Assembly: GCA_000403495.2 (NCBI GenBank)
Contig: KE159819.1
Location: forward strand, 76,020-113,766
DNA length: 37,747 bases
Origin: Lachnospiraceae bacterium 10-1
GTDB taxonomy: Bacteria > Bacillota > Clostridia > Lachnospirales > Lachnospiraceae
Reading direction: 5' to 3'
Part shown: piece after piece, positions 1 through 37,747 of the stretch
How positions within the stretch are numbered: position 1 is the stretch's first letter
Layout of the letters: every line of letters begins with the position of its first letter
Made by a program: the position numbers and the translations under genes
The notes under the pieces: generated by a model
Told to the model about the DNA's origin: nothing
Database searches by the model: none
The model's input: the letters and a program-made list of their open reading frames with translations, nothing else

Positions 1-330
1 GAAGAGGACTACTATGAGGATGAGGAAGACTACTATGGAGATGATGAAGAGATAGAGGATGAAGAGGACTACTATGAGGATGAGGAAGACTACTACGGGG
101 ATGATGAAGAAATAGATGACGAGGAAGACTACTACGAGGATGATGAAGAAATTGAGGATGAAGAGGATTACTACGAAGATGACGACGAGGAATACTATGA
201 AGATGACGACGAAGAATATTATGAAGATGAAGAAATAGATGACGAGGAAGATTACTATGAAGATGATGAAGATCAAATAGAAGATGACGAGTATTATGAG
301 GAGGACGAGGATGACGAAGAGCCTGAGGGC
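1..330 (+). repeat. Tandem repeats encoding an acidic Tyr-rich cytoplasmic domain
   Basis: Bases 1-60 and 61-120 are nearly identical and encode a 20-residue unit with EEDYY/EDEEDYY blocks. Shorter degenerate copies continue to about 330. The product is almost only Asp, Glu and Tyr, often as D-Y-Y, lies N-terminal to the membrane helix and so should be cytoplasmic. The copy number upstream of the window is unknown. Confidence 0.85.
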
Positions 331-2388
331 TTTTTTGGAAAAATCGGCTATAAGATTACCCATATGTCTGCGGTGGATCATATTGTTATTTTTACCGGAG
401 CAGCTGTTCTTGTGTTTGCAGTGGTTACAGGTACCCTGTATTTGGGCGCAAGAAGCAGTAAGCAGCAGATTGAAACCTTTGCTGAAGTTGGTGCCGGCAT
501 GGAAGATATGGGCGTGATTGGAGAGGCGGGGTTACTGGCCATCTCCGATGCACAGGCGGCCAAGGCTATGGTGGCGGAAATGGAACAGCAAATAGAAGAG
601 CCTGTTGATGAGAAAGATGAGAGCGGAAAGATCGGAGTTACACTGAATCTCACTTCCATACAAAAGGATTTGAAGATTAAGTTTATCAATAAAAAGACCG
701 GAAAGCTGATTCCAAACGTTCAGTTTTCAGTAGAAATTGAAAAACCTTCAGGTGAAACTTATACCAAAGTAGATGATGACAAGGATGGAATTATATATTT
801 AACTGATATTGAACCGGGAAAATATAAGGTTAAAATTATTTCTCCGGTTTCTGATGGGGAATATAATATTTCTACGGAAGCAATTGCAATTACGGTAAAA
901 GACACCATCGAATATAAAAAGGTTGACGTTGCTGACGAAGTAAAGACAGAATCACAGGTAAATGCGGCGGTGGAAGACACCAAGGTGAATGAAACAGTAG
1001 TGGAATCTACCAATACGGATACGGTAGAATGGGTGGAATCCACCAAGACAATCATAGATGGAACACAAAAAGAAGAAAACAGTTATGAAAAGGTGGATAA
1101 GAGCCAGATTGCCGATCCTGGAAAAACCGCTTCTTCAGGGTTCCGGTTACTTTCAGGAATAGAAGCGCCGAAAACATCAGGAGGGGATCTGAGTCCTACG
1201 GAAGAACCTACACAGGAGCCTGATACGGAACCTACACAGGCTCCTACACAGGAACCGTCTCCCACGGAAGCCCCTACGGAAGAACCCACTCCAGAGCCTA
1301 CTGCAGCGGCTACGCCGACTACAACGCCTGCCCCTTCGGTAACTCCTACAGTTACCCCCCAGGTATCTCCCTCAGTTTTGCCCAGTGCCTCTCCCTCGGT
1401 ATCACCCAGTGCATCGCCCTCAGTGACACCTACAGCAACTCCTACGTCGACGCCTACAGCTACGCCAAGTGCAACACCTACAGCAACTCCTAACGGTGCA
1501 AAAACAGACACAAAGAGCATCTTAAAGTCCACTAGTGGAGAAACACTTTATATTAAGAAAGATGGCAAGTATGTGGAGGCAAAATATGCCGATTACTATA
1601 CCGCATCCGAATTTTTCCGGAAGGTTACCCAAACCACCGGTGAGTATCGGTATACAGGCTGGCAGACGATTGACGGGGTGACCTATTTCTTTGACAAAAA
1701 TGGAAACAAGGTGACAGGAGAGCAGGTTATTCAGGGAGCAAAATACAACTTTAACAGCGATGGCTCCTTAAATAATAGTTCAGGCCAATTGGGAATTGAT
1801 GTATCAAAATGGAATGGAAATATTGACTGGAATGCAGTAAAAAACAGTGGTATTTCCTATGTAATTATCCGTTGCGGCTACAGGGGATCAACCACTGGCG
1901 CATTGATAGAAGATCCTATGTTCAGGAGCAACATTCAGGGAGCTTCTAAAGCAGGACTTAAAGTTGGGATTTATTTCTTCACTCAGGCAGTGAATGAAGT
2001 GGAAGCAGTTGAGGAAGCTTCTATGGTATTAAGCCTGATAAGTGGATATAATATCAGTTATCCGGTCTTTTTGGATGTGGAAGCCACCAGCGGAAATAAC
2101 GGACGTGCGGACGGTATCAGTGTGGCTGCCAGGACAGCGGTGTGTAAGGCATTCTGCCAGACTATCTCAAATTCCGGATACAAGGCAGGAATCTATGCAA
2201 ACAAAACATGGCTGAATAGTTTTATTGATACTCCCAGCCTTACCGGTTACAAAATCTGGCTGGCACAGTATGCGGCGGCGCCAAGCTATACAAGGACCAA
2301 ATATGATATGTGGCAGTATTCTTCCAAGGGAAAAGTAACTGGTATTGCCAAAGAAGTTGACATGAATATCAGTTATATGGGATACTAA
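1..2388 (+). CDS. Membrane-anchored GH25 muramidase (N-acetylmuramidase), 5' end outside the window
   Basis: The frame is open from base 1 to the stop, so the gene is partial at its 5' end (795 residues visible). Domain order by visible residue: Asp/Glu/Tyr repeats 1-112; one membrane helix about 127-150; a SpaA/Cna-B-like beta domain about 211-285; a Pro/Thr-rich wall-spanning linker 398-499; a choline-binding/glucan-binding-like repeat (WQTIDGVTYFF) about 551-593; and a GH25 catalytic domain 597-795. Catalytic residues expected in GH25 are visible: D600 in GIDVS and the D692-x-E694 pair in FLDVEA, with WLAQY and MWQYSS near the end. GH25 enzymes cleave the MurNAc-GlcNAc bond of peptidoglycan. 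The likely role is wall remodelling where the polysaccharide encoded downstream is attached. An internal ATG at 364 would drop the acidic tail, but the acidic frame is uninterrupted and is very probably translated. The enzyme call is firm; the role in this locus is inferred. Confidence 0.9.
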   Translation, partial: EEDYYEDEEDYYGDDEEIEDEEDYYEDEEDYYGDDEEIDDEEDYYEDDEEIEDEEDYYEDDDEEYYEDDDEEYYEDEEIDDEEDYYEDDEDQIEDDEYYEEDEDDEEPEGFFGKIGYKITHMSAVDHIVIFTGAAVLVFAVVTGTLYLGARSSKQQIETFAEVGAGMEDMGVIGEAGLLAISDAQAAKAMVAEMEQQIEEPVDEKDESGKIGVTLNLTSIQKDLKIKFINKKTGKLIPNVQFSVEIEKPSGETYTKVDDDKDGIIYLTDIEPGKYKVKIISPVSDGEYNISTEAIAITVKDTIEYKKVDVADEVKTESQVNAAVEDTKVNETVVESTNTDTVEWVESTKTIIDGTQKEENSYEKVDKSQIADPGKTASSGFRLLSGIEAPKTSGGDLSPTEEPTQEPDTEPTQAPTQEPSPTEAPTEEPTPEPTAAATPTTTPAPSVTPTVTPQVSPSVLPSASPSVSPSASPSVTPTATPTSTPTATPSATPTATPNGAKTDTKSILKSTSGETLYIKKDGKYVEAKYADYYTASEFFRKVTQTTGEYRYTGWQTIDGVTYFFDKNGNKVTGEQVIQGAKYNFNSDGSLNNSSGQLGIDVSKWNGNIDWNAVKNSGISYVIIRCGYRGSTTGALIEDPMFRSNIQGASKAGLKVGIYFFTQAVNEVEAVEEASMVLSLISGYNISYPVFLDVEATSGNNGRADGISVAARTAVCKAFCQTISNSGYKAGIYANKTWLNSFIDTPSLTGYKIWLAQYAAAPSYTRTKYDMWQYSSKGKVTGIAKEVDMNISYMGY

Positions 2389-2444
2389 GACAATAAAGAA
2401 TGTTTTAAATAAATTTAAAGTGGAACATGGAAAGGTCAGGAAAA

Positions 2445-3527
2445 ATGAGAACTTACTTGGTAACAGGCGGAGCCGGATTTATCGGTTCGAATTATATTCA
2501 CTATATGTTTAAAAAATATGACAAGGAAATTAGAATCATTAATGTAGATGCACTTACTTACGCAGGAAATCTTGAGAATCTTAAAGCGTTGGAAGGCAGG
2601 GAAAACTACACATTTGTGAAGGCCGATATCTGCGATAAGGATGCCATTTCTAAAATATTTGCAGAAAATGAGATTGACAGAGTGGTACATTTTGCGGCGG
2701 AAAGCCATGTGGACAGAAGTATTAAGACGCCGGAGATTTTTGTACAGACCAATGTACTTGGAACTGCAGTTATGTTAAACTGTGCCAAGGCAGCCTGGGA
2801 AAATCCGGATGGTACTTTTAAAGAGGATAAGAAGTTTTTGCATGTATCTACAGATGAGGTTTATGGTTCCTTAGAGGAAGATGGCGGATACTTTTATGAA
2901 ACCACGCCCTATGCGCCTCACAGCCCGTATTCAGCCAGCAAGGCCGGCTCGGACATGCTGGTTAAGGCCTATATGGATACTTATAAGTTTCCTGCAAATA
3001 TTACAAACTGCTCTAATAATTATGGTCCTTACCAGTTCCCTGAGAAACTAATTCCGCTAATTATCAACAATGCGCTGCAGGGCAGGAAGCTTCCTGTTTA
3101 CGGAGATGGAAAGAATGTTCGTGACTGGCTTTATGTGGAAGATCATGCAAAGGCAATTGATATGGTACAGGAAAAAGGCAGGCTTTTTGAGACCTATAAT
3201 GTAGGCGGTCATAATGAAAAGCAGAATATAGAGATTATTCACATTATTTTAGATACTTTGCAGGAAATGCTTCCAGAAGGAGATCCCAGAAAAAAACTTG
3301 TAAGTGAAGAGCTGATTACTTTTGTGGAAGACCGCAAGGGGCATGACAGAAGATATGCCATTGCTCCTGATAAGATTAAGGCTGAGATTGGATGGGAGCC
3401 GGAAACTATGTTTAAGGAAGGCATCAAACGCACCATTGCCTGGTTTTTTGAACATGAGGAATGGATGAAAAATGTAACCAGCGGAGATTACCAGAAGTAT
3501 TATGATGATATGTACAAGAACCGTTAA
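2445..3527 (+). CDS. rfbB: dTDP-glucose 4,6-dehydratase
   Basis: This 360-residue short-chain dehydrogenase/reductase converts dTDP-glucose to dTDP-4-keto-6-deoxyglucose, the second step towards dTDP-rhamnose. The NAD-binding TGGAGFIG motif is at residues 7-14, the STDEVYG motif at 135-141 and the catalytic Y-x-x-x-K pair at 162/166 (PYSASK). FAAESHVDRS is also typical of RmlB. The length is normal. An upstream in-frame ATG at 2427 adds six residues, but the family starts right before the nucleotide-binding strand, so 2445 is preferred; AAAGG at 2431-2435 can serve it. The gene follows the muramidase and is separated from rfbA by a terminator-like hairpin and a promoter. Confidence 0.95.
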   Translation: MRTYLVTGGAGFIGSNYIHYMFKKYDKEIRIINVDALTYAGNLENLKALEGRENYTFVKADICDKDAISKIFAENEIDRVVHFAAESHVDRSIKTPEIFVQTNVLGTAVMLNCAKAAWENPDGTFKEDKKFLHVSTDEVYGSLEEDGGYFYETTPYAPHSPYSASKAGSDMLVKAYMDTYKFPANITNCSNNYGPYQFPEKLIPLIINNALQGRKLPVYGDGKNVRDWLYVEDHAKAIDMVQEKGRLFETYNVGGHNEKQNIEIIHIILDTLQEMLPEGDPRKKLVSEELITFVEDRKGHDRRYAIAPDKIKAEIGWEPETMFKEGIKRTIAWFFEHEEWMKNVTSGDYQKYYDDMYKNR

Positions 3528-3570
3528 AATTTCCACCCTGATGAATTCCCGCCTGTGGCAGGATAGAGGA

Positions 3571-3600
3571 ATGGGAGTGATTTACAATCACTCCCATTTT
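3571..3600 (+). terminator. Hairpin after rfbB
   Basis: A perfect 10-bp stem (3571-3580 with 3588-3597) closes a 7-nt loop and runs into a short T tract, which fits a Rho-independent terminator after rfbB. The T tract is only four bases, so readthrough is likely. Confidence 0.6.
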
Positions 3601-3610
3601 ATGGTATACT
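3581..3610 (+). promoter_or_regulatory. Sigma-A-type promoter for rfbA, overlapping the terminator hairpin
   Basis: TTTACA at 3581-3586 and TATACT at 3605-3610 are separated by 18 bp. Each matches the consensus at five of six positions. The -35 lies in the loop of the preceding terminator hairpin. Confidence 0.5.
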
Positions 3611-3696
3611 TATAAAAGTTTTCGGCAGCAAATGCTTTAAGAAAATAAGATCCGGAATGTGACAGGATTTTGAATAAATAAGAATGGAGGATCAAA

Positions 3697-4566
3697 ATGA
3701 AAGGAATTATACTGGCCGGAGGTTCAGGCACAAGGCTTTACCCGCTGACTAAGGCAATTAGTAAACAGATTATGCCGGTTTATGATAAGCCGATGATTTA
3801 TTATCCTTTGTCAACACTTATGCTGGCAGGGATCAGAGAGGTGCTGATTATTTCCACTCCCAGGGATCTGCCTGTTTTTGAAGCACTTTTGGAGGATGGA
3901 AGCCAGCTTGGCATGTCTTTTTCTTATGCGGTTCAGGAAAGCCCCAGAGGGCTTGCTGATGCATTTATCATCGGTGCTGAATTTATTGGAAAAGATAATG
4001 TTGCGCTTGTTTTAGGGGATAATATCTTTTACGGACAAAGCTTTTCCAGAGTACTTAGGGAAGTGGCTTCCAGAGAAAAGGGAGCAACTATTTTTGGATA
4101 TTATGTGCGGGATCCCAGAGAGTATGGCGTGGTGGAGTTTGATCAGACGGGGAAGGCTCTTTCCATTGAAGAGAAGCCGGAAAAACCTAAGAGCAATTAC
4201 GCAGTGCCAGGTCTGTATTTTTATGATAATAATGTGGTGGAAATTGCAGCAAATGTAAAACCTTCTGCAAGAGGAGAAATTGAGATCACCAGCGTTAATA
4301 ATGAATATTTAAGAAGAGGTACGCTGCATGTGGAAACCTTAGGGAGAGGATTTGCATGGCTGGATACGGGAAATCATGATTCCCTTTTGGATGCGGCAGA
4401 CTTTGTGGCGGCTTTTCAGAAAAGACAGGGGCTGTATATTTCCTGCATTGAGGAAATTGCATACAAAAGAGACTTCATTAACAGGGAACAGCTTCTTAAA
4501 CTGGCTGAGCCTTTAATGAAGACGAATTACGGTAAATACATGAAGGATGTGGCCGACGGATTATAA
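3697..4566 (+). CDS. rfbA: Glucose-1-phosphate thymidylyltransferase
   Basis: A 289-residue nucleotidyltransferase that makes dTDP-glucose from glucose-1-phosphate and dTTP, the first committed step of dTDP-deoxysugar synthesis. The N-terminal signature [11 protein letters not shown] (from residue 8) and the K-QIMP motif that follows bind the nucleotide; GDNIFYG and [13 protein letters not shown] are also typical of RmlA. The length equals that of the short RmlA family. The start is well placed behind GGAGG. The substrate probably comes from the phosphosugar mutase encoded at 14.1 kb in the same locus. Confidence 0.96.
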
Positions 4567-4625
4567 TTGCAGACTCCTGAAGATAAAAAAGATTATAGTG
4601 AAAGAGGATAAGAAGGGAAAGAAAT

Positions 4626-5192
4626 ATGGGAAAGATAATAGTAGAAACATGTGAAATTGAAGGATTAAAAGTAATTACTCCGGCTGTTTTTGGTGATGCC
4701 AGGGGATATTTTATGGAAACCTACAATTATAATGATTTTAAAGAAGCTGGAATTGAGCAGGTATTTGTTCAGGATAATCAGTCGGCTTCCGTAAAAAATG
4801 TACTAAGGGGGCTGCATTTTCAGATGAATCATCCCCAGGACAAGCTGGTAAGAGTGATCTCGGGAGAAGTTTTTGATGTTGCCGTGGACTTAAGACAGGA
4901 TTCAAAAACCTACGGAAAGTGGTTTGGTGTGGTTCTATCTGCTGAAAATAAGAAGCAGTTTTTTATTCCTAAAAATTTTGCCCATGGTTTTGTGGTTTTG
5001 TCGGATTATGCGGAATTTGCATATAAATGTACAGACTTTTATCATCCGGGTGACGAAGGGGGACTTATGTTTGACGATCCTGATATTGGAGTTAAGTGGC
5101 CCTTTGAAGAAGGAACTGAATTGATTATGGCCGATAAGGATAAAAACTGGGGAAGCTTTAAAGAATATACAGAAAGCAGAAAGAACGGATAA
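4626..5192 (+). CDS. rfbC: dTDP-4-dehydrorhamnose 3,5-epimerase
   Basis: A 188-residue cupin-fold epimerase that turns dTDP-4-keto-6-deoxyglucose into dTDP-4-keto-rhamnose. The RGLHFQ motif carries the catalytic histidine (H64), and FFIPKNFAHGFVVL and YKCTDFYHPGDEGG are family motifs. The length is normal. No rfbD reductase lies in the window, so the final step to dTDP-rhamnose must be encoded elsewhere, or the end product is another 6-deoxysugar. The exporter permease begins 5 bp after its stop, which argues for one transcript. Confidence 0.95.
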   Translation: MGKIIVETCEIEGLKVITPAVFGDARGYFMETYNYNDFKEAGIEQVFVQDNQSASVKNVLRGLHFQMNHPQDKLVRVISGEVFDVAVDLRQDSKTYGKWFGVVLSAENKKQFFIPKNFAHGFVVLSDYAEFAYKCTDFYHPGDEGGLMFDDPDIGVKWPFEEGTELIMADKDKNWGSFKEYTESRKNG

Positions 5193-5197
5193 GTAAT

Positions 5198-6229
5198 ATG
5201 GACAGCCGTATTAAAAATAACAAGCGTTTTCAAATAAAAAAACCACCGAAGCTTTTGGGAATTGGAATTTTTTGGAGCATTTGTATTATTGTTGCAATAA
5301 TGGTATTGATGCATAATAATCCTCTTGCACCTGATCCTTATACGGAAAATCTGAAAAAATACTGCGCCTGTGCGCTGCTTGCACTGGCAGCTATTATTTT
5401 CGGCGTGTATTATGATCGAATGTTTATTATTCCCAAGGAGCTGTTTCAAAGCAGGGAATTGATTTGGAAACTTGCAAAAAATGATTTTAAGAAGCGCTAT
5501 GCAGGTTCTTATCTGGGATTTTTGTGGGCGTTGGTGCAACCGGTGGTAACGGTGGTCATGTATTGGATCGTTTTTGATAAAGTGTTTCAGACGCGCTCAC
5601 AGATGGTTTCAAGCGGGGTTGAGGTTCCTTATGTTTTGTTTCTGACCTCAGGCCTGGTGCCTTGGTTTTATTTTTCAGAAGCCATTACCAACGGGACAAA
5701 TGCACTTTTAGAGTACAGTTATCTGGTAAAGAAGGTAGTATTTAATATTAGTATTCTGCCTATCATCAAGCTGATTGCGGCGACTTTTATTCATGTCTTT
5801 TTTGTGGCTGTGCTTTTGATCGTTGCTGCATGTTATGGTTATTTTCCCACACCTTATACTTTGCAGATTATTTATTATAGTTTTTGCATGTTTGTTCTGG
5901 TACTTGCCATGAGTTACTGCACCTGCGCAATTGTGGTGTTTTTCAGGGATCTGGCGCAGATTATTAACATTGGTCTTCAGGTTTTGATGTGGGCAACACC
6001 GATTTTATGGAATATTGGTATGCTGAATGACGATAATGTTATTACATTATTTAAATTAAATCCTCTTGTTTATATTGTAAATGGTTTCCGAAATGCAATT
6101 TATGGGGATGAATGGTTTTGGGAACACTTTTATTCCTCTACTTATTTTTGGATATTTACGGTTACACTGTTTTGTGTCGGCTCATTGATTTTTAAAAGAT
6201 TAAAAGTGCATTTTGCAGATGTACTTTAA
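5198..6229 (+). CDS. wzm: ABC-2 type polysaccharide exporter, permease subunit (Wzm-like)
   Basis: A 343-residue membrane protein forming the channel of an ABC exporter that moves lipid-linked glycans across the membrane. The ABC-2 core begins near residue 88 (ELIWKLAKNDFKKRYAGSYLGFLWALVQPV as consecutive family features) and has about six hydrophobic helices, ending with the VNGFRNAIYG region typical of polysaccharide exporters. It is longer than the usual 260 residues because of an extra N-terminal helix pair (about residues 22-70). The ATP-binding partner follows 53 bp later. Polymer export is firm for the family; the identity of the polymer is not known. Confidence 0.9.
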   Translation: MDSRIKNNKRFQIKKPPKLLGIGIFWSICIIVAIMVLMHNNPLAPDPYTENLKKYCACALLALAAIIFGVYYDRMFIIPKELFQSRELIWKLAKNDFKKRYAGSYLGFLWALVQPVVTVVMYWIVFDKVFQTRSQMVSSGVEVPYVLFLTSGLVPWFYFSEAITNGTNALLEYSYLVKKVVFNISILPIIKLIAATFIHVFFVAVLLIVAACYGYFPTPYTLQIIYYSFCMFVLVLAMSYCTCAIVVFFRDLAQIINIGLQVLMWATPILWNIGMLNDDNVITLFKLNPLVYIVNGFRNAIYGDEWFWEHFYSSTYFWIFTVTLFCVGSLIFKRLKVHFADVL

Positions 6230-6282
6230 GAAAAGTTTAAAATGGAATATCTTGCAGCAAATGCTTCGGAATGGAGATTAGC

Positions 6283-7581
6283 ATGGAAGAAAAAAGGACG
6301 ATTATAGAAGTAAAAGATCTGGAAAAGGCATATAAGCTTTATGACAAACCTTCGGACAGATTAAAGGAAGCGCTGGGACTTGGCAGAAAAAAGCGGTACA
6401 AGGAGCATTATGCATTAAAAGGCGTGGATTTAAATGTGTTTCAGGGGGAAACTGTGGGCATAATAGGCACTAATGGCTCAGGAAAATCCACTATTTTAAA
6501 AATTATCACTGGTGTTCTTAATCCTACCAAAGGCCTGGTGCGTGTAGATGGGAGAATTTCTGCATTGTTGGAGCTGGGGGCTGGCTTTAACATGGAGTAC
6601 AACGGAATTGAAAATATTTATTTGAATGGCACAATGATGGGATTTTCCAAAAGGGAAATTGATGCCAAAATGGATGACATATTAGGATTTGCTGATATTG
6701 GGGACTATGTTTACCAGCCGGTAAAAACCTATTCCAGCGGTATGTTTGTGCGGCTGGCTTTTGCCCTTGCCATTAATATTGAGCCGGAAATTTTGATTGT
6801 AGATGAGGCGTTGTCTGTTGGAGATGTGTTTTTTCAGGCAAAATGCTATCATAAATTTGATGAATTTAAGCAGATGGGGAAAACAATTCTCTTTGTAAGT
6901 CATGATTTAAGCAGCATAAGCAAATACTGTGACAGGGTAGTGCTTTTAAATCAGGGTGTAAAGTTAGGAGAGGGTTCTCCCAAGGAAATGATAGATGCCT
7001 ATAAGCAGGTACTTGTGGGACAGTATCCTTTTGGAGGAGAAAATGGCGATGAACTACTTCACGACAAGGATATTAAGGCGGCCGCACAGGCAGCTGTAAT
7101 GGGAACGACAGGTGGAGAAGGCCTTATCAATCCTGACCTTCTTGAGTATGGAACAAAGGCGGCTGTTATTGAAGAATATTATGTGACAGATGAAGAGGGA
7201 AGGCCATCTAATGCAATTATTAAAGGGCAAAAATGCAGTGTACATATGAAAGTGCATTTTGAAAAGGATGTTCAGGCGCCTATTTTTGCATTTACCATAA
7301 AAAATATTAAAGGTGTAGAAATTACAGGCACAAATACTATGGTTGAAAAAGCTTTTTTAGAGCCTGCCCGGGCTGGCACAAAAAAGAAGATCACTTTTAC
7401 CCAGAATATTGACCTTCAGGGAGGAGAATACCTGCTTTCTCTGGGAGTGACAGGATATGAAAATGAAGATTTTCAGGTATACCATAGATTATATGATGTA
7501 TTAAATTTAACGGTGATTTCCGACAAGGATACCGTGGGGTTCTATGACACAAACTCAGAAATTGCGATAGCTGATGTATAA
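6283..7581 (+). CDS. wzt: ABC polysaccharide exporter ATPase with C-terminal glycan-binding-like domain (Wzt-like)
   Basis: A 432-residue ATPase. Walker A GTNGSGKST is at residues 62-70, the signature YSSGM at 150-154 (the form used by polysaccharide exporters), Walker B ILIVDE at 170-175 and the H-loop histidine at 207. The ATPase ends near residue 240. The region from about 285 to 432 has alternating strands like the Wzt C-terminal beta-sandwich, which in Gram-negative systems binds the capped chain end before export. An upstream ATG at 6271 is in frame, but GGAG at 6273-6276 sits six bases before 6283, so the later start is chosen. The neighbour downstream is a possible chain-capping enzyme, which fits this domain. 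Confidence 0.92.
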   Translation: MEEKRTIIEVKDLEKAYKLYDKPSDRLKEALGLGRKKRYKEHYALKGVDLNVFQGETVGIIGTNGSGKSTILKIITGVLNPTKGLVRVDGRISALLELGAGFNMEYNGIENIYLNGTMMGFSKREIDAKMDDILGFADIGDYVYQPVKTYSSGMFVRLAFALAINIEPEILIVDEALSVGDVFFQAKCYHKFDEFKQMGKTILFVSHDLSSISKYCDRVVLLNQGVKLGEGSPKEMIDAYKQVLVGQYPFGGENGDELLHDKDIKAAAQAAVMGTTGGEGLINPDLLEYGTKAAVIEEYYVTDEEGRPSNAIIKGQKCSVHMKVHFEKDVQAPIFAFTIKNIKGVEITGTNTMVEKAFLEPARAGTKKKITFTQNIDLQGGEYLLSLGVTGYENEDFQVYHRLYDVLNLTVISDKDTVGFYDTNSEIAIADV

Positions 7582-7598
7582 AAGAAAGGAAACATTTC

Positions 7599-9704
7599 AT
7601 GAGGGAAGAAGTAAAAAGACCAGCGCCAATTCATTTAAAAGAAGGAGAACTGCTGGGCAAGCTGCCTGAAAAAATAGGAAATGTGACTTTAAATTATAAG
7701 TTTTATCCGGGAGAGGATTTTTATAGCGACGGTGTGATTGAAGATGAAATATTGAAGATTGTGAAGGATGCTTCCAGGGTGGAATATCTTTCTATTATAG
7801 AGGAGCGAAAAAGCTGGCCTGTTTTATACCATTTATCACCTCTTAGGGGAAATATTGTAGACTGGCTTCCTATAAAACCCGGAGATAAAGTGCTGGAAAT
7901 AGGCTCTGGCTGCGGTGCGATCACGGACAAGCTTTCTGAAAAGGCAAAAAATGTTACCTGTGTGGACCTGTCTGCCAAAAGAAGCCATATCAATGCATAT
8001 AGAAATCAGGATAAAGATAATATTGAAATTTTTGTTGGGAATTTTGCAGATATAGAACCTTCCCTTGATAATGATTATGATTTTGCCTGTATGATAGGTG
8101 TGTTTGAATATGGACAGTCCTATATTGCGTCAAAGACACCGTATGAAGATTTTCTTAATATAATGAGAAAACATGTTAAAAATAACGGACGTATTGTTAT
8201 TGCAATTGAAAACAAATTTGGCCTTAAATATTGGGCGGGGTGTAAGGAAGATCATCTGGGCACTTATTTTTCCGGTTTGGAAGGGTATCCTGATGGCGGA
8301 AGTGCGCGTACATTTACCCGTTCCGGCTTAGAGAGAATATTTAAAAAATGTGGTGTGGAAAACTATTCTTTTTACTACCCTTATCCTGATTATAAGTTTC
8401 CTACTGCAATTTATTCAGATAAGCGCTTGCCTGATTCAGGTGAACTGACAGATAACATCCGTAATTTTGACAGAGACAGAATGGTACTTTTTAATGAAAA
8501 GTACGTGTTTGATGGTATTACAAAGGATCATTTATTTGATGTATTCTCTAATTCCTATTTGGTTGTGATTGGTGAAGACACCAATATAGATTATGTAAAA
8601 TATTCCAATGACAGGGCTGTGGATTTTGCATTAAGGACGGAGATTTTAGATACGCCTAAGGGGCGTGTAGTGCATAAGGTGCCTTTAAGCGGGGAAGCAA
8701 AAGAACATATTAAAAGCATGAAAAAATCTTATGAGCTTTTAAAGAAACGCTATGAAGGAAGCAGCCTTTTAATTAATCCCTGTGAAATTTCAGCAGATGG
8801 TTCATATGCAGAATTTCCTTTTGAAAAGGGAATTACACTGGAAGTGCTTTTGGACGAGTGCCTGGATGAGAACGACATGGAAGGGTTTTATAAGTTATTT
8901 GACCGGTATTTGGAATTAATCTCTTATGGAGAAGAATGTCAGGTGACAGATTATGACCTTATTTTTGCCAATATCCTGGTAGATGGTGATACCTGGACAG
9001 TAATTGATTATGAATGGACTGTGGAAAAGCAGATTCCAACCTCAGAAATTGCATTCAGGGCCCTTTATTGCTATGTTTTGGAAGAAGAAAAACGAAATAA
9101 ATTAAATCTGGATTTATTAATTAGCAAAATGGGGATTACTCAGCAGGAGGCAGAAGACTATAGGGAGAAGGAAAGCCGCTTTCAGAAGCAGGTTACCGGA
9201 AAACGCCGCTCTATGGGAGAAATCAGGGCATCCCTCGGCACTTACTGCGTTGATCCAAAAGAGTTAATGGAACATCATTTGCAGAAAATACTGGATCAGA
9301 GAATTCAGGTTTATTATGACAGAGGAAATGGGTTTAGTGAGGAAGATTCCTTTTACCTGCCAGATGTATACACAGAGAAGTACCTGATTGAGGCGGACAT
9401 TTTTGTGGATGGTAATGTGAAAACATTAAGGATAGATCCGGCAGACCGTGCCTGCATGGTTAAAATTCTGGAAATAAGCATGAATGGAAAGGCTGTCCCT
9501 CTTCAAAAAAAGTATATTGAGACCAATGGAAAGGCTGTAAAGGCCGGTTCTTATATTTTTGACACTGCGGATCCTAATATCAGCATTAAAGTGACAGAAC
9601 TTCCAATGGCTGGTGAGAATACTTTGTCTCTTAAAATGAAGCTGATACCCATGCCGGAAGATATGGCTCAGGATATGATGGGTGCCGTGAAACGATTTTT
9701 TTAA
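7599..9704 (+). CDS. SAM methyltransferase plus kinase-like protein, possible glycan chain terminator (WbdD-like architecture)
   Basis: A 701-residue protein with three parts. Residues about 75-270 form a class I SAM methyltransferase, with the SAM-binding glycines in VLEIGSGCGAITD (98-110), VDLS at 122-125 and the MIGVFEYG strand at 165-172. Residues about 340-495 look like an aminoglycoside-phosphotransferase or protein-kinase fold: a lysine in RVVHKVPL (K360) followed by a helix starting EAKEHI, then D-x-x-x-x-N (D453, N458) in DLIFANILVDG and D470 in VIDYEW. Residues about 570-701 are probably a beta-rich accessory domain. WbdD in E. coli O8/O9a caps O-antigen with the same two activities beside Wzm/Wzt. 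The gene begins 17 bp after the ATPase gene. The domain calls are moderately firm; the capping role is inferred. Confidence 0.7.
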   Translation: MREEVKRPAPIHLKEGELLGKLPEKIGNVTLNYKFYPGEDFYSDGVIEDEILKIVKDASRVEYLSIIEERKSWPVLYHLSPLRGNIVDWLPIKPGDKVLEIGSGCGAITDKLSEKAKNVTCVDLSAKRSHINAYRNQDKDNIEIFVGNFADIEPSLDNDYDFACMIGVFEYGQSYIASKTPYEDFLNIMRKHVKNNGRIVIAIENKFGLKYWAGCKEDHLGTYFSGLEGYPDGGSARTFTRSGLERIFKKCGVENYSFYYPYPDYKFPTAIYSDKRLPDSGELTDNIRNFDRDRMVLFNEKYVFDGITKDHLFDVFSNSYLVVIGEDTNIDYVKYSNDRAVDFALRTEILDTPKGRVVHKVPLSGEAKEHIKSMKKSYELLKKRYEGSSLLINPCEISADGSYAEFPFEKGITLEVLLDECLDENDMEGFYKLFDRYLELISYGEECQVTDYDLIFANILVDGDTWTVIDYEWTVEKQIPTSEIAFRALYCYVLEEEKRNKLNLDLLISKMGITQQEAEDYREKESRFQKQVTGKRRSMGEIRASLGTYCVDPKELMEHHLQKILDQRIQVYYDRGNGFSEEDSFYLPDVYTEKYLIEADIFVDGNVKTLRIDPADRACMVKILEISMNGKAVPLQKKYIETNGKAVKAGSYIFDTADPNISIKVTELPMAGENTLSLKMKLIPMPEDMAQDMMGAVKRFF

Positions 9705-9718
9705 ACGGAGGGGTGGCA

Positions 9719-11842
9719 GTGCTGTTTTTAAAGAAAAAAATCAAACAATTATTGATAAAACGACAACGAATATTGTATGAAAAAAGGGTATCAGCTCAAA
9801 ATCTGACCTATCATGAATGGATTAGTCAACAAGAAAAAAATATAAAAAAAGACAATTTTCTACTGGAAGAAAATGGAAATTTTCTGACAAATGATTTAGA
9901 AACGGTTGTTAATGATGGGAATAAAATCGAAAATGAAAGAAATAATTCAAAAAAAGCCGTATTATGCAGATCGTTTTATTCCTTTGACTTAAGTATTTCT
10001 GACGGAACTACGATAACTTTGATAACATTATATAAAGGAAAAGTAAGCGATATTGCGAAAACCTTGATTTGCAAACAATTTTTGGATCATAAAAATACAA
10101 TTTTGGTCTATGGTGATGAGGACATCAAAGAAAATGATGTGAGGAAAAATCCCTGGTTTAAACCGGACTGGTCTCCTGACAGGTTTTTATCCTGCTTTTA
10201 CTTTGGAGGAATTGTTGCAGTCAGAAAGGAAGCCCTTCTGGAAGCATATGCTGTTTGTAAGGAAAAAGACATATTAAATAACAGAAGTTATGTAAATTGG
10301 GAAAAGCTCTATTTTCTTTTATTTGAACTGTTGAAACTGCATCATGCATTTGAAAAGGGACATGAAAAATCTCAAATACCAGTTTGCCATATTCCCCAGA
10401 TATTGTTTCACAGCAAAAAAAATGGTTATGTTCAAATAAAAGATTATAAGCTTCCTGATGAGGCAGTAAGGGAAATAAAAGAGGAGACGGAGCAGCTGAT
10501 TTCCATTATTATTCCCTCTAAGGATAATGTGGATGTGCTTTTTAACTGTCTTGATTCCCTGATTGGGCGGACAGTTACTAAATATAGATACGAGATCATT
10601 TTGGTGGATAATGGAAGTAAGGAAGAAAACCAAATCAAAATCAGGGAAAAAGCAGAGGAATATGGCTCCAAAAGGGTAAATGTAAATGCAGGATTTCAAA
10701 AAATAAAATATTTATATGAAGTTATGGAATTCAATTTTTCCAGAATGTGTAATAAAGGGACAGAGGCGGCAGAAGGCGGAATCCTATTATTTTTAAATGA
10801 TGATATGGAAATCATCTCTTCAGGCTGGCTGGACCTGCTTGCCAGGAAAGCGGTGCTTCCTTACGCCGGCGCTGTAGGAGCAAAGCTTTTGTACCCTGAA
10901 TCTGATAAAATTCAGCATGCAGGAATCACAAACCTGCGGGTGGGGCCTGCACATAAGCTGCAGTTTTTAAGCGATGAAAAGGTGCATTATTTTGGAATGA
11001 ACAGAGGCGTTCACAATATGCTGGCTGTTACAGGCGCCTGTCTGATGGTAAAAAGAAAGGTATTTTCAGAAGCAGGCGGATTTTATGAAGGTCTGGCAGT
11101 GGCCTTTAATGATGTGGATCTTTGTTATACTATATATGAGAAGGGCTATTATAATATAGTAAGAAATGATGTAATTCTTTATCATCATGAATCCTTAAGC
11201 CGGGGAAAAGATGGGGAATCTGAAAAAAAGCAGCTTCGTCTGCTTAAGGAAAAGGACATACTCTATGAAAGGCATCAGGATATTTATGGAAAAGATCCCT
11301 TTTATCATCCGTATCTTACTACCGATATGTTGGAATCAGAGTACTCTCCCCGGTACAGGTATCAGGTGACGCTGGATATGCCCTGGTCTGTTGTGGAAAA
11401 AGATGCTGGCAGTGTGAAAAATGCAAAGGAAGATCAGTGTCTTGTAGTAGGGATGGAATGCGCTATGGATATTTACAAATGGCAGTATGGCGTTTCTCCT
11501 GAAAAAGGTAAGGTGAAAGTAAAGACAGAGGACATGGGATATTATTTTCAGGGATATTCTTTTGTTGTCGGATCGGATAACGCCTGTTATAAAAAGAGAT
11601 TGCTGCTAAAAAATCAGGAAAACGGGCAGGTTTGGCTGATTCCTGTGGAGGATAGATACAGACAGGATATAAAAAATAATTTGAAGGATCAGCTCAACGT
11701 AGACCTGACTGGATTTGCCGGAAAAATGAGGAAAAGAGAAATTCCTGCCGGCGTATATCAGTTCGGCATGCTGGCTGAAGATACCTGCTCCAGACAAAAA
11801 CTGGTAAATTGGAGTAACTGGGTGATACAGGTTGAAAAATAA
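9719..11842 (+). CDS. Large glycosyltransferase: degenerate GT-A half plus intact GT2 domain
   Basis: The start is GTG 9719, with GGAGG at 9707-9711 seven bases upstream; GTG 9713 would sit on top of that site. The 707-residue protein contains, at about residues 100-220, only the second half of a GT2 fold (YGDEDIKEND then WFKPDWSPDRF). A complete GT2 domain follows at about 258-500, with ISIIIPSKDN, ILVDNGS, the metal-binding LFLNDDME and FNDVDLCYTIYEKGY. The C-terminal 150 residues look like a beta-sandwich accessory domain. GT2 enzymes transfer sugars from nucleotide donors; the donor and linkage cannot be read from the sequence. The gene begins 14 bp after the methyltransferase/kinase gene. 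Confidence 0.85.
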   Translation: MLFLKKKIKQLLIKRQRILYEKRVSAQNLTYHEWISQQEKNIKKDNFLLEENGNFLTNDLETVVNDGNKIENERNNSKKAVLCRSFYSFDLSISDGTTITLITLYKGKVSDIAKTLICKQFLDHKNTILVYGDEDIKENDVRKNPWFKPDWSPDRFLSCFYFGGIVAVRKEALLEAYAVCKEKDILNNRSYVNWEKLYFLLFELLKLHHAFEKGHEKSQIPVCHIPQILFHSKKNGYVQIKDYKLPDEAVREIKEETEQLISIIIPSKDNVDVLFNCLDSLIGRTVTKYRYEIILVDNGSKEENQIKIREKAEEYGSKRVNVNAGFQKIKYLYEVMEFNFSRMCNKGTEAAEGGILLFLNDDMEIISSGWLDLLARKAVLPYAGAVGAKLLYPESDKIQHAGITNLRVGPAHKLQFLSDEKVHYFGMNRGVHNMLAVTGACLMVKRKVFSEAGGFYEGLAVAFNDVDLCYTIYEKGYYNIVRNDVILYHHESLSRGKDGESEKKQLRLLKEKDILYERHQDIYGKDPFYHPYLTTDMLESEYSPRYRYQVTLDMPWSVVEKDAGSVKNAKEDQCLVVGMECAMDIYKWQYGVSPEKGKVKVKTEDMGYYFQGYSFVVGSDNACYKKRLLLKNQENGQVWLIPVEDRYRQDIKNNLKDQLNVDLTGFAGKMRKREIPAGVYQFGMLAEDTCSRQKLVNWSNWVIQVEK

Positions 11843-11849
11843 ATTTTTA

Positions 11850-11866
11850 TTGACAAATATATTTGT
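11850..11866. promoter_or_regulatory. 14-bp perfect palindrome overlapping a TTGACA box
   Basis: The palindrome 11853-11866 (ACAAATATATTTGT) lies in the 74-bp gap between two glycosyltransferase genes and overlaps TTGACA at 11850-11855. No convincing -10 box sits 16-18 bp further on, so a promoter is uncertain; an operator or chance AT-rich symmetry is possible. Confidence 0.25.
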
Positions 11867-11916
11867 AAGGCAGATGTTGTGCCTGTGCCACAAGGTTTTC
11901 AGGTTTAGAGAAAGGC

Positions 11917-13905
11917 ATGGTTATTCATATGGAACAGGAAATGAACTATCAAGAGGCGTATGAAAAAGAACATTTAAGAAATGCGGATTTAGCAGGAAGA
12001 GTGGCGGATTTAGAGGCAAGGTGCGATGACCTAACCTTTAAGCTGAACAGAATTAAAAATAATCCTTTGTGGAAAATGTCTGCTCCCTTACGCCGATGTA
12101 TGCATTTTGTGATCCGTCAGAAGGACAGAATAAAAAACTGTGGAAATTTAAAGGGAATTATAGCAAAAATAAAATATAAAAAAATTGAACGTCAGGCAAT
12201 GGGCAGTTACGGAAGCAGCAGCTTTCCCACACCGGAGGAAGCCAAAAGACAAAGGGAAGAAAAATTTACAAGGATGCCTAAAATCAGCATTTTGGTGCCT
12301 CTTTATAATACACCGGAAAATTTCCTTCGTGAAATGATTGAATCGGTAACCAGCCAGACCTATGAAAATTGGGAATTATGTCTGGCGGACGGTTCCGATA
12401 AAGAGCATGATCTTGTGGCTGAAACGATAGCTGAATATAAAAAAAAGGATGAGGCTTCTGGTAAAAGCGGCAGAATTCTCTACCAAAAGCTGAAAAAAAA
12501 TGAAGGAATCTCGGGAAATACAAATCAGTGCCTGGCTATGGCAACAGGTGAATATATTGGGCTTTTTGACCATGACGACATTCTCCATCCCAGTGTTTTG
12601 TATGAATATGTGAAGGTGATCAACGAACAACAGGCAGATTACATATACTGCGATGAAACCACCTTTAAAAGCGGGGATATTAACAAAATGCTGACCATGC
12701 ATTTTAAGCCGGATTATGCCATTGATAACCTGCGGGCAAACAATTATATCTGTCATTTCAGCGTTTTTGCCAGAAAACTTTTAGACGGTACGGAGCTGTT
12801 CCGTCCCAGATTTGACGGAAGTCAGGATCATGATATGATTCTGCGGCTTACGGACAGGGCGGAAAAAGTGGTACATGTTCCTAAGCTGATGTATTATTGG
12901 CGTTCTCATGCAGGCAGTACGGCGGCCGGTATTGATGCAAAGCCTTATGCGGTGGAAGCCGCAAAGGGAGCAGTGGCAGACCACTTAAAAAGACATGGTT
13001 TTGAGCATTTTCAGATCAGCTCCACCAGAGCCTTTGATACTATTTTTAAGATCCGCTATCAGATCATCGGCAGTCCGAAGATTTCTATTGTGATTGCAAA
13101 TAAAGACCATAAGGAAGATTTAAAGAGATGCATTACATCTATTTTGGAAAAATCCACTTATGAAAATTATGAAATTATTGTTGTGGAAAACAACAGTACC
13201 CAGCAGGAAATCTTTGATTATTATGAGGAATTGAAAGAAAATGAAAAAATCAGGGTACTTACCTATGAGGGGGAATTTAATTATTCGGCTGTAAATAATT
13301 TAGGGGTGGCGAATGCAAATGGAGAATATATTTTACTTCTTAACAATGACACTCAGGTAATTACGGTCAACTGGATGGAAGAACTGCTTATGTATGCCCA
13401 GCGTGAAGACGTGGGAGCAGTGGGGGCAAAACTTTATTATGCCGACAAAACCATCCAGCATGCAGGGGTAGTACTTGGACTGGGTGCTCACAGAACAGCA
13501 GGACACAGCCATTATAAACAGCACAGGGACAATTTAGGCTACATGGGCAGGCTCTGTTACGCCCAGAACGTTTCTGCAGTTACCGGCGCATGTCTTTTGG
13601 TGAAAAAAGCCTTATTTGAGGAAGCCGGCAGACTGGATGAGTCCTTTGCAGTATCTTTAAATGACGTGGATTTCTGCTTGAAACTAAGGGAAAAGGGCTA
13701 TTTAAATGTGTTTACGCCTTTTGCCGAATTGTATCATTTTGAATCTATATCCAGAGGCCTTGATGATAACGGAGAAAAGGCGCGCAGATATAACAAAGAA
13801 TCGGAGCGGTTCAGGGAAAAGTGGAAGGATGTGCTTAAAGCAGGCGATCCCTATTACAATGCAAATTTTTCTCTGGACAGAAGTGACTTTGCTTTGAAAA
13901 TATAG
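11917..13905 (+). CDS. Tandem two-domain GT2 glycosyltransferase
   Basis: A 662-residue protein with an N-terminal coiled coil (about residues 12-50), a family linker (NPLWKMSAPLRR), and two full GT2 domains. Domain one spans about 121-350 (KISILVPLYN, LFDHDDILHP, YCDETTF). Domain two spans about 387-640 (KISIVIANKD, IVVENNST, LLNNDTQV, SLNDVDFCLKLREKGY). Both keep the nucleotide-binding and metal-binding acidic motifs, so both may be active and could add two sugars or alternate linkages in a repeat unit. In-frame ATGs at 11917, 11929 and 11941 are possible starts and none has an ideal SD; AAAGG is at 11911-11915. Substrates are not known. Confidence 0.88.
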   Translation: MVIHMEQEMNYQEAYEKEHLRNADLAGRVADLEARCDDLTFKLNRIKNNPLWKMSAPLRRCMHFVIRQKDRIKNCGNLKGIIAKIKYKKIERQAMGSYGSSSFPTPEEAKRQREEKFTRMPKISILVPLYNTPENFLREMIESVTSQTYENWELCLADGSDKEHDLVAETIAEYKKKDEASGKSGRILYQKLKKNEGISGNTNQCLAMATGEYIGLFDHDDILHPSVLYEYVKVINEQQADYIYCDETTFKSGDINKMLTMHFKPDYAIDNLRANNYICHFSVFARKLLDGTELFRPRFDGSQDHDMILRLTDRAEKVVHVPKLMYYWRSHAGSTAAGIDAKPYAVEAAKGAVADHLKRHGFEHFQISSTRAFDTIFKIRYQIIGSPKISIVIANKDHKEDLKRCITSILEKSTYENYEIIVVENNSTQQEIFDYYEELKENEKIRVLTYEGEFNYSAVNNLGVANANGEYILLLNNDTQVITVNWMEELLMYAQREDVGAVGAKLYYADKTIQHAGVVLGLGAHRTAGHSHYKQHRDNLGYMGRLCYAQNVSAVTGACLLVKKALFEEAGRLDESFAVSLNDVDFCLKLREKGYLNVFTPFAELYHFESISRGLDDNGEKARRYNKESERFREKWKDVLKAGDPYYNANFSLDRSDFALKI

Positions 13906-13944
13906 GAAGACTATGGTAAGATATACAAAGAATAAAAAATTGAT

Positions 13945-14082
13945 AACAAGGAGGCTAAATCCGGCACAGCTTGCTGGGCATTGCTCCATGCAAGGGCAGT
14001 CGCATTTTGCTTCACAAAACAAGGAGGCTAAATCCTCTGCTCCTGCAAGGGCAGTCGCATTTTGCTTCACAAAACAAGGAGG
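13945..14082 (+). repeat. Direct repeats each carrying an AAGGAGG Shine-Dalgarno
   Basis: An 18-bp block starting AACAAGGAGG occurs at 13945-13962 and 14018-14035, and its first ten bases again at 14073-14082, where it is the real ribosome site of the mutase gene. A 39-bp stretch (13989-14027) is repeated without change at 14044-14082. The unit lengths are 73 and 55 bp, differing by an internal 18-bp indel. The 183-bp gap between the two genes consists mostly of this repeat. Confidence 0.9.
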
Positions 14083-14088
14083 ATTGGT

Positions 14089-15810
14089 ATGGACTACAAA
14101 AAACAGTATGATTTTTGGCTGGAAGATGCGTACTTTGATGACAAGACAAAAGAAGAACTGCGTGGAATTGCAGGAGATGAAAAAGAAATAGAAGACCGTT
14201 TTTATAAAGAGCTTGAATTTGGTACTGGAGGTCTTAGAGGCGTCATTGGCGCTGGAACCAACCGCATGAATATTTACACGGTAAGAAAGGCAACACAAGG
14301 ACTTGCAAATTATATTATCAGTCAGGGTGGAAAGGACAGAGGCGTTGCCATTGCCTATGATTCCAGAAGGATGTCTCCTGAGTTTGCAGATGAAGCGGCG
14401 CTTTGCCTTGCGGCAAACGGAATTAAGGCTTATGTGTTTGATGCACTCCGCCCTACTCCCGAGCTTTCCTTTGCACTTCGTACCTTGGGCTGCATTTCAG
14501 GTATTGTGATTACCGCAAGCCATAATCCTCCGGAATATAACGGATATAAGGCATACTGGGAAGATGGCGCCCAGGTTACAGCGCCTAAAGACAAAGAAAT
14601 TATTGAAGAAGTTAAGAAGGTTACGGATTATCATCAGGTAAAGACAATGGACAAAGCCAAGGCTTTGGAAGAAGGACTTTATCAGGTAATTGGAAAAGAA
14701 ATTGATGATGCTTATATGGTGGAACTGAAAAAACAGATTATTCATCCTGAAATCATCAAAGAGGTGGCAGATGATATACGAATCGTATATTCACCTTTCC
14801 ACGGAACCGGGAATGTGCCGGTTAGAAGGATACTTTCCGAGCTGGGCTTTAAACATGTGTATGTAGTTCCTGAGCAGGAGCTGCCGGATCCTGATTTTAC
14901 CACATTAGACTACCCCAATCCGGAAGATCCCAAAGCATTTATCCTTGCTCTTAAGCTGGCAAAAGAGAAAAATGCGGATATTGTACTTGCAACAGATCCT
15001 GATGCAGACAGACTTGGCATTTATGCTTTAGATAAAGCTTCTGGCGAGTATATTCCTTTTACAGGAAATATGTCTGGCATGCTGATTGCAGAATATATCT
15101 TAAAAGAAAGAACTGCTACCGGAAAAATGCCTGAAAATCCGGCACTGGTAACTACCATTGTTACCACCAATATGGCATCAGCCATTGCAAGAGATTATAA
15201 TGTAAAATTTATAGAGGTACTTACAGGCTTTAAATACATAGGAGAGCAGATTAAGCTGTTTGAGCAGACCGGTTCCAACAATTATGTATTTGGCCTTGAA
15301 GAAAGCTATGGCTGTCTTGCAGGCACACATGCAAGGGACAAGGACGCGGTGGTTGCGGTTATGTGCCTGTGCGAAGTGGCTGCATGGTGTAAGAAAAATG
15401 GAATCACCGTGTGGGATCAGATGCTGAAACTGTATGAAAAATACGGTTATTTTAAGGAAACTCAGTACGCCATCACATTAAAGGGAATCGACGGCTCCAG
15501 ACAAATTGCGGAAATGATGGATAAATTAAGAAGCAATCCGCCTAAGAGCTTTGGAGAGCTGACTGTAAAGGAATTAAGGGACTACGACAAGGATGTGACA
15601 AAGAATATGGCCACTGGCGAAGAGACTCCTACCGGACTGCCAAAATCAAATGTGCTGTATTTTGATCTTACCAATGATTCATGGTGCTGCGCACGCCCTT
15701 CAGGTACGGAGCCCAAAATTAAATTTTATATGGGAGTGAAAGGAAGCAGTCTTTCGGATGCTCAGGATAAGGTAGAAAAGCTTACGGAAGCATTGAAATC
15801 TTATCTTTAA
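14089..15810 (+). CDS. pgcA: Phosphoglucomutase/phosphomannomutase family protein
   Basis: A 573-residue alpha-D-phosphohexomutase, which interconverts hexose-6-phosphate and hexose-1-phosphate and so can supply glucose-1-phosphate to RfbA. The phosphoserine loop TASHNPPEYNGYK, the metal loop DPDADRLGI, the sugar loop GLEESYG and the phosphate-binding RPSGTEPKIKFY are all present in the order expected for the PgcA/PGM2-like branch. The start is ATG 14089 with AAGGAGG six bases upstream; an in-frame TTG at 14062 has no such site. The gene sits in the middle of the polysaccharide locus, which supports a role in sugar-nucleotide supply. Whether glucose or mannose phosphate is preferred cannot be told from the sequence. 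Confidence 0.93.
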   Translation: MDYKKQYDFWLEDAYFDDKTKEELRGIAGDEKEIEDRFYKELEFGTGGLRGVIGAGTNRMNIYTVRKATQGLANYIISQGGKDRGVAIAYDSRRMSPEFADEAALCLAANGIKAYVFDALRPTPELSFALRTLGCISGIVITASHNPPEYNGYKAYWEDGAQVTAPKDKEIIEEVKKVTDYHQVKTMDKAKALEEGLYQVIGKEIDDAYMVELKKQIIHPEIIKEVADDIRIVYSPFHGTGNVPVRRILSELGFKHVYVVPEQELPDPDFTTLDYPNPEDPKAFILALKLAKEKNADIVLATDPDADRLGIYALDKASGEYIPFTGNMSGMLIAEYILKERTATGKMPENPALVTTIVTTNMASAIARDYNVKFIEVLTGFKYIGEQIKLFEQTGSNNYVFGLEESYGCLAGTHARDKDAVVAVMCLCEVAAWCKKNGITVWDQMLKLYEKYGYFKETQYAITLKGIDGSRQIAEMMDKLRSNPPKSFGELTVKELRDYDKDVTKNMATGEETPTGLPKSNVLYFDLTNDSWCCARPSGTEPKIKFYMGVKGSSLSDAQDKVEKLTEALKSYL

Positions 15811-15859
15811 ATAAAAAACGACAGGTGAAAAGGACTGGAAATTTTAACCTGTGTATTTG

Positions 15860-15890
15860 GAATCGTCCTGCCTTAGCAGGACGATTCTTG
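15860..15890 (+). terminator. Hairpin after the phosphosugar mutase
   Basis: A perfect 12-bp stem (15860-15871 with 15876-15887) has a 4-nt loop and is followed by only a short T-rich tail. It probably acts as a terminator or transcript-end stabiliser between the mutase and the next glycosyltransferase. Confidence 0.55.
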
Positions 15891-15948
15891 GATTATACAC
15901 AAGTAGGGCAATATGGCAGGCAGCGCTCGCCATATGCATGGGGGTAAA

Positions 15949-17328
15949 ATGGGAAGAATTGTTAAGATTAGCAACTTGAAAAAAACGCTGCGGTATTTAA
16001 GAAAAAATGGAATACGCAGGGCATATTATGCTATGAAGGAAAGGGTGCAGTCAGAGAGGGAGGAGGACTATACTTATACTGTGCCGCAGGAGCTTTGTCT
16101 TAGGAAGCAGATAGAGGAAGGGAAGAAGTTTTCCATAAGGTTCAGCATTCTTGTGCCGGCCTTTGAGACAAAAGAAGAGTATCTGCGGGATATGGTGGAT
16201 TCTGTCTTATCTCAGACTTATGGTAATTTTGAATTGATCATTGCTGATGCGTCGGCTACGGATCAGGTGGAAAATGTCATAAAAGAATATTCGGATAAGC
16301 GGATTATGTACAGAAGGCTTAAGCTGAACGCAGGTATTTCAGCTAACACAAATCAGGCATTAATGTATGCTACAGGAGATTATGCAGCATTGCTTGATCA
16401 TGATGATATACTCACACCGGATGCACTTTTTGAAATGGCGGCTTGCATTGACAGCCATGAGAAAAAAGAAATCCAATTGCAGATGTTGTATTCTGATGAG
16501 GATAAGTGTGACGAAAACCAGTCACACTATTATGAGGTGAACAAAAAGCCTGATTTTAATTTAGATCTGATTTTATCCAACAACTATATCTGCCATTTTA
16601 TGGTAATGAAGCGTCAATTGATGCAGGAGCTTACTTTTCGAAGTGTATGCGACGGAGCACAGGATTATGACCTTGTGCTGCGGGCAGTAAATGTAATGCT
16701 TGGAAAAGACAGGCTGCGGACAAGCAAAGTAGAGCTTCCGGTGGCTCATGTGGGAAAGGTTTTGTATCATTGGAGATGCCATGAAAAATCCACGGCAGAA
16801 AATCCGGCCAGCAAGCAATATGCTTATGATGCAGGAAAAAGAGCATTGGAAGATTTCCTGCGTGCAAGAGGCTGGAAGGGAACCGTCTCTGACCTAAGAC
16901 ATCTTGGATTTTACAGAATAGAATATCAGCCGGATCTTTTGTCTAACAGACCGGATACAGCAGTGGTAGGTGGAAAATTAATCAGTAAAAATAAAATAAC
17001 AGGTGGTATATATACTGCTGAAGGTAAGCCGCTTTATCAGGGGCTTCATAAGGAATTCAGCGGTTATATGCATCGGGCAGTCTTACGCCAGGAAGCTGAA
17101 TTGATAGATGTGCGATGTATGAAGGTTTCCCATCCTGCAGAGGCAGTTTTGGAGGAATTAATTGGACTGCCTTACCTGCCCCACCCGGGAAATGGACGTT
17201 TTGACTGGCGCGACAGTTTAAACAGTGAAGTGGATTATCTGGATTTAAGCCGCAGATTTTGTGAACGAATCAGACAGCTGGGATACAGAATCGTATGGGA
17301 TCCGGATATGACGGAAAAGGTTAATTAG
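15949..17328 (+). CDS. Glycosyltransferase: intact GT2 domain plus degenerate second GT domain
   Basis: A 459-residue protein. A full GT2 domain lies at about 64-300 (FSILVPAFET, LIIADASAT, LLDHDDILTP, YSDEDKCDE, DGAQDYDLVLRA). The C-terminal part, about 320-459, resembles the second half of a second GT2 domain, including VVGGKL and a final FCERIRQLGYRIVWDP that mirrors the FCLKLREKGY region of the gene at 11.9 kb. It lacks the nucleotide-binding half. ATG 15949 follows a GGGGG tract; an upstream ATG at 15913 is in frame, lies in a small inverted repeat (ATATGGC/GCCATAT) and adds 12 non-conserved residues. One active site is expected. The sugar is not known. Confidence 0.85.
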   Translation: MGRIVKISNLKKTLRYLRKNGIRRAYYAMKERVQSEREEDYTYTVPQELCLRKQIEEGKKFSIRFSILVPAFETKEEYLRDMVDSVLSQTYGNFELIIADASATDQVENVIKEYSDKRIMYRRLKLNAGISANTNQALMYATGDYAALLDHDDILTPDALFEMAACIDSHEKKEIQLQMLYSDEDKCDENQSHYYEVNKKPDFNLDLILSNNYICHFMVMKRQLMQELTFRSVCDGAQDYDLVLRAVNVMLGKDRLRTSKVELPVAHVGKVLYHWRCHEKSTAENPASKQYAYDAGKRALEDFLRARGWKGTVSDLRHLGFYRIEYQPDLLSNRPDTAVVGGKLISKNKITGGIYTAEGKPLYQGLHKEFSGYMHRAVLRQEAELIDVRCMKVSHPAEAVLEELIGLPYLPHPGNGRFDWRDSLNSEVDYLDLSRRFCERIRQLGYRIVWDPDMTEKVN

Positions 17329-17332
17329 CATT

Positions 17333-18301
17333 ATGGCAAGAACTACGGTGGTGATACCTAACTATCAGGGAATTAAATATATTGAAGCCTGTTTGTCCTC
17401 TCTTTATCAGGGATCGGTGGTTCCGGAAGTAATTCTGGTGGATAATGCCTCAGGCGACGGAAGTCTTTCACTGGTCAAAGAAAAATTTCCCCAGGTTCAG
17501 ATAATAGCGTTTACATCCAATACCGGATTCTGTAAAGCTGTCAATGAGGGAATCAGAGCGGCAGAAACGGAATTTGTGCTGCTTTTAAATAATGATACGG
17601 TGGCAGATCATGATATGGTAAAAGAGCTTGAGGCTTCCCTTGACAGGTACCCGAAAGCATTTTCTTCCGGCGCAAAAATGATCAGTCTTCATGACAAAAG
17701 CAGATTAGATGGAGCCGGAGACTTTTACTGTGCTTTAGGATGGGGATTTTCAAGGGGAAAGGGAAAGCCGGCAGATGCTTATAACCGCCCTGTGAGGACT
17801 TTTTCTGCCTGTGCGGGCGCTGCAATTTACAGGCGGAGAATATTTGAAAAAATTGGATATTTTGATGAAAATCATTTTGCTTATTTGGAAGATATTGATA
17901 TTGGGTATCGTGCCAATATTTATGGATATCATAATAGATACCAGCCGGAGGCAAAGGTTTTTCATGCAGGAAGCGCTGCCAGCGGCTCCAGATATAACGT
18001 TTTTAAAGTGAAGCAGTCTGCAAGAAATAATGTGTATTTAATATATAAAAACATGCCATTTTTACAGATTTTAATAAACCTTCCATTTTTGGCGGTGGGA
18101 TTTGGAATCAAATATCTGTTTTTCTTAAGAAAAGGAATGGGCAGTGATTATTGCAGGGCTTTTAAAGAGGGCTTTGCTGTTTGCAAAACAAATCCGGCAA
18201 AGAAAACAAAGGTGAAATTTTCTTTTAAAAGAATAAAAAATTATTTATGGATACAGATACAACTATGGTTTAACATAGTAAGACGAATGTGTGACTTTTA
18301 A
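17333..18301 (+). CDS. GT2 family glycosyltransferase
   Basis: A 322-residue single-domain GT2 enzyme of the WbbL/rhamnosyltransferase-like group. TTVVIPNYQG opens the fold, VILVDNASGDGS binds the nucleotide, LLLNNDTV supplies the metal-binding acidic pair, and YLEDIDIGYRANIYGY is the later acceptor-side motif. A hydrophobic stretch near residues 240-262 and a basic C-terminus suggest membrane association. It starts 4 bp after the previous glycosyltransferase stop, so the two are translationally linked. The dTDP-rhamnose pathway nearby makes rhamnose a plausible donor, but this is inference. Confidence 0.88.
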   Translation: MARTTVVIPNYQGIKYIEACLSSLYQGSVVPEVILVDNASGDGSLSLVKEKFPQVQIIAFTSNTGFCKAVNEGIRAAETEFVLLLNNDTVADHDMVKELEASLDRYPKAFSSGAKMISLHDKSRLDGAGDFYCALGWGFSRGKGKPADAYNRPVRTFSACAGAAIYRRRIFEKIGYFDENHFAYLEDIDIGYRANIYGYHNRYQPEAKVFHAGSAASGSRYNVFKVKQSARNNVYLIYKNMPFLQILINLPFLAVGFGIKYLFFLRKGMGSDYCRAFKEGFAVCKTNPAKKTKVKFSFKRIKNYLWIQIQLWFNIVRRMCDF

Positions 18302-18311
18302 GTTAATGTTA

Positions 18312-18340
18312 TTGTACTTTTTGTAATAATATTGTAAAAT
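18312..18340 (+). promoter_or_regulatory. Candidate sigma-A promoter for the priming transferase
   Basis: TTGTAC (18312-18317) and TAAAAT (18335-18340) are 17 bp apart in the only AT-rich gap between the glycosyltransferase and the priming transferase. Confidence 0.4.
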
Positions 18341-18362
18341 ATTTGCAAGAAGGTAGCAGAAT

Positions 18363-19772
18363 ATGATCAAGGACAATCAAAAGTATTTTAATAGACTGCA
18401 CTTGCTGGTGGATGCTGTTGTAGTGGCAATCTCTTATCTGTTTGCATGGTATTTAAAGTTTTGTACGATTCTTGCAGATACGGAGCCAGGCGCAGGTGCG
18501 CTTGATATGGGGACCTATTTTGGATTCCTCTATTTTCTTGTACCCGAATATATCATTTTATACTACTTTTTTCACTTGTATGCACCGAAACGTGCTACCA
18601 GGCGTAAATATGAAATTTCCGGTATTCTTAAGGCAAATACCGTGGGGATCGTTATTTTTATCGTATTCCTTTACATGATAAAGCAGCCGGATTTCTCCCG
18701 GACCATGATGGGTGCCTTTTATGTAATTAACATTGCATTTACAACAATCTGCCGCACGATGATACGAAACATGCTGCTGTATTTCAGGAAAAAGGGATAT
18801 AATCTGAAATATATTTTGCTGGTGGGATACTCAAGGGCGGCGGAGGAATATATCACCAGAATCAATGCAAATCCACAATGGGGATATGTGGTTCGGGGAA
18901 TTTTAGATGACCGGATTCCCAGCGGCACGCTTTATAAGGGCGTAAAGGTGGTGGGAAGGATTGAAAATATTAAGTACATTCTTCCCGAAAATAAGCTGGA
19001 TGAAATTGCTATTACTCTTGCACTTAAGGATTATGATCATTTGGAAGCGATTGTTGATTTATGTGAAAAGTCAGGGGTTCATACAAAGTTCATTCCTGAT
19101 TACAATTCACTGGTGCCCAGCCATCCTTATACGGAAGATTTAATGGGACTTCCGGTAATCAATATCCGGTATGTACCTCTTACCAATACATTAAACTGGA
19201 TTTTAAAGCGGGCGGTAGATGTTCTTGGAGCTGTTGTAGGGATTGTAATTTCTTCTCCCATTATGCTCCTTGCGGCATTGGCAGTGCGGCTTACAAGCCG
19301 TGGGCCGGTTATTTTTAAACAGGAAAGAGTGGGGCTTCACAATAAAACCTTTAAAATGTACAAGTTCCGGACGATGGCAATGCAGAAGCCTTCTGCAGAA
19401 CAGAAGGCATGGACGGTAAAGGATGATCCGAGGGTTACCGGTGTGGGCAAATTTTTAAGAAGGACCAGCTTAGATGAGCTTCCACAATTATTTAATATTT
19501 TAATGGGAGAAATGTCGCTGGTAGGTCCAAGGCCGGAGCGGCCACAGTTTGTGGAACAATTTAAGGAAGAAATTCCCCGTTATATGATAAAACATCAGGT
19601 GAGGCCGGGACTTACCGGATGGGCGCAGATTAATGGCTATAGAGGAGATACCTCAATTCGAAAAAGAATTGAATACGACTTATTTTACATTGAAAACTGG
19701 ACCATGGCATTAGATTTTAAAATTATGTTTCTCACTATATTTAAAGGGTTTGTTAATAAAAATGCTTATTAG
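18363..19772 (+). CDS. Polyprenyl-phosphate sugar-1-phosphate transferase (priming glycosyltransferase)
   Basis: A 469-residue member of the WbaP/CpsE class, which moves a sugar-1-phosphate from a nucleotide sugar onto undecaprenyl phosphate and so starts the glycan chain. Several N-terminal helices (residues about 12-130) are followed by a Rossmann-like domain (about 145-260) and the C-terminal catalytic domain. The last starts with KRAVDVLGAVVGIV and contains KFRTM, LRRTSLDELPQLFNIL, GEMSLVGPRPE and RPGLTGWAQI, all hallmark motifs. The length is normal for the full-size class. Presence of a primer together with an ABC exporter supports polymer building on a lipid carrier inside the cell. 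Glucose or galactose phosphate is the usual substrate in the family. Confidence 0.95.
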   Translation: MIKDNQKYFNRLHLLVDAVVVAISYLFAWYLKFCTILADTEPGAGALDMGTYFGFLYFLVPEYIILYYFFHLYAPKRATRRKYEISGILKANTVGIVIFIVFLYMIKQPDFSRTMMGAFYVINIAFTTICRTMIRNMLLYFRKKGYNLKYILLVGYSRAAEEYITRINANPQWGYVVRGILDDRIPSGTLYKGVKVVGRIENIKYILPENKLDEIAITLALKDYDHLEAIVDLCEKSGVHTKFIPDYNSLVPSHPYTEDLMGLPVINIRYVPLTNTLNWILKRAVDVLGAVVGIVISSPIMLLAALAVRLTSRGPVIFKQERVGLHNKTFKMYKFRTMAMQKPSAEQKAWTVKDDPRVTGVGKFLRRTSLDELPQLFNILMGEMSLVGPRPERPQFVEQFKEEIPRYMIKHQVRPGLTGWAQINGYRGDTSIRKRIEYDLFYIENWTMALDFKIMFLTIFKGFVNKNAY

Positions 19773-19891
19773 GGGATACACTACATTTATTAAGGTTCCA
19801 TAAAAAATGTGGCGGAGGGCTTGCCTAATAGGTTGTTTTGTGCGAAAATAATATCTTGTGAGAACTCACGGAGGATAAAGCCCTGCAGTTT

Positions 19892-19928
19892 TAACATAAA
19901 GATGAGGCATAAAATGCGGCATCCGTTG
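19892..19928 (+). repeat. 37-bp hairpin repeat, single diverged copy
   Basis: This unit begins TAACATAAAGATG and ends CATCCGTTG, like the three tandem copies at 21161-21271, and has exactly the same length. Its arms form 4 bp, a 2x2 internal loop and 4 bp around AAA. It lies in the 189-bp gap before the LCP gene, following a GAGGATAAAG stretch that also precedes the other array. Nothing else was recognised in this gap. Confidence 0.75.
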
Positions 19929-19961
19929 TTTATCGAAGTAAATTAAGGGAGAGATGATATT

Positions 19962-21104
19962 ATGGCAACAAAAAAACCTGTTAAGAAAAAACCGGTAAAA
20001 CGCGAGGAACCCGTAAGCAAAAAGAAGAAAAAAGTCCCGGCTTCCGCAAAGGAAAAGGCCAGGAAAAAACGAACAAAGATATTCCTTTTTATCATAGAAA
20101 TATTTATTCTTATTATCATGGGAGTTGTTCTTTACGGTGTTCTTAAGGTAGAAAAGGTAGGAAAGGTTGATCTGCCCAAGGAAGATATTGTGATTAACCC
20201 CGAGGTGGAGGAAAAAATCGAGACCACTATGAGAGGGTATCGGAATATTGCACTGTTTGGCGTGGATTCCACAACCGGAGCACTCACCAAGAACACGCGA
20301 AGTGATACAATTATGATTGCATCCATTAATCTGGATACCGGAGAATGCAGGCTGGTCAGCGTATATCGTGATACCTACCTGAATTTAAGTAATGATTCCT
20401 ATAATAAATGTAATGCCGCATATGCAAAGGGTGGCCCCATGCAGGCAATCAATATGCTGAATATGAATCTGGATCTGAATATCACAGACTTTGTGACAGT
20501 AGGATTTGCAGGATTAAGCGATACCATTGATGCATTGGGTGGTATTATGATCGATGTGGATGAAGCAGAGTTAAAGCATATTAATAACTACCAGATTTGT
20601 ATGGCAGAGGACTTAAAGAGAAGCTATACACCGGTTACAAGTACCGGATATCAGTTGTTAGACGGGCTTCAGGCAACTGCATACTGTCGTATCCGTTATA
20701 CGGCGGGGGATGACTTTAAACGTGCAGAACGTCAGAGAGAAGTGTTGATGGCCATTGCAGAAAAGGCAAAAACCGCATCACCTTCCACATTAAATTCCGT
20801 GGCAAATGCAATTTTTGATAAAGATGAAATTTACACATCATTAGATGTTGCAGAAATACTTGAGCTGCTTGGAGAAATAACCAGATATGAAATTGTGGAT
20901 CAGGCAGGATTCCCTGAGGACAGCATGCGTGCTACAGGAACCATTGGTTCAAAGGGAAGCTGTGTCGTACCGGTTTCTTTAGCTGATAATGTACAGTGGT
21001 TGCATGAGTTCCTCTTTAAGGATGAAACTTATACCCCTTCTGATGCAGTTTTAGAGTACAGTGAAAAGGTAAAATCTGATACAAGCGGATATATTAATAA
21101 ATAA
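19962..21104 (+). CDS. LytR-CpsA-Psr (LCP) family glycopolymer ligase
   Basis: A 380-residue membrane protein that in this family moves lipid-linked glycopolymers onto peptidoglycan. The first 38 residues are Lys/Pro-rich and cytoplasmic, one helix spans about 39-61, and the extracellular LCP domain starts near residue 93. Conserved features are NIALFGVD, TRSDTIM (R113-D115), SVYRDTYL (R136, D137) and the YCRIRYTAGDDFKRAERQRE block, whose arginines bind the pyrophosphate lipid. The length is typical. As the only LCP gene in the locus, it probably attaches the exported polysaccharide to the wall. It is preceded by a 37-bp hairpin repeat and followed by a terminator. Confidence 0.95.
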   Translation: MATKKPVKKKPVKREEPVSKKKKKVPASAKEKARKKRTKIFLFIIEIFILIIMGVVLYGVLKVEKVGKVDLPKEDIVINPEVEEKIETTMRGYRNIALFGVDSTTGALTKNTRSDTIMIASINLDTGECRLVSVYRDTYLNLSNDSYNKCNAAYAKGGPMQAINMLNMNLDLNITDFVTVGFAGLSDTIDALGGIMIDVDEAELKHINNYQICMAEDLKRSYTPVTSTGYQLLDGLQATAYCRIRYTAGDDFKRAERQREVLMAIAEKAKTASPSTLNSVANAIFDKDEIYTSLDVAEILELLGEITRYEIVDQAGFPEDSMRATGTIGSKGSCVVPVSLADNVQWLHEFLFKDETYTPSDAVLEYSEKVKSDTSGYINK

Positions 21105-21134
21105 AATCTGATGCAGTAATGACACAGAGGATAA

Positions 21135-21161
21135 AGGGCCGGCATATAAGCCGGCTCTTTT
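21135..21161 (+). terminator. Rho-independent terminator after the LCP gene
   Basis: A GC-rich 9-bp stem (21135-21143 with 21150-21158, one G-U pair) has a 6-nt loop and a T tract at 21158-21161. It directly abuts the hairpin repeat array. Confidence 0.8.
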
Positions 21162-21271
21162 AACATAAGGATGACGGGCAAAGCCGGTCGTCCGTTGTAA
21201 CATAAGGATGGCAGGCAAAGCCAGTCATCCGTTGTAACATAAGGATGGCAGGCAAAGCCAGTCATCCGTTG
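21161..21271 (+). repeat. Three tandem 37-bp hairpin repeats
   Basis: Copies lie at 21161-21197, 21198-21234 and 21235-21271, with no spacer between them. Each has the plan TAACATAAGGATG, inner arm, AAA loop, inner arm, CCGTTG. The arms pair over about 11 bp with one retained central mismatch. Differences between copy 1 and copies 2-3 keep the pairing (T-G against T-A, A-T against G-T), so the RNA fold seems to be conserved. The array fills the gap before a glycosyltransferase gene. Confidence 0.9.
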
Positions 21272-21285
21272 TTTGGAGAGGATAT

Positions 21286-22215
21286 ATGTTTGAAGTAGAT
21301 GTGATTATTCCGGTTTATAAGCCGGCAGAAAAATTCATAAAGCTTTTGGAACAGTTAAGGAAACAGACGATTCAAATCCATAAAATTATTTTGATCAACA
21401 CGGAAAAGCAATATTTTGATCGGTTGACCGAGGGAATGGACTTTTGGAAAAAATATGACAACGTACAAGTAAAGCATATATCAAAAGCAGAATTTGATCA
21501 TGGAAAAACCAGAAATTACGGAGTATCCCTGTCAAAAGCTCCTTATTTTATTATGATGACAGATGACGCAGTGCCTGTGGATGAAAAGCTGGTAGAGAAG
21601 CTTCTAAAGCCTTTTGAAGATGAAGAAGTGGGGATGAGCTACGCCAAACAGCTTCCCGGAAAAAACAGTGATCCGATTGAAAGCTATACCCGTACATTTA
21701 ACTACCCGGATACGCCTTTGGTGAAATCACGAAAAGATTTAGGACACATGGGTATTAAAACATTTTTTGCATCGGATGTGTGTGCGGCCTATAGAAGAGT
21801 AACCTTTGACAAACTGGGGGGATTTCCTGATTGTGCAATTTTTAATGAGGATATGATCTATGCAAGGGGGCTGATTGACGCCGGATATAAGATTTTTTAT
21901 GCTGCAGAAGCCGGGGTGGAGCATTTTCACAGTTATAATGGAAGAGGGCAGTTCAAAAGGAACTTTGACATGGGAGTATCCCATGCAGATCACCCGGAGG
22001 TATTTTCCGGGCTTTCCACAGAGTCAGAAGGAATTCGCCTGGTGAAAAAAACCTGTACTTATTTATGCAAAATAGGAAAACCCCACTTGATTATAAAACT
22101 TTTTTGGTTAAGCGGATGCAAATATTTGGGATATTTTTTGGGAAAAAGGTATAAACATTTTCCCAGAAAATGGATTAAAGTTTTTTCCATGAATAAAAAC
22201 TATTGGGAAAAATAA
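21286..22215 (+). CDS. GT2 glycosyltransferase, probable rhamnosyltransferase
   Basis: A 309-residue GT2 enzyme. VDVIIPVYKP opens the fold, MTDDAVPVDEKL carries the metal-binding acidic residues, and the ISKAEFDHGKTRNYGV segment is characteristic of bacterial rhamnosyltransferases such as the RfbN/RgpB-like group. FNEDMIYARGLIDAGYKI supplies the catalytic-base region. The start follows GGAGAGG at 21275-21281. It is the last glycan gene of the locus and is separated from the LCP gene by a terminator and the hairpin array, so it may have its own control. Rhamnose as donor fits the rfb genes at the start of the locus, but acceptor and linkage are not known. Confidence 0.85.
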   Translation: MFEVDVIIPVYKPAEKFIKLLEQLRKQTIQIHKIILINTEKQYFDRLTEGMDFWKKYDNVQVKHISKAEFDHGKTRNYGVSLSKAPYFIMMTDDAVPVDEKLVEKLLKPFEDEEVGMSYAKQLPGKNSDPIESYTRTFNYPDTPLVKSRKDLGHMGIKTFFASDVCAAYRRVTFDKLGGFPDCAIFNEDMIYARGLIDAGYKIFYAAEAGVEHFHSYNGRGQFKRNFDMGVSHADHPEVFSGLSTESEGIRLVKKTCTYLCKIGKPHLIIKLFWLSGCKYLGYFLGKRYKHFPRKWIKVFSMNKNYWEK

Positions 22216-22328
22216 CAATTAAAACAAATTTTAATCACAAATTATACACAATTAGCGGATATACTTAATTACATAAATTCAGAACGAAATCATTTTTATG
22301 TATGACAGGAAAGGAACAGGTGATTGTG

Positions 22329-23720
22329 ATGTATGAAAATAATTATCCAAATCATGAGAACACTTACTATTACGAAAATAACAGCAGTTTCAGAGATGCA
22401 GGCATAAATCCGGAAAATAATGGAAAGCACGGAAAAAAGTCTAAAAGCAATTATGGCTTTGGCAAGAAAATTATGATAGGAATCTGCTGCGGCCTTAGCT
22501 TTGGCATTTTTGCCGGCCTTGGTTTTCAGGCAGTAACTATGGCAACGGATTTGATGAAGGATAAAATAGAAATTTCTTCGGAGAAGGAGTATGACGCGGC
22601 TGGTAAGGAGAATGCAAAGGAGCCGGAAGATACGGATCAGGCGTCGGAGGAGCTGAAAAGTACCGAAGAAATATCCGGAACCCAGTTGATGACAACTACA
22701 GTCACTGATGTATCAGAGGTAGTTAAGAGTGTTATGCCGGCTGTGGTTTCCGTAAACAATAAGTATGTGGAAAAGCTGTCCTTTTTCGGACAGGAGTACA
22801 GTCAGGAAGCCATAGGCTCCGGTTCCGGCATTATTGCGGGGAAAAATGACACGGAACTTCTTGTGGTAACTAATTATCATGTAATTGAATCCGCAGAGGA
22901 GCTGACGGTTCAATTTGCAGATGGCGAGCTGGTACAGGCACAGGTAAAAGGTTTTGATGCTGACAAGGATCTGGCAGTGATCGTGGTGCCCTTAAGTGAG
23001 ATTGAAAGTCAGACGATAGATGCAATTGCAATTGCAAAGCTGGGAAGCTCTGATGACCTTACGGTAGGAGAGCCTGTAATTGCCATTGGCAATGCATTAG
23101 GTTATGGGCAGGCAGTTACCACAGGCGTGGTTAGTGCGCTTAACAGGGCAATTGCATCTTCGGCAGAGATTTCTTTCCAGGAACAGGATAAGGAAATCAG
23201 CACCTTTATCCAGACAGATGCGGCAATTAATCCTGGTAATTCTGGAGGACCGCTTCTTAACATTCGCGGGGAAGTAATCGGCATTAATTCAAATAAGATT
23301 GCCGTATCTTCCGTAGAAGGCATGGGATATGCAATTCCAATCTCTGATGTACATGAGATTATTGAAGATCTGATGAGTAAGGAGACACGTCTTAAGGTGG
23401 CCGAGGATAAGCAGGGATATCTTGGGATTACAGGTGTAAATGTGGTAGCAGAATACGTAGAGCTTTATGATGCACCGGAGGGAGTATATGTTTCATCGGT
23501 AATGGAAGGAACCGGTGCAGATGAAGCAGGACTTGTCAGAGGCGACATTATTACAGCCATTAATGGAGAAAAGGTTTCTTCCATGGATGAGCTTAAGGAA
23601 GAACTCAGTTATTATGAAGCAGGAACAACCATAGAGGTGACGATCATGCAGGGAAGCCCCACCGGATATCAGGCAAAAAATGTGGAAATTAAACTGGGAC
23701 GTCAAAGTAGAACACAATAA
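22329..23720 (+). CDS. htrA: HtrA/DegP-like membrane-anchored serine protease with PDZ domain
   Basis: A 463-residue S1C-type protease that degrades or refolds damaged exported proteins. After a Tyr/Asn-rich cytoplasmic N-terminus, one membrane helix spans about 46-68, then an acidic linker. The trypsin-like domain has His184 in NYHVIES, Asp214 in DADKDLAVI and Ser305 in NPGNSGGPLL, a complete triad. One PDZ domain covers about 365-460 (GADEAGLVRGDIITAINGE). ATG 22302 is also in frame, but the AGGTG six bases before ATG 22329 favours the later start. It lies next to a PrcB-like lipoprotein gene. It is not obviously part of the glycan operon, though surface-protein quality control would suit the position. 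Confidence 0.93.
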   Translation: MYENNYPNHENTYYYENNSSFRDAGINPENNGKHGKKSKSNYGFGKKIMIGICCGLSFGIFAGLGFQAVTMATDLMKDKIEISSEKEYDAAGKENAKEPEDTDQASEELKSTEEISGTQLMTTTVTDVSEVVKSVMPAVVSVNNKYVEKLSFFGQEYSQEAIGSGSGIIAGKNDTELLVVTNYHVIESAEELTVQFADGELVQAQVKGFDADKDLAVIVVPLSEIESQTIDAIAIAKLGSSDDLTVGEPVIAIGNALGYGQAVTTGVVSALNRAIASSAEISFQEQDKEISTFIQTDAAINPGNSGGPLLNIRGEVIGINSNKIAVSSVEGMGYAIPISDVHEIIEDLMSKETRLKVAEDKQGYLGITGVNVVAEYVELYDAPEGVYVSSVMEGTGADEAGLVRGDIITAINGEKVSSMDELKEELSYYEAGTTIEVTIMQGSPTGYQAKNVEIKLGRQSRTQ

Positions 23721-23800
23721 AATAATATAGATTTGTGGCATTCTTTTGCCCATCCATTCATAAAATTAGTAAAAAGATACTATAAATTTATGGTGGATGA

Positions 23801-24241
23801 ATGAAAGACAAAGGCTTGCGGCTTGTAAAATATGGCTTGTGCATCCTTGGAATGATAATGTTTTCCTTTCTTGCAGGGTGTGCAAAGGAGGAAAAAGATC
23901 TTCTTGAAAAAATTAAGGATCTGGAATTTACAGTTCTGGCGGAGGATAACATTCCGGAGGAATTGAAAACGATCATTGAGGAAAAAAGAGAAAATACCTT
24001 TAAGGTCACATATCAGGATAATGGATTTTTATATATCTGTATTGGCTATGGAGAACAGGTAAGCGGCGGCTACAGCATTACAGTCAATGATCTTTATTTA
24101 ACGGAAAATGCTGTTTATGTAGATACCACATTGTTAGGACCTGATCCGGCTGAAAGCGCAGGCATCAAAAAGAATACACCATCTTATCCCTATATTGTAC
24201 TTAAAACGGAGTTTGTGGATAAACCGGTGATCTTTAACTGA
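23801..24241 (+). CDS. Lipoprotein with PrcB-like C-terminal domain
   Basis: A 146-residue protein with a lipoprotein signal: basic start, hydrophobic core and the lipobox FLAGC with lipid-modified Cys27. The mature part has TFKVTYQDNGFLYICIGYGE followed by GGYSITVNDLYLTENAVYV, and ends with SYPYIVLKTEF. This pattern matches the PrcB_C domain, named from the PrcB subunit of the Treponema dentilisin protease complex. It starts 80 bp after the HtrA stop, on the same strand, with GGTGG just upstream. Acting as a partner or inhibitor-like subunit of the neighbouring protease is an inference. It is followed by a strong terminator. Confidence 0.65.
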   Translation: MKDKGLRLVKYGLCILGMIMFSFLAGCAKEEKDLLEKIKDLEFTVLAEDNIPEELKTIIEEKRENTFKVTYQDNGFLYICIGYGEQVSGGYSITVNDLYLTENAVYVDTTLLGPDPAESAGIKKNTPSYPYIVLKTEFVDKPVIFN

Positions 24242-24267
24242 TGGCTAACCAGAAATAGAAAAGTGAT

Positions 24268-24308
24268 ATGCCCCGAATGGCTGTTAAAGCTGTTCGGGGT
24301 ATTTGTTT
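24268..24308 (+). terminator. Rho-independent terminator after the PrcB-like gene
   Basis: A 10-bp stem (24268-24277 with 24293-24302) contains the CCCCGAA/TTCGGGG core, has an inner GCT/AGC pairing, and is followed by ATTTGTTT. Confidence 0.8.
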
Positions 24309-24317
24309 AAGTGGGAA

Positions 24318-24346
24318 TTGGCACAGAGGGAAAAGTTTAGTATAAT
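24318..24346 (+). promoter_or_regulatory. Sigma-A promoter of the pyr operon
   Basis: TTGGCA (24318-24323), a 17-bp spacer and a perfect TATAAT (24341-24346) lie between a terminator and pyrC. Transcription should start near 24353, leaving a leader of about 56 nt. No PyrR-type attenuator hairpin is visible in so short a leader. Confidence 0.8.
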
Positions 24347-24408
24347 GATGCAGAAGGAGCTATTGTTTAGTCATTTGCATGTAAGTGACGTGTCAGGAAA
24401 GGGAAAAG

Positions 24409-25764
24409 ATGCTTTATATTAAAAATGGAATGGTGATAGATCCGGATGAGGATAGGGTTTATCAGGCAGACATTAAGATTGAGGATGGAAAGGTGACCGG
24501 TATTTATCCGATGTCAAAAGAAGGTAAGGACGAAGAACTGCCGAAGGGGATTACAAAAGGAGAAGAGGAAAAGGATAGAAACGGGCAGGTGATTGATGCA
24601 GGAGGGCTTATGATTGCACCAGGGCTGGCGGATACCCATGTTCATTTCAGAGATCCGGGCTTTACCTATAAAGAAGATATTGATACCGGAGCCGCTGCTG
24701 CGGCAAAGGGCGGGTTTACGCAGATTGTGCTTATGGCAAATACGAAGCCTTCTGTGGATAACAAGGACACCCTTTCTTATGTACTTGAGAAAGGGAAAAA
24801 GACTGGAATCCATATAAACAGCTGTGCAAATGTAACCGTAAAGATGGAAGGGAAAGAGCTGACGCCTATGGAAGAACTGGCTGGGGCAGGAGCGGCAGGC
24901 TTTACGGATGATGGGATTCCCCTGATGGATGAGGCCCTGGTAAAGGAGGCAATGGAGTGCGCGAAAAGGCTGAATAAACCTATCAGTTTTCATGAAGAAA
25001 ATCCTGCACTGATTGCCAACAATGGAATTAACGGGGGAAAGGCAGCAGAATTTTATCAGATCAAAGGCTCTCCCAGGGAAGCGGAAATAGATTTGGTTAA
25101 AAGAGATCTGGAACTGGCGCTTCTTACAGGGGCAGAGGTGGTGATTCAGCATATCAGTGCGAAAGAATCTATAGAGCTTCTCAGGAAGGCAAAGGAAAAT
25201 GGCGCACATGTGCATGGGGAAGCAACACCCCATCATTTTTCATTGACACAGGATGCAGTGATTCAAAAAGGTACAATGGCCAAAATGAATCCGCCCCTCA
25301 GAGAAGAAGAGGACAGGCTTGCAATTATAGAAGGCTTGAGGGACGGAACAATTGATCTGATTGCCACAGATCATGCGCCTCATAGCCGGGAAGAGAAGGA
25401 AAAGCCTGTTACGGAGGCGCCAAGCGGTATTATCGGATTGGAAACTTCCCTTTCCTTAGGAATCAGGGAGCTGGTGCAGAAAGGATATCTGACCTATCCT
25501 CAGCTGATTCACAGAATGAGCAGTGCACCATGTAAGTTATATGGACTGGAGGGAGGAAAGATGGCGGTTGGAATGAGCGCAGATCTGGTTTTATTTCATC
25601 CCGAGGAAACTTGGACGGTTTCCAGCTTTCTTTCTAAGTCGTCAAATTCTCCTTTTATGGGGGAAGAACTTCCGGGAGTGGTCTATTATACTATATGCGG
25701 GGGGAAGATCGTGTATCAGAAGGAAGAGAGCAGCTTAAAACAACCAGAAAAGAAAGGACAGTGA
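24409..25764 (+). CDS. pyrC: Dihydroorotase
   Basis: A 451-residue zinc amidohydrolase that closes carbamoyl aspartate to dihydroorotate in pyrimidine synthesis. DTHVHFRDPGF holds the two metal-binding histidines (H77, H79), ATDHAPH carries the catalytic aspartate, and HEENPAL, VIQHIS and EATPHHFSL supply further ligands. The family's type I (PyrC of Gram-positives) length is about 425; the extra residues come from a charged insertion near residues 36-60 and a longer C-terminal tail. The start is ATG 24409 after AGGAAAGGG; an in-frame GTG at 24385 has no ribosome site. The gene ends 1 bp before pyrK, so the operon is tightly coupled. Confidence 0.95.
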   Translation: MLYIKNGMVIDPDEDRVYQADIKIEDGKVTGIYPMSKEGKDEELPKGITKGEEEKDRNGQVIDAGGLMIAPGLADTHVHFRDPGFTYKEDIDTGAAAAAKGGFTQIVLMANTKPSVDNKDTLSYVLEKGKKTGIHINSCANVTVKMEGKELTPMEELAGAGAAGFTDDGIPLMDEALVKEAMECAKRLNKPISFHEENPALIANNGINGGKAAEFYQIKGSPREAEIDLVKRDLELALLTGAEVVIQHISAKESIELLRKAKENGAHVHGEATPHHFSLTQDAVIQKGTMAKMNPPLREEEDRLAIIEGLRDGTIDLIATDHAPHSREEKEKPVTEAPSGIIGLETSLSLGIRELVQKGYLTYPQLIHRMSSAPCKLYGLEGGKMAVGMSADLVLFHPEETWTVSSFLSKSSNSPFMGEELPGVVYYTICGGKIVYQKEESSLKQPEKKGQ

Positions 25765-25765
25765 A

Positions 25766-26551
25766 ATGAGCGGAAAAAAGAAGGAAAAAGGGGTGGTTTT
25801 ATCCCAGAAGATGATAGCGCCTGATATATATGATATGTGGATTTCCACGAGTTTGGCAATGGAAGCTTTGCCTGGGCAGTTTGTGGGAGTATATCCTCAT
25901 AATGAGTCTAAGCTTCTGCCGCGTCCTATCAGCATTTGTGAGGTGGATGACAAGAAAAATGCGCTTCGGCTTGTGTACCGGATTGCAGGAGAGGGAACTA
26001 AAGAATTTGCATCATGGCAGCCGGGACAGGAAGTGTTTCTTCTGGGGGTTTTGGGAAACGGATTTCCGGTGAAAGAGGCAGAGGGTAAAAAAGTAGTCCT
26101 TATGGGAGGCGGAATCGGGATTCCTCCCATGCTTCAGCTTGCAAAAGCACTTTCCAAGGCAGAGACAAATGTGACAATTGTGTCAGGATATCGGGATGCC
26201 CAGCTTTTTTTAAAGGAAGATTTGGAAAGGTACGGAAAGCTTTATATTGCAACGGAAGATGGTAGCGTGGGAACGAAAGGGAATGTTCTCACTGTTATGG
26301 AGAAAGAGCAGATTAAGGCGGATGTGATCATGGCCTGCGGGCCGATGCCAATGCTTCGGGCCATTAAAAACTATGCAGAGGAGCATGAAATTATAGCTTA
26401 CATTTCTTTGGAGGAGCGGATGGCCTGCGGTGTGGGAGCCTGTCTTGGGTGTGTATGCAAAACTACCCATAAGGATACACATTCTCATGTAAACAATGCA
26501 AGAATCTGTACGGATGGTCCGGTTTTTGATGCCAGGGAGGTGGAAATCTGA
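25766..26551 (+). CDS. pyrK: Dihydroorotate dehydrogenase B, electron-transfer subunit
   Basis: A 261-residue flavin and iron-sulphur protein that passes electrons from PyrD to NAD. The FAD-binding RPISICEVD and RIAGEGTKE motifs are in the first 90 residues, GGGIGIPPM in the NAD-binding part, and a 2Fe-2S cluster is expected on Cys221, Cys226, Cys229 and Cys248 (MACGVGACLGCVC and CTDGPVF). The start codon lies 1 bp after the pyrC stop and its stop overlaps the pyrD start. The length and order match Gram-positive pyr operons. Confidence 0.95.
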   Translation: MSGKKKEKGVVLSQKMIAPDIYDMWISTSLAMEALPGQFVGVYPHNESKLLPRPISICEVDDKKNALRLVYRIAGEGTKEFASWQPGQEVFLLGVLGNGFPVKEAEGKKVVLMGGGIGIPPMLQLAKALSKAETNVTIVSGYRDAQLFLKEDLERYGKLYIATEDGSVGTKGNVLTVMEKEQIKADVIMACGPMPMLRAIKNYAEEHEIIAYISLEERMACGVGACLGCVCKTTHKDTHSHVNNARICTDGPVFDAREVEI

Positions 26552-27456
26552 TGAATACGAAAGTAACGATTGCCGATGTGGAATTTAAAAATCCCGTTAT
26601 GACTGCCTCCGGGACATTCGGATCGGGCATGGAATACAGTGATTTTGTAGATTTAAACAAATTGGGGGCAGTGGTGACAAAAGGGGTTGCCAATGTGCCC
26701 TGGCCGGGAAATCCGGTACCCCGGGTGGCGGAAACCTATGGGGGAATGCTTAATGCCATTGGATTGCAGAATCCTGGCATTGATGTGTTTATTGAAAGAG
26801 ATATTCCTTTTTTAAAGAAATTTGATACGAAGATTATTGTGAATGTGTGCGGTAAGAGCGTGGAAGACTATCTGGAAGTGGTGGAACGATTAGGGGATGA
26901 GGATGTGGATATGCTGGAGATCAATGTATCCTGCCCTAATGTTAAGGAAGGGGCCATTGCCTTTGGACAAAAGGCAGACAGCCTGTATAATATCACTTCC
27001 CAGATTAAGGGAAGGGCAAAGCAGCCGGTGATTATGAAATTAAGCCCTAATGTTACAGATATTGGGGAGATGGCAAAGGCTGCGGAAGCGGCGGGGGCAG
27101 ATGCCATATCGCTGATTAATACCCTGACTGGTATGAAAATTGATGTTCACCGCAGAACCTTTGTGCTTGCAAACAAAACTGGAGGACTTTCCGGCCCTGC
27201 CATAAAGCCGGTGGCAGTGCGGATGGTGTATCAGGCCTCTCATGCGGTTAAAATCCCGGTTATTGGCATGGGCGGGATTGCATCAGCCGAGGATGCGGTG
27301 GAATTTCTGCTTGCAGGTGCCAGTGCCATAGCAGTGGGAGCAATGAATTTTGTAAATCCCTATGCTACGGTTGAAATTATAGAAGGAATTGAAGCATACA
27401 TGAAAAAATATGGAGTCAGGGACATTCAGGAGCTGATAGGCGGCGTAAGAGAATAG
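26551..27456 (+). CDS. pyrD: Dihydroorotate dehydrogenase B, catalytic subunit
   Basis: A 301-residue FMN enzyme that oxidises dihydroorotate to orotate. It is class 1B because the catalytic base is a cysteine: Cys128 in INVSCPNVKEG. TASGTFGSG near the N-terminus, MKLSPNVTDI, SLINTLTGMKID and GMGGIASAEDAVEFLLAGA bind FMN and substrate. The ATG overlaps the TGA of pyrK by one base, so the two subunits are made together. The remaining pyr genes (pyrE, pyrF, pyrB, carAB) are not in the window. Confidence 0.96.
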   Translation: MNTKVTIADVEFKNPVMTASGTFGSGMEYSDFVDLNKLGAVVTKGVANVPWPGNPVPRVAETYGGMLNAIGLQNPGIDVFIERDIPFLKKFDTKIIVNVCGKSVEDYLEVVERLGDEDVDMLEINVSCPNVKEGAIAFGQKADSLYNITSQIKGRAKQPVIMKLSPNVTDIGEMAKAAEAAGADAISLINTLTGMKIDVHRRTFVLANKTGGLSGPAIKPVAVRMVYQASHAVKIPVIGMGGIASAEDAVEFLLAGASAIAVGAMNFVNPYATVEIIEGIEAYMKKYGVRDIQELIGGVRE

Positions 27457-27463
27457 ATGGCAG

Positions 27464-27492
27464 GCATACTTTACCTCCCTTGGTCATACATT
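27464..27492 (+). promoter_or_regulatory. Sigma-E-type (mother-cell) promoter for the SipL-like gene
   Basis: GCATACT (27464-27470), 14 bp, then CATACATT (27485-27492) resembles the Bacillus/Clostridium sigma-E consensus (GCATATT, then CATACAAT-like). A start near 27499 is expected. The spore-related product downstream agrees with this reading. Confidence 0.6.
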
Positions 27493-27525
27493 TACAGTAA
27501 GTAGACTTTAGGGAGGTATTTTTTT
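27472..27525 (+). terminator. Hairpin acting as possible pyr terminator, with its right arm being the sipL Shine-Dalgarno
   Basis: TACCTCCCT (27472-27480) is the exact complement of AGGGAGGTA (27510-27518), which is followed by seven T residues (27519-27525). The right arm is the ribosome site seven bases before the TTG start. The loop is large (29 nt), so terminator strength is uncertain, but pairing would also block translation from readthrough RNA. Confidence 0.5.
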
Positions 27526-29095
27526 GGAATTAATCAAGCGAAATATACATATGGACTGCGTCAAATGCAAGGCCCAGACACAGATGACTTTAGAAGATGA
27601 TGTGATTATTTCCGATTCCAGGCCGGATGCAGCCAAGCTGATCATGGATAGAGGAAATGTAATAATTGAGGAGTTGAAAATAACAGACGATCATGTCAAT
27701 GTAAAGGGAAAACTTGCATTTAATGTGCTTTACCTGGCGGAAAAAGGTTCTCAGGATGCAGGCAGAAGCGACGTGGCAAATATGGAAGGGAGTATTCCCT
27801 TTGATGAAATGGTATTTATGGAAGGAATTAAGAGCACAGATACGGTAAATGCCAGTTGGGATTTAGAGGATCTGAGCATTAATTTGATTAACTCCCGAAA
27901 AATGAGTGTACAGTCAATGATTTCCATTTACCTTGTTTGTGAGGAAATCTGTGATGAAGAGACAGCCGTGGATCTTTACAGTCAGGAACCGGTGGAATTT
28001 CGGAAAAAAACATTGAATATTGCGGCAATGTCTATAAAGAAAAAAGATATTTTCAGGGTAAAGGAAGAAGTGGAGGTTCCCGGAAGCTTTCCTAACATTT
28101 TTGCCATGATTTGGTCGGAGATTATTCCGGAAGCAGTGGAATTTAAGGTACTGGAGGACAAAATTGCAATTCAGGGTGAACTAAGGGGATTTTTCCTTTA
28201 TAGAGGAGAAGGCGAGGAGGAGGAGATCTGTCATTATGAGACAACGCTTCCTTTTGCCGGAAGCCTAGACTGCCCAGGCGCCAGAGAAGGGATGATACCG
28301 GAAATCAGTTTCACTGCTGAAAACCGTGATGTAGAAATAAGGCCGGATTTTGACGGAGAAGAAAGAGTAATTACATTTGAACAGTGTCTTGATCTGGACA
28401 TCTGCATTTATGCAGAGGAAGAAATAGATATTCTTTCCGATGTTTACGGTGTAGTGAAGGAAGTATCTGTGGTGGAGAAAAATGCCGAATTCCGCAGGAT
28501 GATTGCAAGAAGCAGCGGAAAGACAAAACTGGCAGGCCATTTTACCTGTGAGGATGAAAAGGTGGTACTGCATAAGATCCTTCATACGGCAAGTAAGCTG
28601 CAGATTACAGGGAAAAAAGCTGTGGAAAGCGGAATAGAAATCTCAGGTGTAGTTAATTTACAGGTTTTGTATGAATGCAGCACAGAGGAAAACCGGTATG
28701 GAATGATCAAAGGAACACTGCCATTTGAATATGTGCTGGAAGCGGAAGGCATTGATGAAAGTTGTATTTATCCGGTGCAGGCATTTTTGGATCAAATGAC
28801 GGTTACAATTATTGATAATGGTGAAGTAGATGTTAAATGCGTCCTCTATTTCAGGGGCAATGTATATCGGAGCTGGCAGGAAAGAATTGTTGAGCAGATC
28901 GTAGTCTCAGAGCCTGATATGGAAAAAATGGCGGCACTGCCCGGAATTGCTATTTACATGGTGCGGGAGGGAGAAAGTCTGTGGGATATTGGAAAGCGCT
29001 ATTATGTTCCAGTGTCTGTGATTAAGAAATGCAATGATCTTACATCTGATGAAGTGAAGGCGGGAGATAAGATTTTAATTGTAAAAAATGTTTAA
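27524..29095 (+). CDS. sipL: SPOCS (DUF3794) and LysM protein, SipL-like spore morphogenesis factor
   Basis: A 523-residue protein starting at TTG 27524, seven bases after GGGAGG. Three related SPOCS-like stretches can be seen: about 50-85 (IEELKITDDHVNVKGKLAF), about 205-250 (FKVLEDKIAIQGELRGFFLY) and about 350-420 (KLQITGKKAVESGIEISG). A LysM domain ends the protein (about 474-523: MVREGESLWDIGKRYYVPVS). SipL of Clostridioides difficile has the same plan, binds SpoIVA through LysM, and is needed for the spore coat to attach to the forespore; it is made in the mother cell under sigma-E. The gene here follows pyrD but has its own sigma-E-like promoter and ends at a strong hairpin. The family call is firm; orthology with SipL is likely. 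Confidence 0.85.
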   Translation: MELIKRNIHMDCVKCKAQTQMTLEDDVIISDSRPDAAKLIMDRGNVIIEELKITDDHVNVKGKLAFNVLYLAEKGSQDAGRSDVANMEGSIPFDEMVFMEGIKSTDTVNASWDLEDLSINLINSRKMSVQSMISIYLVCEEICDEETAVDLYSQEPVEFRKKTLNIAAMSIKKKDIFRVKEEVEVPGSFPNIFAMIWSEIIPEAVEFKVLEDKIAIQGELRGFFLYRGEGEEEEICHYETTLPFAGSLDCPGAREGMIPEISFTAENRDVEIRPDFDGEERVITFEQCLDLDICIYAEEEIDILSDVYGVVKEVSVVEKNAEFRRMIARSSGKTKLAGHFTCEDEKVVLHKILHTASKLQITGKKAVESGIEISGVVNLQVLYECSTEENRYGMIKGTLPFEYVLEAEGIDESCIYPVQAFLDQMTVTIIDNGEVDVKCVLYFRGNVYRSWQERIVEQIVVSEPDMEKMAALPGIAIYMVREGESLWDIGKRYYVPVSVIKKCNDLTSDEVKAGDKILIVKNV

Positions 29096-29108
29096 TAAAG
29101 CCTTTAAC

Positions 29109-29141
29109 AAGGGGATGCCTGCTTTAAGCAGGCATCCCCTG
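29109..29141. terminator. Bidirectional hairpin between converging genes
   Basis: A perfect 14-bp stem (29110-29123 with 29127-29140) and a 3-nt loop lie between the SipL-like gene and the convergent unknown gene. T tracts are weak on both sides, but stem and position suit a shared terminator. Confidence 0.7.
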
Positions 29142-29177
29142 TCAGATTTGGTTCTACAGTGCAATTATGTTTATAAC

Positions 29178-29804
29178 TTATTCTTCAATATTTTGTGCTT
29201 TCTGAGCCTTTTCAGCCATGTCATCAAATCCCTTCATAACAGCATCATAGGTCTTTTGTGAAATGTCAGGAAGCTTGCCTCCCCACTGCTTTTCAGCCTG
29301 TGCAAATCCTTTCTTGAAAGCAGAACGCATATCTTCAATCTTATCAGGATCACCGCCTGTCAAAGCTGTAGCGAAATCCAGGATACGCTGTGAGGTCTTT
29401 GAAACACCCCAGTATCCATCTTCAGCAATATCTGCCTGAGCCTGCAGTTTGGTAGCAGGATCTACGGTAAATTTTCCGCTGGACAGGATACTCCACATAT
29501 CATTTGCCGCACCATAGGTCTGTCCCTGTTTGGTCAGCATTTTTTCTACAATGCTTTGTAACTGTGCGGTTCTGTTTTCCGCATCTGCTTTCATTTTAGC
29601 AACCAGATTAGCATCGGTCTTGTAAGTCTTCTTGGGAGTTTTATCAGCCACTTTTGAAGGCTCATAAACTACGCCGGTATCTTTAGCAGATGTGCCTGTC
29701 TTGTTAGATTCGGATGCTGCCGCGGTTTTTGCTTCGGTGTCTTTAGGCTGTGTAGCATAAGTGCTATACACATCACTTGCACCTGTAATTCCATTTACGC
29801 TCAT
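29178..29804 (-). CDS. Conserved-looking protein of unknown function, 208 aa, with sigma-D-like promoter
   Basis: I do not recognise a named family. The start is the ATG at 29804 with AAGGAGGG seven bases upstream; a further in-frame ATG at 29825 overlaps that ribosome site and is rejected. The N-terminus (MSVNGITGASDVYSTY) has no signal peptide or membrane helix. Residues 20-65 are Thr/Ala/Lys-rich and probably disordered. From about residue 70 the protein is helical and soluble, with conserved-looking blocks such as TKQGQTYGAANDMWSIL, DIAEDGYWGVSKTSQRIL and PDISQKTYDAVMKGFDDM. A flagellar-type promoter precedes it. A flexible, leaderless N-terminus is seen in proteins exported by the flagellar secretion system, so a motility-linked role is possible but not shown. 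Confidence 0.8.
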   Translation of the reverse strand: MSVNGITGASDVYSTYATQPKDTEAKTAAASESNKTGTSAKDTGVVYEPSKVADKTPKKTYKTDANLVAKMKADAENRTAQLQSIVEKMLTKQGQTYGAANDMWSILSSGKFTVDPATKLQAQADIAEDGYWGVSKTSQRILDFATALTGGDPDKIEDMRSAFKKGFAQAEKQWGGKLPDISQKTYDAVMKGFDDMAEKAQKAQNIEE

Positions 29805-29838
29805 AAATTTACCCTCCTTGGTCATTTTGATATAGTAA

Positions 29839-29866
29839 GTATCGGCATTTCAAGTAGAAAAATTTA
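29839..29866 (-). promoter_or_regulatory. Sigma-D/FliA-type (flagellar) promoter
   Basis: On the minus strand TAAA (29866-29863), 16 bp, then GCCGATAC (29846-29839) matches the sigma-D consensus TAAA-N14-16-GCCGATAT at 11 of 12 positions. It lies 35 bp before the ATG of the unknown gene. No good sigma-A promoter is seen in this gap. Confidence 0.6.
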
Positions 29867-29933
29867 GCATTTTTATTGAAAATACATGGGTATGTTACGA
29901 AATAAGCTAAATTTGTTATAAAATGCCATACCC
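29860..29933. repeat. Two interleaved inverted repeats upstream of the sigma-D promoter
   Basis: AAATTTAGC (29860-29868) pairs with GCTAAATTT (29906-29914), and GGGTATG (29888-29894) pairs with CATACCC (29927-29933). The pairings cross, so both cannot form as one simple hairpin. The first arm includes the -35 of the sigma-D promoter. The whole gap 29805-29988 contains no other feature I can support. Confidence 0.4.
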
Positions 29934-29988
29934 CCCTCTTTTCACTTTGAATATAGCACAAACTGATGCAGGACGCAAGCCTTGAAAG

Positions 29989-30564
29989 TCAGCTTTCACG
30001 GAAATCAATTTTCTGACGTTTTGCTAAATTGTGTGTTTCAAAATTAATCATAAAAATACTAAATAGTAAAATAAAAATCCCCATAATTGCATTTATAAAG
30101 AAATCCGCCTGTGACATTTCCCAGATTTTATCACCTAAGATCATTTCTCTGATACTTGCATACATATTATTTGCAACATGAATTATAACTCCAATATATA
30201 CGTTATCTGTAAGTACTGCAAAATACCCAATTAACAGCCCTAAACACAATGTTGAAAAAAACTGTGGCAAATTGTAATGTGCTAATGCAAATAAGAATGC
30301 AGATATTGTAATAGCATAAACATTCCCATGTTTTTTTTGAGCAACAGTAAATATAATTCTACGAGATAGAATTTCTTCTGAAATGGGCGCCCACAGAATA
30401 GCATAAGTGAAAATCGCAGGCGAATAGTAATATTTTTGAACATCTATTACATAATCCATTTGCGGCAGCATTGTCATGCCAATTTGCGGAAATAAGAGAA
30501 AAATTAATCTATGCGCCAAACAAATCCCGATTCCTGCAAGTATTGCCCAGAAACAAATTCGCAT
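29989..30564 (-). CDS. CPBP family intramembrane metalloprotease (CAAX protease/Abi-like)
   Basis: A 191-residue hydrophobic protein with about five membrane helices. The three motifs of the CPBP family are visible: SEEILSRR (the EExxxR glutamates), FALAHY and the HVANNM histidine/asparagine motif. Members cleave membrane substrates; some give bacteriocin self-immunity. The start is uncertain: no SD precedes ATG 30564, the frame stays open for 28 codons further upstream without another start codon, and an AAAGGGG tract lies within that stretch. An original upstream start may have been lost. The gene stands alone, convergent with nothing and divergent from the LtaS-like gene. Confidence 0.8.
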   Translation of the reverse strand: MRICFWAILAGIGICLAHRLIFLLFPQIGMTMLPQMDYVIDVQKYYYSPAIFTYAILWAPISEEILSRRIIFTVAQKKHGNVYAITISAFLFALAHYNLPQFFSTLCLGLLIGYFAVLTDNVYIGVIIHVANNMYASIREMILGDKIWEMSQADFFINAIMGIFILLFSIFMINFETHNLAKRQKIDFRES

Positions 30565-30798
30565 ATTTTTCTTTGATAGAACATTTTTAGGAGAAAAACA
30601 ATATAAATATTTTCGAAATGCAAAAACACCCCTTTGTTTTGTGATGATTCAATTATAACAAAGATCAAATTGAAAGTGAAGCTGTGAAACTGTTTGCATA
30701 ACAAAATATCTACTTGACATTAGGGGGGATGCTGAAATGAGTTTTGTGCTTTATTTTAAATAAAAGTACACAAAGTTTTTTTGACACTGAAAAGAAAA

Positions 30799-30839
30799 AT
30801 GATGCAAAAATGATGCAAAAATGTTACAAGAATGATGCA
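30799..30839 (+). promoter_or_regulatory. Four direct repeats with 11-bp period, possible response-regulator site
   Basis: ATGATGCA occurs at 30799, 30810 and 30832, and the variant ATGTTACA at 30821. All are exactly 11 bp apart and separated by A-rich triplets. The array overlaps the -35 box of the promoter for the LtaS-like gene. This 7-8 bp plus AT-rich spacing is the design of PhoB/PhoP-type boxes. Confidence 0.6.
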
Positions 30840-30852
30840 TAGGCCATATAAA
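30824..30852 (+). promoter_or_regulatory. Sigma-A promoter for the LtaS-like gene
   Basis: TTACAA (30824-30829), 17 bp and TATAAA (30847-30852) precede the gene. The rest of the 30.57-30.88 kb gap is AT-rich; another TTGACA at 30781 has no matching -10. Confidence 0.5.
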
Positions 30853-30880
30853 ATAGCAGTGTAAAATACGGTTATGAGAA

Positions 30881-33109
30881 ATGGAAAAAGAAGAAGTTAT
30901 GAACTTACAAAAGAAGAAAAGAAATAAGATATGGCTGGCTGTTTTTTTGTCTGCTTCGTTTTTTTACATGGAGGTTGTTTTCAAGTTGTCAGTGGAAACA
31001 CTGCACACTGGAAGTTCATTTGTATTTCTGGCTTTATTTTCCCTCTGTGGGGGGATGGTGGTTTCAGGTATTGTTTCGCTGTTGCCGAAAAGAGCAGTGC
31101 AGATTCTGATACCACTCTATCTGGGGCTGTTATTTCTCATTTTCATTGTTGAATTTCTGGTATATAGACAGTTTAAGGTGGCATATGACTTAAAGACCAT
31201 ATTGAATGCTGCAACTGACGCACTGGGGGGATTTGGCGCTGATATCAGGCGGTTGATTTTCTGCTTTGATGGAATCAGTCATATTGCTCTTCTTTTGCTA
31301 CCGCTTATCCTGTGGTTTGTACTGGGAGAAAAGATAATAGGGCAGTTACCTAAACAGGGTATTTGGCGGAGGCGTACAAGGCGGACTGCTTATTTTTCGC
31401 TGGCAAATCTGATAGTGGGAGCCGCCTGTTATGGGGCAGCTTTGTTCCTTATTTTGTGCTGCGGTCTGCATAAGGACATTTATACAAATCAATATAGTTT
31501 TGAGTCAGCAGTAATGCAGTTTGGGCTGGGTGAGGGATTGTGTCTGGATATCCGGAATCTTGCTTTCTCCAAAACCTCTGCCCATGTCTTTGAAAGCATG
31601 GAAATGGAATTCGCGCAGGACACAGCAGGCGCATTTTTCGAAGACAGCCTTGTAAGCAGTAAGGAGGAAATTGTATCCGATGGTAAGACTGTTGTACAGG
31701 CAAAGGAGTCAGCCAGCGTTCAGGAGGCAGTCATACTAAAGGAGGGGACTTTCTCCCAAAGTGCGGAAACTGTGCAGGAGGATGAAGCGGTAACACCGAT
31801 TGTATACGGGCAGAGCGTGGCTTCTGTGGATTTTGCTGCCCTTGCTGATGCAGGCGGAAACTATGCTGATATTGATGCTTATGTTTCTACGCTCACACCC
31901 TCAAGCCAAAATGCCTATACAGGCTCTTTTGCGGGGAAAAATCTGATTTTGATCTGTGCGGAAGCATTTTCTGGTTTTCTCATTGATCCGGAGCTCACAC
32001 CTACACTTTACAGGCTTTCCACAAATGGAATTAACTTTAACGATTATTACCAGCAGTCGATTGCCGGAACAACCGGAGGTGAATATCAGCTTTTATTTGG
32101 TTTGATTCCCACTTCCGGCGGAAGTTCTATTAAGGAGATTACCCAGAACGGAACGCACACCAATATAGGCGCGCTTTTAAATGACCAGGGATATTTCGGC
32201 ATGGCTTTCCATAACAGCGACTATACTTATTACGACCGGCACCAAACCCATACAAAGCTGGGCTACAGTGGGGGATATATGGGAGTGGGAAATGGTCTTG
32301 AGGAGCTTATCAGTCCTGTATGGCCGGCAAGCGATTTGGAATTGCTTCAGGAAACTCTGCCCATGTACATTGACAAACAGCCTTTTAATGTTTATTACAT
32401 GACGGTAAGCGGCCACAGTGTATATACTTTTGGCAACAATGCCATGTCAAGGGAAAATAAAGATGCCGTAGACGCATGGTGCGCTAAGGAAAATCTTTCC
32501 TACACGGAGCCTGTACGTGCTTATATAGCGGCGAACCTTGAACTTGAAAAGGCAGTGGATTATCTTGTGGAAACCCTTGAAGAAAAAGGGATTGCAGATG
32601 ATACGGTTATCTGCATTGCGCCGGATCATTTTCCCTATGGACTGGATTCGGACGCCTCTTTGGGAAATATGCCATATTTATCGGAATTATATGGTTATCC
32701 AGTGAACACCTATGAAGAGCGGGACAGAAGCCGTGCGATTATCTGGTGTGGGGCACTTGAAGATAAGGAGCCGGTTATTGTGGATACGCCCACCTCTTCC
32801 GTAGATATACTTCCCACATTGTGCAATCTCTTTGGTGTGGAATGGGATTCCAGGCTTTATGTGGGGAGAGATGTGCTCTCAGATGCCCTCCCTCTTGTTT
32901 TCTTTGGAAATTACGACTGGAAGACAGACTTAGGGCATTATAGTTCAACCAGCAATACTTTTACGCCGGCAGATGAAAATGCCCTCATTCTGGAAGATTA
33001 TGTAAAGCAGATATCCAGCATGGTGAGAAACAGAATGACATTTTCCAAGTCTGTGCTCAGTTGTGATTATTATACCCATGTTTATGATGCGGCATTAATG
33101 TCGGAATGA
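30881..33109 (+). CDS. LtaS-like sulfatase-fold phosphoglycerol (lipoteichoic acid) transferase
   Basis: A 742-residue membrane enzyme. About five helices occupy residues 12-200, then a long extracellular linker (about 225-345), then the alkaline-phosphatase/sulfatase-like domain. LILICAEAFSGF supplies the first metal ligand, IAGTTGGEYQ near residue 395 the nucleophilic threonine, and APDHFPYG near 578 the Asp-His pair, with SGHSVY between. LtaS enzymes polymerise glycerol phosphate from phosphatidylglycerol outside the membrane. The length exceeds the usual 600-650 because of the low-complexity linker. Starts at ATG 30881 or ATG 30899 are both possible; neither has a strong SD. The phased repeats upstream suggest regulation by an environmental signal. 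Polymer type is inferred. Confidence 0.88.
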   Translation: MEKEEVMNLQKKKRNKIWLAVFLSASFFYMEVVFKLSVETLHTGSSFVFLALFSLCGGMVVSGIVSLLPKRAVQILIPLYLGLLFLIFIVEFLVYRQFKVAYDLKTILNAATDALGGFGADIRRLIFCFDGISHIALLLLPLILWFVLGEKIIGQLPKQGIWRRRTRRTAYFSLANLIVGAACYGAALFLILCCGLHKDIYTNQYSFESAVMQFGLGEGLCLDIRNLAFSKTSAHVFESMEMEFAQDTAGAFFEDSLVSSKEEIVSDGKTVVQAKESASVQEAVILKEGTFSQSAETVQEDEAVTPIVYGQSVASVDFAALADAGGNYADIDAYVSTLTPSSQNAYTGSFAGKNLILICAEAFSGFLIDPELTPTLYRLSTNGINFNDYYQQSIAGTTGGEYQLLFGLIPTSGGSSIKEITQNGTHTNIGALLNDQGYFGMAFHNSDYTYYDRHQTHTKLGYSGGYMGVGNGLEELISPVWPASDLELLQETLPMYIDKQPFNVYYMTVSGHSVYTFGNNAMSRENKDAVDAWCAKENLSYTEPVRAYIAANLELEKAVDYLVETLEEKGIADDTVICIAPDHFPYGLDSDASLGNMPYLSELYGYPVNTYEERDRSRAIIWCGALEDKEPVIVDTPTSSVDILPTLCNLFGVEWDSRLYVGRDVLSDALPLVFFGNYDWKTDLGHYSSTSNTFTPADENALILEDYVKQISSMVRNRMTFSKSVLSCDYYTHVYDAALMSE

Positions 33110-33185
33110 TGGGATCGTTGTCTTAGATTTCTGTTACGGGTTTTATTGCTGCAAACGGGACATAGTATCCATTTTGCATTCATTA

Positions 33186-34259
33186 TCATACGGTCTGTTT
33201 TTTATCTTCGAATCGCTTATACTCTGTGATTAGTTCTTGAAATTCTGATGAGTTTTGCAACAGGGGTTCTTTTTCCATTGCAGAAAGGATTACAGGAATC
33301 ATTTGTTCTGGCTGAGCCGCTTGCGCAGGTATGCGATTAAATAATAAGGTTTTATCCATACTCCATGGTTCGCGCATTGCCGCAAGCATTTCTCTTAAAA
33401 TGGAAATACATTTATCGGCATTCTTTTCCACAAAGGCGATTTCCAATGGTGCAATAAATGCGCTATACTTCCACATTTCAAAAAGTGTGACCATCTGTAC
33501 CGATTTATCTGCTATCTTTTTTGCAGTGAGAAGTTCGCCGCATTCTAACTCAATATTCATCATTTTGTATAGCAGCAGTTGAACCTTGTTGAGAGATAAG
33601 TGTAATTCTCTCTGCAAATCCTCTGCCGCTTTCTCTGATTTGCCCTGATGCTTATCAATTTCAACCTGCAGCCAAAACTTATCAGCCATGCTGCCGACAA
33701 TATCGTTTTTGTCAGGCATTAAGTCTAATGTTTCCTGGGCTTTTTCATATTCTCCACTGCGGAGATATCTGCTTGCCAGCATAAAATTTGCGCTGTTGCT
33801 TATTTTTATGTCTGTGCTCCCGGCAAGTCGATGATACCATTCCAGGATCTGCGCCTCATAGGGGCACATTTCATCTGCAGTCAAGTCGGAGGTGGAAAGA
33901 AGTCCATCCAGTTGGAATGTAAGAACATGCATGAGACTTTCATTGTGCGGATACTCGTGGAACTTTTGCCCTACTGCTGCAAACCCTTCTTTGAGTCCTT
34001 TATCTCCAACAATCTTTCCAACCTCCTTACAGAGCAAACCAATTTCTTGCTGTGTTATATCTCCGTGAAAACAAAAAAGAGTGTTTAAGTCAATTTTTAA
34101 CAATCGGGCCAACGGAGCCAAAAGCGAAATATCTGGACTGGTGGTCCCTTTTTCCCATTTACTGACTGCCGGAATAGACACATTGAGATATTCTGCAACT
34201 TGTTTCAGCGTGAGTCCTAATTCTTTTCTTTTTTCTTGTATAACTAAATTCATAGGCAT
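33186..34259 (-). CDS. XRE-family transcription regulator with helical-repeat sensor domain
   Basis: A 357-residue protein. Residues about 4-62 form a Cro/C1-type helix-turn-helix (LGLTLKQVAEYLNVS then VSKWEKGTTSP, a textbook recognition helix). The remaining 290 residues are helical with TPR-like pairs (for example LASRYLRSGEYEKAQETLDLM), resembling quorum-peptide or metabolic sensors of the Rgg/PlcR type in plan, though no peptide-binding motif can be named. The start follows GGAGG by eight bases. A perfect palindrome lies between the promoter and the gene, which suggests autoregulation. It converges with the LtaS-like gene, separated by 76 bp that hold nothing recognisable. Confidence 0.85.
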   Translation of the reverse strand: MPMNLVIQEKRKELGLTLKQVAEYLNVSIPAVSKWEKGTTSPDISLLAPLARLLKIDLNTLFCFHGDITQQEIGLLCKEVGKIVGDKGLKEGFAAVGQKFHEYPHNESLMHVLTFQLDGLLSTSDLTADEMCPYEAQILEWYHRLAGSTDIKISNSANFMLASRYLRSGEYEKAQETLDLMPDKNDIVGSMADKFWLQVEIDKHQGKSEKAAEDLQRELHLSLNKVQLLLYKMMNIELECGELLTAKKIADKSVQMVTLFEMWKYSAFIAPLEIAFVEKNADKCISILREMLAAMREPWSMDKTLLFNRIPAQAAQPEQMIPVILSAMEKEPLLQNSSEFQELITEYKRFEDKKQTV

Positions 34260-34286
34260 AATAGAAGCCTCCTTATTGAGAATGGC

Positions 34287-34335
34287 ACAAAAGCTTTTGT
34301 TGGCTTTATTATACTTATGTATTTCAAAAAAACAA
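34287..34335 (-). promoter_or_regulatory. Promoter and palindromic operator of the XRE gene
   Basis: On the minus strand TTGTTT (34335-34330), 16 bp and a perfect TATAAT (34313-34308) precede the gene. The 14-bp palindrome ACAAAAGCTTTTGT (34287-34300) covers the expected transcription start and is a good candidate operator. Confidence 0.5.
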
Positions 34336-34495
34336 TTGAGCAGTTGTTAACTGAAAAATGATTTTTTTAACTATAAGTTAATATTAGGAACAGGGCGTTT
34401 GTGCCCTTGCCTCTAATTCAGTGTTACAGTATTTCTGGAAAAAGTCAGTGTTTACGCGACTTTCAACACATCATAAGTAATTCATACCCCAATTT
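34336..34495. other. Non-coding boundary between core genes and accessory DNA
   Basis: No gene is seen. A small hairpin (AGGGC/GCCCT around 34392-34407) and a duplicated TACCCCAATTTT-like stretch near 34485-34503 occur. The segment may mark the edge of a former mobile element, but no att repeat could be identified. Confidence 0.3.
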
Positions 34496-34720
34496 TTACC
34501 CCAATAGAGATTTAATATTATTAAGCAGCTTTACAAAATCAATATCGGATGACTTTGAGTAAAATATTTTTCGTACTTCATATATGTCTTTATCGTTTAA
34601 ATCAGATTGTATTAACTTTCGCAGCTCAACTAATTCTTTTTGTATATCCAGAAGATAAGAATTTAAGTAGAAATTAGTGTTTTTATTTACATATATGTTT
34701 TCACTGGATGTGGTAGACAC
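34496..34720 (-). CDS. Small hypothetical protein, doubtful
   Basis: A 74-codon frame with a GTG start and no evident ribosome site. Its 5' end overlaps the first codons of the opposite-strand replication-protein fragment. The sequence is Lys/Asp/Leu-rich with coiled-coil character (LLDIQKELVELRKLIQSDL) and no known domain. It could be the tail of a lost larger gene or a chance frame in AT-rich DNA. Confidence 0.3.
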   Translation of the reverse strand: MSTTSSENIYVNKNTNFYLNSYLLDIQKELVELRKLIQSDLNDKDIYEVRKIFYSKSSDIDFVKLLNNIKSLLG

Positions 34721-35075
34721 AGATGCATTTCTTGAGCTTCCGATATCCTCGCAGGCGTTATATTTTCATTTAGGAATGCGTGCTGCTGATGATGGTTTCG
34801 TTTCATCCCCAAAGAAAATAATGACAATAATCAATGTGAACATAGATGATTTAAAAGTGCTAATCGCTAAAGGTTTTGTTATTGCACAGGAAAACGGGAT
34901 TGTTATAATACGACACTGGAAACAAAATAATTACATACAGAGAGACAGGTATAAAGGGACTATTTATCAAGATCAATTAAAGGCATTGACTGTAAATAAC
35001 GGTATTTATGAAAGTGGATACGCAATGTATACAGACTGTGCTTTTTTGATATACACCAGCATTGTCATTTCTTGA
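34695..35075 (+). pseudogene. N-terminal fragment of a phage/ICE replication-initiation (DnaD-type replisome organiser) protein
   Basis: The frame starts at ATG 34695 (MFSLDVVDTDAFLELP) and continues SSQALYFHLGMRAADDGF, SSPKKIMTII, LKVLIAKGFVI and IVIIRHWKQNNYIQRDRY. This run is typical of the N-terminal winged-helix part of replisome organisers in Firmicute phages and integrative elements. After about residue 110 the similarity is lost and the frame ends with an unrelated hydrophobic tail (CAFLIYTSIVIS), so the C-terminal half is missing. An upstream TTG or ATG at 34677 is possible, but the family begins at MFS. No other phage replication or structural genes are nearby. Confidence 0.6.
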
Positions 35076-35372
35076 TAGCACTAAGTTTGATGCTTGCCCA
35101 ATAAAAGAACGTCCATTATTAGTTTTTCATTTTTTTGCGAAAAACGATAATTCCGGACTAACCAAAATAGGAGCGTCAGGTATTACAAAGGCAATCAGGA
35201 ATAAAAAGAGTGTATTATGCTGGATGTTCACTAAAGGACAAAATGACCTTTACAATAATTTTAGCAAAAAGGGCCAGTGACAGACCAAAACCATACAATA
35301 AGCAAGGACAGCCACAAATCGGGCTGTCCTATGGAAAAGCAGAATATAAAATTGATATGGCAGCAGGCGTAA
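35076..35372. other. Gene-poor AT-rich remnant with one hairpin
   Basis: Only short frames without ribosome sites or recognisable domains occur. A 9-bp hairpin, AGGACAGCC (35305-35313) with GGCTGTCCT (35322-35330), lies near the end of the convergent Uma2 gene and may act as a weak terminator. The rest is probably decayed mobile DNA. Confidence 0.4.
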
Positions 35373-35915
35373 TCAAATATTTAATGTCGACAGGTTGATT
35401 GTAAATCCGGAATAGATGCCGGAGGGAATATCTTCTGTAAAAGAATATTCATTCAGTTCATTGTTAACAAAATTATAAACCATTACCCGGTTTTTATCAG
35501 CGTCAACGATCCAGTATTCTTTTACACCTGCAGTTCGGTATTTAAACAGCTTGGTTGTGTAATCCATATACCTGCTGCTGGGAGATACAATTTCAATGAT
35601 CCAATCCGGTGCACCGACGCAACCTTTGTCTGTGAGCTTGTCAGAGCTGCATATAACACTAATATCCGGTTCGACGTAATTTTTAGCATCTTCATTCAAA
35701 AAGACAGCAAATGGGGCGATATCAACTTCACATTTTCCATTGTTTTGATCAATGTAGTCAGCAATGGTACGTGAGAGTGAAAAAAGTATTTTTTGATGTT
35801 TTCTGCTTGGTGGTGCCATGTAATAAATTTGTCCGTCGATCAGCTCCGCACGTTCTCCATCTGGCAGAGCATAGATATCATCAATGGTATAAATTCTTTC
35901 TTGTGGTAATGCCAT
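35373..35915 (-). CDS. Uma2-family (DUF820) putative restriction-endonuclease-like protein
   Basis: A 180-residue protein of the PD-(D/E)XK-fold Uma2 family. ERAELIDGQIYYMAPPS, VEPDISVICS, IIEIVSPSSRYMDYTTKLF and GVKEYWIVDADKNRVMVY appear in the family order; the likely catalytic acids are D in EPDIS and E in IIEIVSPS, with K in the TTKLFKY helix. ATG 35915 is chosen because AAAGGA lies ten bases upstream; a GTG at 35924 is too close to that site. Members are common in mobile or accessory DNA and their targets are mostly unknown. The gene appears intact although it sits among remnants. Confidence 0.85.
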   Translation of the reverse strand: MALPQERIYTIDDIYALPDGERAELIDGQIYYMAPPSRKHQKILFSLSRTIADYIDQNNGKCEVDIAPFAVFLNEDAKNYVEPDISVICSSDKLTDKGCVGAPDWIIEIVSPSSRYMDYTTKLFKYRTAGVKEYWIVDADKNRVMVYNFVNNELNEYSFTEDIPSGIYSGFTINLSTLNI

Positions 35916-35976
35916 AGTACACACGTCCTTTCTTGGTGGGTGATGATAAATTATATTGTTTTCGGTTTATCTAAGG

Positions 35977-36168
35977 TTATTCAGGGTATGTTCCAGATAA
36001 TCTTGTATCAATCGCTTTTTTGATGTATCCATTGACGGATTCACCGGCAGCAGTTGCAGCGGTTTGAATTTCCTCATATTTTTCTTTTTGGACGTCAAGA
36101 GGGATGCGTTTAAGGTTTTTTTTGGCATATTCAATGTTATATTGAGTTTTTTTATCTAATTCAGACAT
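35977..36168 (-). CDS. Small ribbon-helix-helix (Arc-like) DNA-binding protein
   Basis: A 63-residue basic protein. KRIPLDVQKEKYEEIQTAATAAGESVNGYIKKAID fits the Arc/CopG pattern as separate elements: a strand with RIPLDV that would insert in the DNA groove, then two helices joined by GES. Such proteins are antitoxins or plasmid/ICE regulators and usually bind operators near their own promoter. AAAGGAAA precedes the ATG. No toxin gene adjoins; the Uma2 gene follows downstream on the same strand. Three CGTACGT-like sites lie upstream. Confidence 0.7.
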   Translation of the reverse strand: MSELDKKTQYNIEYAKKNLKRIPLDVQKEKYEEIQTAATAAGESVNGYIKKAIDTRLSGTYPE

Positions 36169-36203
36169 TTTTGAATTTCCTTTCTTTGCTTATTGGAGCA
36201 AAA

Positions 36204-36232
36204 ATATTAAGGCTTTCTTTTCCACCTTACAA
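36204..36232 (-). promoter_or_regulatory. Promoter of the ribbon-helix-helix gene
   Basis: On the minus strand TTGTAA (36232-36227), 17 bp and TAATAT (36209-36204) precede the gene with a leader of about 30 nt. Confidence 0.45.
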
Positions 36233-36259
36233 GCAAAGTATATCATAACACAATAACAA

Positions 36260-36333
36260 CGTACATAGTAATAACGCACAAACTTCGTACGTAATATTTA
36301 GTAAGTATGTATATTGAAGAAAACAACGTACGT
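36260..36333. promoter_or_regulatory. Three CGTACGT-like sites
   Basis: CGTACAT at 36260, CGTACGT at 36286 and CGTACGT at 36327 lie between the divergent ribbon-helix-helix gene and the HIRAN-type pseudogene. The middle and last are palindromic. They could be operators for the ribbon-helix-helix protein. Confidence 0.35.
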
Positions 36334-36386
36334 GGCATGATATAGTTACAAGGTAAAAAGAACAAAGCAAGTCGGAGGTATAACAA

Positions 36387-36587
36387 ATGAAGCAGATCAC
36401 CAAGATAAGAAAAGCAGTATGTATCATGGCTAATAAATTAAAAAGAGCAGGCTATACTTGATCAGGTGCTTTTCGGAAAGCATGGAAACAGGTAAGACTT
36501 TCTATGATGATCAAGGCAGCAGGCGTCACTTTCGAAAACAGACAAGAGCGTTTAAGGTTCTTGAAGCGGTTCCGGCCAGAAGAACAA
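36387..36587 (+). pseudogene. HIRAN-domain-type protein, 5' fragment with in-frame stop
   Basis: ATG 36387 follows GGAGGT by seven bases. The frame reads MKQITKIRKAVCIMANKLK..AGYT, then a TGA at 36459, then continues in frame SGAFRKAWKQVRL and AAGVTFENRQERLRFLKRF to about codon 67. This resembles the N-terminus of small HIRAN proteins found on Firmicute mobile elements. A CGA-to-TGA change would explain the stop. After 36587 the sequence belongs to the inverted TnpV fragment, so the HIRAN core is gone. The identification rests on remembered family patterns. Confidence 0.55.
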
Positions 36588-36786
36588 GATATTCATTCAG
36601 CCTGTCGCTTGTCATCAGGTTAATATAAATAAGCCGCTTATGCTCTTTAAGGTAATGTAAATGTCGTTGCCCCCATAAACCGATAGGTTTTTCTTTTTCG
36701 GTTAGTAAGCCAAGACAAGGAATATAATAATCTCCTTGCAGTTCATACCACAGACCATTTTTATCATCGTAAATGTACTTGTCCAT
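36586..36786 (-). pseudogene. tnpV: TnpV transposon protein, 5' fragment
   Basis: The start is ATG 36786, with GGAGG seven bases upstream. KYIYDDKNGLWYELQGDYYI, PIGLWGQRHLHYLKEHKR and YINLMTSDRLNEYL match TnpV, a protein of unknown function from Tn4451-type and related Firmicute transposons. TnpV proteins are about 110-130 residues; here only 67 are native. The open frame runs on to 36526 through the antisense of the HIRAN fragment, giving a chimeric tail. No serine recombinase or other transposon gene is seen nearby. Confidence 0.65.
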
Positions 36787-37091
36787 TTTGAAATCCTCCA
36801 GTATAATATATTCGCACATACATCACAGTTCTCCGATTGCCACACATTGTTATATCTTATTATCAGTTTTTCCTGCCCTTGATTTTGCCCTTATGAGCAA
36901 TCAAAGCAAGGGTAACATTGTGTGAAACCATATAAAGGGATAAGGCGGACACGTTGCGATAAATCCTCTATTTTCAAGGCTTTTGGAGGATTTTATTAAA
37001 ACTCAAAGAGGTGTGATAAGCATCTATAAAATTGTGAGTTTACAATCGGAAGTTGTGGAGGATGATATTCACAGAATGAGAGGCAAATAAC
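36787..37091 (+). other. Intergenic remnant with a short open tail before the DUF1905 gene
   Basis: No complete gene is recognised. A frame open from 36944 to the TAA at 37088-37090 has a TTG at 36983 and would give 35 residues ending EVVEDDIHRMRGK. It stops one base before the next ATG, as a translationally coupled upstream gene would. It may be the tail of a deleted gene. Confidence 0.25.
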
Positions 37092-37670
37092 ATGGAATTA
37101 AAATTTCGTGGAAGAATTCTTCAGAATGAGAATATGGATGCCGCCTATGTGGAGGTTCCTTACGATATCAAAGAGCTTTTTGGAAAAGGGCGTCTGTTGG
37201 TAAATGCTACATTTGATGGTATTCCGTATCGTGGGCAAGTGGTAAAAATGGAAACTTCGTGTTACATCATCGGCGTTACAAAACAGATACGCAAGCAGAT
37301 TGGCAAGAGCTTTGGTGATATGGTTGAAGTGGTTCTTCATGAAAGAGACAGCGAGAAAAGCCCAATGTGGCAATGTCCCAAATGTGGCAGAGTGTTTAAG
37401 AAAAAAGAGCAAAGCCATTACTGTGGTGAAAAGCCAAAGACGATTGATGAATATATCCTAAGCCAGGATGAAGATAAACAGGCAGATCTGCGCTATATCC
37501 GTCAGATTCTTCGCAGTGCGTTACCGGAAGCGGAAGAACGCATTTCATGGAGTATGCCGACCTATTGGAAAGGTCATAACATTGTTCATTTTGCTGCTTC
37601 GAGGAAGCATATCGGCTTGTATCCGGGCCCTGCAGCCGTCGAAAAATTTGCTGGCTCTTTGTCAAGTTAG
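37092..37670 (+). pseudogene. DUF1905 / zinc-ribbon / DUF1801 protein, C-terminally truncated
   Basis: 192 residues. Residues 1-85 form a DUF1905 beta-barrel (MELKFRGRILQNENMDAAYV and the KQIGKSFGDMVEV helix). A zinc-ribbon-like CPKCGRVFKKKEQSHYC lies near 94-110. From about 115 a DUF1801 domain starts (RYIRQILRSALPEAEERISW and HFAASRKHIGLYPGP). DUF1801 domains normally continue with a conserved helix and a TSKG/IQFP-type strand; here the frame ends with FAGSLSS and no such sequence follows in any frame up to the window end. About 30-40 residues seem to be missing. Function of this combination is not known; related DUF1801 proteins are called iron-chaperone-like. Confidence 0.65.
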
Positions 37671-37747
37671 TTGAATTAACACAATACTTTTAAACGAAGA
37701 AGATCAAATTTACATCTGCCATACATCTGTCTTTTTATTACTTTTAT

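Follow-up and report, generated by a model that had tools for sequence, protein, structure and literature searches.

How Gram-positive bacteria sense the completion of a wall polysaccharide that is exported by an ABC transporter is, to our knowledge, little understood. A capping signal is known from the outer-membrane sugars of some Gram-negative bacteria. The window analysed here (37,747 nucleotides of Lachnospiraceae bacterium 10-1) raises the question whether such a signal could also operate at a Gram-positive wall: a single gene run encodes a Wzm permease, a Wzt ATPase with a cap-binding-type domain and a 701-amino-acid methyltransferase-kinase (MTK; Table 1).

Gene order and proposed route of the polymer

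As noted in the preliminary description, 17 bp separate wzt and the MTK gene in the window. The upstream order rmlB-rmlA-rmlC is kept in many relatives. Downstream, the phosphoglucomutase/phosphomannomutase gene probably starts later than the listed TTG. The WcaJ-type phosphotransferase is predicted to initiate the chain, and the LCP-family transferase is proposed to attach it to peptidoglycan. That the LCP gene belongs to the same gene run, as assumed earlier, was borne out: in 18 of 20 relatives the first matched gene to follow the phosphotransferase encoded the LCP enzyme, the stretches of the other two ending before a complete phosphotransferase gene.

Table 1. Features of the export locus, with positions in the window
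Feature	Positions	Strand	Basis
rmlB, rmlA, rmlC: dTDP-rhamnose precursor genes	2427..5192	+	names assigned from translations
Wzm-type ABC permease, 343 aa	5198..6229	+	PF01061 E 7.5e-16
Wzt-type ATPase, C-terminal cap-binding-type domain, 436 aa	6271..7581	+	ABC_tran E 4.3e-21; Wzt_C E 3.4e-41
Wzt_C domain, residues 292-426 of Wzt	7144..7548	+	PF14524 match; nearest solved domain 2r5o
MTK: methyltransferase, kinase, beta-rich domain, 701 aa	7599..9704	+	AlphaFold model; tblastn to Pseudomonas ORF6-like protein
MTK class I SAM methyltransferase domain, residues about 20-327	7656..8579	+	
MTK kinase domain, residues 316-567 (K360, D453, N458, D470, E472)	8544..9299	+	
MTK beta-rich C-terminal domain, residues 568-701	9300..9701	+	model strands; profile match to Pseudomonas post-kinase segment
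gtA, family 2 glycosyltransferase, 709 aa	9713..11842	+	PF00535 E 1.1e-13
gtB, two GT2 domains, 662 aa	11917..13905	+	PF00535 in two stretches
gtB N-terminal short heptad-rich stretch, then LWKxSxPxR-type motif	11944..12063	+	heptad scan (crude)
Phosphoglucomutase/phosphomannomutase	14062..15810	+	PF02878 E 2.9e-43
gtC and gtD, GT2 glycosyltransferases	15913..18301	+	PF00535 E 4.4e-27 and 1.8e-21
WcaJ-type undecaprenyl-phosphate glucose phosphotransferase	18363..19772	+	TIGR03023 504.9 bits, cut-off 410.75
LCP-family glycopolymer transferase	19962..21104	+	PF03816 E 3e-32

We consider it likely that MTK is the terminator of a rhamnose-type wall polysaccharide that takes the ABC-transporter route, bears a methylphosphate cap read by Wzt and is attached by the LCP enzyme, and that the system is a split variant, lacking the long coil, of the terminator-polymerase ORF6 from the Klebsiella pneumoniae O7 locus (ORF6-O7). 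MTK probably caps the end at which the chain grows with methyl-phosphate, and this cap would tell the exporter that the chain is complete. WcaJ would start the chain on undecaprenyl phosphate, and gtA to gtD, including the two-domain GT2 protein gtB, would extend it. The MTK kinase would then phosphorylate the non-reducing terminal sugar, whereupon elongation would stop, and the methyltransferase would methylate the terminal phosphate. By recognising the methylphosphate-capped end, the Wzt C-terminal domain would pass the chain on to the Wzm/Wzt exporter; the chain would then be linked to peptidoglycan by the LCP enzyme. What we computed are the folds, catalytic-residue conservation, ORF6-like homology, trio conservation and Wzt_C co-occurrence; from these we infer chemistry, substrate, cap reading and attachment.

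Domains of the methyltransferase-kinase and its closest characterised relative

In the full-length AlphaFold model of MTK (pLDDT 89.7, pTM 0.81), a SAM methyltransferase is followed by a kinase of the protein-kinase/APH-like type and by a C-terminus rich in beta strands. Since the fold search with this model was filled by methyltransferases, the kinase domain was also folded alone. A kinase-like fold was predicted for residues 316-567, a range that includes residues 340-495 of the preliminary description. The WbdD structure was not among the matches listed for either the full-length model or the kinase alone, an absence that does not argue against a resemblance. K360, D453, N458 and D470, which had been aligned with phosphotransferase motifs, were almost invariant. 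Predicted folds and conserved catalytic residues thus support the two activities that the preliminary description had predicted.

Neither Pfam nor NCBIfam assigned the kinase domain to any kinase family, and its N-lobe is poorly conserved. Both observations would fit an inactive kinase that serves as scaffold or binding domain, methylation alone being of importance. We regard this as highly improbable, because D453, N458, D470 and E472 were retained in 113-114 of 116 divergent kinase domains, which is unexpected for a dead kinase. The position aligned with K360 is occupied by H in a Pseudomonas protein and by R in Citrobacter, and that of D470 by E in Citrobacter; possible reasons are a misaligned N-lobe and a variation in the chemistry. 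A scan of 64 kinase segments gave scattered weak family matches, with choline kinase and RIO1 found in one member each. A kinase profile match to the designed protein ThreeFoil was treated as chance.

By sequence comparison, the characterised protein closest to MTK that we found is ORF6, the K. pneumoniae O7 terminator described in 2024, rather than WbdD. This link runs via a Pseudomonas protein and the residue numbers published in PMC11231755. The Pseudomonas ORF6-like protein (1457 amino acids) is encoded on a P. asturiensis plasmid, where its gene directly follows genes for an ABC permease and a Wzt_C ATPase. MTK matched it by tblastn (26.5% over 82%, E 3e-42), and a gtB profile matched residues 913-1449 of its 1457 residues with 481.5 bits. 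Its residues Y28, Y66, G91, G93, E112 and Y158 carry the numbers given for the SAM site of ORF6-O7 (PMC11231755) and align with Y42, Y77, G102, G104, D123 and Y171 of MTK, D123 standing where ORF6 has E. MTK D453 aligned with Pseudomonas D443, two residues off the mutated catalytic D441 of ORF6 (PMC11231755). The motif AIENxxGLKYxAGxxEDHxG is common to the window MTK and the Pseudomonas and Citrobacter proteins, and the beta-rich domain gave a profile match to the Pseudomonas protein (residues 561-696, E 1.2e-5).

According to the available text of PMC11231755, ORF6-O7 produces a 3-O-methylphosphate on rhamnose, the polymer stays inside the cell when the kinase is dead, and its authors call the kinase "quite different" from that of WbdD. 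As in MTK, the methyltransferase is followed by an unannotated kinase. A predicted immunoglobulin-like domain comes next in ORF6-O7; the corresponding part of MTK is beta-rich. The last part of ORF6-O7 consists of two GT2 modules, and the glycosyltransferase part of the Pseudomonas homologue matches gtB. However, ORF6-O7 unites terminator and polymerase in a single protein, with a coiled coil between the two, whereas the window encodes MTK and gtB separately; judged by sequence, the window looks like an O7 machine split into two genes. In addition, the O7 chain is a Gram-negative O antigen ligated to lipid A-core, whereas the gene run of the window includes an LCP gene. ORF6-O7 acts on a rhamnose terminus, and we propose the same for MTK: by analogy with O7, its substrate is probably terminal rhamnose, modified at position 3.

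WbdD was the comparison drawn in the preliminary description, which gave it two activities in E. coli O8/O9a. As PMC3482155 describes it, this applies only to O9/O9a, and in O8 WbdD is a plain methyltransferase. As is proposed for MTK, WbdD of E. coli O9a / K. pneumoniae O3 ends chain growth by capping, using a methyltransferase and a kinase, and its gene is separate from that of the polymerase (PMC3482155). Asp and Asn are five residues apart in both kinases (D351-N356 in WbdD; D453-x4-N458 in MTK), with 12 residues to the last Asp in MTK (D470) versus 13 in WbdD (D369), a pattern common among kinases. In contrast to MTK, WbdD carries a long C-terminal coiled-coil ruler and works on mannan (PMC3482155).

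Pairing with the Wzt C-terminal domain

The C-terminal extension of Wzt had been compared with a cap reader, and the profile searches agree: Wzt consists of an ABC ATPase and a PF14524 domain with homology to solved cap-binding domains. Against the PDB, the Wzt_C profile matched 2r5o (E 2.9e-12), 8dku from Aquifex aeolicus (5.4e-7) and 5hno (0.0069). The best match, 2r5o, we take to be Wzt_C from E. coli O9a, an exporter of methylphosphate-capped chains. We infer that the Wzt_C domain of the window recognises a capped chain end. The homologous domain of A. aeolicus Wzt reads a capped non-reducing end, but there the cap is described as a plain 3-O-methyl on mannose or rhamnose and the organism is Gram-negative (PMC9445017).

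In every one of the 73 relatives whose upstream sequence reached 2.5 kb or more, the trio of Wzm, Wzt and MTK was conserved. MTK was carried by 128 of the 250 sampled Lachnospiraceae genomes (E <= 1e-10), and it co-occurred with one high-scoring Wzt_C subtype: in counts that ignore shared ancestry, as do the locus counts below, 123 genomes had both, five MTK only, one Wzt only and 121 neither. The single Wzt-only genome showed weak methyltransferase and kinase matches beside its wzt. Among the five MTK-only genomes, one had a partial (G205) and one a weak Wzt_C (G242); no Wzt_C was found at E 1e-5 in the other three (G076, G186, G188). Of the 120 loci with the high-scoring Wzt_C, 113 had both methyltransferase and kinase nearby; of the 20 with the low-scoring kind, none did. 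Kinase distances were tracked better by Wzt_C than by the Wzt ATPase domain (partial rho 0.355 versus 0.172, 111 loci); methyltransferase distances showed the opposite trend (ATPase domain 0.251, Wzt_C 0.137). A search of phage records for MTK yielded three faecal contigs without annotation and one weak match from a Klebsiella phage.

This near-exclusive pairing bears on the possibility that MTK adds phosphate and methyl groups within the polymer or to its side chains, and plays no role in chain ends or export. Gram-positive rhamnans can bear phosphate-linked groups, such as glycerol phosphate in Streptococcus mutans (PMC11754754), and MTK has no ruler. Yet MTK is paired with one Wzt_C subtype, sits right after wzt and is homologous to a relative of a proven terminator, and we consider mere decoration very unlikely.

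MTK could also be a terminator whose cap consists of phosphate and a separate sugar O-methyl, or of phosphate alone. In a comparison by published residue numbers, no counterpart of the phosphate-binding H132, H133 and R203 of WbdD was identified in MTK, which reads GVFEYG after strand 4, with no His pair seen there. Furthermore, WsaE makes a plain 2-O-methyl cap (PMC2943079), and in 46 of the 120 high-scoring loci methyltransferase and kinase each have their own gene, so one protein is not needed for both. However, the split genes usually remain adjacent, and MTK shares the SAM-site residues and the EDH-type motif with the ORF6-like protein, ORF6-O7 itself being described as methylating the phosphate. 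We therefore regard such alternative caps as unlikely and retain the methylphosphate cap.

Chain length and meaning for the Lachnospiraceae

The preliminary description had suggested that the beta-rich C-terminus replaces the ruler of WbdD. This does not hold, since ORF6-O7 is described as having a predicted immunoglobulin-like domain at this place and a coiled coil as well (PMC11231755). MTK has no long coiled coil, the longest helix in its model measuring 19 residues; a short heptad-rich stretch lies at the start of gtB, two genes downstream. Within the first 140 residues, [WYF]xx[STA]xPx[RK] was present in 52 of 69 gtB homologues and the stricter [RH]IKxxxLWKxSxPxR in 37. Some fused forms of the same family contain a long heptad-rich linker between kinase and glycosyltransferase, as read by eye. 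The heptad scan is crude, also flagging parts of MTK and gtA that are not coils according to the model or the family matches, and was used only alongside the AlphaFold model and the fused-form linkers.

Without a ruler on the terminator, length control may work differently. Tentatively, and with somewhat less than even confidence, we suggest that a whole Gram-positive gut family controls export by a kinase-made methylphosphate cap with a ruler-free terminator, length being set by competition or complex formation between the free terminator and a short-coil polymerase; together with the fused long-coil relatives, such forms would then make up a natural gradation from having a ruler to lacking one.

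Methyl capping together with Wzm/Wzt, earlier called unexpected in a Gram-positive, has a precedent in WsaE of Geobacillus stearothermophilus (PMC2943079). Like the window, this system is Gram-positive, with a rhamnan, predicted Wzm/Wzt export and WbaP-type initiation. WsaE combines an N-terminal methyltransferase, which makes the cap, with two glycosyltransferases, and no kinase is described in the available text; MTK has a kinase and no glycosyltransferase. Unlike in our proposal, the cap is 2-O-methyl and the chain goes to an S-layer protein (PMC2943079). Among the matches listed in a search of open-licence literature (titles and abstract starts), there was no Gram-positive methyltransferase-kinase terminator or kinase-made cap.

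Should the signal be a methylphosphate cap, one could search for it directly at the ends of purified Lachnospiraceae wall glycans. That a single family contains fused, split and coil-less forms also provides a test case for the ruler model. The Lachnospiraceae are a major gut family, and about half of the sampled genomes carry MTK. For one member, Ruminococcus gnavus, the rhamnan wall polymers are reported to stimulate the immune system (PMC12413058), and the end group of such polymers could therefore matter to the host.

Gene run and proposed attachment to peptidoglycan

In the window's genome (4.57 Mb), a single strand-uniform run with short gaps encodes a GH25 protein, rmlB, rmlA, rmlC, wzm, wzt, a methyltransferase-kinase (MTK), gtA, gtB, pgm, gtC, gtD, a WcaJ-type phosphotransferase, an LCP protein and a further glycosyltransferase (GT). 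Wzt bears the C-terminal domain Wzt_C (PF14524, E 3.4e-41), and wzt and MTK are 17 bp apart. The nearest named MTK relative, from Lachnospiraceae bacterium UBA7199 (L031), is 90% identical. A GH25-type match was also present upstream of rmlB in 47 of the 63 related loci that show rmlB. The sulfatase-type membrane protein is possibly an LTA-synthase-like enzyme.

Two further features of the window
Feature	Positions	Profile match	Place
GH25 muramidase-like protein with SpaA-type domain, Pro/Thr-rich stretch and choline-binding-type repeat	364-2388		gene run
Membrane protein with sulfatase-type domain	30881-33109	PF00884, E 1.1e-24	outside gene run

Downstream sequence was long in 20 relatives. 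In 18 of them the first matched gene to follow the phosphotransferase was the LCP gene; the other two stretches (L276, L280) end before a complete phosphotransferase gene. For Ruminococcus gnavus, a rhamnan polymer is described as joined to muramic acid via a phosphodiester (PMC12413058). Because of this link and the LCP family member in the run, we infer that the polymer would be attached to peptidoglycan by the LCP protein.

Conservation of the trio and pairing with Wzt_C

MTK was matched in 147 of the 250 sampled Lachnospiraceae genomes (tblastn, E <= 0.001), and 128 of the 250 reached E 1e-10. Of 291 genomes from the wider class, 18 reached the latter value, nine from the family (the window's genome included) and nine from outside. 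The preliminary description suggested checking whether the trio of permease, ATPase with extension and methyltransferase-kinase is conserved across Lachnospiraceae, and conservation was borne out. Among 80 loci with flanks, 73 had at least 2.5 kb upstream and were kept (7 were dropped); wzm and a wzt with C-terminal domain lay upstream of MTK in all 73. The wzt-MTK gap was at most 177 nt in 69 of these and 464 nt in one (L066, long reading frame), while in three (L067, L077, L078) a gtB-matching protein of 1221-1237 aa sits between the two genes. This linkage is a direct result of the computation. MTK relatives (39-57% identity) were also found in the phages collection, in three human faecal records labelled 'Bacteriophage sp.' and lacking annotation (MT839147.1, MT836085.1, MT836982.1), possibly bacterial contigs misfiled as phage.

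PF14524 was matched in 147 of the 250 genomes. Scored with a profile derived from relatives of the window, the fetched Wzt_C domains split into two groups, with at least 173 bits versus at most 46 bits. We fetched 140 places: 120 high-scoring ones, one per genome, from the 124 genomes with this kind (G000, which is the window's genome, G170, G179 and G240 were left out), and 20 of the listed low-scoring places. In the fetched stretches, methyltransferase and kinase profiles both matched around 113 of the 120 high-scoring domains, the kinase alone around 3 and neither around 4, versus a methyltransferase-kinase in 0 of the 20 low-scoring stretches (L233-L252). Every one of the seven exceptional genomes has an MTK-type match at some place in its sequence.

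Co-occurrence of the Wzt extension with the methyltransferase-kinase also held by genome for the high-scoring kind: 123 of the 250 genomes had both and 121 neither, versus 6 with one only, namely MTK in five and Wzt in one (Fisher 3.6e-64, a statistic that ignores relatedness). Among the five, G205 has a partial and G242 a weak Wzt_C, and G076, G186 and G188 have zero at E 1e-5. The Wzt-alone genome, G081, has an MTK match of E 4.6e-5, and weak methyltransferase and kinase matches adjoin its wzt (L178). In the 120 high-scoring loci the module was fused as methyltransferase-kinase in 54 and as methyltransferase-kinase-GT in 13, split into methyltransferase and kinase-GT in 23, otherwise split in 23 and incomplete in 7. 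Since methyltransferase and kinase co-occur while their fusion state differs, the two activities travel together.

Across 111 loci, kinase distances correlated with Wzt_C distances at rho 0.498 (partial 0.355, with the Wzt ATPase domain controlled for) and less closely with those of the ATPase domain (rho 0.406; partial 0.172, with Wzt_C controlled for). The methyltransferase showed the opposite order, with a partial correlation of 0.137 with Wzt_C versus 0.251 with the ATPase domain. The pattern, in correlations that still include shared descent, is consistent with Wzt_C reading a group that bears phosphate. The best solved match of the Wzt_C profile was 2r5o (E 2.9e-12), presumably the O9a Wzt C-terminal domain, followed by A. 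aeolicus (5.4e-7) and 5hno (0.0069).

ORF6 of K. pneumoniae O7 and the coiled coil

The closest known system identified is that of ORF6, the K. pneumoniae O7 terminator-polymerase. It is described as one chain in which a methyltransferase is followed by an unannotated kinase of 223 residues, an Ig-like domain, a coiled coil and two GT2 modules, whereas the window has MTK and gtB as two genes. ORF6 reportedly phosphorylates the terminal rhamnose at O3 and methylates that phosphate, partly in vitro; in D441A the kinase is dead and the polymer is not exported. Its orthologues are placed in alpha- and gammaproteobacteria and cyanobacteria, with one homologue in a methanogen, and the term 'Gram-positive' occurs 0 times in that paper (PMC11231755).

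Two of 72,556 plasmid records matched MTK at E <= 0.001, encoding a Pseudomonas asturiensis protein of 1457 aa (26.5% over 82%, E 3e-42) and a Citrobacter braakii protein of 649 aa (29.9% over 44%, E 5e-29). Both genes lie directly 3' of ABC permease and Wzt_C ATPase genes. Tyr28, Tyr66, Gly91, Gly93, Glu112 and Tyr158 of the Pseudomonas protein have the residue numbers reported for ORF6, and its D443 is close to ORF6 D441 in numbering. MTK Y42, Y77, G102, G104, D123, Y171 and D453 align with these seven in turn, with the caveat to strict identity that, in this alignment, H (Pseudomonas) and R (Citrobacter) stand at the K360 position, and E at that of D470 in Citrobacter. The gtB profile matches the Pseudomonas protein at residues 913-1449 (481.5 bits), and the profile of the MTK C-terminus does so at 561-696 (E 1.2e-5); MTK and gtB are therefore counterparts of one ORF6-like protein. 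The predicted folds, the residues and the homology, all obtained by computation, suggest a chain-terminating chemistry for MTK. The Citrobacter plasmid, pF217-3, is typed conjugative and carries rml genes, wzm, wzt and the MTK-like gene with an adjoining IS630 transposase; a mobile element here carries a polysaccharide cluster. Its MTK-like protein has a heptad-rich C-terminal tail.

Both WbdD, the E. coli O9a terminator, and ORF6 are described with a coiled coil, extended in WbdD (PMC3482155, PMC11231755), whereas MTK has no long coil and no helix above 19 residues in the predicted model. A crude heptad scan revealed a short heptad-rich stretch at the gtB N-terminus. The gtB motif [WYF]xx[STA]xPx[RK] occurs in 52 of 69 homologues and the stricter form [RH]IKxxxLWKxSxPxR in 37. 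Kinase and GT share a single chain in 38 proteins of the family; 12 of their linkers were inspected by eye, and several of these are long and heptad-rich (e.g. L229, L199, L165, L197), and those of L139, L136 and L192 are not. Given the missing coil on MTK, the heptad stretch on gtB and the linkers of the fused relatives, we read the beta-rich C-terminus as an inherited companion domain and not, as originally proposed, as a substitute for the WbdD coil in a putative length control.

Precedent and novelty

Capping combined with Wzm/Wzt export had been considered unexpected in a Gram-positive. For methyl capping this view falls away, as the Gram-positive Geobacillus enzyme WsaE is described with a methyl-capped rhamnan and predicted Wzm/Wzt export (PMC2943079); the window's system adds the predicted kinase. 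What appears to be new is a kinase in a Gram-positive methyl-capping system, together with the LCP-bearing gene run, the breadth within Lachnospiraceae and the split, coil-less form.
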